From positions 62,001 to 126,000 of the forward strand of contig JAJDAC010000017.1 in the NCBI GenBank assembly GCA_029262065.1: a stretch of DNA of 64,000 nucleotides, read 5' to 3'. The notes under the pieces were generated by a model. The model was not told where the DNA came from. It worked only from the letters and a program-made list of their open reading frames with translations, and ran no database searches. Positions 1 to 64,000 of this stretch are shown one piece after another; the first letter of the stretch is position 1; the number at the start of each line of letters is the position of its first letter. A program made the translations under genes and the position numbers. Origin of the DNA: Candidatus Krumholzibacteriota bacterium (GTDB taxonomy: Bacteria; Krumholzibacteriota; Krumholzibacteriia; JAJRXK01).

Positions 1-1321
1 ACAGCGGGGCGGTCAGGCGCGTCGGCCACGCGTCGGTGTCGTCGCCTTCTTGATCTTCCACGCCGTCCAGCGGCTCGAGAAACTCCGCGGTGAGCATGCG
101 CGTGGAGGCCACGCTTCGACGCACCAGCAGGCCCTTTGTATTCGTGGATTCGTAGCGTTGTTCGTAGGCCCGCTTGGCGTAGGCCAGGAACTGACGCTCC
201 TGCTCCTCGCCACCCTCTACCGAAGCCACGGCACAAAGATGCGCACGCTGGGATGACTCGTAGACGAACACCGCGGCGTCCGTCTGAAAACTCTCGCGAA
301 CATCCCACACGATGCGGCCCATGGCCTGTTCGTCGTTCAGCGTCGAACGCAGGGTACGCGCAATGCGATGACTGGCGACGACCTGGTCCAACTTCTGTTG
401 CAGAGTACGAGCGCGGTCGAGTATGCGGCCGACGTGTTCGCGTTCTCCCAGTGCGTTCAGCGTGCGCTGGCCCACGGTGTCGAGAAATTCCAGTTCCCAC
501 GGATGAAACTCGCGGTCGCCCTGATGCCACATGACCAATTGCTCACCACCGACCGCATCGGCGAACGGGGCCGCCACCACCATGTGCATGGGTTCGTGCG
601 TGGCGCGGCACAACGCGGCGTCTACCTCGTGCACGCCATCGCGTGTGCCTTCGAACCCCGCCCTGGCGGCCAGCTCGTGCGCCTTGAAAGTGGTTCCCCC
701 TGGCGTTCTGGCCAACCATACCTGCGCGGCCGAATCGCGCGATGCAGGCGAACCGCTCGACGCCGGTGGCCGCAACAGGGCCACGGCCACCGCGTTCAAC
801 TCGGCTGACAGAACCTCGGCCGCCGCGCGCAGCAGCTCCTTGGCACCGGCGGTGATGGGTTCGATGCGCTCGAACAACTCGTCCAGGCGACGCAGGCGTC
901 GGAGTTCGCCACGCAGGCCACGCTCATCGATAGCTGAAACCGCCGCCGACGACACCTGGGCTTCGGCCTGCCTTTGGCCTACTTCGAACACGACGGTCGC
1001 CGCGGCCCGCAGGGCATCGGCGTCGTCGGGCGCGATCTCTTTGGCGGCGCTCAGCAGAACCACGATCTCGTCGTCCACGCGCAGGGTCGTGGCCAAAGAC
1101 GTGCACTCGCCCGAACGCGCCAGCTCTCGTGGCGGCACGCCGGCGCCCATCACGACCACTCCGGGGAATCCCAGAATGCGCGCCAATCTCACCACGGCCC
1201 GGGGTTCGCGCCCGGCCAGGTTCATGGCCAGCACGCGGGGCAAGGCTTGCAACACCACCGCGGCCAGGCCAGCGGTACGGTTCTCGACCCCGTGGTTTTC
1301 GTTGGTGGAATCCATGTCCAT
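1..1321 (-). CDS. GAF-domain sensor/regulatory protein, 3' part outside window
   Basis: A long minus-strand frame is open from an ATG at 1321 to the window edge; the in-frame stop upstream lies at 1346-1348. The translated N-terminus (MDMDSTNENHG) leads into a first GAF-like region ending with HPWELEFLDTVGQRTLNAL, a typical GAF end. A helical linker (LDRARTLQQKLDQ) follows, then a second GAF beginning LRSTLNDEQAMGRIVWDV. GAF domains bind small ligands or mediate signalling, and the output domain (GGDEF, PP2C, kinase or other) would be beyond the left edge, so the activity is unknown. No clear Shine-Dalgarno precedes the start; ATG 1315 and TTG 1333 are alternatives. The gene is partial and would be missed by a search for complete reading frames. 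Confidence 0.72.
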   Translation of the reverse strand, partial: MDMDSTNENHGVENRTAGLAAVVLQALPRVLAMNLAGREPRAVVRLARILGFPGVVVMGAGVPPRELARSGECTSLATTLRVDDEIVVLLSAAKEIAPDDADALRAAATVVFEVGQRQAEAQVSSAAVSAIDERGLRGELRRLRRLDELFERIEPITAGAKELLRAAAEVLSAELNAVAVALLRPPASSGSPASRDSAAQVWLARTPGGTTFKAHELAARAGFEGTRDGVHEVDAALCRATHEPMHMVVAAPFADAVGGEQLVMWHQGDREFHPWELEFLDTVGQRTLNALGEREHVGRILDRARTLQQKLDQVVASHRIARTLRSTLNDEQAMGRIVWDVRESFQTDAAVFVYESSQRAHLCAVASVEGGEEQERQFLAYAKRAYEQRYESTNTKGLLVRRSVASTRMLTAEFLEPLDGVEDQEGDDTDAWPTRLTAPL

Positions 1322-1470
1322 GGAATAGGGCAACCACAGTGCCAGCTACGTCGCTCGTCGCGACGCGCGTTTTTGGCAATGGTGGCCATGGTGGACCGCG
1401 CAGGCGACACGGCCGGGCAACGTTTGCCGTTGCGAGGGCCGAAGGTTCCGGCGGTCAGGGGTAGCGTGTT

Positions 1471-2445
1471 CTAGGCGCCGTACCCGTGAGGGTGTTCTCG
1501 GTGCCATCGCAGGGCGTCACCCACGACCGTGGCCAGGTCACTGTGCCGCGGCTTCCACGCCAGCCGGCGTTGCGCCATCTCGTTGCTCGCGACCAACCGG
1601 GCTGGATCGCCGGCTCGCCTTGGTCCACGCGGTGCGTCCAGTTCGACACCAGAGATCGACGCAACCACCTTCAGCACCTGCGCCACGCTGGCGCCATGCC
1701 CGGTGCCCAGGTTGATGGCTTCGAAGGAGTCGGGTTGCATCGCGCCCAGGGCCGCGGCGTGGGCGGTGGCCAGATCCTTCACGTGAACATAATCGCGCAC
1801 GGCGGTTCCGTCGGCGGTGGGATGATCGCCACCGTACACTGAAAACTCGGCCAGTCGTCCCAGCACGTGCAGACATACACGAGGAATCAAATGCGTCTCG
1901 GGCCGGTGGTCTTCGCCCCGCGTACCGTCGGCGCCGCAGGCGTTGAAGTAACGTAGGCAAACCGCGCCGATACCCTTGGCGCGCGACTGTTCCTGGAGGA
2001 CGCGCTCGACCATGGCCTTGCTATGTCCGTAGGGATTCACCGGTGACAACGGCTGAGCTTCGTCGATCACGTCGACCTGGGCATTCCCGTACACCGCGGC
2101 CGATGAACTGAAAACGATTTTCCGGATGTCGTGCCGCTGCATGCCATCGAGCAGAGCCAACGCCGACCCCACGTTCTCGCGAAAATACAAAAGTGGTTCC
2201 GTGACCGATTCCCCCACCAGACTGCGCGAGGCGAAGTGGATGACCGCTTCGTTGCCGTCGAGCGCCAGGTCGAGAGTGTCAGCGTCCTGGACGCGCCCGC
2301 GGACAAATCGCGCGGCCGGGGGAATGGCCTGCGCGTGGCCGGTGCTGAGATCGTCGAGAACCGTAACCTCGTCACCGCGCTCCAGAAGGTGCGCCGTGCA
2401 GACGGCACCGATGTAACCCGCGCCACCCGTCACCAGTACTTTCAC
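1471..2445 (-). CDS. galE: UDP-glucose 4-epimerase GalE
   Basis: Extended short-chain dehydrogenase that interconverts UDP-glucose and UDP-galactose in the cytoplasm, supplying galactose residues for envelope glycans. The NAD-binding GGAGYIG motif is at residues 7-13, the catalytic Ser lies in SSSAA near residue 114, and the YGHSK motif gives Tyr139 and Lys143. At 324 residues it has the usual family length. It starts with GTG at 2445, preceded by a strong AAGGAGG; this start overlaps the uvrA stop (GTGA), so the two are probably co-transcribed and translationally coupled. A related sugar-nucleotide epimerase is possible, but GalE fits best. Confidence 0.92.
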   Translation of the reverse strand: MKVLVTGGAGYIGAVCTAHLLERGDEVTVLDDLSTGHAQAIPPAARFVRGRVQDADTLDLALDGNEAVIHFASRSLVGESVTEPLLYFRENVGSALALLDGMQRHDIRKIVFSSSAAVYGNAQVDVIDEAQPLSPVNPYGHSKAMVERVLQEQSRAKGIGAVCLRYFNACGADGTRGEDHRPETHLIPRVCLHVLGRLAEFSVYGGDHPTADGTAVRDYVHVKDLATAHAAALGAMQPDSFEAINLGTGHGASVAQVLKVVASISGVELDAPRGPRRAGDPARLVASNEMAQRRLAWKPRHSDLATVVGDALRWHREHPHGYGA

Positions 2446-5246
2446 GGAACCTCCTTCAGGCCCGCGGCCTGGGCCAACAATGGCGCGAGATAGCGCCCGG
2501 TAATCGAAGCCTCGTTTTCGACCAGGGATTCGGGCGGACCCGCGACCACGATGTGGCCACCGTCCGGCCCTCCACCTGGACCCAGGTCAATGATGTGGTC
2601 CGCGTTCTTCAGCACGTCGAGGTTGTGCTCGATTACCAATACCGTATGACCATCGTCCACCAGGGCATCGAGCACCTTCAACAACTTGCGGATATCTTCA
2701 GGGTGCAAGCCTGTCGTGGGCTCATCCAACAGGTACAACGTATGTCCCTTGCGCCCCCCCATGAGCTCTCGCGCGATCTTGATCCGCTGGCTCTCACCAC
2801 CACTGAGGGTCGAGGCCGGTTGGCCGAGTTTCAGGTAGCCCAAGCCCACTCGTTGCAACAACCAGAGCTTGCTTCCGACCGACGGGGTTTCGGCGAAAAA
2901 CGCGATGGCCTCGTCCACGGTCAGGTCGAGGATCTGCGACACGTTCCGACCACGGTATTCGACCTCGAGGGTCGAGGGTTCAAACCGACGCCCCTGACAG
3001 TCATCGCAGGGAACCGTGACGTCAGCCATGAACTGCATCTCGACGGTCACCTCACCCATGCCGTGGCACGTGGGGCAGCGACCGCCAGCCACGTTGAAGC
3101 TGAAGCGGCCCGAAGACCATCCGCGCTTGCGCGCGGTCGCGGTGGCCGCCAGGAGTTCTCGAATGTCGCCGAACACCTGCATGTAGGTGGCCGGGTTGCT
3201 GCGCGCCGAGCGGCCGACCGGGCTCTGATCCACCATGACCGTATCGGTGATGTTCTCGCTACCGTGCAGCGCGTCGAATCCATACAGCCGACCTACGCCG
3301 GGCGAAATCTGGCCCATCAACGCCGGGTGCAGCAACTCGTTCACGAGCGTACTCTTGCCCGAACCCGACACTCCACTGACGCACACGAACAGGCCCAGGG
3401 GAATGGTCAGGTCCACGTCTCTCAGGTTGTGTCGTCGCGCCTTCACCAAACGCAACCGCCGACGTCCTGGCGTGCGCCGGTTGGCCCGCACGGGCACGGC
3501 CCAGCGTCCCGCCAGATAACCACAGGTGGAAGACTCGGGACCGGCATGGGATCCCTCCGGGGGCGGAGGGCCGTCGTAGAGTATTTCGCCGCCGGCCGAA
3601 CCGGCCCCGGGTCCCAGATCAATCAGCGTGTCGGCTGCGCGCAACATATCGGCGTCGTGTTCCACCACGACCACCGTGTTGCCCAGTTCGGCCAACTCGC
3701 GCAGGCTGGCGATGAGCCGATGCGTGTCACGCGGATGCAGACCAATGCTGGGCTCGTCCAACACGTACAGCGTCTCAACCAGATGACTGCCCAGCGCGTT
3801 GCTCAAATGGATACGCTGCATCTCGCCGCCACTCAGCGTGCGGCTCGCACGATCCAGACTCAGGTAGCCCAGACCAATGTCATCCAGGAATCGCAGCCGG
3901 TCGCGCAACTCCGTCAACACGTCGGCGGCGATGGTACGCTGCTCGTCGTTCAGTTCGAGATTCTGGAGAAACTCCAGGGCCGCCGGCACCGGTTGACGGC
4001 CCAGGTCACCAATGTCGCGCTCGTTGATTCGTACCGCCCGCGCACTGGGAGACAACCGGCTGCCCTCGCATGCCCGGCATGGTGATCTTCCCATGTACCG
4101 CCGTGTGAAGAAACGGTGGCCTTCCTTCTTTGGATTCGCCCGCATGGCGTCGAGCCAGGGAATCACTCCCACATACTCTTTGCTCGACGACTCCAGCACG
4201 GTTTTCTTCTGCGCGCGCGTAAGCTTGCGAAAAGGCACATCGGTGGGAATGCCCCGCTTCTCACACATGCGCACCAGCAGATCCATTTCCGAACCGAATG
4301 CCTCGCTGGACCACGGCTTGATGGCTCCCGCGCCGATGCTTCGATCCAGATCGGGCACGATTCGCCGATCGTCGAATTCAAGACGTTCGCCGAACCCATT
4401 GCATTTGGGGCAGGCGCCCTGGGGACTGTTGAAGCTGAACAGTTGGGGCGTGGGGCGTTCGTACTCGCGCGCGCAGCGCGAGCACGCGAATCGGTCGGTG
4501 CACTCGCGTCGCCTATCGCCGTCGGCTTCGAGAACCGCGGCCTGGCCCTCTCCCGCGTGCAATGCGTTCTCCAAGGCTTCGGCCAGACGCAGTCGCGAAC
4601 CCTCGCCCAGCACCAGCCGGTCGGCGACCACCTCGAGCGTTTCGCTGGGTTTGGGCGTGCGCTCCCAGGGTTCTTCCAGCGATCGGACCTCGCCCTGGTA
4701 GCGCGCTCGAAGGTATCCCTGGGCTATCAACTGGCTGGCAAGCTCGGCAAAAGAAAGCGTGTCCGTGGTCGCAACTGGAAATGTCACCAGCACTCGCGTG
4801 CCGTCTTCCCAGGCCTGCACGAGTTCGTCGACCACACGGTCGGGAGAGTCGGGAACAATGGGGCCGTGTCCGTCGAGACACCACGTGGTGCCAATGCGTG
4901 AGTAGAGCAGACGTAGGTAGTCATGGATTTCGGTGGCCGTGCCCACGGTGCTGCGGCTGCTCTTGATCGTATTTCGTTGGCGAATGGCAATGGCCGGCTG
5001 GATGCCGTCGATGCGTTCTACGTCCGGCTTCTGGAGGCGCTCGAGGAACTGGCGAGCGTACGTGGACAGGCTCTCCACGTAGCAGCGTTGGCCTTCGGCG
5101 TAGAGAGTATCGAACGCGAGCGAGGACTTGCCCGACCCCGACACGCCGCTCACCACGGTGAGCTGACCCTTGGCAATGGTCAGGCTCACACCCTTGAGGT
5201 TGTGTTGGCGAGCCTGCTGGATCGTGATAGCTTGCGTCGAATCCAT
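2442..5246 (-). CDS. uvrA: Excinuclease ABC subunit A
   Basis: DNA-damage recognition ATPase of nucleotide excision repair, which loads UvrB at lesions. The 934-residue length is normal. Two ABC ATPase modules are present, each with a Walker A (GVSGSGKSS near residue 35 and GVSGSGKST in the second half) and an ABC signature (LSGGE). The UvrB-binding insertion follows the first Walker A. Zinc-coordinating CxxC pairs are seen near residues 250-285 (CSRC, CPKC) and in the second half (CPTC, CDDC). It carries the UvrB-binding region, so it is UvrA rather than the shorter UvrA2. ATG at 5246; galE follows with a 4-nt overlap. Confidence 0.97.
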   Translation of the reverse strand: MDSTQAITIQQARQHNLKGVSLTIAKGQLTVVSGVSGSGKSSLAFDTLYAEGQRCYVESLSTYARQFLERLQKPDVERIDGIQPAIAIRQRNTIKSSRSTVGTATEIHDYLRLLYSRIGTTWCLDGHGPIVPDSPDRVVDELVQAWEDGTRVLVTFPVATTDTLSFAELASQLIAQGYLRARYQGEVRSLEEPWERTPKPSETLEVVADRLVLGEGSRLRLAEALENALHAGEGQAAVLEADGDRRRECTDRFACSRCAREYERPTPQLFSFNSPQGACPKCNGFGERLEFDDRRIVPDLDRSIGAGAIKPWSSEAFGSEMDLLVRMCEKRGIPTDVPFRKLTRAQKKTVLESSSKEYVGVIPWLDAMRANPKKEGHRFFTRRYMGRSPCRACEGSRLSPSARAVRINERDIGDLGRQPVPAALEFLQNLELNDEQRTIAADVLTELRDRLRFLDDIGLGYLSLDRASRTLSGGEMQRIHLSNALGSHLVETLYVLDEPSIGLHPRDTHRLIASLRELAELGNTVVVVEHDADMLRAADTLIDLGPGAGSAGGEILYDGPPPPEGSHAGPESSTCGYLAGRWAVPVRANRRTPGRRRLRLVKARRHNLRDVDLTIPLGLFVCVSGVSGSGKSTLVNELLHPALMGQISPGVGRLYGFDALHGSENITDTVMVDQSPVGRSARSNPATYMQVFGDIRELLAATATARKRGWSSGRFSFNVAGGRCPTCHGMGEVTVEMQFMADVTVPCDDCQGRRFEPSTLEVEYRGRNVSQILDLTVDEAIAFFAETPSVGSKLWLLQRVGLGYLKLGQPASTLSGGESQRIKIARELMGGRKGHTLYLLDEPTTGLHPEDIRKLLKVLDALVDDGHTVLVIEHNLDVLKNADHIIDLGPGGGPDGGHIVVAGPPESLVENEASITGRYLAPLLAQAAGLKEVP

Positions 5247-5376
5247 GGAAGGCGAGCTACCCCGTTAGAGTCAGTCCTGTTGCCGTGCCCGAGCCGCCCG
5301 CCGCCGATGTGGGATGCAGGCGTCCGGACAGCTTAGCCAGGCAGCGAGCCATCGTCAAACCGCTGCTTTTGCACGA

Positions 5377-6219
5377 ATGCGCCAACCCATGCCCTACCCC
5401 CATCTCGATCGCCTGCTCGACCTGCTGGCGCGGCTGCGACGGCGCTCACCGTGGGACCAACGCCAGACCCCCGCCTCGGCCGCGCGCTTCCTGACCGACG
5501 AGGCTCACGAGCTCTGCGACGCCGCGGCCAACGACCAACCCGATCAGATACGCGCCGAGCTGGCCGACCTTCTGTACATGGTTGCGTTCAACTGGCTTCT
5601 GCACAATGAGCGTGACCCCACCGACTTCGACCAACTGGCCGAACAGGCCGTGGACAAGCTCGAACGTCGTCTGGGCCATGTCCTGGGCGAAGACCCCCCA
5701 CCCACCGTGCTGGAAAGTGGAAGCCAGTGGCGACACGCCAAGGCGCAGGAGGCGAAGAGCAAGGGGCAGGATCCGGGTCCCCCCAGCTTGTTGAAGGACC
5801 TGTCACCCTCGACCTCGCCGCTACGGCAAGCGTACCTGCATACCGAATACGCCAGCCGCGTGGGATTCGAATGGCCCGACCACACATCGGCCATGGGCAA
5901 GATCTACGAAGAACTCGACGAGGTGAAGGACGCGATCGCCAACGGGTCGCAGGCCCACATTGCCGAAGAGGTCGGCGACCTGTTGTTTGGAGCGGTACAA
6001 CTCGCGCGCATGCTGGGCGTGGATCCCGATCACGCCCTACGCTCCACCAACGTGAAGTTCGCGCGCCGCTTCCGCACCATCGAGGCCCACTTCGACCACG
6101 ATGTTAATCGTCTGGCCGGGGCTACCTTGGACGAGTTGCACGAAGTGTGGCAACGCGCGAAGCGCGACGAGGGTCAGTCCGACTCCGGGCAACCGTCGTC
6201 GTCTTCCACCCCGTCGTAG
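5377..6219 (+). CDS. mazG: Nucleoside triphosphate pyrophosphohydrolase MazG
   Basis: House-cleaning all-alpha NTP pyrophosphohydrolase that converts (d)NTPs to NMPs plus PPi. Two MazG repeats are seen. The N-terminal one begins RRRSPWDQRQTPASAARF with the metal-binding DEAHEL and ELADLLY. The C-terminal one has KIYEELDEVKDAI and EEVGDLLFGAV, the usual EExxE/ExxD ligands. I start it at ATG 5377 (280 aa); ATG 5389 is equally good, and the frame is open further upstream without family-like sequence. The last 46 nt overlap the 3' end of the convergent TSP3 gene, so its Ser-rich tail (SDSGQPSSSSTPS) is the antisense of that gene's acidic repeat. Confidence 0.93.
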   Translation: MRQPMPYPHLDRLLDLLARLRRRSPWDQRQTPASAARFLTDEAHELCDAAANDQPDQIRAELADLLYMVAFNWLLHNERDPTDFDQLAEQAVDKLERRLGHVLGEDPPPTVLESGSQWRHAKAQEAKSKGQDPGPPSLLKDLSPSTSPLRQAYLHTEYASRVGFEWPDHTSAMGKIYEELDEVKDAIANGSQAHIAEEVGDLLFGAVQLARMLGVDPDHALRSTNVKFARRFRTIEAHFDHDVNRLAGATLDELHEVWQRAKRDEGQSDSGQPSSSSTPS

Positions 6220-7652
6220 TCTTCGCGTTCGTTCGGACATTTGTCGATCAGGTCGGGAATTCCGTCCAGATCATTGTCGTTCTCGGGACAACCGTCCGCG
6301 TCCTCGAATCCGTCTCTGTCCTCAGCTTCCTCCGGACATGAATCAACCGAGTCCTCCAGGCCATCGCCGTCGGTGTCCAGAAAGATATCGGGGCAGCCGT
6401 CCTCGTCCTGGAAGCCATCGAAATCCTCGGGCTCCAGCGGGCACTCATCTTCGGTGTCAACGATGCCGTCGAGATCGTTGTCCAGATCGGGACGACCGTC
6501 TCCGTCACGATATCCGTCGAAGTCCTCGGGAAGATTCGGCGCCAGATCCAACCGGTCGATGATGCCGTCGCCATCGTTGTCATCGTCGGGACAACCGTCT
6601 TCGTCCTCGAAGCCGTCTTCGTCTTCGGGCACCAAGGGGCAATCGTCTTCGTCATCGGGCACCATGTCGCCATCGCGATCACGCCCGCCCAGGAAGATCG
6701 GGTAGCTCAGATTGGCCGAGAAGTACCAATCGGGAAGCGTCGGCACGTAGGGCGTGTCGGGATCATCGGAACCCAATCCGATCGACCACGAGGCCTTGAA
6801 ACCCAACCCCTCGTCGTTTCCCACGTAGACGCCGGGAGTAAGCCAGGCCGCGCTCTCGCCGAAATTGGCGTCGTCGTACTTGCTCAACCAATCGACCGCG
6901 GCTTCCAGGAAAATGTGTCCCCAGCGCTGCCGGAACTCCACCGCCGTGCGCAGCAGGATCATGTCGTTGGAGCCGTTGTCGCCACCCACCGCGGCGGGAT
7001 ACGAAGGCGGGAACACGCCGGTATCGCGAATGCTCAGACTGTCACTGAGCACACCATACCCTTGGGATTCGGCCTTGTTGACACGCACTCCGACATTCGT
7101 GGTCCAGCGCAACTCGGGCGCGGGGCCGCCATCGGCAAAAAAGCGTACCGTGGCAATTGCGCCAAACTCACCGTCGACTTCGTCGGTGCTCAGCCCCTCC
7201 CCAACTTCTCCGGTCGGAATCCGCACGGCTCCAAAACCGCCCAGGGTGAACCGTTCGCCGTGGAAGATCCGGAGGCTGGCCGCGGCTTCGATGTCACCAA
7301 ACGCCGAGAGCGACTCGCCACCGCCGGAGACATCCACGGTGCGGAACGGAATGGACGCAGCCAGCGCCACCGAAGGGCTGGCCCGCATGGCCAGGAACGC
7401 GCCGTAACCGCGCGATGTGACCTTGGGCCCCAGCGAACCGGTGCCCAGGCCAAAGGCGGGATCGATGGTGCTGGTTTCCACGAACAGACCAAAGCGCAGC
7501 GGTGCGCCTGGCCCCTCGGGAGTTACGATGGTCGATGCGAGACCGGGCACACCCAGTCGATTCGGGCCGATCTCGGTGGCGGCGAAGACAGAACAGGAGA
7601 CGGATAGGACAACCGCGAGAATCCCGGCGGCCCGGAGGCGTACGTACGGCAC
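6174..7652 (-). CDS. Outer-membrane beta-barrel protein with thrombospondin type 3 repeats
   Basis: Predicted exported protein of 492 residues with a GTG start and a signal peptide (RLRAAGILAVVLSVSCSVFA). Residues about 30-330 alternate short beta-strand-like stretches and turns, as in a porin-like barrel. Residues about 335-492 are a run of Asp-rich thrombospondin type 3 repeats (for example DRDGDMVPDDEDDCPLVPED and DNDGDGIIDRLD), a calcium-binding linker that in many OmpA-family proteins precedes the peptidoglycan-binding domain. Here the protein stops inside the repeats (CPESD) and no OmpA domain follows. The function is unknown; a structural or adhesin role is possible. Its 3' end overlaps the convergent mazG by 46 nt. 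Confidence 0.8.
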   Translation of the reverse strand: MPYVRLRAAGILAVVLSVSCSVFAATEIGPNRLGVPGLASTIVTPEGPGAPLRFGLFVETSTIDPAFGLGTGSLGPKVTSRGYGAFLAMRASPSVALAASIPFRTVDVSGGGESLSAFGDIEAAASLRIFHGERFTLGGFGAVRIPTGEVGEGLSTDEVDGEFGAIATVRFFADGGPAPELRWTTNVGVRVNKAESQGYGVLSDSLSIRDTGVFPPSYPAAVGGDNGSNDMILLRTAVEFRQRWGHIFLEAAVDWLSKYDDANFGESAAWLTPGVYVGNDEGLGFKASWSIGLGSDDPDTPYVPTLPDWYFSANLSYPIFLGGRDRDGDMVPDDEDDCPLVPEDEDGFEDEDGCPDDDNDGDGIIDRLDLAPNLPEDFDGYRDGDGRPDLDNDLDGIVDTEDECPLEPEDFDGFQDEDGCPDIFLDTDGDGLEDSVDSCPEEAEDRDGFEDADGCPENDNDLDGIPDLIDKCPNEREDYDGVEDDDGCPESD

Positions 7653-7692
7653 GAAGTGCTTCGTCCTCTGGGGATATGAATGGGGGCCGCGT

Positions 7693-7710
7693 CCCGGGCC
7701 CGTGCCCGGG
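7693..7710. terminator. GC-rich hairpin after the XRE-cupin operon
   Basis: Perfect 7-bp inverted repeat (CCCGGGC, loop CCGT, GCCCGGG) 17 nt past the stop of the downstream XRE-cupin gene and 40 nt upstream of the barrel gene start. No T-run follows on the minus strand, so it may be a weak terminator or a structure in the leader of the barrel gene. Confidence 0.35.
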
Positions 7711-7711
7711 T

Positions 7712-7726
7712 ACTGTCCGGAACAGT
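7712..7726. promoter_or_regulatory. Dyad ACTGT-N5-ACAGT, possible operator
   Basis: A 15-bp imperfect palindrome (ACTGTCCGGAACAGT; 5-bp arms, central CCGGA) lies directly against the stop codon of the XRE-cupin gene and 60 nt upstream of the barrel gene. Its size and symmetry suit a dimeric HTH repressor, and two such regulators are encoded next to it. Operator function is inference from position only. Confidence 0.28.
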
Positions 7727-8302
7727 CTAGCCCTCAGCTACCATCTCGTCCAGGGAGACGCGCGTGCTGGAGAACAGGAACAAGACACATCCCCCGCGAC
7801 TCTTCGACTCATACTGATAGGCGCACTGATCGTCCAGATGGATGCTGTCGCCCACATTCAGATCGTGCCGTTCCCCATCCACGGTGAATGACGCCGATCC
7901 CTTACGCACCAGATAGATGTCGTTGCCCTCAAGGTGGACCAACGGGCTCTGGAAGTTGGGAAGCAGCTCGATTTCGAAGGCCGACATGGAGCCACCAGGT
8001 ACCCGGAGAGTAAGCGGCCAAAAGCGTCCGCCACCCCAAGGCAAAGGGCGGTCATCCCGTTCCTCGACCCGCAAGTGGCAGACGTCTTCCAGCTGCTCAC
8101 TCTCCAGGAAGAATGTGACGTCCTTGCCCAGCGCATCGGCGATCTTGGTGAGCGCACCAATGGTGGGAGACGTCTTGCCGCGTTCGATTTCGGAGATGTG
8201 GGTCGCCGAAACCCCCGCGATCTTTTCAATGGCCTTGAGGGTCAGGCCCTGCTCCTGCCGGCACGCCTTCACGCGGCCGCCGACGGCTTCGTTGCTGATC
8301 AT
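7727..8302 (-). CDS. XRE-family transcriptional regulator with cupin sensor domain
   Basis: 191-residue regulator. Residues about 8-65 form a Cro/C1-type helix-turn-helix (VKACRQEQGLTLKAIEKIAG, then SATHISEIERGKTSPTIGAL). Residues about 110-185 form a cupin beta-barrel (NDIYLVRKGSASF, VGDSIHLDD). This architecture is common in regulators of amino-acid, polyamine or antibiotic-response genes, where the cupin senses a small ligand. The metal-binding His of classic cupins is not obvious here, so the ligand cannot be guessed. It lies 27 nt downstream of a paralog of the same architecture, apparently in one operon. Confidence 0.88.
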   Translation of the reverse strand: MISNEAVGGRVKACRQEQGLTLKAIEKIAGVSATHISEIERGKTSPTIGALTKIADALGKDVTFFLESEQLEDVCHLRVEERDDRPLPWGGGRFWPLTLRVPGGSMSAFEIELLPNFQSPLVHLEGNDIYLVRKGSASFTVDGERHDLNVGDSIHLDDQCAYQYESKSRGGCVLFLFSSTRVSLDEMVAEG

Positions 8303-8329
8303 GGCACGTGTCCTCTTGGATGCGAAGGC

Positions 8330-8884
8330 TTAGAAGCCGAACTTTGGCGACGTTACCCAGATGGCGGTGCACGGCTCGTTTCCCCGATTGATGACTCGAT
8401 GCGGTTGCTGGGTTCGGAAGTGGATGGTATCCCCTTCCTCGAGGTAGAAGGTTCTACCCCCCGACTCGAGCTCCAGACGACCCGAGACGATGTACCCGAA
8501 CTCCTCGCCCGCATGGCGTCGGGAGGGAGCATCGGTCATGAGTGGATCCCACGAGCTGAACGCCGCGCTCAGCACCTGGGTCGGTACTGGCTCGGAAAAG
8601 GGTTCGACCGTGTAGTGGCCACCCTCGAAGCGCACGCGTTCGCGACTCGCCGCTCGGTTGACCCGAGCCAGCGGTACCCGCTCACTGGTGAGAAACATGG
8701 CGGGATCCACGCCCAGGGCCTCGGCGATCTTACCGAGCGCGCCGACGGTGGGTGAGGTACGTCCTCGTTCGATTTCCGACACGTGCGTCGCACTTACGGC
8801 GACACGAGATTCGATGTCCTTTAGTGTTAAGTTGTTTCTCTGCCTGATGTTCTTGATCCGCTGACCAATTTTCACCGGTTCCAT
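8330..8884 (-). CDS. XRE-family transcriptional regulator with cupin sensor domain (paralog)
   Basis: 184-residue paralog of the next gene. The HTH is at residues about 7-62 (RIKNIRQRNNLTLKDIESRV, SATHVSEIERGRTSPTVGAL) and a cupin at about 105-180 (HAGEEFGYIVSGRLEL, YLEEGDTIHFRTQQPHRVIN). Unlike its partner it keeps a good cupin motif 1 (HxGEEFxY) and the His of motif 2, so metal or ligand binding is more likely here. ATG at 8884. The tandem pair suggests duplication followed by divergence of the sensor domains, possibly forming heterodimers; that is inference. Confidence 0.88.
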   Translation of the reverse strand: MEPVKIGQRIKNIRQRNNLTLKDIESRVAVSATHVSEIERGRTSPTVGALGKIAEALGVDPAMFLTSERVPLARVNRAASRERVRFEGGHYTVEPFSEPVPTQVLSAAFSSWDPLMTDAPSRRHAGEEFGYIVSGRLELESGGRTFYLEEGDTIHFRTQQPHRVINRGNEPCTAIWVTSPKFGF

Positions 8885-9060
8885 GGCAAGATTTCCTTGG
8901 GGAGCGACAACCTCGGGGGGCTGAGAGGAGTCTTGGGGAGCTGGCCTGGCGATTGCCTACCCACGGATCTCATCCACCCGGGGGAGCGCGGCCGATATTC
9001 TACCGACGCAACCCGACCTCGACAAGGCTCGTCGTCTAGGAATTTTCCCGGGTAAAAAGA

Positions 9061-10041
9061 CTACCTCAGGTCGTGCTCGTCGACGATTTTGCCAACCAAA
9101 GGCTCCACAAGGTCTTCCAACGTCAGGATCCCCACGGCACGATCGTTGGCGTTGACCACGGCGGCCATGGTCACGCGCTCCTGCGCCAGCACCGCGATCG
9201 CCTCCTCCAGCGACATATCCACCGGAACCATGGCCAGGTTGCGCTCATAGAATTCCAGCGGATCGTCCTGCGGTGCGTCGATCAGGTCGCGAAACAGTAC
9301 CAAACCCCGAACGCTCTTGTCTGCGCCCTCCAGCGGCAGCCGTGAGTGTCCGGTTTCACGCACGGCCCGTACGGCGTCGGCCACCGTGTCTTCGCGCCGC
9401 AATCGAGCCACGCTCGGCAATGGAGTCATGTGTTGATCGACACGCGAGTGCACACTCGACGCGAAGCGTTGAACCAGCTGTTCCTGGTCGGCGTCGAGCA
9501 TTCGCTGGCGACGACCAAGCTGCAGAGTGGACAACACCCGCTCGCGAGACAGCGCTTGTTGCGGTTCGCCGCTGACGCCGAACACACTCAGGGTAATACG
9601 CGCGATCTGCCCCGCCGCCCATTGCAATGGCCACAACGCGATGAACAGTATCCAGAACATCGGAGAAGACCAGACGACCATGGTTTCAGGGCGCGAACGG
9701 TAGGCGGCCTTGGGAAGGACCTCGCCAAACACAATGAGCAACACGGTCATCCAGATTGCCGCCATCGTCTCACCGTCGGCCCCATACCGATTCACCGCGA
9801 TGAACGTGGCTACCGAGGTAGCGACCACCACGGTCGCGTTGTTGCCCACGATGGCCGTCACGATGGCCGCCTCGCGTCTTCGTAGGAGCCAGCCCGCGAC
9901 CCTGGACAGCCGGTGCCCCTGCCGCGCCCGATGCAAGATGGGTATACGGCGGCTGGCCGTGAACCCCGTTTCGCACCCGGCGAAGAACGCGTTGGCCAAC
10001 AACGACACGAAGATCACGAACAATCCCACTCCCCAGGTCAC
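9061..10041 (-). CDS. CNNM/CorC-type transporter (DUF21 plus CBS pair)
   Basis: Inner-membrane protein of the CNNM/hemolysin-C-like family, linked to Mg2+/Co2+ efflux or homeostasis. Residues 1-170 form the DUF21 transmembrane domain (VIFVSLLANAFFAGCETGFT; four hydrophobic segments). Residues about 195-320 form a CBS pair (MTPLPSVARL, GHSRLPLEG, NANDRAVGILTLEDLVEPLV). At 326 residues it lacks the C-terminal CorC_HlyC domain that its neighbour has. The GTG start at 10041 overlaps the neighbour's TGA by 4 nt, so both are translated from one message and may form a heteromer. Confidence 0.88.
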   Translation of the reverse strand: MTWGVGLFVIFVSLLANAFFAGCETGFTASRRIPILHRARQGHRLSRVAGWLLRRREAAIVTAIVGNNATVVVATSVATFIAVNRYGADGETMAAIWMTVLLIVFGEVLPKAAYRSRPETMVVWSSPMFWILFIALWPLQWAAGQIARITLSVFGVSGEPQQALSRERVLSTLQLGRRQRMLDADQEQLVQRFASSVHSRVDQHMTPLPSVARLRREDTVADAVRAVRETGHSRLPLEGADKSVRGLVLFRDLIDAPQDDPLEFYERNLAMVPVDMSLEEAIAVLAQERVTMAAVVNANDRAVGILTLEDLVEPLVGKIVDEHDLR

Positions 10042-11348
10042 TGGCCCACCTCGTGGCGTGAGATGCGTACCAACAGCGGCCGCGTGGGCTTGGCCGTCAA
10101 TACCTGTACGTCGAGTTGTTCTGAATTCCAGGTATCTCCCGCGCGAGGTATGCGCCCCAGGCGTTCTTCCAGCATTCCCGACAGCGTGACCGCGTCGCCC
10201 TCGGGCTCCAGTTCCACGCCAATCGACTCGGCCAGGTCCTGAAGGTCGACGCCGGCGTCTACCCGCCAGCTTCCGTCGGGCATGAGTTCCAATTCGGTTT
10301 CGGGCTCATCGGTCTCGTCGCGGATGTCACCGATGATTTCCTCGAGCAGGTCCTCGAGTGTCACCAGACCCTCTACGCCGCCGTGCTCACCAACGACCAC
10401 GGCCGCATGCGTGAAGCGCAGCTGAAACTGCTTGAACAGCTTCGACGCCAACATGCTTTCGGGCACGAAGTACGGCTCGCGCATGACGTCGGCCACGTTC
10501 CATTCCGCGGCCTTGTGGTCGCTGGTGCGGGTAAGGACGTCTTTCAGAAGCAACATACCCACTACGTGGTCGATACTGTCTTCGTACACCACGATTCGAC
10601 TGTGACCGGAAGTCTCGAACGTCTGCAACGCGGTGGCGCGCTCGCAGTCGTGGGGCACTCCAACCATCTCCACGCGAGGCGTGAGACAACGTCCGACGGT
10701 TATGGTGGCGAACCGCAGGATGCGACGTAGGACGCGTCCCTCGAAACCCGTAACCGCGCCCTCGTCCCGGGCCACCGATACCAGGGTGCCCAGTTCGTCC
10801 CTCGACAACGGCGGAATGGGCGCCGACCCCGAAACCACCGAGGCCAACGCCTCCAGCCCTCGGCGCACCGGATACAGCAGCACGGCCAGAAGCGACACCA
10901 TGGGCGCGGCGAGTGTGGCCACCCTGCGGCCGTTTCTCAGGCCCAGGGTCTTCGGCAGGATTTCCCCGAACACCACCAGCACGACCGTGGCCACGGGAAT
11001 GGCCACTGCGAGACCATCCGGCCCCAAGAGGCTCAGGGCGATCGAAGTCATGAGCACGGAGATGAGGACGTTGACGGCCATGTTGGCCACCAGCAACGCC
11101 ACGAGGGTTCGGTTGGGGTTACGGGCCAACGACGCGGCCCGCCGCTCCCGCGCCGTCCGCGAACGCTGCATCTCGTCCAGATCCACCTCTCGCAGCGAAA
11201 AAAGCGCGGTCTCGCTTCCGCTGAAGAATGCGGATGCCAGCAACAAGCCGACGAGGGAAACCAGCGGAACCAGGAGTTCGGTGGGCAACGGGGTGGCCGA
11301 AGGCGTGCGGTCGGCCCGCCGAAGGAGGAAGTCAGGCTGCGTTGACAC
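10038..11348 (-). CDS. CNNM/CorC-type transporter (DUF21, CBS pair, CorC_HlyC)
   Basis: Second member of the pair. It has a DUF21 membrane domain (first helix around LLVPLVSLVGLLLASAFF, then SGSETALFSL), a CBS pair (LTPRVEMVGVP, GHSRIVVYED, VVGEHGGVEGLVTLEDLLEE) and a C-terminal CorC_HlyC domain (WRVDAGVDLQDLAESIGVEL, ending in a segment with GDTW). Predicted role: Mg2+/divalent cation transport or regulation. The frame is open to 11435, but the extra N-terminal residues look non-coding and would nearly touch the divergent gene at 11450. I prefer the GTG at 11348 (436 aa), without a strong Shine-Dalgarno, so the start is uncertain. Confidence 0.87.
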   Translation of the reverse strand: MSTQPDFLLRRADRTPSATPLPTELLVPLVSLVGLLLASAFFSGSETALFSLREVDLDEMQRSRTARERRAASLARNPNRTLVALLVANMAVNVLISVLMTSIALSLLGPDGLAVAIPVATVVLVVFGEILPKTLGLRNGRRVATLAAPMVSLLAVLLYPVRRGLEALASVVSGSAPIPPLSRDELGTLVSVARDEGAVTGFEGRVLRRILRFATITVGRCLTPRVEMVGVPHDCERATALQTFETSGHSRIVVYEDSIDHVVGMLLLKDVLTRTSDHKAAEWNVADVMREPYFVPESMLASKLFKQFQLRFTHAAVVVGEHGGVEGLVTLEDLLEEIIGDIRDETDEPETELELMPDGSWRVDAGVDLQDLAESIGVELEPEGDAVTLSGMLEERLGRIPRAGDTWNSEQLDVQVLTAKPTRPLLVRISRHEVGQ

Positions 11349-11449
11349 CCGCAGGGTGGGCCCATACTCTGGCCCTCGCAGCCCGTTCGGCAAGAGAAGA
11401 TCACAAATGCCGAGGGGACACAAGCCGCCCCTCAAGCCCCGGACCCTGC

Positions 11450-12472
11450 ATGCCTCGCATTCTTCTTATGCGGTTCAGCTCGCTGGGCGATGTGATACTG
11501 CTCAGCTCACTGGTGGAGTCGCTGGCGCGCCGGGACCCCAAGCCCGAGATCTGGCTGGTTACCAAGCAGGCATTCGCCCAGCTCTACGAGAACGACCCCC
11601 GCATCCATCGCGTGATTTCGCTGTCTACGGGACGGGGAGCATTCGAGCAGCTTGTCCAAACACTCGAAACGGAAGTGTTCGACGAGATCCTGGACGCCCA
11701 CGCGTCGCTACGCAGCCGGGCGCTGACCTGGCGCCTGCCACCCACCAAGACCACGCGAATCAAAAAAGACGCGCTGGCCCGAATCGCCTGGACACGGTTC
11801 AGGTTGGCATCAAGGGCACTCGAATTTCACGCCGTGGACCGCTACCAGCGCATGGTCGACGGATCGTCGGCGCCGCCGCGTCCGCGCATCGTGGTGTCCC
11901 CGTCGCATCTCAAGAACGCGCGCGCCGAGCTTGGCCACAAGGGACCCTGGCTGGCAATTGCGCCGGGCGCCCGACACGCCACCAAGCGTTGGCCGGTGGA
12001 GTCGTTCGCGCAACTCGCCCAACGCTTCCAGCGCGAGACCAACGGCCACGTGCTCCTGGTTGGCGGGCCCGGCGAAGATGACCTGGTGGCCGCGGTGCGC
12101 GCCGCCTGCGACACGCCGCCGCACGAGCGAAGTGGTCGTCAGGACCTGTCGGAACTGGCCGCGGTGTTGGCCCAGTGCCTACTGTTCGTGGGCAACGACA
12201 GCGGCTTGATGCACCTGGCCGAAGCCGTGGACACTCCCACCCTGGCCGTGTTTGGGCCCACGAGCCGCGAACTGGGATTCTTTCCGCGCGACCCAAGAAG
12301 TCACGTCATCGAACACGCACTCGATTGCCGTCCGTGTTCCCGCACCGGCGCGCGACCGTGCCGCATGCCCGAACAGTGGTGCATGACACGATCGTCGCCG
12401 CAACTCGTCTTCAGTCAGCTGGAGGTCCTATGGAAGACGCTGTCGAACGCGTCCCTGCCGACGTCCAGTTAG
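11450..12472 (+). CDS. GT9 glycosyltransferase, ADP-heptose:LPS heptosyltransferase-like
   Basis: Adds heptose or a related sugar to the LPS inner core at the cytoplasmic face of the inner membrane. The N-terminus MPRILLMRFSSLGDVILLSS is the classic GT9 opening (RxSSLGD, phosphate-binding). The C-terminal half has APGARHATKRWP and the acceptor/donor motif VGNDSGLMHLAEA, and ends with the FGPTSRELGFFP block. The start is ATG at 11450, fixed by this conserved N-terminus; the frame is open well upstream but without family sequence. Its 3' end overlaps kdtA by 43 nt. WaaF versus WaaC versus another heptosyltransferase cannot be decided from sequence alone. Confidence 0.88.
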   Translation: MPRILLMRFSSLGDVILLSSLVESLARRDPKPEIWLVTKQAFAQLYENDPRIHRVISLSTGRGAFEQLVQTLETEVFDEILDAHASLRSRALTWRLPPTKTTRIKKDALARIAWTRFRLASRALEFHAVDRYQRMVDGSSAPPRPRIVVSPSHLKNARAELGHKGPWLAIAPGARHATKRWPVESFAQLAQRFQRETNGHVLLVGGPGEDDLVAAVRAACDTPPHERSGRQDLSELAAVLAQCLLFVGNDSGLMHLAEAVDTPTLAVFGPTSRELGFFPRDPRSHVIEHALDCRPCSRTGARPCRMPEQWCMTRSSPQLVFSQLEVLWKTLSNASLPTSS

Positions 12473-13737
12473 CCAGCTACCTGGCCTACAACGCGCTGTT
12501 CGTTCCCACGGCCAGCGCGCTGATCCGACTGGCGGCACCGTTCAACGCCAAATTGAAACGCGGCCTGAAGGAGCGCGCTCACGTCTGGTCGCGCCTGGAG
12601 ACATCTGCGTCCACGCTGCAAGGATGCGTCTGGGTGCATGCCGCCAGCGCGGGCGAGGTGGAACAGGCCCGCCCCCTGCTACGCGCCCTTCGTGCCAGGT
12701 ACCCGGAAACCGCCACGCTGTTGACCGTGTTCAGCCCGTCGGGCTACGACCATGCGGTGTCACGCGCGGAGTGCGACCACGTGGAGTACCTGCCCTACGA
12801 CACGCCTGGCGCCACCCGTCGCATGATCGACTTGTTGAAACCTCGGGCCCTGGTATTCATTTCGTTCGACTGTTGGCCCAACCTGGTCTGGGCGGCGAGG
12901 CGCGCCAACGTGCCCGCCGTCCTGTTGAACGCCAACTTCCATCGCCGCAGCGGTCGGCTGCGCCCAGGCGTGAGTGGCTTCTATCGAGGCGTATTCGATT
13001 GCCTCTCGACCATCGGCTGCATCGCCGACGACGACCGTAGCCGTTTCGCCAACGATCTGGGTGTACGCACGCCGATCACCGTCACCGGCGACATGCGCGT
13101 GGACCAGGTAGTCCATCGCCACGAACAAAACGCGCAGGCGCCCTCGCAACTGGCCGCCACCGCGACCAGTTACATCGCCCTGGGCAGCATCTGGCCGCAG
13201 GACGAAGCCGTGGTGTTGGAACCCGCTCTCGAAGCCGTGACCACGCGACCCGACTGGGGAATCGTCGCGGCCCCACACGAGCCCCACGCGTCAGCCCTCG
13301 AGCGCCTGGAGCATGCGTTCGACCAGCGCGGTCTACCCCACGTGCGGCTCAGTCGGTTCATGGGGAATTCGTCCGACGCCCGCAATATCGTCATAGACTC
13401 GGTGGGGGTCCTGGCCGAAGTCTACCGCGCCACATCGATCACCTACGTGGGTGGAGGCTTTTCATCGGGCGTTCACAACGTGATCGAGCCCGCCGTGACG
13501 GGCCAACCCATTCTGTTTGGGCCACGCAACCACAATGCGCACGAAGCCGCCCGCCTGGTTGAACGGGGCGCCGCGTACGAACTGGCCAATGCCGCGTCGG
13601 CACGAAAACACCTGGCCCGGCTCATGGACGACGAGCCGGCGCGGCGCCACTCGGGTGACGCCGCCCGCGCGTACGTGCTTGAACAGCGCGGAGCGGGAAG
13701 TCACAACCAGGCCTTGCTCGATCGTTACCTGGGTTGA
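12430..13737 (+). CDS. waaA: 3-deoxy-D-manno-octulosonic acid (Kdo) transferase
   Basis: Transfers Kdo from CMP-Kdo to lipid A precursor (GT30), the first step of LPS core assembly. 435 residues from ATG 12430, which has a clear GGAGG 4 nt upstream. Family signs: N-terminal membrane-association stretch (SYLAYNALFVPTASALIRL), WVHAASAGEVEQARPLLRAL (acceptor-side GE motif), ISFDCWPNLVWAARR, GDMRVDQ, and the donor-binding YVGGGFSSGVHNVIEPA near the C-terminus. One or two Kdo additions cannot be predicted. Overlaps the upstream GT9 gene by 43 nt and, at its 3' end, the convergent queC by 13 nt. Its presence shows the organism makes LPS. Confidence 0.93.
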   Translation: MEDAVERVPADVQLASYLAYNALFVPTASALIRLAAPFNAKLKRGLKERAHVWSRLETSASTLQGCVWVHAASAGEVEQARPLLRALRARYPETATLLTVFSPSGYDHAVSRAECDHVEYLPYDTPGATRRMIDLLKPRALVFISFDCWPNLVWAARRANVPAVLLNANFHRRSGRLRPGVSGFYRGVFDCLSTIGCIADDDRSRFANDLGVRTPITVTGDMRVDQVVHRHEQNAQAPSQLAATATSYIALGSIWPQDEAVVLEPALEAVTTRPDWGIVAAPHEPHASALERLEHAFDQRGLPHVRLSRFMGNSSDARNIVIDSVGVLAEVYRATSITYVGGGFSSGVHNVIEPAVTGQPILFGPRNHNAHEAARLVERGAAYELANAASARKHLARLMDDEPARRHSGDAARAYVLEQRGAGSHNQALLDRYLG

Positions 13738-14399
13738 GAAGCGTAGGGAATGGGATCGTTCACGCCGGCGGCGGCGAACCCCGCCAGGCGTAGCCGACAG
13801 CTCTCACACTCGCCGCACGCCACGTCTTCGCGCGAGTAACAAGACCACGTAAGACCCAGGGGGGCACCCTGGTCTATTCCGCGGCCAACGATCTGTGACT
13901 TCGAAAGGTGAAGCAACGGCGTACGGATCTCGATGCTGGTCTCGGGTCGCGTACCCTCGTTCAATGCCACCGTGAAAGCGTCGAAGAACGACTCGCGGCA
14001 GTCGGGGTACCCGGAACTGTCTTCTTCCACCGCACCCAGGTACACCGCTTCGGCCCCGACCACCTCGGCCCAGGCGCAGGCCAAGGCCAGGATCTGCCCG
14101 TTGCGGAACGGAACGTAGGTAACGGGCACCGACGAACCCGAATCTTCGGTGGGCACCGCAATGGAAGTGTCGGTCAGGGCCGAACCGCCCATGGCGCCCA
14201 GCGCCGGCTGCGGCGCCACCAGACGAGCGGCCACGGCGTAATGATCGCACAGCGCTTCGAACGACTGTCGTTCACGCTTGGCCGTACGCTGTCCGTAGGT
14301 GAAGTGCAGTGCATATACCGCGTGCGCTTGGGCCGCCATGGCCAACGTTACACAGCTGTCCATGCCTCCGCTGAGACAGACCACAACCTTGCTGGACAC
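13725..14399 (-). CDS. queC: 7-cyano-7-deazaguanine synthase QueC
   Basis: ATP-dependent conversion of 7-carboxy-7-deazaguanine to preQ0 in queuosine biosynthesis. PP-loop near the N-terminus (VVCLSGGMDSCVTLAMA) and four C-terminal zinc cysteines (CYSREDVACGECESCRLR). The frame is open up to 14543, but the added sequence is antisense-like. The GTG at 14399 shares one base with the queE stop (TAGTG) and begins exactly at the family N-terminus, giving 224 aa. Coupled to queE; convergent 13-nt overlap with waaA. Confidence 0.94.
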   Translation of the reverse strand: MSSKVVVCLSGGMDSCVTLAMAAQAHAVYALHFTYGQRTAKRERQSFEALCDHYAVAARLVAPQPALGAMGGSALTDTSIAVPTEDSGSSVPVTYVPFRNGQILALACAWAEVVGAEAVYLGAVEEDSSGYPDCRESFFDAFTVALNEGTRPETSIEIRTPLLHLSKSQIVGRGIDQGAPLGLTWSCYSREDVACGECESCRLRLAGFAAAGVNDPIPYASQPR

Positions 14400-15037
14400 T
14401 AGACGCCCCGTTCCACGCCAGGCCACAACAGCTTGTGCTCCTGTTGTTGCAAGGTCACGGACAAGCCGTCTTCGAGAATCCAGGCGGCCAGCTCGGCCGC
14501 GTTGAGCTCGCCATGTACGGGGCTCAGCAGCACCGCGGTACATCGAGACACCAGGTCCAACTCAGCAATCTTCGTCCGCGCCCATTCGTAGTCGTCACGA
14601 TCGGCCACGACGATCTTCACCTCGTCGCTGGCCCGTAGGTTGGCGAATGTCCGCCAGTGGTTGCGCGCCTCTTCGCCACTGCCCGGCGCCTTCAGATCCA
14701 GTATCCGCACCACCCGGTCGTCCACCTTAGAAGCGTCTACCGCACCGCTGGTTTCCAGCAGCACCGTGTACTCGTTTTGCAGAAGAACCCGCATCAGGTC
14801 ATGCACGGGTTCCTGCAACAGCGGCTCCCCGCCGGTCACGCACACCAGGCGGGTGGGAAACGCATTCAGCTCATGCATGATCTCTTCCACCGACTGCTCG
14901 CTTCCCCCGTGGAACGCATACTCGGTGTCGCACCACCGGCAACGCAGATGGCAACCCGTAAGCCGAACGAACGCGCAAGGACGTCCGCGGCGCGTGCCCT
15001 CGCCCTGTACGCTGTAGAAGATTTCGTCAATTCGCAT
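14399..15037 (-). CDS. queE: 7-carboxy-7-deazaguanine synthase QueE
   Basis: Radical SAM enzyme that contracts 6-carboxytetrahydropterin to 7-carboxy-7-deazaguanine, the step before QueC. The N-terminus has EIFYSVQGEGTRRGRP, and the [4Fe-4S] cysteines are C29, C33 and C36 (CHLRCRWC). VTGGEPLLQ supplies the SAM-binding GGEP motif. 212 residues, normal length. ATG at 15037. With queC it covers the middle of the preQ0 pathway; queD, folE and tgt are not in this window. Confidence 0.94.
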   Translation of the reverse strand: MRIDEIFYSVQGEGTRRGRPCAFVRLTGCHLRCRWCDTEYAFHGGSEQSVEEIMHELNAFPTRLVCVTGGEPLLQEPVHDLMRVLLQNEYTVLLETSGAVDASKVDDRVVRILDLKAPGSGEEARNHWRTFANLRASDEVKIVVADRDDYEWARTKIAELDLVSRCTAVLLSPVHGELNAAELAAWILEDGLSVTLQQQEHKLLWPGVERGV

Positions 15038-15109
15038 GCGGGTTGGTGGACCTGGGTCGGAGGATCGGTTCAGGTTACGTCACGAATCAATCGCGACCAG
15101 AAGGGTACA

Positions 15110-15877
15110 CTAAGCGGCGTGCCACCGGGCCACGGCCTGAAGCAGCGCGGGTTCGGAAGGTGGGTTGGCCTCGGCTACCACCGACAAGCCCGCGCTCAGC
15201 GCGGCATGGCGCGTGGCGGGGCCCAGAACCGCGACGGGGATGTTCGCGTCGCCAAGCGTACGCCAGGCGGCGACGGCCGAAGGGCTATACAACGCCACCA
15301 GATCCACCTGACGATCGGCCAGGGCCGTCGTGGCCAGCGCCGGCAAGGCGTCCACCGACAACGTTTGATACACCACCACTTTGCAAACGGCTACCGGGTC
15401 GGCCGATGGGCGATCCGCCAGGCCCGTCGTGAGACCCGAACCCGCCTGTTCGGAGGTGGGCCAAACCAGGGGACGGGACATGAGCTCGACCGGGAGGTTC
15501 TGGCCCAACGCGTGGGCCGTGGCCAGCGGCGATCGGAACCGAACAACATGACCCAGGCGCTCGGCCGCCGCCGCCGTCGTGTCCCCGACCACCGCGCAGT
15601 CGGCCCTTCCGAGGGACGCGGCCAAATTGGGATGCGATTGCAGTCCGGCCCGCCAGAACTCCACCGCCGCGGCACTGGTAAACAACAACACTGGCGACTG
15701 CGCGCTGAGATCGGCCAACTCTCGTGCCGTGTCAGCGGGCACGGCAACGGGCGTGCGCTCGACCAGGGGCACCGAGGTGCACCGCGCACCGCGCGCCATC
15801 CACGCCTCGCAGCTGGCCAAGGCCGCCTCGGCCGGGCGTGTGATCCAGACCCGGAGGCGTGCGAGATCCTGGCTCAT
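15110..15877 (-). CDS. hemD: Uroporphyrinogen-III synthase HemD
   Basis: Cyclises hydroxymethylbilane to uroporphyrinogen III with D-ring inversion. The family is poorly conserved, but the bilobed pattern is clear: VWITRPAEAALASCEAW at the start, LLFTSAAAVEFW at the end of the first lobe, VGDTTAAAAERLG, VVYQTLSVDALPAL, then VALYSPSAVAAWRTLGD with VLGPATRHAALSAGL. 255 residues. ATG 15877 overlaps the hemA stop (ATGA), so it is translationally coupled to hemA, which supports the assignment. hemC is not in the cluster. Confidence 0.85.
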   Translation of the reverse strand: MSQDLARLRVWITRPAEAALASCEAWMARGARCTSVPLVERTPVAVPADTARELADLSAQSPVLLFTSAAAVEFWRAGLQSHPNLAASLGRADCAVVGDTTAAAAERLGHVVRFRSPLATAHALGQNLPVELMSRPLVWPTSEQAGSGLTTGLADRPSADPVAVCKVVVYQTLSVDALPALATTALADRQVDLVALYSPSAVAAWRTLGDANIPVAVLGPATRHAALSAGLSVVAEANPPSEPALLQAVARWHAA

Positions 15878-17136
15878 TCCTGTTTCTCGGAATCGAGCCC
15901 AAACAGCGTGCGTAGCTCATCCACCAGGGCATCGCCATGATCGCGCCCCAGGCGTTTCATGCCCACCGTAGGCGCATGCAGCAGTTTGCGAACCATGCGC
16001 CCGGTCAGTCGGTCGAACTCTTCCTGCTGCGCCGGGTCAAGCCGCGTGCGAACAGTCTCCAGTTCCGTGCGCCGGATCTGCTCGTACTTTTCGCGCAACT
16101 CGGCCATCACCGGAGCCAATCGGTGTCCATGGTACCAATCCAGAAACCGCGACAGCTGTTCGTCCACGATTCCCTCGGCCTTGGCCGCTTCGAGCCTACG
16201 ACGATCTTCACCGTCCAGAACAATGCCCTGGAGATCATCCACGTTGTAGAGGAACACGCCAGCAATACGGTTGACCTCGGGATCAATAGCCCGCGGCACC
16301 GAGAGATCGATCAGAAAACTCGCGCGCCGTTGTCCTTCACGCACCGCGGCCCTCATCATCGGCTCGTCGACGGTACGTCCGGGCGCCGAGGTGGCCGTGA
16401 TGACGATGCCCGCCTGCCCCATCTGACGCGGAAACTGATCGTACGGAACGAGCGTGGCGTTGAGTTCATCGGCCAAGCGACTGCCGCGCTCTCGACTGCG
16501 GTTGGTCACGCGGATGTCACGCACACCGAACATCTGCAGATGCCGGGCAACCTGACGACCGGTTTCCCCGGCGCCAATCACGAGCACGGTTTCCTCTTCC
16601 AGATTCTTGAAGATCTTCCGGGCCAGGGAAACCGCGGCGTAGGCCACTGACACTGCGCCTTCGCCGACTTTCGTATCGGTACGAACCCGTTTGCCGCACG
16701 CCACTGCGTCATGGAAGACCCGCAGCAGTACGTCCCTGGACAGCGCTTTGTCCTTCGCAAAGGTCACCGCGCTCTTTACCTGAGCCAGGATCTGCCCCTC
16801 GCCCAAGACCAGCGAGTCGAGTCCGCTGGCGACGCGAAACAAGTGACGCACCGCCTGATCGTCCTCGTGGAAGTACGTGGTCTGTTCCCACTCGGGAAGG
16901 GCGACGCCATGGACCTCGGCCAACAGTCCGCCCAGGGTTTCCAGGGTTCGGTCGTGGCGCGAAACCGTGTACACCTCCACGCGGTTGCAGGTCGACAGTA
17001 CGACGCCCTCTTCGATGGCATTCTCGCGTGCGATCAGCTCGCCCAGGCGAGCGTGCTTGTGGTCATCGAACGCCAGTCGCTCGCGCAGCTCGATCGGCGC
17101 GGTGCGATGATTTTGACCCAGGAGACAGATCTTCAC
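15874..17136 (-). CDS. hemA: Glutamyl-tRNA reductase HemA
   Basis: NADPH-dependent reduction of glutamyl-tRNA(Glu) to glutamate-1-semialdehyde, first committed step of C5 tetrapyrrole synthesis. N-terminal catalytic domain with GQNHRTAPIELRERLAF and the nucleophile Cys50 in LSTCNRVEVY; GEGQILAQVKSA; NADP-binding GAGETGRQVARHL; C-terminal helical dimerisation domain. 420 residues. GTG start at 17136 with AAGGGG upstream. Tight operon ccsA/hemX-like, hemA, hemD. Confidence 0.96.
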   Translation of the reverse strand: MKICLLGQNHRTAPIELRERLAFDDHKHARLGELIARENAIEEGVVLSTCNRVEVYTVSRHDRTLETLGGLLAEVHGVALPEWEQTTYFHEDDQAVRHLFRVASGLDSLVLGEGQILAQVKSAVTFAKDKALSRDVLLRVFHDAVACGKRVRTDTKVGEGAVSVAYAAVSLARKIFKNLEEETVLVIGAGETGRQVARHLQMFGVRDIRVTNRSRERGSRLADELNATLVPYDQFPRQMGQAGIVITATSAPGRTVDEPMMRAAVREGQRRASFLIDLSVPRAIDPEVNRIAGVFLYNVDDLQGIVLDGEDRRRLEAAKAEGIVDEQLSRFLDWYHGHRLAPVMAELREKYEQIRRTELETVRTRLDPAQQEEFDRLTGRMVRKLLHAPTVGMKRLGRDHGDALVDELRTLFGLDSEKQE

Positions 17137-17145
17137 CGACGCCCC

Positions 17146-17967
17146 TTATCCAAACCGGTGGGCCGAATCCACGAGCACGCGGATGAGCACCAGACCCGAG
17201 ATCATCGACGCGAAGGCTACGAGATTCGTAACCGCGACACGTCCCCCCTGCCAATCGCGCATACGCCTGAGCACCAGGACCCCTCCGTAGAGCATCCATG
17301 TGAGCAGGGTCATGCATTGCTTGGGATCCCAGCTCCAGGGCGTGCCCCACGCGTTTTCGGCCAGGATGGCGCCGAGCACCAGACCCACCGACAGGAAAAA
17401 GAAGCCGATGCGCACCGCTTGGCGTGCCATGCGATCGAGCGTCTCGAGCGCGGGCAGGCGTTGCAGCAGCAGACCGGGGTTCCGGTTCCGCAGCTGGCGG
17501 TATTGCAGCACGTAGGCCAGAGAAAGGAACGCGCTCATGGTGAAGCAGCCAAACGCAAAAATGTTGGCCAGCGCATGGGGCGCGAAGAAATAGTCACGCA
17601 GGACCGCCGCAACCTGCGCCGAGGGCCCGGCCCACGCGGCCACGACCGAGAAAGTGGTAATGATGAAGGCCGCCATGAGGCCCATGCCCCACTCGCGTGA
17701 ACGGAATTCCAGGTACACGTAGATGGCGGCCGTCGACCAGGCCAGGAGAGAGAACGTCTCGCCCAAGCTCACGGGTGGCCATTCGCCGCGTACGACGCCC
17801 AGCACCACCAGACCCACCGTGTGCGCCGCCACTCCGATTCGCAGCGTCCTGGAGGCGCGTCGACCCCAGACGTCCTGTCCGCTACGAAACCATACGGTGT
17901 AGAGGACCAACGCCAACAGATAGACGATCCAGATCGCGCGAAATGCCAACCACGAGCTGAGAATCAT
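17146..17967 (-). CDS. CcsA/ResC/HemX-type cytochrome c assembly membrane protein
   Basis: Polytopic inner-membrane protein (about eight hydrophobic segments, 273 aa) of the CcmC/CcsA family, which handles haem for cytochrome c maturation or, as HemX, modulates HemA. The conserved tryptophan-rich loop is seen as AENAWGTPWSWDPKQCMTLL, with His in FFAPHALANIFAFG as candidate haem ligand. ATG 17967 has AAGGA at good spacing, so I prefer it to a TTG at 18000. It sits 9 nt upstream of hemA, the position of HemX in many bacteria. No CcsB/ResB partner is visible here, so HemX-like is the better guess. Confidence 0.85.
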   Translation of the reverse strand: MILSSWLAFRAIWIVYLLALVLYTVWFRSGQDVWGRRASRTLRIGVAAHTVGLVVLGVVRGEWPPVSLGETFSLLAWSTAAIYVYLEFRSREWGMGLMAAFIITTFSVVAAWAGPSAQVAAVLRDYFFAPHALANIFAFGCFTMSAFLSLAYVLQYRQLRNRNPGLLLQRLPALETLDRMARQAVRIGFFFLSVGLVLGAILAENAWGTPWSWDPKQCMTLLTWMLYGGVLVLRRMRDWQGGRVAVTNLVAFASMISGLVLIRVLVDSAHRFG

Positions 17968-18020
17968 GGATGATTCCTTCGAATCGCACCCCAGCCACAA
18001 CCGGGAACTTGCGGCTGCAT

Positions 18021-19250
18021 CTACTCCCCTCGTCGGATCATGACGACTGTTGCATCATCCGACCAGGGCCGACTTCGACCGTATTCAAACGTAGCGTCAA
18101 GTAGACGCTGTGGCATCTGGGCGAAAGGCAGGTCCGATGCCAATACCTCGCGCGCCGAGGCCTCCAGGGCCGCCAGGCCGTACTCTACGTCATCGCGAGT
18201 CCGCTCGACCACACCGTCGGTGTACAGGAGGATCACGTCACCAGGACTCATCACCACCATATCCCGGCGGTAGGTGGCGTCGGGCACTGGACCCATGACG
18301 ATGCCCGTGGAGCCCAGCAATTCGGAGGCTCCATTGGCTTTCAGCAATACGGCGGGCTCGTGACCCGCGTTCACGTACACGAAGTTGCCATTCCGCTCCA
18401 GCTCTCCGTAGATGAGGCTCACGAAACGACTGGTCAACCCGCTGCGATGGATGACCCGGTTGAGGCGCCGCGTGACCGCCGTGATCTTGAGATCACGTTC
18501 CACCGCCATGCGCAAACCGGTCACCACGTCCCTGGCCTGCAGCGCGGCCGGCAACCCGTGCCCCGACGCATCACCGATGGCCACGCCCAGTAGGTTGGCA
18601 TCGATCGGCAGGAAGTCGAAGATGTCGCCGCCAACCGTTTCGGCGGGAATGCTTCGCCCCGCCAACTCGTAGCCGGGGTAGACCGGCTGTCCCGCGGGAA
18701 GCAGACTCACCTGGATGCTGCGCGCCTCCTTCAGTTGCCCTTCCAGCTCCAGTTCTCGCAGACGGTGTTGAATCGCGTGGCACAACGAGTTCAGGATCAA
18801 CTCGACGTCCTCGCGATCAAAATCCGAGTCGATTCCAAACGCGGCGATGTACTCGTTCTCGCGCCCCACATAGAACCCAGCGAAATGGCCGACGCCCAGC
18901 CTTTCCTCGAGCTCGCGGTCGATACCGTCGTGGTCGGCCGCGAAGTACTTCACGGTATCGCTGGTCAGCTCCTGCACGATGGAATAGTCCACGGGGATCT
19001 TCAGCCCCATAATGTCCTGACCCTTGGAACCCACGCTGCGCACGACGACCCAATCCGGTCCGTTCAGCTTGTACAACCGGCCCGAACTGATGCCGGCGCG
19101 CACGCCGAACTGCTCGATCACCTGATCGATCACGCTGGTGAGCATGGCCTCGGGGTGGTCGGCCTGGTCCACATGCCGCAGCAACCGCGCAAGGTCGCGG
19201 TAGTATTCCTTGTAGTTCATTCCGGTGGGGGTACCGATCACGGCAGCCAT
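18021..19250 (-). CDS. SpoIIE/RsbU-type PP2C protein phosphatase with N-terminal sensor region
   Basis: Predicted Mn2+-dependent serine phosphatase that dephosphorylates an anti-sigma-factor antagonist (STAS protein) in a partner-switching pathway. The N-terminal 170 residues resemble a GAF-like sensor. The PP2C core has IQVSLLPAGQP, RSIPAETVGGDIFDFLPI, VAIGDASGHGLPAALQA, LLYTDGVVERTRDD and WSDDATVVMI, so all metal-binding Asp are present. 409 aa from ATG 19250; ATG 19220 is an alternative. Candidate substrate: the STAS protein at 52222-52566, 33 kb away, which is inference. Confidence 0.88.
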   Translation of the reverse strand: MAAVIGTPTGMNYKEYYRDLARLLRHVDQADHPEAMLTSVIDQVIEQFGVRAGISSGRLYKLNGPDWVVVRSVGSKGQDIMGLKIPVDYSIVQELTSDTVKYFAADHDGIDRELEERLGVGHFAGFYVGRENEYIAAFGIDSDFDREDVELILNSLCHAIQHRLRELELEGQLKEARSIQVSLLPAGQPVYPGYELAGRSIPAETVGGDIFDFLPIDANLLGVAIGDASGHGLPAALQARDVVTGLRMAVERDLKITAVTRRLNRVIHRSGLTSRFVSLIYGELERNGNFVYVNAGHEPAVLLKANGASELLGSTGIVMGPVPDATYRRDMVVMSPGDVILLYTDGVVERTRDDVEYGLAALEASAREVLASDLPFAQMPQRLLDATFEYGRSRPWSDDATVVMIRRGE

Positions 19251-19377
19251 CCTGCGATATGGGGGGAAGAATCAATACGTAGTGTAGGTAGCGCGGCGGT
19301 CGGTTCGAGGCAACAGGCGACGCCCGGTAAATCGCAGGAATCGTAGCGAGCAGGCCGCCAAGCCCGCCCCACGCCAA

Positions 19378-21693
19378 CTAGCGACGCTTTGGAGCCAGCT
19401 TGCGGAAAGCAGTGGTCTGGCTGACGCTCTTCCGCGACACAAGGTCCTCGACCGTCACCACCAGCAGATAGTTGCCCGACGCGAGCGCGTCGATCGGCAG
19501 GTCGGTCCCTTTCACCACGTGGCCCAACGAAGACCGCCCGGTCCGTTCCTCCACAAATACCACGCTCACGGGCTCGACCTTGGACAGGTCCTGGCGCCGG
19601 AAGCTCGTGGCGCGTTCGAGGACCCAGTGCGTGCGGTGATCCAGTCGGAACACCTCGTAGTGCACATTCAGGCGGGTGCGCCCGTCGACGTCCAGTCCAG
19701 GTTGGTAGAGCTCGTAGTAGACCGACAGCTGCGACGCGTTGGCGGGAAGGTCACGGGTTGCCGCCGGCAGCACGACCTCGCCGTACTTGACGAACCGCAC
19801 GGGCACCCTCGAGGCCCCCGCGTCGTACGAGCCACGGGCCGTAAGAACCTGCAGGTCACTCAGGGCCAACTCCTCGGCCACCGCGGGTACCACCAGTTCG
19901 AACTCGGTGGTCTGCCGTCCACCTCCCCCATCCACGACTTCCACCGCGATTCGATACTTGCCGGGATCAAGAGCCGCGGGAACGGTCAGGAGATACGGAC
20001 TTGCTGCCTCGGCTGCGTCTGCTTCGGGCACCGATCCGGACAAGGCATAGCGCAGGTGGTCCCGACGAAAGGAAGCGTCCAGGGCAACTTCCACGTAGTC
20101 GATTCGACGGTTCTGGGCGTCGAAGACGGCCCAGCTGGCCGTGGCCGCACTGCCGTCTTCGGTCAACGCGGAGAGTTCCCTGGTCGGCAGGAGAGCCACA
20201 TAGGTTTCCACCGTCGAACGCAACGGACCCCGCGCGAAGACCGCGCGATCGACGAAGAGCCGGAACGTGGGCTCGGGTTTCGGTTCGAAGAACACCAACG
20301 GATGGTTCTTCTTCAGACTCTCCATGGCGTAGGAACTGGCCCAGCCCGTCGTCCAGTGACCGTTGCGGGTCTCGTCCACGAACAACAAACTGAACCAACT
20401 GCTCTGCTCGTGGTAGGTCCAGACCCACAACGGGGTCCAGCTGGGAAACGTCTCCGATGGACTGAGCTTGGCCCCCGCCACCTCCAGCATCTGGAGTACG
20501 CCACCGGCACCGCCGGATTCGTACATGGTACTGGTCGGACGACCCCATCGCACCAACGCCGTTCCCATGGGAGCCTTCCAGCCGGGCCTACCCGACTCCG
20601 GGTCGCCGAACAATATGTCGGCCTCCACCAGGCGACGCCAGTAACCCATCTGTTGCGGATTGAACAGTTGAGTGGGTCGATCGTCACGCCCCTTCCAAAA
20701 GGCGTCGAGGGCAGCCCGCCACAGCGTGCTGTCCTGGAGCGCCTTGCCAACATCGGGGTCATCGTCGGGCTCGCGATCGTAACCCGCATCCACGCGACGG
20801 CAGGCCGCGTGCACCAATTCCGGGTCCAGTTGCTCTTGCACCATCGGCTTCAGGTTGTGCTCGTCGAGAAACCAGCGGGCGTCCTCGAACGCGGCTCTCA
20901 CCGCCAGCGGACTGCTGTCCAGCGCCTGGCGAAACCACGCCTGCGCCTCGTCGTCTTCGCCGCGAAACGACGCCACCGCCCCCAGAAGAAAACGGGCGGC
21001 CACGTCACGACGAGTGCCGAGAAGCGCGGGGGCAATCTCGGCCAGCCGTTCGTAGCGCTCGAGCGCCAACAACGCGGCGGCCAGACCGTAGCGACCATCC
21101 ACGTAGTCGGGGTTCAGCTCGATGCTGCGCTCGAACGCTTGGCGACTGCGCTCGAAACCGTCGGCATCCATGACACGACGGGCTTCGATGAAGTGATACC
21201 GCCCGCGCAGACCGTGCAGCAGGGGCTCGTCGCCGAATTTTCCTTCGGCCCGGTCCAACGTCTTCGTCGCTTCACTGGGGTACCTCATGCGATGCACGGT
21301 GACCGCGCGGGCCTTCACCAGGTCCAGGTCTGGACGCAGACGCATGCTCTCGTCGAGGTACTCCAACCCCGTGCGTCGATGCTTGAACATGTCGGTGGAA
21401 AGATGAAGTTCGCCCAGGCGCCGGGCCAACCTGGCCCGCGTGTCACCGCGAGCGTCGTAGTAGGGATCCATCAAACTGTCGACACGCGCGAAGATGGCGT
21501 CGACCGAAAGTTTGTTTCCCTCGAGTTGCAGCTCGTCCCAGGTGAGCGACAGGCTGGCCGCAGAGACCAGACCAGCCGCGCTCACGCAGGCGATCACTGC
21601 CAGGGCCGGGGCGAAGATCAAGCGTAGCAAGGGGCGACAGCCAAACCGGGGTGAGTCCCACGCAAGATAATGAGCCCGGGACGTGGGGCACAA
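19378..21693 (-). CDS. GWxTD-domain protein, secreted (paralog 1)
   Basis: Large exported protein of up to 771 residues. A hydrophobic signal-like segment (LIFAPALAVIACVSAAGLVSA) is followed by helical TPR-like repeats up to about residue 260 (for example YVDGRYGLAAALLALERYER). Then comes the GWxTD-like core, here GWKAPMGTALVRWGRPTSTMYE, followed by beta-rich sandwich-like regions. GWxTD domains occur in FCB and Acidobacteria-type proteins of unknown role. The longest reading starts with TTG at 21693 just after a GGGGC-TTGT-GCCCC hairpin; a TTG at 21630, nearer the signal peptide, is also possible, so the start is uncertain. Lies 9 nt after its paralog. Confidence 0.78.
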   Translation of the reverse strand: MCPTSRAHYLAWDSPRFGCRPLLRLIFAPALAVIACVSAAGLVSAASLSLTWDELQLEGNKLSVDAIFARVDSLMDPYYDARGDTRARLARRLGELHLSTDMFKHRRTGLEYLDESMRLRPDLDLVKARAVTVHRMRYPSEATKTLDRAEGKFGDEPLLHGLRGRYHFIEARRVMDADGFERSRQAFERSIELNPDYVDGRYGLAAALLALERYERLAEIAPALLGTRRDVAARFLLGAVASFRGEDDEAQAWFRQALDSSPLAVRAAFEDARWFLDEHNLKPMVQEQLDPELVHAACRRVDAGYDREPDDDPDVGKALQDSTLWRAALDAFWKGRDDRPTQLFNPQQMGYWRRLVEADILFGDPESGRPGWKAPMGTALVRWGRPTSTMYESGGAGGVLQMLEVAGAKLSPSETFPSWTPLWVWTYHEQSSWFSLLFVDETRNGHWTTGWASSYAMESLKKNHPLVFFEPKPEPTFRLFVDRAVFARGPLRSTVETYVALLPTRELSALTEDGSAATASWAVFDAQNRRIDYVEVALDASFRRDHLRYALSGSVPEADAAEAASPYLLTVPAALDPGKYRIAVEVVDGGGGRQTTEFELVVPAVAEELALSDLQVLTARGSYDAGASRVPVRFVKYGEVVLPAATRDLPANASQLSVYYELYQPGLDVDGRTRLNVHYEVFRLDHRTHWVLERATSFRRQDLSKVEPVSVVFVEERTGRSSLGHVVKGTDLPIDALASGNYLLVVTVEDLVSRKSVSQTTAFRKLAPKRR

Positions 21694-21702
21694 GCCCCTG
21701 GG

Positions 21703-23931
21703 CTACCGACGCGACTTGAGAAAGGGTACGTAGCGCCGGGCCACGCGTTCGGAGAGCAGGTCGACGACCTCGACCTTCAAGACATATCGGCCCGGAGCCA
21801 ACGCAACTATATCGACCTGACCGGCCTTGATGACGATGCCATCCGCGCTCACGCCGGTGCTTTCTTCCACGAAAGTCAGGCCCACCGGTTCGATACCCGC
21901 CAGCTCTTTCTCCGTAAGCTCCCGGCTGCCTCGACCAATGCTGGTACCGATGCGCTGACGAAACACTTCATACGTCACGTTGAATTGCGTTTTTCCATCC
22001 GCGCCGGTCAGCAGATTGTGCGCCTCGAAATACACGTACACGGCGCTGGCATCGGATGGATAGACCGCGGACGGGGCCGGTACGATTCCATACGCGTACT
22101 TCACGAACTCCGTAGGAACATCCTGGCTTGGGTGATACGGCGCGAAGGCGGAGGCAAGCTGTAGTTCGCTCAAAACGAACAACCCCGGCGGCACCGGAGA
22201 AGGAATGATCAGGCGCACCTCGGCCGCGCGATGACTGCCGTCGAAACCAGATACATCCAAAGCCAACCGGTACTGCCCCGGCTGCAACGCGGCCCCCAGC
22301 TGCGACAGCAACGGGTCATTTCGACCGCCAGGAACCGGCTGACCCAGGGCCGCATGCAAATTGGATCGGTAGTGACGCGCGGTTACGTCGCGTTGCACGT
22401 ATTCGAGGCGCTCGTTGTTTTCGTCGAAGATCGCCCACTCCACTGACGCCAAACGTTCTACCTGCGCGCTGTCGGCCGAGGCGCGGAACCGAGAATCCGG
22501 CGTTATGGCAACGTAGCTCTCGACCTTGGTCGACCGCGCCGAGGGAAACGAGGCAGTGCGAAACGCCAGGCGAAATCGAGGCTCCTGCTTGGTGTCGAAA
22601 AAGGTGAGCGGTTGGGCGCGCGACATGGCCCGAACGTTTTCCGACGTCTTGCTCGTGGTGCGCCAGTTGGCCTGGTAGGTCGGGTCCTGAAACAAGAGGC
22701 TGAACCAGTTGCCGTCGCGGCGGTATGTCCACACCCATAACGCTACCTGCGACGGGATGATCTCGGACTGGCTCAGGCGCACTCCCTGGTGGATCCAATC
22801 TTCCATGTCAATTCCGTTGCTGGGCGGCTCGTAGATCATGAAGTCGGGGCGGCCCCAGCGCACGATGGTCTGGCCGGGCTCGGACTGCCAGCCGCGGTGG
22901 TTGTCCGTGCCAAACAACACGTCAGCCATGACCAACCGGGTCCAGAACCGCAGGCGGCGCTCGTTCACGGCCGATGTCGGATGAAGATTATTCCAGTTCC
23001 AATAGAGATCGACCGCAATCTTGCGAACGCTGGGGTCCTGCAGCGCAACGTCGAACTCAACGTCATCGCCTTCGATCCAACCCTGTTTGTGCTGCCGCAT
23101 GGCGGCGATCAGAAGCGTCGGGTCGATCTGGGCCATGAGTTGATCGGGCAGGTTGTCCGAATTCAGGAAACCGTCACCGTGCAGGAAAACGTCTCGCACC
23201 TCGGGCGATGAGGTGGCCAACGCCGCCGTGAACAAGGGCTGAGCCTGGTGCGAGTAGTTCGTCTTCGCACGCGCGGCCCCTTCCAGAAACAGCCCGGCGG
23301 CGCGCGTTTGGTCCCACTCGGCCAGGCGAGGCGCCACCTGATTCACGCTTGCGTATTCTTCGAGGGCGAACAGGGAAAGGGCCAGTCCGTACCAGGCATC
23401 TTGCAGGGTGCTGTCGATCTTCGCGGCGGCGATGAACGCGTGCTTGGCCTTGCGGAACAGCGTGTCGTCAAGCTGTCGCTTGGCCTCGGTGAAATAGAAC
23501 CGGCCCAACATCACGTGACCGCTGGGGTCGTCGTGCTCTTCAACCACCGACTCGAACCAGGATGACGCATCGCTGGTGTACCGCATGTTCTGCGCGGTAA
23601 CGGCCCGCAACTGCGCGGCGGCCACCGGCTCGTAACCCAGGCGCACGGCTTCTTCCAGGAAATCGAGGGCAAGGCGACGATGCTTGCGCAGGCCCGTGGA
23701 CAGGTAGAGTTGGCCCAGTCGATACGCGCTGAGTCCGCGCCCAGACTTCGGCGCGTCGTCGTAGACGACGGTCAGGCTGTCGATGCGGGCAAACCGATCC
23801 GACTCCGAAAGCCTGGTGCCCTCTACTTCGGGCGGGGTGGAATCCATGGATATCGAGGCCACCGCCGCCGGCGTGCCCAGCGCACATGCCAGCCACACGA
23901 ATCCCAGGCGAAGGAAGGTACGCAGCGGCAT
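21703..23931 (-). CDS. GWxTD-domain protein, secreted (paralog 2)
   Basis: 742 residues from ATG 23931, which puts the signal peptide (MPLRTFLRLGFVWLACALG) at the N-terminus; the frame extends to 23985 without added family sequence. Same plan as the downstream paralog: an N-terminal helical repeat region (AFIAAAKIDSTLQDAWYGLA), the GWxTD-like core GWQSEPGQTIVRWGRPDFMI, then beta-rich domains ending RRYVPFLKSRR, close to the other's AFRKLAPKRR. The two align along their whole length, consistent with tandem duplication. Function unknown; probably periplasmic or surface-located. Confidence 0.8.
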   Translation of the reverse strand: MPLRTFLRLGFVWLACALGTPAAVASISMDSTPPEVEGTRLSESDRFARIDSLTVVYDDAPKSGRGLSAYRLGQLYLSTGLRKHRRLALDFLEEAVRLGYEPVAAAQLRAVTAQNMRYTSDASSWFESVVEEHDDPSGHVMLGRFYFTEAKRQLDDTLFRKAKHAFIAAAKIDSTLQDAWYGLALSLFALEEYASVNQVAPRLAEWDQTRAAGLFLEGAARAKTNYSHQAQPLFTAALATSSPEVRDVFLHGDGFLNSDNLPDQLMAQIDPTLLIAAMRQHKQGWIEGDDVEFDVALQDPSVRKIAVDLYWNWNNLHPTSAVNERRLRFWTRLVMADVLFGTDNHRGWQSEPGQTIVRWGRPDFMIYEPPSNGIDMEDWIHQGVRLSQSEIIPSQVALWVWTYRRDGNWFSLLFQDPTYQANWRTTSKTSENVRAMSRAQPLTFFDTKQEPRFRLAFRTASFPSARSTKVESYVAITPDSRFRASADSAQVERLASVEWAIFDENNERLEYVQRDVTARHYRSNLHAALGQPVPGGRNDPLLSQLGAALQPGQYRLALDVSGFDGSHRAAEVRLIIPSPVPPGLFVLSELQLASAFAPYHPSQDVPTEFVKYAYGIVPAPSAVYPSDASAVYVYFEAHNLLTGADGKTQFNVTYEVFRQRIGTSIGRGSRELTEKELAGIEPVGLTFVEESTGVSADGIVIKAGQVDIVALAPGRYVLKVEVVDLLSERVARRYVPFLKSRR

Positions 23932-24018
23932 GGTCAGGCCAGGGACAGAGGTCACGGGGGGCACACCCATGACCCTACCGCCCAACCACCGCTCTGCACA
24001 AGCGAAGCGGGACGCGCG

Positions 24019-25293
24019 TCAATCCGGGGAGTTGCCAAAGCGTGCGCGAACGGCCCCCATGCTCGCTTTCTCGCCACCCAGCCCCGCGGTGAATCGAATA
24101 CGACGAAGGCTGCCGGTGGACGTACCCGAATCGAAGTGCTGTACGTACCAAAGTGAACCGTCCGGGCCCACGCGGAACTGCGCCGGTCGGTTGATGCGGC
24201 TGGCCCACGGGTCGCCATCGCCTTGTCCAGGTACCTCCGGCGCTGGCGCCCAACTTTGCCCCGCGCCCTGAACACGAAACAGATTGCCCCGGTAGAAATC
24301 TACGTAGAAGTAGTCTCCCCAGTACGCCTCCGGCCAATTGGCCTTGCCACCGTCTACCGCGCGGTAGACTCCCGCCGATATCGCACTCGAACCCAGCGGC
24401 CGACCGTACGACAGAATCGGTGGCTGAGCCGAATCTTCGTCACCGCAAGGCTGCTCGGCGCGCAACACGCCACCCTCCACTCGCGGCCATCCCAGATCCA
24501 CGCCCGCCTGGTCGACGACGCTCACTTCCTCTTCAGTTTGCCAACCCACGTCGGCCACGAACAGATGACCGGTTTCCGGATCGACGTGCGCGCGGAACGG
24601 ATTGCGCAATCCGTACACCCACACCAACGATGCGATATCGCCCTGTCCGTCGTAGGGGTTGTCGCCGGGCGCCAGGTCCGCCAGCGTAAAAGGCCCCGTC
24701 GCGCCCAGATGATCCACCTTCATCCGCAGCACCTTGCCGCGCACGCTATCCAGCTCCTGGGCGTCACACTTCACCTCGTCGTCACCCAAGGTCAAGAACA
24801 GGCTTCCGTCGATGCCGAACAGCAGGGTTCCGCCGTTGTGGTTGCCGGCGTTGGTGGCAATGCCCGTGAAAAGATCCACGCCGGCATCGAACGTAAGCGC
24901 GCCGGACTGCCCATCACTCAACGCGCCACCAGCTCCGTAGCGTGTGACCCGCTGCTCGTTGGGATTGCTTCCGGTGTAGAACGCGTACAGGTACGGACGC
25001 GCCGGCCATTGCGGGTCCACCACGACCGACAACAAGCCCTGTTCGCCGTGCCAGGTCTGCAGGTTGGGCACGGTCAGTACCGATTGCAGCGCGGCCTGGC
25101 CGTCGGCCAACACCAACTTCACTTCGCCGGTTTCCTTCTCGGCCACCAGGACGCGACCATCGGGCAGGAAGTCGAAACTCACCGGACGCGCGTATCCGGA
25201 TTGTATGACGTCGTCGGTGAAACCGGTGGGAACGGTGGCCGCCCCCGCCGGGGCGACGGTCACGACCATCACGAGTAGGAATCCGAGCCGCAT
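24019..25293 (-). CDS. Secreted PQQ-dependent sugar (glucose/sorbosone) dehydrogenase family protein
   Basis: 424 residues from ATG 25293, which has GGAGG upstream and a signal peptide (MRLGFLLVMVVTVAPAGAAT). The six-bladed beta-propeller of the GSDH family is clear: PVSFDFLPDGRVLVAEKETG, WHGEQGLLSVVVDPQW, NHNGGTLLFGIDGSLFLTLG, VWVYGLRNPFRAHVDPETG, DVGWQTEEEVSVV and a final PDGSLWYVQHF. The family oxidises aldose sugars in the periplasm with PQQ, but many members have unknown substrates. The C-terminus, ASMGAVRARFGNSPD, closely resembles the terminal tag of the array proteins at 43-49 kb and is not part of the propeller. The reading frame is open upstream to 25470 without family sequence. Confidence 0.87.
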   Translation of the reverse strand: MRLGFLLVMVVTVAPAGAATVPTGFTDDVIQSGYARPVSFDFLPDGRVLVAEKETGEVKLVLADGQAALQSVLTVPNLQTWHGEQGLLSVVVDPQWPARPYLYAFYTGSNPNEQRVTRYGAGGALSDGQSGALTFDAGVDLFTGIATNAGNHNGGTLLFGIDGSLFLTLGDDEVKCDAQELDSVRGKVLRMKVDHLGATGPFTLADLAPGDNPYDGQGDIASLVWVYGLRNPFRAHVDPETGHLFVADVGWQTEEEVSVVDQAGVDLGWPRVEGGVLRAEQPCGDEDSAQPPILSYGRPLGSSAISAGVYRAVDGGKANWPEAYWGDYFYVDFYRGNLFRVQGAGQSWAPAPEVPGQGDGDPWASRINRPAQFRVGPDGSLWYVQHFDSGTSTGSLRRIRFTAGLGGEKASMGAVRARFGNSPD

Positions 25294-25437
25294 TTCCGGT
25301 GATCCTCCAAGCAGGGAGTGTTGAAATGAGGGCCGGCAGTGGGCACGGCCGGCCTGCTTGAAGTATCGTAGCAAATCGCGGGGCACACCAAGGGGGTGTG
25401 GCCAATCGCCACCGTCCATGACCGGAAAGGACGCGCC

Positions 25438-25875
25438 GTGTCTCAAACTCCCTCCCACCGCGATGGCCACCTGATGGTGGCGGCCGTGCGCCTACTCTCC
25501 AACCGCGAAAAGCATCCCCCCACCGACGACGAACTGGCCCAGATGCTCCGGTGGCATCCCGAGCAGGTGCGGGTCATCACGCGGGGGCTCGAGGATCTGG
25601 GCATTCTGGTGGCCGTCAAGACCCCCTATGACACCCGGTACGAGGTGGGCGACTATCTGGGGCTGGAGAAGCTCTCCCTGGACGATTCTGGCCCTGGGTT
25701 CGCTGACGACCTGGCCGAGTTCGAAAAGCACCAGCAGGAGGAGCAGGAGCGCCTGGAAGGCCTGTTCAAGGGGTCCGAGTTGGAGAAGAAAAAGCGAAAA
25801 CAAATGGAGGCCCTGGACACGGACTTCGGCAAATTCCAGAAGAAGAAACCGGCCAATCCATTTGGCGACGACTAA
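25438..25875 (+). CDS. Small winged-helix-like protein of unknown function
   Basis: 145 residues from GTG 25438, preceded by GGAAAGGA; an ATG at 25396 in frame would add 14 residues. Residues about 10-75 look like a winged helix (MVAAVRLLSNREKHPPTDDE, LAQMLRWHPEQVRVITRGLE, DLGILVAVKTP). The rest is highly charged and probably a coiled coil (EFEKHQQEEQERLEGLFKG), ending KKKPANPFGDD. Small proteins of this design occur in delta-proteobacterial genomes without assigned function; DNA binding is plausible but unproven. Confidence 0.7.
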   Translation: MSQTPSHRDGHLMVAAVRLLSNREKHPPTDDELAQMLRWHPEQVRVITRGLEDLGILVAVKTPYDTRYEVGDYLGLEKLSLDDSGPGFADDLAEFEKHQQEEQERLEGLFKGSELEKKKRKQMEALDTDFGKFQKKKPANPFGDD

Positions 25876-25889
25876 CTCCCCCTATGGGC

Positions 25890-25917
25890 TTGCTCCCCGG
25901 TCCTTTTTCGCTATACT
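25890..25917 (+). promoter_or_regulatory. Promoter of rpmB
   Basis: TTGCTC at 25890-25895 and TATACT at 25912-25917 with a 16-bp spacer, about 33 nt before the rpmB start. Good sigma-70 match in a short T-rich gap between genes. Confidence 0.5.
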
Positions 25918-25949
25918 CCTACGCTCGTGTCCATTTCAGGAGATAGTCA

Positions 25950-26186
25950 ATGTCCAGAGTCTGCCAGGTCACCGGAAAGAAACCCGTCTCGGGTAACCGG
26001 GTGAGCCATGCCCACAACGTGAGCAAGCGCCGCTTTCTGCCCAACCTGCAACGCAAGAAGTTTTGGTCGCCCGATGAGAACCGCTTCGTCAAGCTGACGG
26101 TCAGCGCTCGCGGCATCAAGACCATCAGCAAGAAGGGCATCGACGTGGTGTTGCGTGAGATTCGCGCCAAAGGCCAGAAAATCTAG
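25950..26186 (+). CDS. rpmB: 50S ribosomal protein L28
   Basis: 78 residues. Starts [20 protein letters not shown] and continues [14 protein letters not shown], the standard L28 N-terminus, with the typical [14 protein letters not shown] core and [10 protein letters not shown] tail. The Cys zinc ribbon of some L28 proteins is absent (a single Cys). AGGAG precedes the ATG. It stands alone rather than with rpmG, with its own promoter and a probable terminator. Confidence 0.97.
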
Positions 26187-26203
26187 CAGGCTTGGCTTAG
26201 CCA

Positions 26204-26237
26204 CCCGAAGTGCCCACGACTCGGGCTACCCCGTTTT
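26204..26237 (+). terminator. Probable terminator of rpmB
   Basis: CCCGA (26204-26208) pairs with TCGGG (26221-26225), with an inner GTG/CAC pairing, followed by CTACCCCGTTTT. It starts 17 nt after the rpmB stop. Confidence 0.42.
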
Positions 26238-26297
26238 CCTGAAATATCCGCGGGCCTTCCCGAAATATCCACACCGGGCGTCGCCCCGGCCCCCATC

Positions 26298-27305
26298 TCA
26301 ACCAGCCTGATGCTGCAACGGCGCCACCGCTTCGTCGTCGCTCTGCGTGCGATCCCAATTCGTATGCGGCACGCGGTTGTCCACGAACCACAGCTTCAGG
26401 ATCTCACCGTAGCCATAGTTGCGGATGCCATGCTTCGCAAAGAACGGCCGTAGCTTCAGGTTGAGCCGGGTCAGGTTGTAGAAGGGCACGCTCTGGTAGT
26501 AGTGGTGTTCCAGGTGGAAATTGCTCCACAGGAACATGAAGCGCCAGAACGCGTTGCCGTCGATCCGGCTGCTCCAGTTGGCCGGGTCGTCCGGATTGAT
26601 GTTGTAGTGCTGTCCCAGACGATTCAGCGTGAATGCGATCGGAAACACCAGGAAGTACGGAATCAGGTACACACGAGCAGCCACGCCAAACCCGGCCGCC
26701 CACCAGATGCCCGCCAACATCAGCAGATGCAAGCCAATGGTCACACTGCGTTCTCGGGCGATGAGCTTGCGATCGGCTTCGTCGTACGAGGCCGCTTCGG
26801 TTCGCGCCGCCCTGAAGTAGATGGGAAACAACACCGGCGTGCAGTACATGAACTTGTACCAGCGCGCGACCCGCTTGGGCGAGAGGTAGGCGCGCTTGGG
26901 ATCTTCCACGTCCGACCCCAGATTGTCATGATGATCCAGGTGCCAGATCTTGAACTGGGTGGCCGAGATGCCGCTGGGCAGCGCGTACAACAACCCCAGG
27001 AACCGATTCCAGCGCGGACGCTTCTTCACGAAGATGGCCTCGTGCACCTGCTCGTGTAGCAGTACCGTGAAGTTGAACATGGTGAAACCCATTAGCAAGG
27101 CCACCGGAATCACCACCAGCGGGTTCGCGAAGTTCCACAGCAGGAACCCGCACCCGGCCAGCAACAGGAACTGTCGCGCCACCACCGCGAAATGCTTCCA
27201 CGGCTCACACTGATGCAGCCGACGGATTTCGTCCTGGCCCAACGCTTCCTTCAGCTCGCGCTGCATGGCGCGCGTGTACTTGTAGTAGCTCTTGCTTTTG
27301 GCCAT
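26298..27305 (-). CDS. Membrane fatty acid desaturase
   Basis: Di-iron integral-membrane desaturase (335 aa) acting on acyl lipids. All three histidine boxes are present: HEQVHE (residues 84-89), HLDHH (122-126) and HLEHH in the last third, separated by hydrophobic membrane spans (for example LLLAGCGFLLWNF and VVIPVALLMGFTMFNFTVLL). The frame is open to 27749, but MAKSKSYYKYTRAMQREL at ATG 27305 is the natural start and upstream sequence is unrelated. Regiospecificity cannot be predicted; related hydroxylases share the boxes. Confidence 0.9.
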   Translation of the reverse strand: MAKSKSYYKYTRAMQRELKEALGQDEIRRLHQCEPWKHFAVVARQFLLLAGCGFLLWNFANPLVVIPVALLMGFTMFNFTVLLHEQVHEAIFVKKRPRWNRFLGLLYALPSGISATQFKIWHLDHHDNLGSDVEDPKRAYLSPKRVARWYKFMYCTPVLFPIYFRAARTEAASYDEADRKLIARERSVTIGLHLLMLAGIWWAAGFGVAARVYLIPYFLVFPIAFTLNRLGQHYNINPDDPANWSSRIDGNAFWRFMFLWSNFHLEHHYYQSVPFYNLTRLNLKLRPFFAKHGIRNYGYGEILKLWFVDNRVPHTNWDRTQSDDEAVAPLQHQAG

Positions 27306-27415
27306 GGGGGTCTCGCGGGACAATCGACGAGGGAGCAGGTGCGGTAAGCGATATAACCTAATGGTACCACTGCCCAGATAGGCCCGCAATCCACGCCAGC
27401 CAGCGCTGGTAAGGG

Positions 27416-28069
27416 TCAGTCGCCCGTTTCGAAGTACATCGTGGCGTGGACCATGAACTGGGTCAGCGAAGCCGATATGCCCGAGGCGTCGAGAAACGCC
27501 GCGTCCACCTGGGCGGAAATGCTCATGCTCTCGTCGATGCGCCACTCGTGACCCATGCCCAGTATGGCGGCCAGGCCATTGCTGTCGGCGGTGGCGCCGT
27601 CGAGACGGGCAAACAAGCGGCCGTAGCCCATTCCGCCCCGCAGGTAGAACCCACCCAGATCGGGGAAGAACGACACGGTCAGGGCCCCTAGGCCCAGGTA
27701 GCGCGTCTCTTCCTCGGGCAGGGTGTCGTCTTGGCCGGGATTGCGCCACACGCTGTATTCGAACGCCAGCAACGCACGTCGCTCCAGGGCAAAGCCGATC
27801 TTGCCCACCATCGAACGGCCCCCACCACTCCAGCCCGAGGCGTCCAGGCTCGAGTCCGATCGCACGCTCACGTCGGCCCGGGTCGCCCCCAGAGCGAATC
27901 CCAGAAACGCACCATTGTGAAGTTCGGTATCAAACTCGGTAGAATCCTGGCCTGCGGCGGCCAGGGAAGAACCACCCAGACCCACGGCGACAACGAGGAC
28001 CAGGGAGGCCCGCCGCCAGAAGCACTCAGCGGTAGACGCGGTAGTCCAACCAGGGAAACAACGGCGCAT
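27416..28069 (-). CDS. Small outer-membrane beta-barrel protein, unknown function
   Basis: About 217 residues with a late signal peptide (RRASLVLVVAVGLGGSSLAAAG) and alternating strands and turns typical of an eight-stranded barrel: GAFLGFALGATRADVSV, MVGKIGFALERRALLAFEY, RYLGLGALTVSFF, FYLRGGMGYGRLFARLDG, GLAAILGMGHEWRI, and the C-terminal strand FMVHATMYFETGD. Resembles OmpX/OmpW-like proteins in size only. The signal peptide lies just after the end of the GH57 gene, so translation must start inside that gene; ATG 28069 (44-nt overlap) is the best candidate. Confidence 0.7.
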   Translation of the reverse strand: MRRCFPGWTTASTAECFWRRASLVLVVAVGLGGSSLAAAGQDSTEFDTELHNGAFLGFALGATRADVSVRSDSSLDASGWSGGGRSMVGKIGFALERRALLAFEYSVWRNPGQDDTLPEEETRYLGLGALTVSFFPDLGGFYLRGGMGYGRLFARLDGATADSNGLAAILGMGHEWRIDESMSISAQVDAAFLDASGISASLTQFMVHATMYFETGD

Positions 28070-29624
28070 CGTCGGCCAATCGATGAAGAAGCGCGGCGGC
28101 GGCGCCTGCATCGAGGCTTTCCGCCTGCACCAGGTCGGCCAGGGAGTGGAATCGATCGATGTGGGTGCGAAACCGCTTGAGCGCGTAGGGCACCGTCGTG
28201 CCGGTGTGCACGATGAACGCCCAGTCTGAACTCTGTGCCAACAGCAATTCGCGCGCCGCGGCATCGAGCAGTTCGCGAAGCGGGCCCGACGCCGATGGGT
28301 GTCGCGCGGCCATGGACTCCATGCGCGACTCGGCGTGGTGTTGGTGGCGGTAGAACCAGGCGTTCTCCCCGTTCAGCCATACGGCGTTGAAGCCGTTCTC
28401 GCCCCAACTGCTGGCCGCCGGCTGAACGCGTTGGATGCGCGGCATGGCGTCCAGCGCACCGGACGCCGTAACCAGTCGCAACTCGTCGGGGTAACGCGCG
28501 GCAATGCGAAAGAACTCTTCGATGAAGCGCGGGCCCTCGAACCACCAATGTCCGAATAATTCCGCATCGTACATGGCCGCTATTACCGGCGGCCGATTCA
28601 TTTCGGCGCGCAACCGTTTGGCCTGCGCCACTCGATGGAAATGAAAGTGTCCCGCGTGCTCGCGTGCGCGTTCCATCGCGCGGGCCGGTTCGTAGGCCTG
28701 CTTCTGATCCAGGGGGACCGCGCCCGTCACCCGGTGCATCTTGACGCCCACCGACCGCCGCACGCCATCGGCATGCAGAAACGGCGCGATCGTTTCGTAG
28801 GGCGCGTCGTAACCCAGGTCCCGATAGAACTCCCGATACCATGGGTCACCGGGGTAGCCCACTTCGCTGCTCCACACCTGCTGCGAAGTCTCCAGGTCGC
28901 GAGCAAAGGCGGCCGGTCCCGCCGGCGTTCCCACGGGCGCGTACGGCCCGTAGACCGGTTGCGGGGTACCGTTGATCAGCCCATGCGTGTCCACGAAGAA
29001 GTAGTCCAGACCCTGCTCGGCGATGAGGTCGTCGAAGCCTGGACGATACGCGCACTCGGCCAACCATATGCCGCGCGGCGCCGCCCCGAAAACTTCTGTA
29101 TACGCCTGCACGCCCACGCGAAGCTGCGCGCGACGCGCGCTGTCGTTGGACATCAGCGGCAGAAAACCATGGGTCGCGGTACAGGTAATGATTTCCAGCT
29201 GGCCGGTCTCGCGCCGCCGCCGGAACGCGCCGAGCAACCCACCGGCTTGCTCGGAAATGAACCGAGCGGTGTCGTCGAACCAGCGCAGATGAAACTCGAG
29301 CAATTCCCTCCGCGCAACGTCGTTCGCGGACTTGGCCAGCTCGGCCCGAACCAACCCCTGCTGGCGGCCCAGATGACGCAGGTACCGCTCGTTCAACAAC
29401 CCGTCGCCCAGCATGGCCACCAGGGTAGGACTCAGGTTCAGCGTGAGCGCGTGGGGTACCCCTTCTTCTTCCAGTCGTTCGAGCGCCATCAACAGGGGCA
29501 CGTAGCACTCGGTTATGGCTTCGAACAACCAGTCTTCTTCGAGGAACTCATCGTGCTCGGGGTGTCGCACGTAGGGCAGATGCGCATGCAGCACGAGACA
29601 CGCATAGCCCGCGGGCTGGTTCAT
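28026..29624 (-). CDS. GH57 1,4-alpha-glucan branching enzyme
   Basis: 532-residue glycoside hydrolase family 57 enzyme forming alpha-1,6 branches in glycogen. N-terminal LVLHAHLPYVRHPEHDEFLE is the family opening; the nucleophile Glu190 is in GIWLAECAYRPG and the acid/base Asp353 in MYDAELFGHWWFEGP, the spacing of characterised GH57 branching enzymes. A C-terminal helical domain (DUF1957-like, HHAESRMESMAARH) is present. Its 4-nt overlap with glgA places it in the glycogen operon, so it replaces the usual GH13 GlgB. Confidence 0.93.
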   Translation of the reverse strand: MNQPAGYACLVLHAHLPYVRHPEHDEFLEEDWLFEAITECYVPLLMALERLEEEGVPHALTLNLSPTLVAMLGDGLLNERYLRHLGRQQGLVRAELAKSANDVARRELLEFHLRWFDDTARFISEQAGGLLGAFRRRRETGQLEIITCTATHGFLPLMSNDSARRAQLRVGVQAYTEVFGAAPRGIWLAECAYRPGFDDLIAEQGLDYFFVDTHGLINGTPQPVYGPYAPVGTPAGPAAFARDLETSQQVWSSEVGYPGDPWYREFYRDLGYDAPYETIAPFLHADGVRRSVGVKMHRVTGAVPLDQKQAYEPARAMERAREHAGHFHFHRVAQAKRLRAEMNRPPVIAAMYDAELFGHWWFEGPRFIEEFFRIAARYPDELRLVTASGALDAMPRIQRVQPAASSWGENGFNAVWLNGENAWFYRHQHHAESRMESMAARHPSASGPLRELLDAAARELLLAQSSDWAFIVHTGTTVPYALKRFRTHIDRFHSLADLVQAESLDAGAAAALLHRLADDAPLFPWLDYRVYR

Positions 29625-31900
29625 CGCTCCGATCTCCCCCGACCATGCCAGCGCGGCATGTGATGCGATCCGGCCGGAGACGAGACCGGATTGGGCGTGG
29701 ACGGTTTCGGCAACACCACTCGGGTGTAGGTCGACGGCTCGGCCGACGGCTCAGCTGACGGCTCAGCTGACGGCTCAGGCGACGGCTCGACCAACGGCGG
29801 CCGTGATGGCGCTGGTGGTAGCGAAGATGCACTTCCGTGCTCGGATTCGACTACGAGCGGAGGCTGGAAAACGGGCGGGGGATCGAATGCGGGCGGCGCC
29901 GTCGGCGGCAATGCCGAATCAGTTGGTCGCGGCGGCGTGACCCATTCGACCGCCGTGGACGAGCTGGACCCTTCGCGAAGCATCTCGATCCGTTGCGACC
30001 GCAATCGCGCCGGTGCCGATCGATCGGACAGGTTCACCAGGGCCAACTGCACACTGCGTGCCCCCTGCGGCTCGACCCAGAACTCTCCGCGTCGCCCGAC
30101 GTCGCGCGTCAACTCACGCTCCCGTCCATCTTCTTGTATCACCAACGCCACGTCGGGATCTTCGCCGTGGAGCTCCCAGTACGCGTACACGAGACGCGGC
30201 GACTGGGGCAGGGCGTGCAACACTTCAACGCCGTAGCCTTCGCGCAGTTGTGGGCCGAAGTCGATGTAGGTATGCGTCGGTTCCGGCGTCGGTTCCGGAG
30301 TTGTTTCGGTCTCCACCGGCTCTTCGGCGTGACCTGGCTCGTGTTCCGTTTCAACCAACGGTTCCAAGGCGATGTCCTCGTCGACATCTGGCCGGGGCAC
30401 CGATTCATCCGCCGCCACCGGCACCGACTGACTCGCCCGCTCGATCGCCAATTCATACATCGCTTCTACATCTGCCAGTCGCGAACCCCACGAAACGTCG
30501 GCGTGCATGGCGGCGCGCTGCAACATGGCCCAAAGGGTAGTCTGCTCCCAGTAACGCAGGGCCTTGCCAATGGCCAGACTGAGTGCGCGCGAACTGAGTG
30601 ACTGAAACAGAAACCCATTGCTCTCGCCCCGCTTGGTACCGCGACCGCCGGGAGGATGAATGGTGTCACGCAATCCCCCTACCGCGTGCGCCACCACCGG
30701 CGCCCCAAACGCCAGGGCTTGCAGCTGGGCCAGACCACAGGGCTCGAAGCGTGAGGGCATGACCAGGAGATCAATACCGGCCAGGAAACGCGGGATGAAT
30801 TCCCGTGTGTACGGCACCGCCACCACCATGGAGTTCGACTCGACGGCCGACTGCACGCGGTGCTCCAGTTCAGGATCGCCGTCACCTACGATCACGACCC
30901 GCGCGCGCTTCTTGCGAAGGGTCGGCAGGGCGTCCAGCAGAAGATCCAACCCCTTTTGTTCATCGAAACGGCCCAGGAAACCCAACAGCGGAAACTCCTT
31001 GTCGGCATCGTCGGCGAGAGCCAGTTCGTCCAGCAGCGCCTGCTTGTTCTTGCCGCGAGCGGTCAGACTATCCGCATCGTAGTTGGACGCAATGGCCGCG
31101 GTGCGGGGGTCGAACTCGGATTTGTCGATGCCGTTCAGGATACCCACGAACTCCGAGGCCCGGGGCGCAAGCCAACCGCCCACGGGTCCGCCGTGCTCGC
31201 CATCGAGCAACTCACGAGCGTAGTTGGGGCTGACCGTGGTTACGATGTCAGCGCGGGTCAAGCCACCGCGCAACCAGGTCAAGTCACCCTGATACAGAAG
31301 ATCTTCTTCGAGTTCGGAAGCAAACCCCAGCGCCGGCAACGAGCCCGCGCTGGCCTGCCCCAGGTGCGCGTGATTGTGCAGCGTGTGCACCACGGCCGGA
31401 CGGCCAACCGGTTGACGCGACAGCGTCGGCGCCAGCAGCCCCGTCATCCAATCATGGGCGTGCACTACATCGATGTCGGGTTCACGTTCGATCCAGGCCA
31501 AGGCGGCCTGCGTAAGAATGGCGCCGCGCGTGGTTAGCGCGTCGACCGGAGCGTACGGATTTGGTCCGGTGAACCACTGGGGGCATAGCACGAACAGGAC
31601 CGAAAAGCCCGGCTGCTCCACCCGCCAGATCTCAACCGTTACACCGAGCGGCAGCTCGAATCGCGCTTCAAAGATCTCGTCGCCCTGGAGCGAAAGCGAC
31701 GCCGGGTGGTCAGCAAAATGCGGCGTCAGCACCTCGACGCGGTGACCGCGCTTGCCCAATGCCGCGGGCAGTCCGTAGCTCACCTCGGCCAAGCCGCCTG
31801 CCGTCGCGAACGGTGCGAGCTCTGGCGTCACCCAAAGGATGCGGCGAGCCTGAAACCCATCGAGGGGTTCGACCGGCACGGGATCAGAAGTTTCGCGCAC
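29621..31900 (-). CDS. glgA: Glycogen synthase (GT5) fused to a DUF4912-like tail
   Basis: Transfers glucose from ADP-glucose to growing alpha-1,4-glucan. Residues 15-490 are a GT5 synthase: ILWVTPELAPFATAGGLAEV, VHAHDWMTGLL, VSPNYARELL, GRFDEQKGLDLLLDAL, and the donor motif SRFEPCGLAQLQAL. The usual Lys of KTGGL appears as Thr (FATAGGL). Residues about 490-560 are an acidic linker; about 565-670 match a DUF4912-like domain (YGVEVLHALPQSPRLVYAYW); the end is low-complexity Pro/Ser with EPSA repeats. 759 aa is far longer than the usual ~480. GTG start at 31900, overlapping glgC by 17 nt. Confidence 0.9.
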   Translation of the reverse strand: MRETSDPVPVEPLDGFQARRILWVTPELAPFATAGGLAEVSYGLPAALGKRGHRVEVLTPHFADHPASLSLQGDEIFEARFELPLGVTVEIWRVEQPGFSVLFVLCPQWFTGPNPYAPVDALTTRGAILTQAALAWIEREPDIDVVHAHDWMTGLLAPTLSRQPVGRPAVVHTLHNHAHLGQASAGSLPALGFASELEEDLLYQGDLTWLRGGLTRADIVTTVSPNYARELLDGEHGGPVGGWLAPRASEFVGILNGIDKSEFDPRTAAIASNYDADSLTARGKNKQALLDELALADDADKEFPLLGFLGRFDEQKGLDLLLDALPTLRKKRARVVIVGDGDPELEHRVQSAVESNSMVVAVPYTREFIPRFLAGIDLLVMPSRFEPCGLAQLQALAFGAPVVAHAVGGLRDTIHPPGGRGTKRGESNGFLFQSLSSRALSLAIGKALRYWEQTTLWAMLQRAAMHADVSWGSRLADVEAMYELAIERASQSVPVAADESVPRPDVDEDIALEPLVETEHEPGHAEEPVETETTPEPTPEPTHTYIDFGPQLREGYGVEVLHALPQSPRLVYAYWELHGEDPDVALVIQEDGRERELTRDVGRRGEFWVEPQGARSVQLALVNLSDRSAPARLRSQRIEMLREGSSSSTAVEWVTPPRPTDSALPPTAPPAFDPPPVFQPPLVVESEHGSASSLPPAPSRPPLVEPSPEPSAEPSAEPSAEPSTYTRVVLPKPSTPNPVSSPAGSHHMPRWHGRGRSER
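29733..29792 (-). repeat. Five tandem 12-bp repeats inside glgA
   Basis: Unit GACGGCTCAGCT (plus strand), five copies with small changes, coding for the EPSA/EPST repeats of the GlgA tail. In-frame length means copy-number changes would not break the gene. No spacers, so not a CRISPR. Confidence 0.85.
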
Positions 31901-33146
31901 TGTGCTCAGGAGAATCCAGGGCCCGCGGAATCACCACAATGCCAGATTCCGTCACATGAAAGTGTTCCTGGTGTTGGCCGGCGGGTCCACCAATGATCGA
32001 ATCGGGAGCGATTCTTACATTCTTGTCGATGATGGCGCGGTGAATCCGCGCGCCGCGACCGATGTGTACGTTGTCGAGAATGACCGAATCGACCACCTCG
32101 GCCCCGGTATGAACGTGGACATTGCGACCCAGAACCGAGTCCTTCACGTAACCGCCCGACAGAATGCAGCCGCCCGCCACGATCGATTGCACGGCGCGGC
32201 CCCGGCGATCGTCCTCGTCGAAAACGAACTTGGCCGGGGGATCGTCGTAGCTCGCGGTGCGAATGGGCCAGTTCCAATTGTAGAGATTCAACTTGGGCAC
32301 CACGTTCTTCAGATCCAGATTGGCCTCGAAGTAGGCCTCTATCGTACCCAGATCGCGCCAGTAGGCGGCTTCGTCGTCGGTCTCGGAAGGAATGCGATTG
32401 CGCAGGAAGTCGTACGCATACACCGGTTGATGTTGAATGAGCTTGGGGAGAATGTTCTTGCCGAAGTCGCGACTCGAGTCGGCGTCGGCCGCATCTTCGC
32501 GCAGCGCCTCCACCATGGTCTTCGAATCGAAGATGTAGTTGCCCATGGAAACCAGCGCGTGCGTAGGACGCTGCGGCAACGGCTTGGGGTTGGCCGGTTT
32601 CTCTTCGAATCCGCGGATGCGCCACTGGTCGTCCACTTCCACGACGCCAAATTCGGTCGCTTCGCCAATGGGTACCGCCAGACATGCGACGGTCGCGGCC
32701 GCTTCGTGGTCGGTGTGGAAATCGATCATCTGTCGCACGTTCATCTTGTACACGTGGTCGGCCCCGAACACGGCGACAACGTCGGGCTCGGACCGGTGCA
32801 GAAGATCCAGATTCTGGTAGATGCAGTCAGCCGTGCCCAGATACCAATTGTCACCCGACTTCATCTGGGCCGGCACGGCCGTTATGAACGAATCCCGGCT
32901 ACCCAGCGAAATCCACGATCGCTGCAGATGCTCGAGTAGTGACTGCGCCTTGTACTGGGTAAGAACGTAGATGCGCTCGAGACCCGAATTCACCAGGTTG
33001 CTCAGCACGAAATCCACGATGCGGTACTTGGCCCCAAAGGGCACCGCCGGCTTGCTGCGGCTGCGGGTCAGAGGGTCCAATCGCTGACCGCGCCCGCCAG
33101 CGAGCACGACTGCCAGCACCCGCTGGGTGGTCCGAAATGGCGCCAT
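31884..33146 (-). CDS. glgC: Glucose-1-phosphate adenylyltransferase
   Basis: Makes ADP-glucose, the committed step of bacterial glycogen synthesis. 420 residues: nucleotidyltransferase N-terminus (LAVVLAGGRGQRLDPLTRSR, KPAVPFGAKYRIVDF), active-site FGADHVYKMNVRQM, substrate-binding GFEEKPANP, and a C-terminal left-handed beta-helix (VLGRNVHVHTGAEV). The N-terminal Arg residues linked to fructose-1,6-bisphosphate activation in related enzymes appear conserved, so allosteric control is likely. First gene of glgC-glgA-GH57; ATG 33146 with GGGGA upstream. Confidence 0.95.
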   Translation of the reverse strand: MAPFRTTQRVLAVVLAGGRGQRLDPLTRSRSKPAVPFGAKYRIVDFVLSNLVNSGLERIYVLTQYKAQSLLEHLQRSWISLGSRDSFITAVPAQMKSGDNWYLGTADCIYQNLDLLHRSEPDVVAVFGADHVYKMNVRQMIDFHTDHEAAATVACLAVPIGEATEFGVVEVDDQWRIRGFEEKPANPKPLPQRPTHALVSMGNYIFDSKTMVEALREDAADADSSRDFGKNILPKLIQHQPVYAYDFLRNRIPSETDDEAAYWRDLGTIEAYFEANLDLKNVVPKLNLYNWNWPIRTASYDDPPAKFVFDEDDRRGRAVQSIVAGGCILSGGYVKDSVLGRNVHVHTGAEVVDSVILDNVHIGRGARIHRAIIDKNVRIAPDSIIGGPAGQHQEHFHVTESGIVVIPRALDSPEHSARNF

Positions 33147-33287
33147 CGATCCCCACCTGTTGCACTAGACCAGGGTGCCTTCGGCACCAGACTCAACCAA
33201 ATGTACTGGGAGTCTACTCCGTATTGCCCATCTAGTCTGCGCGCGTGCTCGAAACCCCACGACATGCCGCCGGTTTCGGTGCAGGGC

Positions 33288-33324
33288 AAAAAAGTACGCC
33301 CTCCGATGGCAGACCGAAGGGCGT
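33288..33324 (-). terminator. Rho-independent terminator
   Basis: ACGCCCT/AGGGCGT 7-bp stem followed on the minus strand by TACTTTTTTG. It ends leftward transcription coming from tRNA-Asp or from a small RNA between them, before the glgC promoter region. Confidence 0.75.
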
Positions 33325-33341
33325 GGTGGCAAAGGGATTCA

Positions 33342-33361
33342 GCCCCGGTGGAGGATGGGGC
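33342..33361 (-). ncRNA. Candidate small RNA hairpin with CCUCC loop
   Basis: Minus strand: 5-bp stem GCCCC/GGGGC closing a 10-nt loop AUCCUCCACC. The loop would display an anti-Shine-Dalgarno CCUCC, as in the CCUCC-motif sRNAs of alphaproteobacteria. A good terminator follows 18 nt downstream. A similar hairpin lies next to tRNA-Val (49873-49891). Expression is unproven. Confidence 0.3.
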
Positions 33362-33485
33362 GGTCTCGCCTGCCAGACAACAAGCTAAGTACAACGCCCC
33401 GGATTCCGCCAGTCCCGAGCGGGCGCAAGCGGCGGGCCCGCGGCGCGGGCAAGGTCAAGGGACCATGAACTTTAAGAAGGGGAAG

Positions 33486-33563
33486 TGGCGGGAGCGACGA
33501 GACTTGAACTCGCGACCTCCGGCTTGACAGGCCGGCGTTCTAACCAAACTGAACTACGCCCCC
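33486..33563 (-). tRNA. tRNA-Asp (GTC)
   Basis: Minus-strand cloverleaf: acceptor GGGGGCG paired with CGCTCCC (one G-U), U8-A9, D-arm with GTTCAG, anticodon arm CCGGC-CTGTCAA-GCCGG with anticodon GTC, T-arm GCGAGTTCAAGTCTCGT, discriminator G and encoded CCA (33486-33488). Confidence 0.96.
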
Positions 33564-33621
33564 GCAAAAGAGCGAACGGGCAATGTAGCAGCGAGGCCAG
33601 GGCGTGTCAACGGGACGAGGA

Positions 33622-35175
33622 TCAGTCCCCCCACCGGCCGCGCGGCTCCAGGCTCACCTGGCCCGTAAGCAGTTCCCCCAGCAGCTGGGCATCCTCGACC
33701 GTGGCCCCGGGAACCAACAATAGCGACACATCGGGAGGCACCCGGGTCTGCAGCGACAGATCCCCCAACAGGGCGATCCAGCGACACGAAGCCGCCAGCA
33801 AGGGGGCAAAGTGGGCCTGCGCTTCGTCGTCATCCCAGGGTCGGAGCGAAGCCACGATCCATCCGTCGACTCCCTCCGGTGGCGCAAACGGGGCGGATTG
33901 GGCCGCCGATCCACTGCCCGGGGGAGGCAACAGCACGGGCTGGACGGCGGCAGCTCCCAGATGCTTTTCCAGCGCCTCCAGCAGCAGACTCGTGGTCGGC
34001 GTCGCCCCGCCCAGCGCGGTGTTCAGATCTTCCTCCGCCCTCGGTGGCCTCAGTAGACGATCGCCCGAGGCCGCGTCGATCAACCCCCACCTCGGCCGCG
34101 CATCCGCCGATGCCGGCGGCCACTTCACCGCCTGGGAGTCCTCGAACCAAAGTGCCACGGCACCCTGGCGGCGCGCTTCCGGGTAGACCGCGGCGTCGGG
34201 TACCAGGTTGGACGGAGGTACCGGTCGACCGACGAATCTGGTGATACGCGTGCGCGCCATAGCGTGGCGTTCATCGTGGATCGGCTGGCGCAGGGAATCG
34301 GCCAGGGCTTCAATGCCGGGCTGCGCGGCTTCGATCGGCGACGCGAACAGCATCAGATCGCACCCCGCGGCCAGGGCGCTCACGACCGGAGTCTCGCCAA
34401 ACCCCCGCATCTCCAATGCGTCGGTAATGACCAATCCATCGAAACCCAGGCGTTCGCGCAGCCATTGCTCGACCACGACCGGCGACACGGTAGCCAGCGC
34501 CTGGGAATCCATGGCCGGCACGGACAGGTGAGCCACCATGATCGCTTCGGTCGCATCTTCGATGGCGGCGGCGAAGGGCGGTAGCTCGCGCGTCAGCAAC
34601 GCATCCAACTCAACGTCGAGACTGGCCGCGCCCAGATGGGAATCCACGGCCACGCGACCATGCCCGGGCCAGTGCTTCACGCAACTGGCCAGACCCGCAC
34701 TGGCCAGGCCCGCCAGCGCCGCCCGCACGTGGCGAGTCACGGCGGCCGCGTCCGTGCCGAAGGCCCGGGTGGAAAGCACGGGGTTTTGCGTTACCACGAC
34801 GTCGGCCACCGGACCCAGGAGTAACGTCACGCCAAGATCGCGCAACCTACGACCGGTTTCGGCGAAGACGCGTTGGGTCAGCATTGGATCGTCGGCGATG
34901 CCCAGAGCCAGAGCCGAGGGTGGCGCGCCAATGGCCGCGGCCAACGCGCTTACATTTCCACCTTCATGGTCGGCCGCGAAAATCGCGTCCGGAACCAACG
35001 ACCGTATCGAGTGCATCAGCGCACGCAACTGATTCTCCGACGAAACATTGCGCCGGAATAACACCACGCCCGCCGGGCCGACCAGAGGAAGCAATTCCCG
35101 CTCACGTGGTGTGAGCTCGCATCCGGCCAGCCCCACCAGGCAAACGCCTCCCGCACGCGACAGATAGGAGGTCAC
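33622..35175 (-). CDS. GH3 beta-N-acetylglucosaminidase, NagZ-like
   Basis: Predicted to cleave GlcNAc from GlcNAc-anhydroMurNAc muropeptides during wall recycling. 517 residues. Family marks: AADHEGGNVSAL, GPVADVV, the catalytic His motif KHWPGHGRVAVDSHLGA and the nucleophile Asp in LVITDALEMRG. NagZ is usually about 340 residues; the extra ~180 C-terminal residues resemble the second GH3 domain of Gram-positive enzymes. The GTG start at 35175 overlaps the TGA of the SpoIID gene (GTGA) and fits the family N-terminus; the frame continues to 35283 without homologous sequence. Possibly cytoplasmic, as no signal peptide is seen. Confidence 0.88.
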   Translation of the reverse strand: MTSYLSRAGGVCLVGLAGCELTPRERELLPLVGPAGVVLFRRNVSSENQLRALMHSIRSLVPDAIFAADHEGGNVSALAAAIGAPPSALALGIADDPMLTQRVFAETGRRLRDLGVTLLLGPVADVVVTQNPVLSTRAFGTDAAAVTRHVRAALAGLASAGLASCVKHWPGHGRVAVDSHLGAASLDVELDALLTRELPPFAAAIEDATEAIMVAHLSVPAMDSQALATVSPVVVEQWLRERLGFDGLVITDALEMRGFGETPVVSALAAGCDLMLFASPIEAAQPGIEALADSLRQPIHDERHAMARTRITRFVGRPVPPSNLVPDAAVYPEARRQGAVALWFEDSQAVKWPPASADARPRWGLIDAASGDRLLRPPRAEEDLNTALGGATPTTSLLLEALEKHLGAAAVQPVLLPPPGSGSAAQSAPFAPPEGVDGWIVASLRPWDDDEAQAHFAPLLAASCRWIALLGDLSLQTRVPPDVSLLLVPGATVEDAQLLGELLTGQVSLEPRGRWGD

Positions 35176-36485
35176 GGGCGAAGTACGTCGAAACCGGCGA
35201 CTTCGACATCGCGATAGTAGTGACGAAGAATGTCCTCGGCGTCGATACCATCGCGGGCCATGGCCAACGCACCGGTTTGGCACAGGCCGACGCCGTGCCC
35301 GAAACCACCGCCGCGCACGCGAACGCCCACCAGCGCCTCGCCCTGGTAGAGGTTTTCGACTTCGAACATCGTACTACGCAGAATCGAGAAACGGCTGTGC
35401 ACCGGACGAAGCACCCAGCGAATACGATCGCCCCATACCTCGAAGTCACCGCTGTCGGTCATGACGCGCAATACCTGAACGCGCCCGGAACGATCGCGCG
35501 ATCCCACCTCGAGTCCACGCAACGTGCCAATGGCGGCTGCCCCGTCTTTGGATTCGGCGGGAAGATATTTGCGGATGGCATCGCCCAACTCCCGGGCGCT
35601 CCAGACTTCGGTCCAGCGAAAATGCGGACTGTGGCTGCACCAGCTGGCACGACCCTCCCCCGCATCTCTCCGCCCCACGAGGTAATCAGCCATTTCCCGC
35701 GCCCACACATCGGACAACGTGCTGGTGTGACCACCACACGTACTGCTGTAGTAGGCCCTGATGAGGCTGCCGTCGTGCACCAGAATCTGACCGCGCGTTT
35801 GTTTGATGGCACGGTCGGCCACCGGATGAACGCCGGTTACACCACGGTAGACCTGGTCGGCCTCATCGTCGTGCACGTCGAACCCACGGCCGTCCCAATG
35901 CCCCAGGTGCGAGTACGTATAGGTACGAGCAGCGATCGCCTGGGCCTTCACGGCTTCGAGTGCCTCTTCCTCAGGGCGCCCGATCTCCCAGGGAACCACG
36001 CCACGCAGATACTCTTCGATGCCCAATCGGTTGACGAGGGTCACCGTGCGTCCCCCCGAGCGGCGCACCACCAACTCGCCGGCAAAGTTGTCCGCCCCCA
36101 CCGTCCACGCGGCCGACTGACCACGCCCGGTGGCCCGGAGAACGACGGCGTCGACGTCGACCGTCGCCAGGGCCTGGCCGGCGTGTTCGATCACGATGCC
36201 ACCAGGCTCGACGTAGGCGCGCCAGGCGCCCGACTTGCCGCGTGCCACGACGGTTCCGTCTTCGGTGGCCAGCTCAACCCTCGAGCTGCTGGCGAAGCGT
36301 ACCTCGGCCTGATTCACGGTGAGCGCCACGCGAACCAGCCCCGCCCCCTCGTAGCTCCGCGAGCCCGCCACCGAGTGCACGGTGCAGCCCAGCCCAACCA
36401 CGGCCAGTGATATGAGGAACATTCGAGCCAAAGCCACTTGCAACCCGCCCATCGTGAGACCCGCCTTGCGATTCATACCGTGCAT
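35172..36485 (-). CDS. SpoIID/LytB-domain lipoprotein, putative peptidoglycan lytic enzyme
   Basis: About 437 residues with a lipoprotein signal (MFLISLAVVGLGCTVHS; lipobox LGC), so likely anchored in the envelope. The SpoIID domain is clear: GIEEYLRGVVPWEIG, EALEAVKAQAIAARTYTYSH, TRGQILVHDGSLIRAYYSSTCGG, HTSTLSDVW, and a C-terminal GGGFGHGVGLCQTGALAMA. SpoIID is a lytic transglycosylase acting on stem-peptide-free glycan. ATG 36485 or 36476 follow the anmK stop. Its place between murQ-anmK and NagZ suggests it makes the anhydro-sugars that the others recycle. Confidence 0.87.
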   Translation of the reverse strand: MHGMNRKAGLTMGGLQVALARMFLISLAVVGLGCTVHSVAGSRSYEGAGLVRVALTVNQAEVRFASSSRVELATEDGTVVARGKSGAWRAYVEPGGIVIEHAGQALATVDVDAVVLRATGRGQSAAWTVGADNFAGELVVRRSGGRTVTLVNRLGIEEYLRGVVPWEIGRPEEEALEAVKAQAIAARTYTYSHLGHWDGRGFDVHDDEADQVYRGVTGVHPVADRAIKQTRGQILVHDGSLIRAYYSSTCGGHTSTLSDVWAREMADYLVGRRDAGEGRASWCSHSPHFRWTEVWSARELGDAIRKYLPAESKDGAAAIGTLRGLEVGSRDRSGRVQVLRVMTDSGDFEVWGDRIRWVLRPVHSRFSILRSTMFEVENLYQGEALVGVRVRGGGFGHGVGLCQTGALAMARDGIDAEDILRHYYRDVEVAGFDVLRP

Positions 36486-36495
36486 CCGCGCATGC

Positions 36496-37710
36496 TTACA
36501 GAGTCGGGGCATGAATGCAACCGAGCACGAGGTCCCGCTGCGCCCCCGTAATGGGCGCCACCCCCGCCGCCTGCGCCTGTAGTGTAAGCCACGCCAACAG
36601 CGCGAAATCCACGGCCTCCTTGGCGTCTCCGTTCTCGCCCAGGGCTTCGATCGGCTCCACCCGGGCGCCCGGCAGGGTGCGGCGAAGCGCCTCCATGACC
36701 GCCTCGTTCCTGCGACCGCCGCCAGTCACGTAGACGCCCAACGGCACATCGCCGCAGCGGCGCCAGTTGCCCAGCTGGTCCAGAAACGATGCCACGGCGC
36801 GGGCCTCCACTTCCACGATTGTGGCCAGCTGGTCTCGTGGCTCGAGATGGCCCGCGTGCTCGAGAAATTCCGACACGAACGGTTCGCCGAATTCCTCGCG
36901 ACCGAAACTCCGCGGCAGCGGGGCCCGGACCCAGGGCTGACGCAGCAGTGTTTCCACCAATGCCGCATCGGGCTGCCCACCCAGAGCCAGTTGTCCTTGC
37001 ATATCGAATTCTTCGCGACCACCGGTCTGTCGGCGCCGCAATTCGTCCAGGGGGAGGTTCGCGGGACCCACATCACCAGCAAACATATCGCGACTCGCGG
37101 CCTCAGCCCCCGGCAGGGCCGTGAGATTGGCCACGCCGCCCAGATTCAGCAACACGCGATCTTCTTCGATGCTGGCGCGCCACCGCAGGTCGGTCGCCGG
37201 CACCAGGGGCGCGCCTTGACCTCCCGCCGCGAAGTCGGCGCTGCGAAAATCGTTGATGACCACGGTGTCCAGGGCCACGGCCAACGCACTACCCGACAAC
37301 ATCTGCCAGGTGTGCCGCGGTTGCGCCGTGGGTTCGTGAGCCAAGGTGATGCCGTGTACGCCGACGAAGGCAACAGCGGACGGCATCAGACCCTCGCGTC
37401 GACATAGACCCTCGGCCGCGTGGACATGGTCGTGCACCACCATCTGTCGTAGCGCGCTCAGCTCAGCCACGGTGGTGGTCGCGCCCTGCGCCAGTTCGCG
37501 CACGCGCGCCACGTTGCAACTGCGGAACCCGAAAGTGTCGAAAGCACGCAGGGACCACTCGCCGCCGGCACCGATCTCAATGAGCCCGACGTCGATGCCA
37601 TCGAGGCTCGTGCCGCACATCATGCCCATGACGAGGGTTGGGGCTTGCCGCAGCCGCGCATCCAGACGTGCCGCCATATTGTCGTGGAGTCCCTGAATCG
37701 GCCGGGTCAC
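36496..37710 (-). CDS. anmK: Anhydro-N-acetylmuramic acid kinase AnmK
   Basis: Opens and phosphorylates 1,6-anhydroMurNAc to MurNAc-6-phosphate. N-terminal VMGMMCGTSLDGIDVGLIEI is the ATP-binding signature; INDFRSADFAAGGQGAPLVP and LNLGGVANLT are family motifs; VTGGGRRNEAVMEAL is the C-terminal sugar-kinase motif. 404 residues, slightly long at the N-terminus. GTG 37710 overlaps the murQ stop (GTGA), giving translational coupling; the product is the MurQ substrate. Confidence 0.95.
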   Translation of the reverse strand: MTRPIQGLHDNMAARLDARLRQAPTLVMGMMCGTSLDGIDVGLIEIGAGGEWSLRAFDTFGFRSCNVARVRELAQGATTTVAELSALRQMVVHDHVHAAEGLCRREGLMPSAVAFVGVHGITLAHEPTAQPRHTWQMLSGSALAVALDTVVINDFRSADFAAGGQGAPLVPATDLRWRASIEEDRVLLNLGGVANLTALPGAEAASRDMFAGDVGPANLPLDELRRRQTGGREEFDMQGQLALGGQPDAALVETLLRQPWVRAPLPRSFGREEFGEPFVSEFLEHAGHLEPRDQLATIVEVEARAVASFLDQLGNWRRCGDVPLGVYVTGGGRRNEAVMEALRRTLPGARVEPIEALGENGDAKEAVDFALLAWLTLQAQAAGVAPITGAQRDLVLGCIHAPTL

Positions 37711-38621
37711 GAGAGTGCCTTCCGCAGGCGTCCTTCGGCGCGCTCGAGACGGGCATCGGCTTGCGCGCGGTCGATTCCCAGTTTCAACATGAGCACCGCC
37801 GGCTTCACCGCGTAGTCGGTCTGATCGAGCATGCGCGAAGCATCTTCGTACTCACAACCGGTAAGCGCCATGACCAGGCCCTTGGCCCGCTCCATGAGCT
37901 TCTGGCTGGTGGGCGCCACGTCGACCATGAGGTTTTCGTAGGTTTTGCCAATGCCCACCATCGCCGCCGTGGAGATCATGGTGAGCATCATCTTCTGCGC
38001 CAGGCCCGATTTCATGCGCGTACTTCCGGCGATGGCCTCGGGGCCCACCACCACCTCTACCACCTGATCGGCCACCGCGGCGTGGTCTTCGTCGAGTTCG
38101 TTGCATACGAGAAACGCAGTCCACGCTTCCCGCTCGCGCGCGCGGGCCAAGGCGCCACGTACGTAAGGCGTACGGCGACTGGCCGAGATACCCACGACCA
38201 CGTCGTGCGGCCCCACCGACGCGTCGTCGACGGCGGTCGCACCGGCGGATGCGACGTCCTCGACACCCTCCTTGCTGCGCACCAACGTCTCATATCCGCC
38301 GGCAATCAGCCCGGTCACCATACCCGAAGGCGTACCGAAGGTCGGCGGACACTCGGCCGCATCGAGCACACCCAGACGGCCCGAGGTACCGGCGCCCACG
38401 TAGAGCAATCGGCCGCCCTGGCGGAAGGCCGCAACCACCCGGTCAACGATGATCGCCAAGTTGGGAATCTGCGCGCGCACGGCGTCAGCCACCGTGCGGT
38501 CTTGATCGTGGATCGCGGCCAGTACCTCTTGGGTGCTGGCCAGGTCGATGTCGCGGGTGGCGGGATTCCGCCGCTCCGTGGTCAGTTGCTGCAACGTGGC
38601 GAAGAGCTCACGATCGTCCAG
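37707..38621 (-). CDS. murQ: N-acetylmuramic acid 6-phosphate etherase MurQ
   Basis: Cleaves the lactyl ether of MurNAc-6-P to GlcNAc-6-P and lactate. Motifs: LTTERRNPATRDIDLAST, LLYVGAGTSGRLGVLDAAE with ECPPTFGTP, DVVVGISASRRTPYV, and STRMKSGLAQKMMLTMIST. The first ordinary start codon is TTG 38594, which has no ribosome site and cuts the conserved N-terminal helix. A CTG at 38621 lies exactly 7 nt after GGAGG (38629-38633) and restores DDRELFATLQQ; an in-frame TGA at 38640-38642 blocks anything longer. I therefore propose a CTG start. Confidence 0.92.
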   Translation of the reverse strand: MDDRELFATLQQLTTERRNPATRDIDLASTQEVLAAIHDQDRTVADAVRAQIPNLAIIVDRVVAAFRQGGRLLYVGAGTSGRLGVLDAAECPPTFGTPSGMVTGLIAGGYETLVRSKEGVEDVASAGATAVDDASVGPHDVVVGISASRRTPYVRGALARAREREAWTAFLVCNELDEDHAAVADQVVEVVVGPEAIAGSTRMKSGLAQKMMLTMISTAAMVGIGKTYENLMVDVAPTSQKLMERAKGLVMALTGCEYEDASRMLDQTDYAVKPAVLMLKLGIDRAQADARLERAEGRLRKALS

Positions 38622-38676
38622 GACGCTACCTCCGTGTATTCATCCCTTGCGCGCCGGCCGGCCCTGCCCTGATGCG

Positions 38677-41600
38677 TCAACGCATGAAGACCAGACGCCC
38701 CATTTCGCCGCGAGCGGTCGCGCTACCGTCGCTCGCTTCCAGTCGATACATGTACACGCCGTTGGCCAATTCGTCACCCTCTTGGTCAAGACCATCCCAG
38801 GTGAACACGAAGTCCGTGGTGGCCGCCGTCAGCGATTCCTGAAGTTGGTGCACCACACGACCGCGCAGATCGTACACGGTCAAACTCACCCGATCCACCA
38901 CCCGCGTCGCGCGACCAATGAAGCGCACGGGACCGTTGCTGGGGTTGGGAAACGGGAAGTGCTGCTGTAGCGACAGGTCTACCGCCGCCACCTGGCTCAA
39001 CGCGAAAGAAGTCTCCACGCCGGAGAGCGACAAGCGAAGTACCTGCGGCACCGAACCATCGCGTCCGGTAGCGGTGAACTGCACGCGCCACGATGTGTCG
39101 TCGCCCGACAGCGCCGTGGTCTGCAGTCCGGTAACATCGCCTCCGTCAATGGAGGCCGCAATGGTGGCCTGCGGTACCGCAACCGCCGCGGTAAATTCCA
39201 TGGTCACCTCGGCCGAACTGCCGGCCGGGAAGCCGCCTGATCCTTCGGCCACGGGCTCGCCGTCGATCGTAACCGACAGTTCGAACGGGACCGTGAATGC
39301 GTACGAGCGCGGGCGCACCGAGGGGTAGGATCCGTCGTAGGCGTCGACCGATACCGTGTAGCTCTGTGGGTACACCGTCAACGCCAGGCTTCCCGTGCGC
39401 TGACGTGGATCGCTTCCCACGGGCAGGTCGACCGGGTAGTCCCGCCCCACACTGTCCGATACTTCCACGCGATCAACGCCGGCAAACGCAGCGCTATCGA
39501 ATGACAGCGCCAGGTCGGTGGAACCCGGCGCGGGGCGCAGTTCCGCACCGTCGGCCAAGGGCTGACCGTCGGCACGCAGGTCGACGGTCGGCGGTCCGGC
39601 CGTGAGCCGCAGCAATGGATCACCCAGCATGTTGTACTGCGCCATCATCTGCCGGCGGTCGTTCAATGAAGTGGCCAGTACGTCAGTCTCGGCCTGGCCC
39701 ATGACTTCGGCCAACAGCAACTGGCTGGGTAGATTACCGTCGCCCACCAACCCCGTGACCCGACCCTCGAGAAACAGCTGGCGCGTGATCAGCTCCATGT
39801 ACCCCGCGTTGGCCTGAAGAAACTCGAACCCGCTGCTGCCATAGGTAGCAATGGCGCCCGTGCTTGTTTGCGTCACCAACACCTCGCCGATGGAACGGGT
39901 CGCGCTAGTGAGTTCATCTTCCTGCAGGAAATCGGACACGTGGCATCCCATGCCAAAGAACAGGAACGGCCGACCTTCGTTGCGCAGATTGGCCAGCGTG
40001 TTCAATTGAACGAATCCCTCGTGGCCCAGGACGTTGTAGTTGGCATGACCCTGGTAGGCCACCACCAACCAGCCCTGGCTCAGGAGGTTTACCAGCGAGG
40101 GCGTGACGACCGTGTTTACCGACTGCGACACCAGACTTCGTTCCGCCGCGGGCCGCCCTTCGCAGGTGGTCATGGCCGTCTCGCGAAAGCCCTCGGTAAA
40201 GGTATCGAGATCCCACAGCTCGCCCGAGACCTGTCCGTTCAGCGCTCTCGTTACCCAGCGGGAAGAACTGTCCTGGCTGGCCGCGAAACGATCTTCGAGG
40301 CTGTCGTATCGATAACAGTTGGTCGCGGTCGAGAAGTAGCTGGTACTCCAGGCGTCGTCGGCCATCCACAGCGTGCGCTCTCGCCATTCATCGTCCACCG
40401 AAGGCTGCTCGTAGGTCAGGATCTTGGACACCATGGCATCGAGCTGACCGTTCGTGTTGGCGGGAAGCCGTCCCACCAGCATGTCGGGTCCCTGGTTCAG
40501 GGTGAACGGGTAGTTCTGGTCTGCACCGAAGATGCCGTACCACTTGTCGGAGGCCAGCAGTTCGTTGGTATCGAAGGTCTGGATATGCAGGCTGGGTGGA
40601 ACGAAATCTTCGGGTGTTTCGTCCACGGGAACCTGACGCGCGTTTTCATTCGCGTCGCCCACCAACAGGGCGGCTTCCGCCCCCCAAGCCGTGTACGCAT
40701 ACTCCAGGAATTCCTTGATGGCTTCGGGCGACTTCAAGCCACCGGAAAACTGGTCGTAGATATCCTGTACGTTCACGTAGTTGTAGTCCCAGCCGAACAG
40801 ATCGTTCTGGCGGCGCCAGTCCAACCAGGGCTCGGTACCCGCGCGATAGCTCTCGGGCCCAATGGCCAGCACCTGCGACACGGGAGTCGACGCCACGACG
40901 TCGAACACCGGGTCTTCTTCCACATCGCGGGTAAAGAGCTGACGAATGCGCCGATCGATCAGACCCACGAATTCACGCTGCTCGCCGGCTGCCTGTGGCA
41001 CGCGCAGGCTCAGCGTGAACTCGGCCCCGTCGGCCACCACGTTGACCGGCGACAAACTGATGACCCGTGGCGCCCGCAGGTCCGTCACGTCGAACAGCAA
41101 CACGCCGGCTTCACTGAAGCCGGTGACCTCGATATCGACGTCTCCGCCCGACTGGTTCGTATGAAAGAAGGCCCGATCAGAGCTGGCCTGATATAGCCCC
41201 TCGTAGGCTAGTCGCACCGAAGCCAGAAACGAAGCCGGTGCACCCGACACGCCTCCCGCGCCGTTCAGGCGCGCCATCTCGAAATTGATGGGCCCGTGCC
41301 CGAAGTTGTCGGCGGGCACGGTCGCCGTGGTCAATGCGCGCTCGAATGCGCGGTCGAAGCTGGCGATGTTTACCTCGGTCAATTGCTGCCGGGTGCCGTC
41401 CTTCTCCAGGTTGAACCGTACGATCGTGGGGTTCGTTCTGATGCGTGTAACCACGCTCCAAGCCACGGTTACATCGGTTCCCGCGCGCGGATGCACCAAC
41501 TCGATGCTGCGTACCACCTGCGCTTCGGGGTTGCTCTCGACGTTTTCGTCGAAACGGTTCCAGTGGTACCTCGGCTCCGAAACAGACCGCGGGTTGTCCT

Positions 41601-42879
41601 GATACCCCGAGTCGCCGCTGAACAATTCGTCACGCGCGTAGAACGGCTGCGGCGACCCCTGCGACGCGCCGAGGGTTTCGGTGGCCATGCGCGCCCAAGC
41701 GTCCGTGCCAGGGTCAGCGGCCACCATCCAGTAGATGTTGGCGTTGTTGAAATTGTCCGGGCGTTTGATCGAAATGGCACGGAACGTATCGCCGTCAATC
41801 TGTCGAGCGGCGGCGTCGTCTTCGGCACTCACGCCGTGGAAGACCAGCACGTCGCCGGCGGCAAGCGTGCCGTTGGGATCGGGGCTGCCCAGGAAGTGCA
41901 ACGGTACGTCCGCGGCTACGGCCGCGGGATACGAAGCATCGAGGGGATCTCCCGCCCGACGTTGATACAACCTGATGAAGCGGCGCGGAATGTCAGATGG
42001 GAAGCCCGCGCTGAACAAGTTGGCTCCCGTAATGCGATAAAGCCGCGTCTCGGCCACCTGGATCCGGAATTCGCTGCTCTGGAACGCGGCGTCGTCCAGC
42101 GGCGCCACGCCACCCACACGTTTTTCGGCATCGTCACGGGGTGTTTCCCACGCGCGCAGTCGTTGGCTTTGCCTTGGGGAAAGTGTCTTCCAGTTGCCGG
42201 CAACCTCGGGGTTCAGCACACCCAGGGACAGTCCCTCGCGGCCGGCGCGTTTGGGTCGGGCAAGATCGCTGGCGCCAGAACTGGAAAACGAAACCGTTAC
42301 CTCGATTACTTCGGCCAAGGTAACGGCGCCCGAACCGACATCGTAGAGCACGGGATCAATCGTAATGGGCGCCGCGTAGTGACGACGCATGTAGACGGCT
42401 TCGCCCAGGCGAACGAGCGCGTTTTCGCCACGCGCGAACGACGCGTAGCCATCGGCTTCGATCAGTTCTTCGGAGACCCGGGGTTGGCCAAACTCGGCGG
42501 ACCGACCAACGCGGGGCGTGGGCACGGGCGCGAGACGACCGCGGCCCAGAGGAGTTCGTTTGATGACCCTCGAGGTGACCCTGGCTTCGCCCGCGGGCGG
42601 CAGGGCGATCCACTTGCCCCACGAAGGCAGGGTCGGCAGGCCTGTTTCGCCCCCGGGCACGGTGCCCGGCAGATGGATGCGCTGATAGTCACGATCGCCG
42701 TTGGGCAGCGACTCCAGCCGCGCCTCGTCGAACGACACGCGGAATTTCAACTGACTGGAAGTGCTTTCAAGGATTTCCACATCCACCGCGGCCCATGCCG
42801 TGATTGCGGATGACAGGAAGACGATCGATAGGGCCGTAATGAGTAACAGACGTACGGGGCCCGGGTACACAACGCGCAA
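38677..42879 (-). CDS. Gingipain-like C25 family cysteine peptidase with FlgD-like C-terminus
   Basis: About 1400 residues, exported (signal VRLLLITALSIVFLSSAITAWA). The N-terminal ~500 residues are beta-rich propeptide-like regions. The C25 catalytic pair is visible as His in AYQGHANYNVLGHE (residue ~945) and Cys in FFGMGCHVSDFLQE (~979). Then come Ig-like domains and a C-terminal FlgD-like/T9SS type A-like region (FPFPNPSNGPVRFIG, LTVYDLRGRVVHQL, LANGVYMYRLEASD). C25 family proteins are usually secreted by type IX secretion. TTG 42879 has AAGGAG 6 nt upstream; a GTG at 42900 is the longer option. Directly downstream of the paralog array. Confidence 0.86.
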   Translation of the reverse strand: MRVVYPGPVRLLLITALSIVFLSSAITAWAAVDVEILESTSSQLKFRVSFDEARLESLPNGDRDYQRIHLPGTVPGGETGLPTLPSWGKWIALPPAGEARVTSRVIKRTPLGRGRLAPVPTPRVGRSAEFGQPRVSEELIEADGYASFARGENALVRLGEAVYMRRHYAAPITIDPVLYDVGSGAVTLAEVIEVTVSFSSSGASDLARPKRAGREGLSLGVLNPEVAGNWKTLSPRQSQRLRAWETPRDDAEKRVGGVAPLDDAAFQSSEFRIQVAETRLYRITGANLFSAGFPSDIPRRFIRLYQRRAGDPLDASYPAAVAADVPLHFLGSPDPNGTLAAGDVLVFHGVSAEDDAAARQIDGDTFRAISIKRPDNFNNANIYWMVAADPGTDAWARMATETLGASQGSPQPFYARDELFSGDSGYQDNPRSVSEPRYHWNRFDENVESNPEAQVVRSIELVHPRAGTDVTVAWSVVTRIRTNPTIVRFNLEKDGTRQQLTEVNIASFDRAFERALTTATVPADNFGHGPINFEMARLNGAGGVSGAPASFLASVRLAYEGLYQASSDRAFFHTNQSGGDVDIEVTGFSEAGVLLFDVTDLRAPRVISLSPVNVVADGAEFTLSLRVPQAAGEQREFVGLIDRRIRQLFTRDVEEDPVFDVVASTPVSQVLAIGPESYRAGTEPWLDWRRQNDLFGWDYNYVNVQDIYDQFSGGLKSPEAIKEFLEYAYTAWGAEAALLVGDANENARQVPVDETPEDFVPPSLHIQTFDTNELLASDKWYGIFGADQNYPFTLNQGPDMLVGRLPANTNGQLDAMVSKILTYEQPSVDDEWRERTLWMADDAWSTSYFSTATNCYRYDSLEDRFAASQDSSSRWVTRALNGQVSGELWDLDTFTEGFRETAMTTCEGRPAAERSLVSQSVNTVVTPSLVNLLSQGWLVVAYQGHANYNVLGHEGFVQLNTLANLRNEGRPFLFFGMGCHVSDFLQEDELTSATRSIGEVLVTQTSTGAIATYGSSGFEFLQANAGYMELITRQLFLEGRVTGLVGDGNLPSQLLLAEVMGQAETDVLATSLNDRRQMMAQYNMLGDPLLRLTAGPPTVDLRADGQPLADGAELRPAPGSTDLALSFDSAAFAGVDRVEVSDSVGRDYPVDLPVGSDPRQRTGSLALTVYPQSYTVSVDAYDGSYPSVRPRSYAFTVPFELSVTIDGEPVAEGSGGFPAGSSAEVTMEFTAAVAVPQATIAASIDGGDVTGLQTTALSGDDTSWRVQFTATGRDGSVPQVLRLSLSGVETSFALSQVAAVDLSLQQHFPFPNPSNGPVRFIGRATRVVDRVSLTVYDLRGRVVHQLQESLTAATTDFVFTWDGLDQEGDELANGVYMYRLEASDGSATARGEMGRLVFMR

Positions 42880-43036
42880 GGTAGACTCCTTCCAACTCAC
42901 CGGAGTGAAGCGTTGCTCAGGGGGTCGGCGGCAGCCTACGGGATGTGTCCCTCAGGGGGTAGCGTTCGGCGCCTGGAGCGTTCACGCCGACTGTGGAGCC
43001 AGGAACCGTGCATCCACAGCCTCTATTGTAGCGCGG

Positions 43037-43146
43037 CCAGGCAACACGGGCAAGGCGCCGGAACCAAGGACCGTGCCTGGCCGCCTCTTGGTCAGGCAAC
43101 GCGAGCAAGGAGCCGGAGCGAAGAACCGTGCCGGGCCGCCTCTTGG
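43037..43146. repeat. Two tandem copies of a 55-bp hairpin-bearing repeat
   Basis: Copy 1 43037-43091 and copy 2 43092-43146 abut exactly and match at roughly 47 of 55 bases; a partial third copy is at 42995-43030. Each copy holds an inverted repeat around the loop GCCTCTT. The last copy forms the terminator after the first array gene. Confidence 0.75.
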
Positions 43147-43156
43147 CCCGGCACGG
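43126..43156 (-). terminator. Terminator of the first array gene
   Basis: Perfect 12-bp stem (CCGTGCCGGGCC / GGCCCGGCACGG, plus strand) with a 7-nt loop, starting 7 nt past the stop at 43163; TTCTTC follows on the minus strand. Confidence 0.72.
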
Positions 43157-43162
43157 CAGTAT

Positions 43163-43735
43163 TCACTGGTCCACGAACTCGGACTTCACGCCCCCGAAGC
43201 TCTTCTGGCCGGCGTTGATCGCCGCGGCTCCGATGTCGTCGAAGTCGTGGATCTCTGAATTGCCCGAACAGTCGAGGAACGAAGGCCCCATATTCTGGCC
43301 CGCGATCGACGGCAACAGACCGATTCGGAGGTTCTCGGCGGGCGCCAGGAGCATCGCGGTGTAATCCACCAGCACCACCGTGTAGCCGGTGTCACAAGTG
43401 CCCATACCCACGAGCCAGTCATCTTCGGTACCGATGTTGATTGCGGTGCCTGGACGTGCCTCCCGGCCGGTCACCGTGATGCCATCGGGCACATCCACCT
43501 CGAATTGATAGCCACGCAGACCACCGCTGATCTCGCTGGCCACCACGTAGAAGTGGAACGCCTGGAGCGCCCCTACCTGGAGCGATGATTTGATCTCGTT
43601 CTCCGCGAACGAAATGCTGACCTTCGACGCCACTGAGGGAGACGCCGCGAGCACCAGGGCCATGGCAACGGATAGGCCGCCAACCCCTGCAAGAAAACGA
43701 ACGTGCCAGCGGACGGACTTGAATCGACCGTCCAT
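43163..43735 (-). CDS. Small secreted array protein A, C-terminal SFGGVK tag variant
   Basis: 190 residues from ATG 43735 (GGAAGG upstream). Signal peptide VRFLAGVGGLSVAMALVLAA, then a single beta-rich domain (LQAFHFYVVASEISGGLRGY, QFEVDVPDGITVTG, GTAINIGTEDDWLVGMGTCD, TGYTVVLVDYTAMLLAPAEN). The order matches the other array members: leader, FYVVA strand, a [GN]xxINxG turn and a VG.G.C segment. The C-terminus QKSFGGVKSEFVDQ is the most divergent copy of the shared tag and has three extra residues. No enzyme motifs; a cohesin-like sandwich is possible. It has its own promoter and terminator. Confidence 0.78.
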   Translation of the reverse strand: MDGRFKSVRWHVRFLAGVGGLSVAMALVLAASPSVASKVSISFAENEIKSSLQVGALQAFHFYVVASEISGGLRGYQFEVDVPDGITVTGREARPGTAINIGTEDDWLVGMGTCDTGYTVVLVDYTAMLLAPAENLRIGLLPSIAGQNMGPSFLDCSGNSEIHDFDDIGAAAINAGQKSFGGVKSEFVDQ

Positions 43736-43807
43736 GAGGGTTCCTTCCTTTGCTGGAAGCACTTTTGATCGGCGGGAAGCACCGAACGTGCTGATGGTCA
43801 CCTTGTC

Positions 43808-43837
43808 ATTATAGCCGTCTCAAAGGTGACCCCTCAA
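43808..43837 (-). promoter_or_regulatory. Promoter of array gene A with flanking inverted repeat
   Basis: TTGAGG (43832-43837), 18-bp spacer and a perfect TATAAT (43808-43813), about 70 nt before the start at 43735. A 7-bp inverted repeat, GGTCACC at 43797-43803 and GGTGACC at 43825-43831 on the plus strand, straddles the -10 box and could be an operator. Confidence 0.6.
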
Positions 43838-43855
43838 GCGCGCTTCGGAAATGCG

Positions 43856-44617
43856 TCAGAAACGTGCTTTGACTGCGCCCCAGCTTTCGGAGAACACGGG
43901 AACGGGACACCCTTCCTCGCCCAGGAGCGGAGTAGCGCAGTCACACTGCTGAGACGCGTTAACGACTAGTTCGTAGGCGCAACCACACCGGCCATTCTCG
44001 TTGACTGCGCGGGAGGCGTCCCACCCCGTAAAGGGCCGAATACACGCACCGTTGGAGCACTCGTTTTGCACCGCCGGGTTCTCTTCCAACCAGCCCGGTA
44101 CTGCACCCGGGCCACCCGTGATGTCGAAGCTGGATGGCGCCGGAATCCCAAACGTCAATGACAGGTCCGTTACATCCTGCAACAGAATCCCACTGTAGTT
44201 CACCAGCGCATACGGCATGCTACTCGCAGTCACCACCGCGCCCGTGCCTACAATCCAGCCCCCCGGCGCGCCGGCCACGTTGATGCTCGTGGACGGATTC
44301 AGGACCTGACCGGCCACGGTGATCTCGGGCGGGACATTCACCAGAACTTCCCAGCCGGCGAGTCCATTCGTGGCGTTCTGCTGACCCTGCCCAATGGCTT
44401 CGAAGTCCACATTCACGACCAGGAAGAAATCGAAAGGCACGAACGTGGGCACTGCGTCCGGCGATCCGGCCTCCACACACGTCGAGTTACGATCTTCGAC
44501 ATCGAAGACCAGATAGATTTCACCGAACCCCTGACCAAAGGCCGTTTGTGCGTGAGCGGACGGCGAGTGTGATGCAACCACGGCAAGAACCATGGTCACC
44601 AGGGCGATGTGTTTCAT
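43856..44617 (-). CDS. Small secreted array protein B, C-terminal ESWGAVKARF tag
   Basis: 253 residues, ATG 44617 with GGAGG 8 nt upstream. Signal peptide MKHIALVTMVLAVVASHS to about residue 23. Beta-rich domain with FGEIYLVFDVEDRNSTCVEA, VPFDFFLVVNVDFEAIGQGQ, EVLVNVPPEITVAGQVLNPS, TSINVAGAPGGWIVGTGAVV. A Cys-rich block (CSNGACIRPFTGWD, GRCGCAYELVVN, CDC) probably holds disulfides. Ends exactly with ESWGAVKARF. Closest to protein C, of which it is a clear duplicate. Function unknown. Confidence 0.82.
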   Translation of the reverse strand: MKHIALVTMVLAVVASHSPSAHAQTAFGQGFGEIYLVFDVEDRNSTCVEAGSPDAVPTFVPFDFFLVVNVDFEAIGQGQQNATNGLAGWEVLVNVPPEITVAGQVLNPSTSINVAGAPGGWIVGTGAVVTASSMPYALVNYSGILLQDVTDLSLTFGIPAPSSFDITGGPGAVPGWLEENPAVQNECSNGACIRPFTGWDASRAVNENGRCGCAYELVVNASQQCDCATPLLGEEGCPVPVFSESWGAVKARF

Positions 44618-44693
44618 GTCGGGACCTCCGTCTACAACCTACGGATACGAACCCGGCCTCATCAAGCCCCGTGCGTCAGATGGTCCAACAACG

Positions 44694-44723
44694 AAAAAGG
44701 GGCACCCGCGATGCGGATGCCCC
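44694..44723 (-). terminator. Terminator of array gene C
   Basis: GGGGCACCCGC / GCGGATGCCCC 11-bp stem with one mismatch, loop GAT, followed on the minus strand by TTTTT. Begins 27 nt past the stop at 44750. Confidence 0.85.
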
Positions 44724-44749
44724 AAGAATCTTCGATGCGATCGCGGCTT

Positions 44750-45475
44750 CTAGAAGCGCGACTTCACCGCACCCCAACTCTCATTGGTGGTCGCAGTAGC
44801 GATCACACAGTCACAGGGCGTGCTCTTGTTGACGACCAACTTGTAGGCACAACCATCGCGACCGTTGGCGTTGGTTTGCGTCCCGTCCCAACCCGTGAAA
44901 GGACGGAGGCAATTGTTGATACATTCGCCACCGATCCCGTTCTCTTCGAGCCAGCCAGGAAACGCACCGGGGCCACCCGTTACGTCAAAGCTGGATGGGC
45001 TGGGGATCGACATGGAGAACTCGAGATCCGGGACGTCCTGCAGCAGAATTCCACTGTAGTTCACCACGGCGAAGGGCATGCTGGCGGCCGTGATCAGCCC
45101 GCCGGTACCCACGATCCAATCGCCAGGTCCACCCACATTGATGCTCGTGGACGGGTTCAGCACCTGACCAGCGAGGGTGATCTCCGGGGGAGTTATTACA
45201 CGAACTTCCCAAGCGTCGATCCCGTTCGTGGCGTTCTGTTGACCCTGCCCAATGGCTTCGAAGTTAACATTCACAACCAGGAAGAAATCGAAGGGGACAA
45301 ATGTCGGAATTGCATCCGGCGATCCGGCCTCCACACACGTGGAGTTACGATCCTGGACATCGAAGGCGAAGTAGATTTCACCGAACGGCTGGCCGAAACC
45401 GGTTTGAGCCGCGACCGGAGCCGACATGCCCGCCAGGCAGAGCATGGCCAGGGCAGCGATAGCGAGACGATTCAT
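44750..45475 (-). CDS. Small secreted array protein C, C-terminal ESWGAVKSRF tag
   Basis: 241 residues from ATG 45475, preceded by AGGAGG. Signal peptide MNRLAIAALAMLCLAGMSAP. Very similar to B: FGEIYFAFDVQDRNSTCVEA, VPFDFFLVVNVNFEAIGQGQ, PPEITLAGQVLNPSTSINVG, NYSGILLQDVPDLEFSMSIP, PFTGWDGTQTNANGRDGCAY and a CDC motif. Ends with ESWGAVKSRF. The B/C pair is a recent tandem duplication; conserved Cys positions argue for an extracytoplasmic folded domain. Confidence 0.83.
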   Translation of the reverse strand: MNRLAIAALAMLCLAGMSAPVAAQTGFGQPFGEIYFAFDVQDRNSTCVEAGSPDAIPTFVPFDFFLVVNVNFEAIGQGQQNATNGIDAWEVRVITPPEITLAGQVLNPSTSINVGGPGDWIVGTGGLITAASMPFAVVNYSGILLQDVPDLEFSMSIPSPSSFDVTGGPGAFPGWLEENGIGGECINNCLRPFTGWDGTQTNANGRDGCAYKLVVNKSTPCDCVIATATTNESWGAVKSRF

Positions 45476-45887
45476 GTTGTCCAACCTCCTTGACAACATT
45501 GCGCGGTCCGATTCATCGCGGATGTTCTGATCCGTCGGACCGGCGTGAGAACTTAGTCAAACCGTGGGGCCACGGAGCTGGATGATCCACTCCCCACCGA
45601 GAACCTGAAAATGCCTTGAATGGACGTGTTCCCAGCGTCTGGAAACCACGACCGTTGTTGTGGTTACAGCGAATGTACCACAACGTCAAGGACTTTCGCG
45701 CTCGACGGAGTGGGGTCGTCGAACTCTCAAGAAAGAACAGAAGGGTCGAGACGTAAGTCCGTTCCCGACCGGATCAATATACGTCGAACTGGGACAAAAA
45801 GAAACGAAAGGAACGGCCACGAACGCAAACGGCCGCCCCCGGATGGGGAGCGGCCGTCGAACCAAAGCCAGAAGGCGTCGGCAAGGC
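45476..45887. other. Intergenic region between array genes C and D
   Basis: 412 bp. Contains the terminator of gene D (45823-45857), a stretch of A/G-rich DNA after it, a short inverted repeat ACCACGAC-N4-GTTGTGGT (45646-45665) and a possible weak promoter for gene C on the minus strand (TTGACG at 45684-45689, 15-bp spacer, TGTAAC at 45663-45668). No protein gene is supported on either strand. Confidence 0.45.
45823..45857 (-). terminator. Terminator of array gene D
   Basis: ACGGCCGC (45829-45836) and GCGGCCGT (45850-45857) pair perfectly, with an inner CCCC/GGGG; TTTGCGTT follows on the minus strand. 30 nt past the stop. Confidence 0.78.
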
Positions 45888-46499
45888 CTAGAAACGGCCC
45901 TTCACGGAGCCGAAGCTGTCCTGGATGGTGGCTACCGGGGGCTCGCCCGCGGACTCGTACACCACGGCACAGCCGCCGCCGTAGGTGTCCGACTGGGCAC
46001 CTACGCCGAACGGAATCAGGCCGCTGTCACAGGTCAAGAACCCAGGCACGGCCGGAGCAAAGCTCGAGGGCGTGGCGGGCAGCAGGCAGATGAGCAGGTT
46101 CTCGAGACCCGGCGTGAATACGCCGTACGTGAACTGAACCAGCACGATCTCGCCGGCACTCGGAGCACAGTTACCCAGACCCACGATCAACTCGTTGGGG
46201 CCATCCCCTACATTGATCGGGCTTCCGGGCGGCACGATGACCGGCACGCCGAACGTCAGGATGTTGGGATCGATGAACAGATCGAATTCGAATCCCGCGA
46301 TGCCAACGCCGCCGTCGACGTTGCTGGCCACGATGAAGAAGTTGTTGGTGGTCGTGAACACGGGCGGGTTGCCCGTGGTCTGCGTGCCCAGCTGATCGAA
46401 AGAGACGACAACGTCATTCGGCTGTAGCTGGGCGAACGCGACCGTAGCGAGAGAAAGCGAGAGAAAGGCCGTGAGGCCCACAATGAGCAGACGATGCAA
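45888..46499 (-). CDS. Small secreted array protein D, C-terminal DSFGSVKGRF tag
   Basis: 203 residues. Start chosen as TTG 46499: it lies exactly 7 nt after GGAGG (46507-46511) and directly begins the signal peptide (HRLLIVGLTAFLSLSLATVA). The frame is open to 46670 without signal features. Beta-rich domain: VVVSFDQLGTQTTGNPPVFT, TTNNFFIVASNVDGGVGIAG, FEFDLFIDPNILTFGVPVIV, GSPINVGDGPNELIVGLGNC, LVQFTYGVFTPGLENLLICL. The G-x-x-G-F-E-F-D-L-x-x-D-P-x-x-L pattern resembles cohesin-type domains. Ends with DSFGSVKGRF. Clade mate of E and F. Confidence 0.84.
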   Translation of the reverse strand: MHRLLIVGLTAFLSLSLATVAFAQLQPNDVVVSFDQLGTQTTGNPPVFTTTNNFFIVASNVDGGVGIAGFEFDLFIDPNILTFGVPVIVPPGSPINVGDGPNELIVGLGNCAPSAGEIVLVQFTYGVFTPGLENLLICLLPATPSSFAPAVPGFLTCDSGLIPFGVGAQSDTYGGGCAVVYESAGEPPVATIQDSFGSVKGRF

Positions 46500-46633
46500 T
46501 GGATGTCCTCCAGGTGGGATCGTCATCCCGGATCTGGTTTCGAACCGGGATGGGGTTGTCGGTGGGGAAGCCCCAAGGAACCTTGAGTATACCGCAAGCC
46601 TGGCGCCCACGCGCGACTCAGATACCCCAAGAT

Positions 46634-46667
46634 GAAGAAGGGCGCCTCCCCGTGTGGAGAGGCGCCC
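46634..46667 (-). terminator. Terminator of array gene E
   Basis: GGGCGCCTC (46640-46648) pairs with GAGGCGCCC (46659-46667), 9 bp; TTCTTC follows on the minus strand. 29 nt past the stop at 46696. Confidence 0.75.
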
Positions 46668-46695
46668 CATGGCTACGAAATCGCCAGGGTTCGCT

Positions 46696-47304
46696 TTAGA
46701 AGCGACCCTTCACGGCGCCGAAGCTGTCATGCGAGGTCGCGATGGGGTTGCCGGGATCGGACGCGTACACAACGCCACAACCGTCGGGGTAGCTGCCGCC
46801 ACCATTGTTACGAGCACCAGCGCTGTTCAGCGAGCTGTCGCAACCAAGGTAACCAGGCACGGCCGGCGCGAAGCTCGAAGGCGACGCGGCGACGATGCAG
46901 ATCAGCAGGTCCGACAGACCGGGCGCGAACACGCCGTAGGTCCACTGTACCAGCGGGGTCACACCAGCGCTCTGGGCACAGTTACCCAGACCAACGATGA
47001 GCTCGTTGGGGCCGTCGCCCACATTGATCGGGCTGCCGGCAGGCAAGATCACGGGAACACCAAAGGTCAGGATGTTCGGGTCGACGATCAGGTCGAACTC
47101 GAAACCGGCGATACCGGTTCCGCCGTTGGCATCTTCGGCCACCACGTAGAACAGGTTGGTGGTCGTGAATACGGGCGGGGCCGCATTCGTCGTGGTGCCA
47201 GCCTGATCAAAGCTGACACCGAGGTCGCCGGCATCGGCAAAAGCCGAGGTAGCGAGCGCACAAACGGCCAGAGCCGTGATGGCGAGAGTAGCAAACTTCT
47301 TCAT
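46696..47304 (-). CDS. Small secreted array protein E, C-terminal DSFGAVKGRF tag
   Basis: 202 residues from ATG 47304 with GGAGG upstream. Signal peptide MKKFATLAITALAVCALATS. Domain nearly colinear with D and F: LGVSFDQAGTTTNAAPPVFT, TTNLFYVVAEDANGGTGIAG, FEFDLIVDPNILTFGVPVIL, GSPINVGDGPNELIVGLGNC, WTYGVFAPGLSDLLICIVAA, then SPSSFAPAVPGYLGCDSS. Ends with DSFGAVKGRF. Cohesin-like by pattern only. The leader contains a perfect 11-bp hairpin (47342-47371). Confidence 0.84.
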   Translation of the reverse strand: MKKFATLAITALAVCALATSAFADAGDLGVSFDQAGTTTNAAPPVFTTTNLFYVVAEDANGGTGIAGFEFDLIVDPNILTFGVPVILPAGSPINVGDGPNELIVGLGNCAQSAGVTPLVQWTYGVFAPGLSDLLICIVAASPSSFAPAVPGYLGCDSSLNSAGARNNGGGSYPDGCGVVYASDPGNPIATSHDSFGAVKGRF

Positions 47305-47341
47305 GGACAGTCGTCCTCCAGTGGTCGTCACGCTTGTTGAT

Positions 47342-47371
47342 GAAGAAGTGGCCAGAGATAGCCACTTCTTC
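47342..47371 (-). promoter_or_regulatory. Perfect 11-bp leader hairpin of array gene E
   Basis: GAAGAAGTGGC / GCCACTTCTTC with an 8-nt loop, 38 nt upstream of the start codon and about 50 nt downstream of the terminator of gene F. No T-run follows, so it is more likely a 5'-UTR structure (mRNA stability or translation control) than a terminator. Confidence 0.45.
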
Positions 47372-47420
47372 GCGGTTCTCGGGGCCCAGACATGTCAATT
47401 GCGCATGTCCGCCCCCACTC

Positions 47421-47443
47421 AAAACCCCAGCCCGTTGCGGGGT
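47421..47443 (-). terminator. Terminator of array gene F
   Basis: ACCCC/GGGGT stem with a TTT run on the minus strand. A second, perfect 10-bp hairpin (TCGCCCCGGC / GCCGGGGCGA, 47454-47479) stands between it and the stop at 47510, giving a double terminator. Confidence 0.68.
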
Positions 47444-47509
47444 CAGGGGCTAATCGCCCCGGCTCAGAGGCCGGGGCGAATTCATGCAGTCGGGAACGAT
47501 GTCCTCGAC

Positions 47510-48112
47510 TTAGAAACGTCCCTTCACGGCACCAAAGCTCTCCATCGTGGTAGCTACGGGAGCTTCGCCAGTGGCGTAGACAACCGCACAGCCATCGCCG
47601 TAGGTGGCGCTCTGAGCACCCAGACCATAGGGAACCAGGCCGCCATCGCAGCGCAGGTAACCAGGCACGGCCGGATTGAAGCTCGAGGGCGACGAAGCAA
47701 TGAGGCAGATCGTGAGGTCGGCTGCGCCGGGAGTGAATACACCGTAGGTCCACTGCGCCAGGGCAGTGGCTCCGCCACCTGGGGCGCAGTTGCCAAGACC
47801 AACAATGAGCTCGTTGGCGCCGTCGCCAACGTTGATCGGGCTACCCGGGGGTAGGATCACGGGAACACCAAACGTCAGGATCACCGGGTCGACGAGCAGT
47901 TCGAACTCGAATCCCGACACTTCAGCGTTATCGTGATCGAATCCAACAACGTAGAAGAGATTGGTAGTCGTGAACGGCGCGGGGTCGGCGGTGGTCACGG
48001 TTCCTGCGAGGTCGAAAGTTACAGCGATGTCATTTGGCTCGGCCTGGGCAAACGCCATGGAGCTAAAGGCTACCAGGCTGACCAGAACCGCAAAAGTCAT
48101 AAGCTTCTTCAT
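47510..48112 (-). CDS. Small secreted array protein F, C-terminal ESFGAVKGRF tag
   Basis: 200 residues from ATG 48112 with GGAGGG upstream. Signal peptide MKKLMTFAVLVSLVAFSSMA. Domain: DIAVTFDLAGTVTTADPAPF, TTTNLFYVVGFDHDNAEVSG, FEFELLVDPVILTFGVPVIL, GSPINVGDGANELIVGLGNC, WTYGVFTPGAADLTICLIAS. Two Cys pairs as in D and E. Ends with ESFGAVKGRF. The frame is open to 48265 but lacks a signal there. Confidence 0.84.
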   Translation of the reverse strand: MKKLMTFAVLVSLVAFSSMAFAQAEPNDIAVTFDLAGTVTTADPAPFTTTNLFYVVGFDHDNAEVSGFEFELLVDPVILTFGVPVILPPGSPINVGDGANELIVGLGNCAPGGGATALAQWTYGVFTPGAADLTICLIASSPSSFNPAVPGYLRCDGGLVPYGLGAQSATYGDGCAVVYATGEAPVATTMESFGAVKGRF

Positions 48113-48223
48113 GAAGGAGAACCCTCCGCTTGAAGACTGGAATTGGTTTGCAGGAGACCACGATGATCCCCGGACGAGATTAATATTTCGGGCGACGCGA
48201 TCAAAGTCTCTAGGTGAAGAGTT

Positions 48224-48271
48224 GAGTGGGTGGCGGCGGTGTGCCAGAAAGCATCCGCGCGCCACCCGCTC
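48224..48271 (-). terminator. Terminator of array gene G
   Basis: GAGTGGGTGGCG (48224-48235) pairs with CGCCACCCGCTC (48260-48271), 11 of 12 bp, with a long internal loop. Lies 43 nt past the stop at 48314. T content after the stem is modest (TCAACTCTTC). Confidence 0.55.
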
Positions 48272-48313
48272 GTATCGATCGCGACAAGACCAACCAGATC
48301 CAAAAGGATCTGA

Positions 48314-48874
48314 CTAGTACAGGCTCTTGACTGCTCCGAAGCTCTCCGAACGCGTAGCGATCGGGGGCTCGATAGTCAGACTAGGACCTACATCACAAGG
48401 CTTTACGAGGCCCTGACAAGTAGCGTACTGGGGACGAGTAACATCGCCGTCGACATCCGGATTCGGAAGAACATTGATGCTACCACCAGGGTTGGCCGCG
48501 GTTACCAGTACATCGTAGCAGGTAACAACAACCGGAAGCCCGGTGAACCCAATCGCGCACTCGCCAAGACCAACATTGTTTCCACCCGGGGTGATGACGT
48601 TGATTCCACTAGCGTTCGGGCCATACGTGATGCCCGAAACGAACAGCGTGCTGTTCTCGTCAGGGAACTCAATGTCATACGCCGCCGCGTTGATGGTGTC
48701 CTCGGAAAAGAGAACCACATAAACGGGAAACGCCTGGACTTCTGTAGGTTGGAACAGACCGACTGTTCCGTCGCGGTCGGCATAGGCACCGATGCTGCAC
48801 TGCTGTGCAGCAGCGGACCCCGCGGTCAGCGCAAGAGCCAGCGCCAAACCAACTGCCATTGTCCGTTTCAGCAT
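48314..48874 (-). CDS. Small secreted array protein G, C-terminal ESFGAVKSLY tag
   Basis: 186 residues from ATG 48874 (AGGAG 9 nt upstream). Signal peptide MLKRTMAVGLALALALTAGS. The mature part is unlike D-F in sequence (CSIGAYADRDGTVGLFQPTE, AFPVYVVLFSEDTINAAAYD, IEFPDENSTLFVSGITYGPN, NNVGLGECAIGFTGLPVVVT) but keeps the same order of strands and the VGLGEC segment. Ends with ESFGAVKSLY, so the tag is far better conserved than the domain. Function unknown. Confidence 0.82.
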   Translation of the reverse strand: MLKRTMAVGLALALALTAGSAAAQQCSIGAYADRDGTVGLFQPTEVQAFPVYVVLFSEDTINAAAYDIEFPDENSTLFVSGITYGPNASGINVITPGGNNVGLGECAIGFTGLPVVVTCYDVLVTAANPGGSINVLPNPDVDGDVTRPQYATCQGLVKPCDVGPSLTIEPPIATRSESFGAVKSLY

Positions 48875-48990
48875 AAGCTTTCTCCTCATGAGACTGCTAT
48901 TGCAAAGGTTGCGGATTTAAGGAGCTCGCCAGCCTTTCAGACAATCAGTGCCTCGCGACACCAACCTTCCGTAGCAGGCTAAACAGTAAC

Positions 48991-49593
48991 CTAGGGGCAG
49001 CTTTCGCCATTAGCGGAAGCAAAGCCACCTACGTCAGCCAGATTCTCGGTTCCATCACAGGTGAAGTCGGAACGGAAGTCGAAACTACCGTTGCTGAAGT
49101 CACCAGCGAAGTCACCAAGGTCAGCCAGGTTAACGGTGATATCGCCGTTGATATCCTGGCTGTTCACGTCGATGAGCAAGGCGGGACCAGACAGGGAAAC
49201 GCCGGCCAGATAGACCTGCATCCCACCCTGAGTCCAGCCACCACCAGCGATGGGGCCACTAATCGTGGTCACACCGGCGGCGTTGGTGTTTGCATCTGCG
49301 ACGCTACCACCCTGACAAAGAGCGATGTCGCCGGAACCATCGTCATCCAGCCAGATATCCTGGAAGGGATAGCCGGGGATGGGATCGGTGTTTCCGTCGA
49401 TTACCGTCACGGTAACGGTGAGTCCTGCTGCTCCCAGCGAGGAACCGTTGCCGGCCGGAGTGATATTCAGACAGCCACTGCCCGAGGAAGCAGTGCTATT
49501 GCCGGGATCAGGAATCCCAGCCATCGCCAAACTGCTTAGCCCCAGAACCAGGATGCCTGCAGCGACGAGACTCAAGAGTCTCTTGTTGATCAT
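48991..49593 (-). CDS. Secreted protein with two C-terminal dockerin-like calcium loops
   Basis: 200 residues, ATG 49593 with AGGAGG upstream. Signal peptide MINKRLLSLVAAGILVLGLS. Middle part is a beta-sandwich-like domain (GLTVTVTVIDGNTDPIPGYP, GSVADANTNAAGVTTISGPI). The C-terminal ~55 residues hold two EF-loop-like segments, DINGDITVNLADLGDFAGDF and DFTCDGTENLADVGGFASAN, each with Asp/Asn at loop positions 1, 5, 9 and 12 as in dockerin type I. The array tag is missing; the protein ends NGESCP. First gene of the array in the direction of transcription, with its own promoter. Confidence 0.8.
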   Translation of the reverse strand: MINKRLLSLVAAGILVLGLSSLAMAGIPDPGNSTASSGSGCLNITPAGNGSSLGAAGLTVTVTVIDGNTDPIPGYPFQDIWLDDDGSGDIALCQGGSVADANTNAAGVTTISGPIAGGGWTQGGMQVYLAGVSLSGPALLIDVNSQDINGDITVNLADLGDFAGDFSNGSFDFRSDFTCDGTENLADVGGFASANGESCP

Positions 49594-49720
49594 TTAGGAC
49601 ACCTCCTACAAGGTACTTCGCGCAACCGGTTGAGGTTGTGCCGGTCACGCTGCTGATCGGATGAATTATCCGCGCGTCTGACCTCCTTCTACTCTTTCAA
49701 TCCAATACTCGACGTGAAGG

Positions 49721-49749
49721 ATGGTATCACGCGCCCCTTCCAGTGTCAA
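49721..49749 (-). promoter_or_regulatory. Promoter of the dockerin-like gene
   Basis: Perfect TTGACA (49744-49749), 17-bp spacer, TACCAT (49721-49726; four of six). Predicts a leader of about 120 nt. Confidence 0.52.
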
Positions 49750-49872
49750 CAATTCGAAACGCGAGCAAGTCGCGGGGATACAGCAATTTACCGGATTCGA
49801 GCGGAACCTGAGAGTAACCCGGAGACTGGCGACTGCAAGCCTTTTGGCCAGGCGGGGAGCACCCGGTTGGGC

Positions 49873-49891
49873 GCCCTGGTGGAGGATGGGC
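49873..49891 (-). ncRNA. Candidate hairpin with CCUCC loop, copy 2
   Basis: Minus strand GCCC/GGGC stem closing AUCCUCCACCA. Shares the 13-nt core CCCATCCTCCACC with the hairpin near tRNA-Asp. No clear terminator follows, so it is weaker evidence for a small RNA than the first copy. Confidence 0.22.
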
Positions 49892-49997
49892 CAGCATGAG
49901 GTACCATGGCGCCCCGAGCCGGCGGCCCGTCTACGGGTCGACCGAGGGCCTCAGCCCCCCTAGGGGTCGGGTCAATCTCAATGAAAATAAGGATGGG

Positions 49998-50074
49998 TGG
50001 TGGGCGAAACAGGATTCGAACCTGTGACCCCCTGCGTGTAAAGCAGGTGCTCTAACCAGCTGAGCTATTCGCCC
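49998..50074 (-). tRNA. tRNA-Val (TAC)
   Basis: Minus-strand cloverleaf of 77 nt: acceptor GGGCGAA/TTCGCCC, U8-A9-G10, D-arm AGCTCAGCTGGTTAGAGC, anticodon arm CCTGC-TTTACAC-GCAGG with anticodon TAC, T-arm CAGGTTCGAATCCTG, discriminator A and encoded CCA. Its first ten bases are also the end of the upstream small protein gene. Confidence 0.96.
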
Positions 50075-50244
50075 ACATTTTTCGTGCGGTAGCGGGACCA
50101 GAGGTGAAGCGGGATGAACACGCAATACCCCCCCACGAGAAGCGTGGGCGCCACTGACATGCTTTCGGCCGAAATCAGCAGCAGGTACCCCAGCGCGATG
50201 CACGCCAGGCCCACAGCCAACCACTTGTTCTTGCCGATATTCAT
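50065..50244 (-). CDS. Small two-helix membrane protein, DUF3098-like
   Basis: 59 residues, too short for most gene callers. ATG 50244 has GGGGAG 8 nt upstream. It begins MNIGKNKWLAVGLACIALGY, followed by LLLISAES, then a second hydrophobic helix (APTLLVGGYCVFIPLHLW) and a basic end (SRYRTKN). The pattern, a short N-terminal basic turn, helix, small polar loop and helix, resembles DUF3098 of Bacteroidota. The UAG stop is formed by bases 8-10 of tRNA-Val. Lies 73 nt after mltG and probably shares its message. Confidence 0.72.
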   Translation of the reverse strand: MNIGKNKWLAVGLACIALGYLLLISAESMSVAPTLLVGGYCVFIPLHLWSRYRTKNVGE

Positions 50245-50317
50245 TCAAAACTCCCCAACGGACCCGCAGTCTGCGGCCCGCAAACCTAGGCAACCAGACT
50301 CGGCGCGTCAAGCAGCC

Positions 50318-51349
50318 TCAACCACCTTGCCGCCGGATCCGCCGGTATTCGGCCACGGCCTGCTGATGCTCGCGCCAGGTACGACTGAAAACATGCCCCC
50401 CCTGGCCATCGGCCACGAAGTACATGGCTTCGAAACCCTCGGCGGGCCATAATGCCGCCACGATCGCTCCCCGCCCGGGGCTGCCGATGGGTCCGGGCGG
50501 CAATCCCGGGTATTTGTAGGTGTTGTACTCCGAATCGACCTCAAGATCCCGGAACAGGAGCCGTTCCCCCTGTTTGTCGAGTGCATAGGCCACCGTGGGA
50601 TCGGCCTCGAGCTTCCAACCCTTCTTCACCCGATTGTGGTACACCGCCGCGACCTTTACCTGCTCCTCGCCCAACCGGGCTTCCGTTTCCACGATCGACG
50701 CCAGGGTCATTATTTCGTGCATGGAGAACCCCATGGCCGCGGCCCGTGACCGGAAGGAATCCGGCACGGCCTGCTCGAACGTGGAGATCAGTTCCTCAAG
50801 AACCTCCCGCGCGGACAGGCCCGGCGCGAACCGGTAGGTATCGGGAAACAGATATCCCTCAAGGCCGGCCCCTTCGGGCAACTGTAGGCGATCGCGCCAA
50901 CCGTCTGGCGGCTTGGCGGCCAGCGTCAGCAGCTCCTCGCGATCGATGGAAAGCGAGTCGGCCAGCGCCGCCACAATCTGCCGCGCGGTCCAGCCTTCGG
51001 GCAGGGTGACCGCCTTCGTCAAGACCTCACCCGCTACGAGCTTGTTCAGAACCACCGATGCCGATGCGCCCAGCGGCAGACGATAGCGCCCTGCCTTCAA
51101 CGACCGCGCACCACCCTCCAGCCGGGCGAGCAGTCTCAGCTTCCACGCGGCATCGATCACACCGGCCTGCTCGAGTTCACCCGCGACCCGGCGCAGGGAA
51201 GTGCCGGCCCGTAGGTCGAACTCCGTGAACTGGGTCGCCGCCCGGCTCGAGTACAAATCACGCCAGACGGAAACGCCCGCCACAAGCCCGGCAAGCAAGC
51301 CGGCCAACGCCACGGACAGGATCCACCTTCTAGTGCTTGTCATTGCCAT
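50318..51349 (-). CDS. mltG: Endolytic murein transglycosylase MltG
   Basis: Inner-membrane enzyme that cuts nascent glycan strands and sets their length. 343 residues: N-terminal anchor (RRWILSVALAGLLAGLVAGV), LysM-like region (FDLRAGTSLRRVAGELEQAG), and the YceG catalytic domain with the active Glu in LASIVETEARLGEE, then VAAVYHNRVKKGWKLEADPT and NTYKYPGLPPGPIGSPG. ATG 51349 or 51343, both overlapping the end of ruvX; the frame is open further up without anchor sequence. Confidence 0.93.
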   Translation of the reverse strand: MAMTSTRRWILSVALAGLLAGLVAGVSVWRDLYSSRAATQFTEFDLRAGTSLRRVAGELEQAGVIDAAWKLRLLARLEGGARSLKAGRYRLPLGASASVVLNKLVAGEVLTKAVTLPEGWTARQIVAALADSLSIDREELLTLAAKPPDGWRDRLQLPEGAGLEGYLFPDTYRFAPGLSAREVLEELISTFEQAVPDSFRSRAAAMGFSMHEIMTLASIVETEARLGEEQVKVAAVYHNRVKKGWKLEADPTVAYALDKQGERLLFRDLEVDSEYNTYKYPGLPPGPIGSPGRGAIVAALWPAEGFEAMYFVADGQGGHVFSRTWREHQQAVAEYRRIRRQGG

Positions 51350-51746
51350 GACCGCCGTCCAGATAATCCTGAAGTAGTACCGCGGCCGCGACCGCATCGC
51401 GGCGTTGGCGAACGTCGGATTGTCCGCGCAGAATGCCATCGGCCGCGACCGAGGTATAGCGTTCGTCGACCATGATCACCGGAACGTCCACATGGTCGCG
51501 AACCTTCGCGGCCAAACGTTCGGCGTACACCGCCGAGCTGCCGCGCTCGCCCATCTGCGTCAACGGTAGCCCCACCAGGATGCGCACCGCACCGTGCTGC
51601 GCTACGAGCTGAGCCAGTAGGGTCATGAGCGAGCCATCGCGTTTGCGGTCGTGGGTTTGCAGGGGCCGCGCCAACGTGCCGGTCGAGTCCGACAGCGCGA
51701 TGCCCGTGCGGCGTTCCCCCGGGTCCAGGGCCAGGATTACCGGCAT
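51330..51746 (-). CDS. ruvX: Holliday junction resolvase-like protein RuvX (YqgF)
   Basis: 138 residues from ATG 51746 (GGGAG upstream), the standard length. RNase H-like fold: MPVILALDPGERRTGIALSD holds the first catalytic Asp, ILVGLPLTQMGERGSSA the middle motif, MVDERYTSVAAD the second acidic site. Functions in pre-16S rRNA 5'-end processing and possibly recombination. The usual RuvX-MltG neighbourhood is kept. Confidence 0.93.
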   Translation of the reverse strand: MPVILALDPGERRTGIALSDSTGTLARPLQTHDRKRDGSLMTLLAQLVAQHGAVRILVGLPLTQMGERGSSAVYAERLAAKVRDHVDVPVIMVDERYTSVAADGILRGQSDVRQRRDAVAAAVLLQDYLDGGHGNDKH

Positions 51747-51780
51747 GGGTACTCCCTGCGATACAACGAAGCGCTCCGGG

Positions 51781-52212
51781 TCACCCCTGTTCCGCGTCCG
51801 CCGCTCCCGCCTTGGGAATCTTGACCAATTTGACGCAGAATTCACCGTTGTGGCGGGAGAAACTGATTTCGTCGCAGAACGCGCTCATCATGTATAAGCC
51901 GCGACCGCGCTCCTGCATCAGATCTTCGGGGAACTTGCCGAAGTCACGGGTATCGAATTTGAATCCCGGTCCGTGATCGAACACCTGCACTTCGAAACGG
52001 TCCGCGGTGAACTCAAAAATGACCCGGGTAGGCGTATCTGACTGAAGCTTGTTGCCGTGCTCGATCGCGTTCGTGCAAGCCTCGATGACCGACGTCGACA
52101 GCTCGTCGAGTTCGGCCTGGGAGAAGGGAAGTTCACTGCCCAGTTCCTGGATCACAGCGTCGGGAACGCCGAGATACATATGGGCACTTGGTATCGTGAG
52201 CTCGATCTTCAC
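51781..52212 (-). CDS. Anti-sigma factor serine kinase, RsbW/SpoIIAB-like
   Basis: 143-residue GHKL ATPase. N box in SVIEACTNAIEHGNK, G1 in VQVFDHGPGFKF, G2 in MQERGRGLYMMSAF. These kinases bind a sigma factor and phosphorylate their STAS antagonist, which here is the gene 9 nt upstream. GTG start at 52212 with AGGGA. No sigma-B-type factor lies next to it, so the target, possibly a different output protein, is unknown. Confidence 0.87.
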   Translation of the reverse strand: MKIELTIPSAHMYLGVPDAVIQELGSELPFSQAELDELSTSVIEACTNAIEHGNKLQSDTPTRVIFEFTADRFEVQVFDHGPGFKFDTRDFGKFPEDLMQERGRGLYMMSAFCDEISFSRHNGEFCVKLVKIPKAGAADAEQG

Positions 52213-52221
52213 GCGAGATCC

Positions 52222-52566
52222 CTAGTCCGTGGCAAAGCTGTTGATGGCTTCCTGTTCGTCCTTGTACGACTCGAATACGGAGTAGAGTTTCGTCACGATG
52301 AAAATACTCTCGATCCGGTCGGAGACGTTCAACAGCTTCATTTCACCATTTTCGCGTTTCAGGGTGGTGTAGCCCGAGATCAAGATTCCCAAACCAGTGC
52401 TGTTCACCCAGGTTACCTGGCCCAGATCGACGACGACGCGCGAGCGCCCCTCGTGGATCAGCGACTTGAGAGTCGACTGGAACAGCTCGGCATCCGGGCC
52501 GCCCATGATCTTTCCCGACGCCTCCAAGATGACGACGCCGCCGCTCTCTCGCTCCTTGAGCTTCAT
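52222..52566 (-). CDS. STAS-domain anti-sigma factor antagonist, RsbV/SpoIIAA-like
   Basis: 114 residues. STAS fold with LEASGKIMGGPDAELFQSTL, RSRVVVDLGQVTWVNSTGLG and ILISGYTTLKREN. Ser56 in NSTGLG is the expected phosphorylation site for the neighbouring kinase; the SpoIIE-type phosphatase at 18021-19250 could reverse it. Together they form a partner-switching module, split between two loci. Confidence 0.88.
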   Translation of the reverse strand: MKLKERESGGVVILEASGKIMGGPDAELFQSTLKSLIHEGRSRVVVDLGQVTWVNSTGLGILISGYTTLKRENGEMKLLNVSDRIESIFIVTKLYSVFESYKDEQEAINSFATD

Positions 52567-52695
52567 GTTGGCCAGGTCCTTTCTGGACTCGAGATTGTCG
52601 GTCCGCGGCCCAACGGCTGGCTGATCGCCAGACGCCGATTGCCGAGACCCCTCAGATTAGTCACCGCCGCCAGGCGTGTCCAGCCCCGCATGGGT

Positions 52696-53697
52696 TCAAC
52701 CCCCGCGCTCGTCGTCGCCCCAGCTCTCGGGTTGCAGTCCCTCGATGGCTTTGACCATCTCCGGCGGGAGGGGCGAGGTGAACCGCAGCACCTCGCCGTG
52801 GTGCGGGTGGAAGAACTCGAGACGGTGGGCATGCAAGGCCTGTCGGCCCAATTGGGACAGGGCTTTCTTGAGGGCCAGTCGAAACTCCGGAGCCGCGCCC
52901 TTGAGGCAACGCTCGCCGCCGCCGTACATGGGATCGGCCAAGACCGGGTGGCCACGGTAGGCCATGTGGACCCTTATTTGATGGGTCCGGCCGGTATCCA
53001 AGGTGATTTCGAGCTCGCTTGCGCCGTTCAAGACCTTCAGAAGCCGAAACCTGGTTCGGGCGGGACGGCCCCCCTCCACCACTGCTCGCTTCTTGCGGTC
53101 GCGTGGATCACGGTCGAGCGGTGCATCGATCTCCCCCACTTCCTCCCGAAGATGACCCCAGATAAGCGCTCGGTAGATGCGTTGCAGCGATCGCTTCTGA
53201 AGTTGCTCCTGCAGGTTCTGGTGGGCGAAGTCGGTTTTGGCAATGACCAGTAGTCCACTGGTGTCCTTGTCGAGCCGATGGACGAGTCCCGGCCGACCTT
53301 CGCCGCCCAGGCCACTCAACGAGTCCAGGCGGGCCATCAACCCCTGCACGAGCGTGCCGCGGGCATGACCGGCCGCGGGATGCACCACGACGCCGGCGGG
53401 TTTGTCGATGACCGCCAGCGTTGTGTCTTCATAGACGATGTCGAAGGGGACCGAGGGGTCCGGCTCCATTTTGGTAGGCACCGGTACCGGTTGTGTCCAC
53501 TGCACTTCTTGTCCATCGGCGACCCGGTAACTCGCCGGACGCGCACGCCCATCGACGGTCACCATACCCAGTTCGATCAATTTCTGGATTCGACTACGGG
53601 ACAGTTCGGCCTCGGTCTCGGCCAGCCACTTGTCCAGTCGCATGCCGGCACTGTCCGCCGCAACGGTGTGACTATGAGTCGAGGGGGGCGTCTGCAT
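52696..53697 (-). CDS. rluD: RluA/RluD-family 23S rRNA pseudouridine synthase
   Basis: 333 residues from ATG 53697. S4 RNA-binding domain (RLDKWLAETEAELSRSRIQK), then the catalytic domain with Asp in GLVHRLDKDTSGLLVIAKT, LDTGRTHQIRVHMAYRGHPV and LHAHRLEFFHP. RluD modifies helix 69 (1911/1915/1917); without a structure-based comparison RluA or RluC cannot be fully excluded. Overlaps the lspA stop by 26 nt, as ylyB follows lspA in Firmicutes. Confidence 0.9.
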   Translation of the reverse strand: MQTPPSTHSHTVAADSAGMRLDKWLAETEAELSRSRIQKLIELGMVTVDGRARPASYRVADGQEVQWTQPVPVPTKMEPDPSVPFDIVYEDTTLAVIDKPAGVVVHPAAGHARGTLVQGLMARLDSLSGLGGEGRPGLVHRLDKDTSGLLVIAKTDFAHQNLQEQLQKRSLQRIYRALIWGHLREEVGEIDAPLDRDPRDRKKRAVVEGGRPARTRFRLLKVLNGASELEITLDTGRTHQIRVHMAYRGHPVLADPMYGGGERCLKGAAPEFRLALKKALSQLGRQALHAHRLEFFHPHHGEVLRFTSPLPPEMVKAIEGLQPESWGDDERGG

Positions 53698-54238
53698 GCG
53701 GAGCCGCGGGGGGCGGGGAGGAATCGCCAAGGCTGGATACCGTCGTACCTTCGGATTCGGTGGCCGCCGCGTCTTCCGACTCTTCGCCTCGCATCATCGC
53801 CAGAACCAATAGTACGGCACCGACGCTGACTCCAATGTCAGCCACGTTGTAGACGGGGAACTTGGAGTCCTTGAAGTACATGAGAATGAAATCGACGACC
53901 AGCCCGTCGTAGAAAAGCCGATCGATGAGGTTACCAGCGGCGCCGGCCAGAATCATCGCGTAGGCGTAGGCTCGCAAGCCCACCGACTTGGACCGAAACA
54001 AGACCCAGGAAAGCGCGACGACGGTCACGGCGCTGACGATCACGAACGGCCAGCGACCACCCTGGAACATGCCGAATGCCGCCCCACCATTCCGTACATA
54101 GGTAAACTGGAGCAACCCGTCGATGACCGGGATGCCCTGTCGAAAGGTGTCTTCGTTGGCCAGGACGTACCGCTTCGTAACGAAGTCCACGACCAGGAAG
54201 ACCACGACAATCAAGCCTGTCTTGATACGGCCACTCAT
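53672..54238 (-). CDS. lspA: Lipoprotein signal peptidase LspA
   Basis: 188-residue inner-membrane aspartyl peptidase that removes prolipoprotein signals. Four hydrophobic segments; VVDFVTKRYVLANE, YVRNGGAAFGMFQGG, AGAAGNLIDRLFYDGLVVDF and VYNVADIGVSVGAVLLVL hold the conserved Asp pair (NLIDR and NVADI). ATG 54238 overlaps the dksA stop (ATGA). The C-terminal ~25 residues (TTVSSLGDSSPPPAAPHADA) are an extra disordered tail. Needed for the SpoIID lipoprotein in this window. Confidence 0.94.
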   Translation of the reverse strand: MSGRIKTGLIVVVFLVVDFVTKRYVLANEDTFRQGIPVIDGLLQFTYVRNGGAAFGMFQGGRWPFVIVSAVTVVALSWVLFRSKSVGLRAYAYAMILAGAAGNLIDRLFYDGLVVDFILMYFKDSKFPVYNVADIGVSVGAVLLVLAMMRGEESEDAAATESEGTTVSSLGDSSPPPAAPHADAPLDS

Positions 54239-54600
54239 CCGCGTTTGGCGTCTTCCTTCTCGGCGCAGTCGATACACATACGGGTGTACGGCAACGCCTC
54301 GAGTCGTTCCTGGTTGATGGTCTCCGAGCACAGCTCGCACTGCCCATAGGTGCCGTCTTCGATGCGCTTCAGTGCATCGTCGATACGGTAAAGATAACGA
54401 CTCTCGCTCTGCATCAGGCCGATCGCCTGCTCCTGGCGCGCTTCGTCGGTGCCCTGGTCGGCCATGTGATTGCTGTGTGCCATCCCATCGACCTGCTTGC
54501 TGTGATCAAGCACTTCCTGATGGCGCGCGATAGACTTGCGGATCCGCTCCCGCTCTTCGACCAGGCGCGTCCGATACTTCGCAAGTTCCCTCGACCTCAT
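54235..54600 (-). CDS. TraR/DksA-family zinc-finger transcription factor
   Basis: 121 residues: coiled-coil (RLVEERERIRKSIARHQEVL), acid-rich turn (MADQGTDEARQEQAIGLM) and the C4 zinc finger CELC-x17-CIDC. Binds RNA polymerase secondary channel; members modulate stringent control. The short length is like the YlyA/YteA proteins next to ileS/lspA in Bacillus. GGGAGG upstream. Confidence 0.9.
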   Translation of the reverse strand: MRSRELAKYRTRLVEERERIRKSIARHQEVLDHSKQVDGMAHSNHMADQGTDEARQEQAIGLMQSESRYLYRIDDALKRIEDGTYGQCELCSETINQERLEALPYTRMCIDCAEKEDAKRG

Positions 54601-54643
54601 AGATGCCTCCCCCTGCGAACGCCCTCACTCGGTGCGCCCGCGG

Positions 54644-57600
54644 TCACTCCCCATCCTTCGACAGGGCAATCCGTACCTGGTGTCCGTCGATCTCCAGTTC
54701 CACGGGCGAACCAAAGGTCGTATCCAATTCAACAATGGCCGTGGCCAAGGTCTCCCGGGCGATGTGATCTTGGTGCGCCCTTAGCGCTACCTGAATAGCG
54801 GAATCACCAGAAACCGCCAGGCGAATCCGGTCCGAAACCGCTAAACCCTTTTCTTTACGCAAGTTCTGAATGCGGTTGGTCAGCTCGCGGGCCAGCCCCT
54901 CCTCTATGAGTGACTGATCCATATCTACGTTCAGGGCCACCAGGAGTTCGCGGCTACTGCCCGAGACATACCCCGGCAATCCTTCTTCCTGGATGAAAAC
55001 GTCGTCCAGCTCCACTTCGACCGTTCGCCCACTGACCTCCAGCGAAATCCGGCCCTCTTCTCTCAGCACGGCCAGGTCGGCCGCCTCCAGCGAAGCGATG
55101 ACCGCCGCCACCTTGGGCGTCTCCTTGGCAAAGCGCTTGCCGAGATTACGAAAATTTCCCTTGGCCGTGACCTTGGCAACCTGGGTGGGATCTTCCAGCC
55201 AAGCCACACGCTTGATATTCAGTTCGTCGGCGATCAAAGCGGCGTATCGCGCTTCGGTAACCGCGGCGTGCACCGACGGTCCGCGACCGTAGACCAGCGC
55301 CTCTCGCAGCGGCTGGCGCGTGCGAATCTCGTGCTGGGCCCGCAAACTACGACCCTGACCCACGACCTGCAACACCACGGCCATGGCGCCTTCGAGCTCC
55401 AGGTCGCGCGCGGCATCGTCGGCCACGGGAAAATCGGCCAGATGCACGCTGGGTACGCGGGCGGCTTCACCATTCAGCGCGCGATAGAGGCGCTCGGCAA
55501 AGAACGGAACGAATGGGGCCAGGAGCCGGCTGCATCCTTCGAGTACCGTATACAGCGTATCGAACGCCGCCTTCTTGTCGTCGGACAGCTTGCCCTTCCA
55601 GAAACGACGCCGGCTACGACGCACGTACCAGTTGCTGAGTTCATCGCCAAGGAACGCGCCCAACGTGCGCGCCGCGCGCGTGCTATCCCATTGATCGAGG
55701 GCTGATCTCACTTCGCCGACCACGGCCTGGTAGCGGCTGAACAACCAGCGATCGAGTTGGTGATCCAGAACATCCGCGTTCGTCACCGGTCGTGCGGTAT
55801 AGCTTTCGAGGTTCGAGTAGAGCGCGTAGAAGGCGTAGACGTTCTCGAGTGTGCCGAGAACTTTGCGTCGACTCTCTTTCACACCCTCTACATCGAATCG
55901 CGTCGGTTGCCACGGCGGCGACACGGTAGCCAGATACCATCGCAGCGGGTCGGCACCGTCCTCGCGCAGAATCGCCATGGGCTCGGTGGCATTGCCCCGG
56001 GTCTTCGACATCTTCAGGCCGTTCTTGTCCAGAATCAGACCCAACGCCACCACGTTCTTGTAGCTGCTTTTACCCGAAATCATGGTGGCAATGGCGAGCA
56101 ACGAGTAGAACCAGCCCCGCGTCTGATCCATGCCCTCGCTGATGAAGTCGGCCGGGAACTGGGATTCGAACACGTCTTTGTTCTCGAACGGGTAGTGCCA
56201 CTGCGCGTAGGGCATGGCTCCCGAATCGAACCAGACATCGATGACCTCCGGGGCCCGCCGCATCGTGCCTTCGCAAGCAGAACAGCCCCAGGTAACTTCG
56301 TCGATGAACGGGCGATGGAGATCTTCGGGCACCGACGCGCCCTTACCAGCCAAGTCGTCCCGCGAGCCGATGCACTGCGCTTCGCCGCAACCGTCGCATT
56401 GCCAGATCGGCAGCGGCGTTCCCCAGAACCGTTCGCGCGAAAGCGCCCAGTCCACGTTGTTTTCCAGCCAGTCGCCGAAACGCTCCTTGCCGGCGCCACT
56501 GGGCACCCAGTTCACCGAAGCATTCGAGGCCAGCAGCTTGTCCTTGACCGCCGTGGTCCGGATGTACCAGGAGTCACGTGCGTAGTACAACAGCGGCGTG
56601 TTACATCGCCAGCAGTGCGGATAGCTGTGACGAATCTGTTCCTGCTTGAACAAACGACCGTCGGACTTGAGATCGGCAATGATCTTCTTGTCGGCTTCCT
56701 TCGCGTGCATGCCGGCGTACGGCGGCAGCTCGGGACCAAAGCGGCCCGATTTGTCCAAGGGATGCAACGTGGGAAGGTCGTATTCGCGCGCCGCGCGATT
56801 GTCATCTTCACCGTAGGCCGGAGCCATATGTACGATACCCGTACCGTCTTCGGTGGAAACGAAATCGGTGGAGATGACCACGAAGGCCGGCTTGTCCACC
56901 GGCAGGATCGGAATCAGTTGGTGATACCGCTTCCCCAACAACTTCGAGCCGTCGCAGCGATCGACGATCTCTACATCTTCGGGGAAATAGTGACCCACGC
57001 GCGAAGCCGCCAACACGTAGCGTTCGCCTTCGTGCAGCACGGTGACATACTCGATGTCCTTGCCCACGGCCACGGCCACGTTGCTCGGCAAGGTCCACGG
57101 CGTAGTCGTCCAGACCAGCAGTGAGTAGTCTTCGTCGACCACGCGCAGTCGCACGGTAACGGAAGGATCATCTACATCGGCGTAGCCTTGCGCTACCTCG
57201 TGACTGCTGAGCGCCGTCTCACATCGTGTGCAGTACGGAACCACCTTGTGACCACGGTAGAGAAGATCCTTGTCCCAGATCTGTCGCAGCACCCACCACA
57301 CCGACTCGATGTAGTCGTTCTCGTACGTAACGTAGGGATCGTCGAGGTCGAGCCAGAATCCAATACGGTGGGTGAATTCGTCCCATTCGGTCTTGTACTT
57401 GAAGACCGACTCACGACACTTGGCGTTGAAAGCCTCGATGCCATAGGCCTCGATGTCTTCTTTGCTGTCGAGCCCCAGTTGCTTCTCGACTTCGATCTCC
57501 ACCGGAAGCCCATGGGTGTCCCAACCGCCCTTGCGACGAACGTAGTGGCCCGTCATGGTCTTGTAGCGGCAGAAAACGTCTTTCACCAGGCGACTGATTA

Positions 57601-57799
57601 CGTGGTGCACGCCCGGCTTGCCGTTGGCGGTGGGCGGACCTTCGTAGAACACGAACGGGGGTCGGTCGCGACGGTCGCGCTCGGTCCTTTCGAACACATG
57701 CTCGCGCGTCCAGAAATCGTGGACCTCGGCCTCGGCCCCGGGCACATCGGTGCCGCCGAGGTTCTCGGGGTAGCGCGGTCGCTTGGTGGCTTCCGACAT
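54644..57799 (-). CDS. ileS: Isoleucyl-tRNA synthetase, type 2 (IleRS2-like)
   Basis: 1051 residues. Class I motifs: HIGH-like GKPGVHHVISRLVKDVF, GWDTHGLPVEIEVEKQLG and KMSKS in GLKMSKTRGNATEPM. An editing CP1 domain is present (VWTTTPWTLPSNVAVAVGKD). HIGH region and length match the eukaryote-like type 2 enzymes, which lack the C-terminal zinc finger and in known cases resist mupirocin, rather than type 1. ATG 57799. Sits in the divIVA-ileS-dksA-lspA-rluD block. Confidence 0.94.
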   Translation of the reverse strand: MSEATKRPRYPENLGGTDVPGAEAEVHDFWTREHVFERTERDRRDRPPFVFYEGPPTANGKPGVHHVISRLVKDVFCRYKTMTGHYVRRKGGWDTHGLPVEIEVEKQLGLDSKEDIEAYGIEAFNAKCRESVFKYKTEWDEFTHRIGFWLDLDDPYVTYENDYIESVWWVLRQIWDKDLLYRGHKVVPYCTRCETALSSHEVAQGYADVDDPSVTVRLRVVDEDYSLLVWTTTPWTLPSNVAVAVGKDIEYVTVLHEGERYVLAASRVGHYFPEDVEIVDRCDGSKLLGKRYHQLIPILPVDKPAFVVISTDFVSTEDGTGIVHMAPAYGEDDNRAAREYDLPTLHPLDKSGRFGPELPPYAGMHAKEADKKIIADLKSDGRLFKQEQIRHSYPHCWRCNTPLLYYARDSWYIRTTAVKDKLLASNASVNWVPSGAGKERFGDWLENNVDWALSRERFWGTPLPIWQCDGCGEAQCIGSRDDLAGKGASVPEDLHRPFIDEVTWGCSACEGTMRRAPEVIDVWFDSGAMPYAQWHYPFENKDVFESQFPADFISEGMDQTRGWFYSLLAIATMISGKSSYKNVVALGLILDKNGLKMSKTRGNATEPMAILREDGADPLRWYLATVSPPWQPTRFDVEGVKESRRKVLGTLENVYAFYALYSNLESYTARPVTNADVLDHQLDRWLFSRYQAVVGEVRSALDQWDSTRAARTLGAFLGDELSNWYVRRSRRRFWKGKLSDDKKAAFDTLYTVLEGCSRLLAPFVPFFAERLYRALNGEAARVPSVHLADFPVADDAARDLELEGAMAVVLQVVGQGRSLRAQHEIRTRQPLREALVYGRGPSVHAAVTEARYAALIADELNIKRVAWLEDPTQVAKVTAKGNFRNLGKRFAKETPKVAAVIASLEAADLAVLREEGRISLEVSGRTVEVELDDVFIQEEGLPGYVSGSSRELLVALNVDMDQSLIEEGLARELTNRIQNLRKEKGLAVSDRIRLAVSGDSAIQVALRAHQDHIARETLATAIVELDTTFGSPVELEIDGHQVRIALSKDGE

Positions 57800-57809
57800 G
57801 ACGGCGACC

Positions 57810-58634
57810 TCAGGCCTCTTCGAGAAACCGTGTCACGAGCTTGCGCAACGCGGGCTCGGTTCGGTTGGCGACGGCGATGATGGCCTGGACATCGGCGGGC
57901 TCCAGCGCATCGGGGAGGCACTGGTCGGTAACGACGTTCAGACCCAGAACACGCATTCCGGCGTGAACCGCGGCCAGATTCTCGGGCACCAATGACATTC
58001 CCACGGTGTCGGCACCGATGATTCGCAGGAATCGGTACTCTGCGGCGGTTTCCAGATTTGGCCCCGAGACCGCCACGTAGACGCCGCGCTGCAATGGAAT
58101 CTTCATGTCCAACGCCAGTTTCGCGACCGAGTCGATATAGGCTCGATCATAGGGCTGCGACATGTCGGGGAAGCGCGGACCAAGCTCTTCGTCGTTGGCA
58201 CCAATCAGGGGATTGTCGCCCATTAGATTGATGTGGTCAGTGACCGCCATGATGGTGCCCGGCGGCATGAGAGGATTCATCCCGCCCACCGCGTTGCTCA
58301 TGATGAGCGAATGACAGCCCATGCTTCGCATCACGCGCACCGGCAGCGTGATTTCCTGCATGGAATAACCTTCGTAGAAATGCACGCGACCCTGCATGGC
58401 CATGACGCGTTTGCCGCCCAGGTTGCCAAGCACCAGATTGCCGGCGTGGCTCATGGCCGTGCTTTTCACGAACCCGGGTATCTCGGGAAACGGAACTGTC
58501 AGTACGGGTTCGATCTCATCGGCCAGGCTACCCAGCCCGGTACCAAGGATCAGACCGAACTCCGGATCGAAGCCTTTCGCCTGCTGCCGCAGGAACGTCG
58601 AGGCCGTTTCGATCGTGGACCTTAGATCGCTCAT
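57810..58634 (-). CDS. Purine-nucleoside phosphorylase
   Basis: Trimeric PNP family (274 aa): GLILGTGLGSLADEIE phosphate site, MQGRVHFYEGYSMQEITLPV, MSNAVGGMNPLMPPG, GVYVAVSGPNLETAAEYRFL and VGMSLVPENLAAVHAGMRVL. Splits (deoxy)guanosine/inosine to base and ribose-1-phosphate. ATG 58634 with GGAAGG. It interrupts the otherwise Firmicutes-like divIVA-ileS order. Confidence 0.94.
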   Translation of the reverse strand: MSDLRSTIETASTFLRQQAKGFDPEFGLILGTGLGSLADEIEPVLTVPFPEIPGFVKSTAMSHAGNLVLGNLGGKRVMAMQGRVHFYEGYSMQEITLPVRVMRSMGCHSLIMSNAVGGMNPLMPPGTIMAVTDHINLMGDNPLIGANDEELGPRFPDMSQPYDRAYIDSVAKLALDMKIPLQRGVYVAVSGPNLETAAEYRFLRIIGADTVGMSLVPENLAAVHAGMRVLGLNVVTDQCLPDALEPADVQAIIAVANRTEPALRKLVTRFLEEA

Positions 58635-58670
58635 CAGGAGACCTTCCGCATCGGAGATCGGAATCTCCGC

Positions 58671-58702
58671 AAAACGAGAAACGGCCGGGGAGTCCCCGGC
58701 CG
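58671..58702 (-). terminator. Terminator of divIVA
   Basis: Perfect 9-bp stem CGGCCGGGG / CCCCGGCCG with loop AGT, followed on the minus strand by TTTCTCGTTTT, 28 nt past the divIVA stop and before the PNP ribosome site. Confidence 0.8.
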
Positions 58703-58730
58703 CTTCCGCGTGACCAAAGTGGGGTGGGTA

Positions 58731-60017
58731 CTAGAACCGACCCAACCCCTTGGTAAATCGCGACAGCGACCAACCCGACGCTGGCTCGTCGCTTCCCGCT
58801 GACGCACCCGCCGCCTCGTGTGGCGCGGGAGCATCAAACCCCGCGGCCGCGCTCGAAGCATCGGCCAAAGGGTCGGCGGAAAGGTCAGTGTCGGGCAACA
58901 AAGGCGGGTAGGGTGCCATATTTTCCCAGGGCTGTCCACTTGGGGCGGCCTGCGGCGGGGTTTCCGCCATGGGAGGCTCCACTGGCTCCAGATCGGCGAA
59001 GGTTGGCGAAGAATACGCCGGCTGGCGGTAGTCGTTAGCGCTGGGTGCCTCCCGACCGGCTTCGGCCAGCAGGTCGGCCATCCGGTCAGCAACTTCCTCA
59101 ACGCCACGCGTCGGATTGAGCGACTCCTGCGAAGGATTGGGCTCCGAAGGCGCACCCAACGGCGGCAAGGCCTGGGGTTCGGTCGGGGCCTGCAAATACG
59201 ATTCAACCGGGAAGTCGTTCGCCACGGGCCCGCGATCGGGGAGTTGATCCACCCCGGTCACGATCGGAGGCACGACGGACACGTTCGGCGCAACCGGAGC
59301 CGACACGGGCGCTATTGGTCGCGTATCGGCCTGGGCCACAGGAGGCGTATCCAGCGGCGCGGTCGCGCGCGGATCGATCTGATCCAATCCCGGCGTATCA
59401 ACGGTCTCGGCTTCGCGGCTGTCCACGGAGTAGTCACGCCAATGATCGGAACCCGCCGAGGGCGACGGAGCCGCCGGGCGGTCCGGCACGGACGCCGGGA
59501 TCTGGACCGGGGCGGCCGGCGTATCGCCCACATTGGCCAGTTGGTCGACCGAGCGATCGTCGCCCTCGAAGTCCTTGAGGTAGCTCTCCACCAGGCCCAC
59601 CTGCGAATCCGCCATGGAACGCAGACGCATGAGAAACTGGTCGCGATGCATCCGCAGCTCACGCAGCTGGGTCTTGAGCGTCTGAACCTGACTGGAAATG
59701 GATGCCGTCTGCACGTCGGCCTGCACGTGGGCGTCTCTCAAGATGAGTTCGGCTTCCTTGCGCGCGTTCTCGCGGGCTTCGGCCATCACTCGCTCGGCGG
59801 TGAGCAACGTGTCGCGCAACGTGCGCTCCATGTTTCTGTACTCGTTCACCTTGTCGTCGAGCTCGAGCACCTTCTCGCGCAGTTGTTTGTTGTCGGTCAA
59901 CACGACTTCGTACTCGTCAGCGGCCGTGGCCAAGAACGCGTACACCTCTTCGGGATCGAGCCCGCGTACGACCTTACGAAATTCCTGTTTGCGTACGTCC
60001 AGCGGCGTGATGCGCAT
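58731..60017 (-). CDS. divIVA: DivIVA-domain protein with long Pro-rich C-terminal region
   Basis: 428 residues. N-terminal DivIVA domain: MRITPLDVRKQEFRKVVRGL and DPEEVYAFLATAADEYEVVL, followed by a coiled coil to about residue 150 (ELDDKVNEYRNMERTLRDTL). The rest is Pro/Ala/Asp-rich and disordered, ending in a short amphipathic-looking SGWSLSRFTKGLGRF. DivIVA senses membrane curvature and organises poles or septum, mainly in Gram-positives. Neighbouring yggT and yggS match its Bacillus context (ylmG, ylmE). GGAGG 5 nt before ATG 60017. Confidence 0.9.
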   Translation of the reverse strand: MRITPLDVRKQEFRKVVRGLDPEEVYAFLATAADEYEVVLTDNKQLREKVLELDDKVNEYRNMERTLRDTLLTAERVMAEARENARKEAELILRDAHVQADVQTASISSQVQTLKTQLRELRMHRDQFLMRLRSMADSQVGLVESYLKDFEGDDRSVDQLANVGDTPAAPVQIPASVPDRPAAPSPSAGSDHWRDYSVDSREAETVDTPGLDQIDPRATAPLDTPPVAQADTRPIAPVSAPVAPNVSVVPPIVTGVDQLPDRGPVANDFPVESYLQAPTEPQALPPLGAPSEPNPSQESLNPTRGVEEVADRMADLLAEAGREAPSANDYRQPAYSSPTFADLEPVEPPMAETPPQAAPSGQPWENMAPYPPLLPDTDLSADPLADASSAAAGFDAPAPHEAAGASAGSDEPASGWSLSRFTKGLGRF

Positions 60018-60047
60018 GGAGCCTCCTGTTGGGGACGGCGACCTTGC

Positions 60048-60275
60048 CTATCCCAGCGTTCGCTTCACTATCGAAAGGACAACCATCACCACTACGGGAC
60101 TGAAGTCCAATCCTCCCACAGCTGGGAGCGCCGACCGGATGGGAGCAAGCACGGGCTCGGTGATGGAGTACAGAACCCGGACCACAGGGTTGCGATACGG
60201 ATCCAACTGCACCCAACTCATGACCACGCGCGCCAGTAGCACCAGCATATACGTGTCGACGATGACTCCGAGCAT
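60048..60275 (-). CDS. YggT family (YlmG) membrane protein
   Basis: 75 residues, one YggT unit: VIVDTYMLVLLARVVMSWVQ, LDPYRNPVVRVLYSITEPVL, PIRSALPAVGGLDFSPVVVM. Two membrane helices. YlmG/YggT is linked to cell division, nucleoid or thylakoid distribution. Directly upstream of divIVA as in Firmicutes. Confidence 0.9.
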   Translation of the reverse strand: MLGVIVDTYMLVLLARVVMSWVQLDPYRNPVVRVLYSITEPVLAPIRSALPAVGGLDFSPVVVMVVLSIVKRTLG

Positions 60276-60408
60276 TCTGCAACCCCTGCGCCAAGACCAT
60301 GCGCGGCTCTTTGGCCGGATTGCGGCCCAACCCCGACATACCTTGGCAGAAAGTACTACAAAGCCTGGCTAGAACCTGTCCAGTCTTTGCTGGCCGAATT
60401 GGCCCCAT

Positions 60409-61158
60409 TCAAGCCTGGGGTCGGGGACCGAAAAGCACGCTCCCCAGCCGGATCTGCGTGCTGCCCTCGGCCACGGCCCAGGCGTAGTCTCCACTCATTC
60501 CCATGGAGAGAGCGGGATCCGTCCCATCCCTACGTTTCAGACGTTGGGCCACCGTCCGAAGTTGCGAAAACCGGCCCCGAGCCTGTGATTCGGGGTCCCC
60601 GACCCCGGCCATGGCCATGAATCCGATCGGCTGCAGCGAGGGCTCTTCCACGGCTCGACCCCACAGCTCGGGTGCTTCTTCGAGCGAGCAGCCGCCGCGG
60701 GCCGAAGCCCCGGCCAGGTGCACCTCAATCCATATATCCTGAACCAGCTGGAGACTACCGGCCCGACGCGCCACCCGCTCGAGTAGATCGAGCCGATCCA
60801 TCGACTGAATCGAGTCGAACACCCCCACGGCCTTGTTCACCTTGTTGGTCTGCAGCTGACCGATCATGTGCATCCGGGCCCCCGCCGGCAGAGACGGGTG
60901 CTTCGCCAGCGCTTCCTGCACCCGATTCTCTCCCACATCCAGGAGCCCACAGGAAACAGCCGCGAAGATCGCATCCATCGGGTGGCCCTTGGTTACCGCC
61001 AGAATCTCCACGCGATCGGCGTTGCGACCCTCACGGGCGCAGACGTCCGCCACCGTCTCACGCACGCGTGTCAGGTTGACGGCCACAACGTCAGTCAACT
61101 TTGCAGCAGCATGACCATCTGGAATTCCGCTGGTGGCTGATTCGCGGTTCTCGCTCAT
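60409..61158 (-). CDS. YggS family (PLPBP/YlmE) pyridoxal phosphate homeostasis protein
   Basis: 249 residues from ATG 61158. PLP-binding Lys in VEILAVTKGHPMDAI, then DVGENRVQEALAKH, MHMIGQLQTNKVNKAV, WIEVHLAGASARGGCSLEEA, GFMAMAGVGDPESQ and SMGMSGDYAWAVAEGSTQIR. Maintains PLP and amino-acid balance. The frame is open to 61263 without family sequence. Confidence 0.93.
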   Translation of the reverse strand: MSENRESATSGIPDGHAAAKLTDVVAVNLTRVRETVADVCAREGRNADRVEILAVTKGHPMDAIFAAVSCGLLDVGENRVQEALAKHPSLPAGARMHMIGQLQTNKVNKAVGVFDSIQSMDRLDLLERVARRAGSLQLVQDIWIEVHLAGASARGGCSLEEAPELWGRAVEEPSLQPIGFMAMAGVGDPESQARGRFSQLRTVAQRLKRRDGTDPALSMGMSGDYAWAVAEGSTQIRLGSVLFGPRPQA

Positions 61159-61241
61159 ACCCGCTGTACTGATGAAGGTGCAGATTACGAGGACGAGCCC
61201 CCGTGCTCCCAGGATAGTGAAATGTAGTGGCCGGGCACCCT

Positions 61242-62645
61242 TCAAAATCGCTGCGGCGGCCACTCATGGGTTTCAACGACCCGTTGGCGGTACTCAGGAC
61301 TGCGCAGGAACCAGATCATTGAACGGTGATACTGACGAATGTCGACGAGGCTGGTTGCGTCGTTGATCCTGCGTCTGCTTTCCCTCATCAGTCGGCCCCC
61401 ATGACGAATCAGAAGGCGACGGTGGGACTCAGACGAAACGTCTCGTGTCAGCCCGGTCAGAGATTTCATCATGTGGGTGGACACATTCGCATCGCTGGCG
61501 ACGTATGGTCTCAGCTGATCGAACACCAGGGCAGAAAGTGATTCGAATGTGTCGACTTTCGTCACCAGCCGCAGGGTCTGGTTCTTGTCGCGATGGTAGG
61601 CGCTGGGAAGAACCCGCTGGTCCAATCTGTGGAGCCCCATCATGAGCCAATCGATGCAATTCATGGCGGTAAACGGATCGTTCACTCCGGGCGAAAGCGC
61701 CCGAATTGCCACTTCGACCAGTTGGTTCAGCTGGAACCGCAGATCCTGCAGGGACGTGCGTTGGTTGCCCCAGACAAAAGCGGATGCCAGCTCGTTCGCG
61801 ACACCCTGGGCCACGTCCCCCTTTTCGTGGGACGCAAGCAGCAGCACGTTGTCCGTCGTGACAAAATCACCGACCCGACACTTCAGGTCCAATACCAGAT
61901 CGTGCTCGCAGGCGGAACTCACCAAGCTATCGGCATCGATGTACTGGATATACCCGTCGCCATCGGCCCTGACCTTCGTGCCACCCGAGGGGACCGCCGA
62001 ATCCTGGTGGCTTGACTCGTTATCATCGCGGGAATTGGCGAGACCAGAACAGTGATCGTCTATGCTTTCCTTCATGTCGCGACCGACGCGCGCGACGATA
62101 TTGGACACATGGATACTGTCGGGCACATGATGAATGAAGAAAATCAAGACGGACACGCTGAAGACGGCGAGGAGCAGCGCCACCAGGATCGCGAGGTGGG
62201 GAACGAACGTGGCCGCAGCTTCTTGACCCTGCATTTCCGAGACCGGGGCCACGCCTTCCTGTACCGTCCTCAGTACCAGCAGGCAGTAGAGAAAGGTCGA
62301 AATGAAGACCCCCAACGTTACCTGGTTGCCGAGGTCCCGCATGAAGTTGCTCAACAGGCGGGGACCCACCTGCGAAGTCGTGTAGGAAATCGATAGAATC
62401 GTCATGGAAAAGGTGACGCTTGCCACCGTGATCATCGATCCGGCAACGGTCGATAGCACGGCCCGCGCGCCCGCCGGACGATTTACGTGCAACCAATCGA
62501 CTCCTTCGATCCAACCGGCACCAATGAACCGGTCTACAGTCGTGGTAACGACGGACAACAATACGGCCGCAACGGCCATGAGAGCCGGAACGAACCAGTA
62601 GCTCCCGCGAACGTTGGCCCAGGTGGTGACAATGAGTGCATTCAT
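61242..62645 (-). CDS. DUF2254 family membrane protein
   Basis: 467 residues. N-terminal membrane half with four hydrophobic segments (YWFVPALMAVAAVLLSVVTT, STVAGSMITVASVTFSMTIL, TLGVFISTFLYCLLVLRT, LAILVALLLAVFSVSVLIFF). The motif SITYTTSQ-like SISYTTSQVGPRLLSNFMRD and the soluble half with SPGVNDPFTAMNCIDWL are typical of DUF2254. Function unknown; a channel or transport role is guessed in the family. ATG 62645. Confidence 0.88.
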   Translation of the reverse strand: MNALIVTTWANVRGSYWFVPALMAVAAVLLSVVTTTVDRFIGAGWIEGVDWLHVNRPAGARAVLSTVAGSMITVASVTFSMTILSISYTTSQVGPRLLSNFMRDLGNQVTLGVFISTFLYCLLVLRTVQEGVAPVSEMQGQEAAATFVPHLAILVALLLAVFSVSVLIFFIHHVPDSIHVSNIVARVGRDMKESIDDHCSGLANSRDDNESSHQDSAVPSGGTKVRADGDGYIQYIDADSLVSSACEHDLVLDLKCRVGDFVTTDNVLLLASHEKGDVAQGVANELASAFVWGNQRTSLQDLRFQLNQLVEVAIRALSPGVNDPFTAMNCIDWLMMGLHRLDQRVLPSAYHRDKNQTLRLVTKVDTFESLSALVFDQLRPYVASDANVSTHMMKSLTGLTRDVSSESHRRLLIRHGGRLMRESRRRINDATSLVDIRQYHRSMIWFLRSPEYRQRVVETHEWPPQRF

Positions 62646-62781
62646 CTGTTTTCTCGCGGTCTACAATTCTCTGCAGGGCTGGTAGTGTTCCAGTATTCGT
62701 CGCGACGCGTCAAGCGGTCAGGCAACGCCACCATCAGGTATCACTCGCCACAGGACTTGTTCGTCGACAGAAGGCAATAAG

Positions 62782-63699
62782 ATGCACGGTAGTCAAAAGC
62801 TCTCCTTCCAACGTGCCCTCGTGGTCGCCAATCCCGTATCTGGGCAGAACGACCCAGATGAGACGGTCGCCAGCCTGGAAGAGGCTTTGGATCAAGCTGG
62901 CTTGTCGCACGAGGTCCGCTTGACGGGCGGGCCCGGCGACGCGGGACGGTGGGCCGCCGGCGCGGCCGCCGAGGGGTTCGACCTGCTGGTCGTGTCCGGT
63001 GGCGACGGCACGGTCACGGAGTGCGCTGGCGGCATTGTTCGCAACAACAGCGACGTGACCATACTTGTCGTCCCCAACGGCACCGCAAACGTCATCGCGA
63101 ATGTCGCCGGAATACCAACATCCATCAGCGACGCCCTCGCATTGCTGGAAACGGGGCAGGTGCGTCAGTTCGACGTGGGATACGTCCCAGCCAAGGATCG
63201 GTACTTCCTTCTGACCATCGCGATTGGCTACCCAGCCAAGGTGGTGGTAGAAGCTCCGCGCACCATGAAAGACAAGTTCGGACTCGGAGCGTACTTCTGG
63301 GCGGCCGTAACGAACCTATGGAACCCCACCGTGGCCGACTTCGACATAAGCTTCGATGGAAACCACCACGCAGCAACGGGCCACGCCGCCCTGGTCAGCA
63401 ACATGGGAATTCTCGCCATGATGGGCGTCGAGCTGGCGTCCCAGGTCATCGCCGACGACGGTAAACTCGACATCTACGTAGCAGAGGGCGAGTCCCCAGG
63501 AGAGTTTCTACAAGCAGTATCGGAATTCGTGGCCGGTCAACGAAACGCAGACCACCTGTCCCACTTCACCACGCGCAGCACGACCATCACAACCGACCCA
63601 CCACTACTGGTCCAGGCCGACGGTGAACCCCTGGGTGAAACGCCAATCACCATAGAGATTCGCGAAGCCGCCCTGTCGATGATCGTCCCAGAAGCGTAG
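62782..63699 (+). CDS. Diacylglycerol kinase-like lipid kinase (YegS/DagK family)
   Basis: 305 residues. Nucleotide-binding VVANPVSGQNDPDETV, LLVVSGGDGTVTECAGGI (GGDGT motif), VPNGTANVIANVAG, FDVGYVPAKDRYFLLTIAIG, and a C-terminal beta-domain ending VQADGEPLGETPITIEI, typical of the family. Phosphorylates a membrane lipid (diacylglycerol, sphingoid or similar). ATG 62782; divergent from the DUF2254 gene by 136 bp. Confidence 0.92.
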   Translation: MHGSQKLSFQRALVVANPVSGQNDPDETVASLEEALDQAGLSHEVRLTGGPGDAGRWAAGAAAEGFDLLVVSGGDGTVTECAGGIVRNNSDVTILVVPNGTANVIANVAGIPTSISDALALLETGQVRQFDVGYVPAKDRYFLLTIAIGYPAKVVVEAPRTMKDKFGLGAYFWAAVTNLWNPTVADFDISFDGNHHAATGHAALVSNMGILAMMGVELASQVIADDGKLDIYVAEGESPGEFLQAVSEFVAGQRNADHLSHFTTRSTTITTDPPLLVQADGEPLGETPITIEIREAALSMIVPEA

Positions 63700-63712
63700 G
63701 ACTTCGCCCTCC

Positions 63713-63866
63713 TCAAAAAAAGGAAAGCGAGCGAAGCGATGCGAAGCAAACCGAGGGAACCAGAATCACCCCGAGCCGCCCCCAAAAAAGGAAGCGAGCG
63801 AAGCGAAGCGACAACAACCGAGGGAAAACCCGGCGGGAATCGACCCCGAGCCCGGAGCGCGAAGCG
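63713..63866. repeat. Imperfect tandem repeat rich in GCGAAGC heptamers
   Basis: Two related segments (63713-63780 and 63781-63866) share AAAAAAGGAAGCGAGCGAAGCG, ACCGAGGGAA and CCCCGAGCC blocks. The heptamer GCGAAGC occurs at 63731, 63741, 63798, 63803 and 63859, plus once at the end of the kinase gene (63662). It lies between the lipid kinase and ssrA; no protein gene is supported. Confidence 0.65.
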
Positions 63867-63901
63867 CGACGAGTTCGCGACCGATGCCCGGCTCCTCCTC
63901 C

Positions 63902-63919
63902 AACCCGGCAAAGCCGGGT
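63902..63919 (-). terminator. Hairpin directly after ssrA
   Basis: AACCCGGC-AAA-GCCGGGTT, perfect 8-bp stem that begins at the CCA end of ssrA (shares 63920). No T-run, so it may act in 3'-end formation or processing instead of classic termination. Confidence 0.45.
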
Positions 63920-64000
63920 TGGTGGAGGCGGCGGGAATCGAACCCGCGTCCGAAAACGGTGAACACCCGACGTCTACGTGCGTAGCCCCCGGGTTATTTC
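63920..64000 (-). ncRNA. ssrA: tmRNA (ssrA), 3' part only
   Basis: Minus strand carries the tmRNA 3' end: a pseudoknot-like CCCGGGGGCTACGCACGTAG region, GTTTTCGGACGCGGG, T-arm GCGGGTTCGATTCCCGC and the acceptor end CGCCTCCACCA with encoded CCA at 63920-63922. The tag-coding part and 5' end are beyond the window. tmRNA rescues stalled ribosomes by trans-translation. Confidence 0.88.

Follow-up and report, generated by a model that had tools for sequence, protein, structure and literature searches.

A very short C-terminal tag and a neighbouring PorU-like protease, probably a surface-sorting signal with its own sortase, in the Krumholzibacteriota

Known T9SS signals are folded C-terminal domains (CTDs) of ~70–100 residues, and work on P. 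gingivalis places the essential information in the last 13–22 of these: secretion by the type A CTD requires the last 13 residues, in particular the Lys of motif E, and GFP needs no more than the final 22 residues of the HBP35 CTD to be exported (PMC10202324). Type A CTDs are processed by the C25 cysteine protease PorU, which cleaves between T/E/D/N and G/A/S (PMC10202324). The type B CTD (CHU_C) is a further class of signal and has a specialised partner of its own, whose gene lies beside those of its substrates (PMC12618676, PMC9143113); it is ~100 residues long and apparently uncleaved, and its partner is an outer-membrane beta-barrel (PorP/SprF-like shuttles). Other C-terminal signals (PEP-CTERM, IPTL-CTERM, MYXO-CTERM, and GlyGly-CTERM) are short, occur genome-wide on unrelated signal-peptide proteins, and combine a signature with a transmembrane helix and a basic cluster that are read by membrane-embedded proteases. 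Here we describe a C-terminal tag of ~16 residues that, with a protease of its own, is probably a new and very short surface-sorting signal. A literature search found no prior description of it, and none of the family models tried matches it.

A C-terminal peptide shared by secreted proteins

The window is a stretch of 64,000 nucleotides from a Candidatus Krumholzibacteriota genome (GCA_029262065.1, contig JAJDAC010000017.1). A preliminary description of it reported a common C-terminal peptide in seven neighbouring secreted proteins, and translation of the open reading frames reproduces all seven C-termini (7/7), each on the minus strand. An eighth tagged protein, a propeller, was overlooked in that first reading. 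The tagged genes are as follows, with the span of the tag core where it was located:

43163..43735, minus strand: tagged secreted protein A, 190 aa, with signal peptide; C-terminus KSFGGVKSEFVDQ, that is KSFGGVKSEF followed by VDQ; core 43175-43201
43856..44617, minus strand: tagged secreted protein B, 253 aa; ESWGAVKARF; core 43859-43885
44750..45499, minus strand: tagged secreted protein C, 249 aa; ESWGAVKSRF; core 44753-44779
45888..46526, minus strand: tagged secreted protein D, 212 aa; DSFGSVKGRF; core 45891-45917
46696..47304, minus strand: tagged secreted protein E, 202 aa; DSFGAVKGRF; core 46699-46725
47510..48112, minus strand: tagged secreted protein F, 200 aa; ESFGAVKGRF; core 47513-47539
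48314..48889, minus strand: tagged secreted protein G, 191 aa; ESFGAVKSLY; core 48317-48343
24019..25293, minus strand: GSDH-type beta-propeller, 424 aa; C-terminus GEKASMGAVRARFGNSPD

The back-translated motif matches the window seven times, against 0.05 matches expected from shuffles. At the nucleotide level, an in-frame pattern for the tag begins AGCTGGGGNNNNNTNAAG... When the motif is followed by a stop codon it occurs 39 times in the source genome, versus once for the reversed pattern; with no stop required, a search of all six frames returns 62 matches (reversed control, 1), and every one of them (62/62) lies 0–6 codons before a stop. The position of the tag is thus strictly C-terminal, with 0–6 trailing residues tolerated. 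We are nearly certain that the tag is a genuine feature.

That description gave the shared end as ten residues. The peptide itself holds, but its length is closer to 16, because positions −7 to −3, which lie outside the search pattern, are conserved too: in G000, V or I occupies −6 in 61/66 tagged proteins, and T or V occupies −4 in 58/66. The consensus reads [VI]-[APG]-[TV]-E-x2-[ST]-[WF]-G-x-[VI]-K-[AGS]-[LRM]-[FY]-(R), with the Lys and the Gly as its most conserved residues.

Tagged proteins and their relation to the T9SS

The source genome encodes 66 tagged proteins belonging to ~40 unrelated families. They are enriched in signal peptides: the signal-peptide score is positive for 59/65 tagged proteins with complete 5' ends and for 54/313 untagged background genes. 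The Arg-ended form of the tag alone has 851 matches in 66/69 genomes of the phylum (reversed control, 0), and one Bacteroidetes MAG used as an outside control contained 0 tags, a result of little weight for a single genome. The seven window proteins are distant relatives of one another, which would suit the idea that the peptide is only the last strand of one structured domain in seven paralogues; the genome-wide distribution, in which the tag is joined to different domains in ~40 families, refutes that idea, and we give it practically no weight. The AlphaFold model made for the seven paralogues, with a mean pLDDT of 45 and its lowest values in the tail, is too poor to speak for or against that idea.

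Pfam searches of the tagged bodies return soluble domains, including propeller, malectin, beta-helix, NHL, and Calx-beta, and leave many bodies without a match. A cohesin identity, suspected from appearance, found no Pfam support and was dropped. A profile of 35 tagged bodies gave nothing credible against the PDB, its matches being streptavidin-construct entries (E=0.01-0.02) on the N-terminal 124 positions. The BAM beta-signal does not count a Lys among its parts. The competing proposal that the terminal Phe/Tyr is such a signal, for insertion, draws on the aromatic residue at the C-terminus and finds no further support: the recognisable bodies are soluble domains and not barrels, the aromatic residue can have as many as six others after it, the Lys is highly conserved, and the same bodies bear Ig-type CTDs elsewhere. 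We judge it very improbable.

The genes for SprA and for the PorV family are both present in 69/69 genomes of the phylum, and G000 holds at least 150 matches to FlgD-Ig/T9SS-type CTDs. Among 215 tagged and 99 CTD open reading frames, no protein (0) carries both endings. The bodies overlap, however: 21 tagged bodies are homologous to CTD-bearing proteins, some of them encoded by neighbouring genes, with 57% identity in the pair L019/L041. In the window, the body of protein C is 49% identical over 124 aa to L219, the bearer of a T9SS-type CTD; the body of protein B has a homologue with a CTD elsewhere in the same genome; and the propeller, ending ASMGAVRARFGNSPD, is akin to CTD-bearing propellers of that genome. 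Judged from these sequences, the tag and the T9SS CTD look like interchangeable endings. By eye, the tag (G-x-[VI]-K-x-[LM]-[FY]-R) resembles the final CTD strand (G-x-[IV]-V-x-[LM]-R); we treat this likeness as a lead only, and the tag is without demonstrated homology to the CTD motifs, which counts against linking the two.

A PorU-like protease beside the tagged genes

The tagged cluster has conserved flanks on both sides, and a protease gene adjoins it directly:

38677..42900, minus strand: C25-II, a PorU-like C25 cysteine protease with a C25 propeptide and a FlgD-Ig/T9SS-type CTD, and the putative sortase of tagged proteins
48991..49593, minus strand: secreted protein that lacks the tag and has a dockerin-like (EF-hand-like) repeat at its C-terminus; many relatives have a counterpart of it upstream of their tagged cluster
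50318..51439, minus strand: MltG/YceG endolytic transglycosylase, the conserved upstream flank
33622..38594, minus strand: the conserved downstream flank, a peptidoglycan-turnover neighbourhood consisting of the next four genes
37707-38594: SIS-domain MurQ/GKRP-like protein
36496-37677: AnmK
35172-36485: SpoIID
33622-35016: GH3 NagZ-like protein

C25-II matches PF01364 with E=1.4e-58. Its dyad is H952 and C986 of the 1407-aa form, and both the His and the Cys are invariant in 17/17 C25-II sequences. The partner gene that the preliminary description had called for is found here: one or more tagged genes lie directly upstream of C25-II in 42/48 loci, counting those with at least 1 kb readable. 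C25-II occupies one locus and most tagged genes lie elsewhere; the adjacency could be an operon relic. C25-II forms a clade separate from that of canonical PorU (supports 1.0 and 0.99). It scores 95–201 bits with the PorU model NF033707 (equivalog cut-off 420 bits), versus 468–552 bits for the canonical copy, and 39–124 bits with the PorU2 model NF052324, below the cut-off of 450 bits.

The tag might instead be an export signal for the ordinary SprA/PorV shuttle, with any processing left to canonical PorU and C25-II a secreted protease merely sharing a locus with some tagged genes. We consider this unlikely, if a serious competitor. The T9SS is universal in the phylum, tag and CTD are exchanged on the same bodies, and no C25-II ortholog was seen in two tag-rich genomes, G025 (16 tags) and G052 (28 tags), both of them fragmented and G052 96% complete; the last point also speaks against a dedicated sortase. 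On the other side, C25-II stays beside tagged genes across most families of the phylum while gene numbers and tag sequences vary, and the canonical PorU copy adjoins PorV, not the tagged genes.

We think it less probable still that the tag is a docking peptide, whose W/F-G-x-V-K-x-x-F/Y would be bound non-covalently by a surface or periplasmic receptor for retention in the envelope without cleavage. The lack of a transmembrane helix would fit, and by analogy with PDZ-type or encapsulin-type C-terminal ligands so would the strict C-terminal position and the aromatic end. The signal peptides of some tagged proteins (L052, L062) are of the lipoprotein type, which is consistent with docking and would be odd for a tag that is itself the surface anchor. 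No receptor gene was found, though, the recurrent neighbour being a protease and not a binding protein, and that tag and T9SS CTD exclude each other points to a role in sorting.

Proposed sorting route and comparison with known systems

The earlier suggestion, that the peptide is a short tag recognised for export, processing, or attachment, is supported, at the level of sequence, by the ~40 families, the signal peptides, the phylum-wide spread, and the C25 partner. We favour, with a probability of roughly 0.55, a minimal sorting signal that is linked to the T9SS and whose processing, at the surface, falls to a PorU-like sortase dedicated to it. From the comparisons above we infer the following route. 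The N-terminal signal peptides would direct tagged proteins to export by Sec. In the periplasm, the tag would act as a stripped-down type IX signal, equivalent to the last motifs of a classical CTD, and pass the protein on to the T9SS, which all genomes of the phylum have. On the outside of the cell, C25-II, as a second, dedicated PorU-type protease with its own T9SS-type CTD, would recognise the tag and cut a short way before it, close to the conserved [VI]-[APG]-T-E, and the cleaved protein would be released or transferred onto a surface acceptor. Because almost the whole phylum shares the tag, the T9SS, and C25-II, their co-occurrence there discriminates little. More doubtful is an undescribed system parallel to canonical T9SS/PorU, in which a dedicated PorU-paralogue sortase would read a ~16-residue peptide with neither transmembrane helix nor folded domain and attach unrelated proteins to a surface acceptor of its own; this acceptor might be linked to cell-wall glycan, because the peptidoglycan-turnover neighbours (MltG, SpoIID, AnmK, NagZ-like) are conserved.

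Compared with PEP-CTERM and its relatives, the tag is similarly short, genome-wide, and portable among unrelated secreted proteins, and differs in having no helix. We looked for a C-terminal helix and basic cluster and found neither, the tagged proteins ending 0–6 residues past the F/Y, which bears out the initial view that this is not a PEP-CTERM signal. Exosortase (PF09721) was considered as a reader and rejected: it occurs in 26/69 genomes and in none (0) of family f5, the tag-richest family. The type B CTD offers a parallel in its specialised partner, which is a beta-barrel there and a C25 protease here; CHU_C had no match in the tagged proteins scanned (E<=0.01), and the ~16 residues of the tag fall far short of the ~100 of type B and type C (ChiA-type) domains.

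The tag also resembles the type A CTD, a C-terminal signal on unrelated Sec-exported bodies, with a conserved Lys near the C-terminus and, in these genomes, homologous bodies. The tag is far shorter, as first claimed (~16 residues versus 70–80), has no Ig fold, and gave no match to PF18962/TIGR04183 or FlgD_ig in the tagged proteins scanned. Its neighbour is a PorU paralogue, where the type A system has PorU/PorV; C25-II is homologous to PorU and PorU2, sharing the C25 propeptide-like region, the His/Cys dyad, and the CTD, and departs from both in scores, clade, and gene neighbourhood. The tag provides a simple sequence rule for predicting the surface or secreted proteome of a whole phylum. 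If our reading is right, a natural signal of ~16 residues, carried by dozens of proteins in each genome, would represent the T9SS signal in its smallest form and make its recognition directly testable, and the C25 paralogue that goes with it would add a second class of such sortases in Gram-negative bacteria.

Distribution of the C-terminal tag

All seven C-termini that the preliminary description had read in neighboring secreted proteins (A–G) were borne out exactly in sequence and position, and all lie on the minus strand. A degenerate motif for this shared peptide of about 16 residues, hereafter the tag, matches seven times in the window against 0.05 expected, and one further tagged protein was recognized:

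43163–48889, minus strand: the seven tagged proteins A–G
24019–25293: eighth tagged protein, a GSDH-type beta-propeller with the C-terminal end ASMGAVRARFGNSPD

In the source assembly that contains the window (G000; 5.77 Mb, 59 contigs), the motif followed by a stop has 39 matches, and the reversed control has one. Without the stop the matches number 62, every one no more than six codons from a stop (39 with an immediate stop, plus 18 and 5 checked for a nearby one). We gathered 66 tagged ORFs from this genome, which form 40 single-linkage families once the tag is removed. By a crude, home-made signal-peptide score, 59 of the 65 tagged ORFs with complete 5′ ends are positive, versus 54 of 313 untagged genes scored by a similar one (Fisher p ~3e-30). 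Conservation extends outside the search pattern, with V/I at −6 in 61 and T/V at −4 in 58 of the 66 ORFs, and E frequent at −3; the 215 tagged ORFs fetched give the fuller consensus [VI]-[APG]-[TV]-E-x-x-[ST]-[WF]-G-x-[VI]-K-[AGS]-[LRM]-[FY]-(R). The AlphaFold prediction for the window paralogues was a poor model.

Among 69 genomes of the phylum, the immediate-stop form matches 125 times in 58 genomes (control 9), and an Arg-ended form 851 times in 66 (control 0), reaching a maximum of 44 per genome in family f5. A clear signal peptide precedes 27 of 28 Arg-ended examples inspected; the exception, L175, is a reading frame that lacks a proper start. Some tagged proteins carry lipoprotein-type signal peptides (L052:7501–9797, L062:3836–4720), in which case an N-terminal lipid would accompany the C-terminal tag. 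Variants also occur with Ser, Thr or Asp in place of the otherwise invariant Gly (SWSEIKSLY, TWTGVKNLFD, SFDSVKSLYR):

L128, L133, L136: Gly-replaced variants, upstream of the protease C25-II
L142, L148–L150: further Gly-replaced variants

A C25 protease beside the tagged genes

The tagged cluster and the PorU-like protease C25-II share a locus with the following features:

33486–33563: tRNA-Asp, near one locus end
38677–42900: C25-II, 1407 aa, right after the seven tagged genes; C25 propeptide, catalytic domain and FlgD-Ig C-terminus
48991–49593: secreted protein that lacks the tag and has a dockerin-like repeat at its C-terminus, preceding the tagged cluster in many families; counterparts at L123:11217–11837, L101:3546–4175 and L112:9573–10256
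49998–50074: tRNA-Val, near the other end

Upstream lie MltG and the dockerin-like protein, which matches Pfam Dockerin_1 no more than marginally (in one relative, E=0.0018); downstream are SIS-domain/MurQ-like, AnmK, SpoIID and NagZ-like genes. This peptidoglycan-turnover neighborhood (window 33622–51439) is partly kept in other families, with relatives (L112–L150) in much of the phylum.

A C25-II profile built from five sequences finds matches in 67/69 genomes. Of the 48 loci with 1 kb or more of readable upstream sequence, 39 show between one and seven same-strand tagged genes immediately upstream, and three more have diverged tags there (SWSEIKSLY, TWTGVKNLFD, SWSSVKSLF); in genus g33 a tagged gene lies ~4.3–4.8 kb downstream instead. 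Chance adjacency is estimated at a few per cent per locus, given at most ~44 tags per 4 Mb. C25-II was not detectable in two fragmented assemblies, G025 and G052, despite their many tags. Because the tag, the type IX secretion system (T9SS) and C25-II are all near-universal in the phylum, presence and absence cannot separate them. Another relative of C25-II, the C25 protease at L125 (G017:C11:18066–22037), has no tagged neighbors.

C25-II differs from canonical PorU. By coordinate comparison, a second C25 gene adjoins PorV in ~30 genomes; against the PorU equivalog model, whose cut-off is 420 bits, four such copies score 468–552, versus mostly 163–201 for C25-II (95 at L090). In a tree, ten PorV-adjacent copies form their own clade and C25-II the other; His and Cys are kept in 17/17 C25-II sequences. 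The canonical PorU of the source genome adjoins PorV (L246, G000:C14:87063–90798), giving this genome two separate PorU-type proteases.

Relation to type IX secretion and known sorting signals

SprA and PorV-family proteins were matched in 69/69 genomes, and the source genome has at least 150 matches to FlgD-Ig, the form taken here by the T9SS C-terminal domain (CTD). The fetched ORFs include 215 with the tag and 99 with the CTD pattern, but not one with both. Even so, 21 tagged bodies show homology to proteins that bear the CTD, and the two endings thus behave as alternatives on the same bodies. For instance, tagged and CTD-bearing proteins share 57% identity between the neighboring genes of L019/L041 and again in L097/L109, and window protein C shares 49% over 124 aa with a CTD protein of L219. 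At L036, tagged malectin proteins adjoin giant CTD proteins. The latter (L036:768–7562 and 10220–16000) are secreted proteins of ~1900–2300 aa that combine multiple malectin-like domains with a T9SS CTD, and their small tagged neighbors are single-domain versions.

Secretion of P. gingivalis proteins with type A CTDs requires the last 13 residues, notably the motif-E lysines; for HBP35, the final 22 residues are enough to export GFP, and PorU cleaves at T/E/D/N|G/A/S and transfers the protein to A-LPS (PMC10202324). Type B signals use dedicated shuttles, often encoded beside their substrates (PMC12618676). By analogy with these systems, we infer a role for the tag as a minimal T9SS-linked signal in which the Lys would be essential; C25-II may be its dedicated sortase, cleaving near the conserved V-[APG]-T-E, a reading that extends to the export route, cleavage and acceptor of the tagged proteins.

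Tagged proteins matched no NCBIfam or Pfam sorting domain, the matches being to their bodies (GSDH, NHL, malectin, beta-helix, Calx-beta, DUF1349), and no transmembrane helix follows the motif. Exosortase was found in 26/69 genomes, none of them from f5, the family that carries the most tags; unlike f5, the source genome encodes one (G000:C14:311140–311889). No earlier description of the tag was found in the literature searched or in family libraries. A bolder reading would make the tag a categorically new sorting route. As we read it, the tag would resemble a T9SS sorting signal in how it works, while falling outside every described CTD type.
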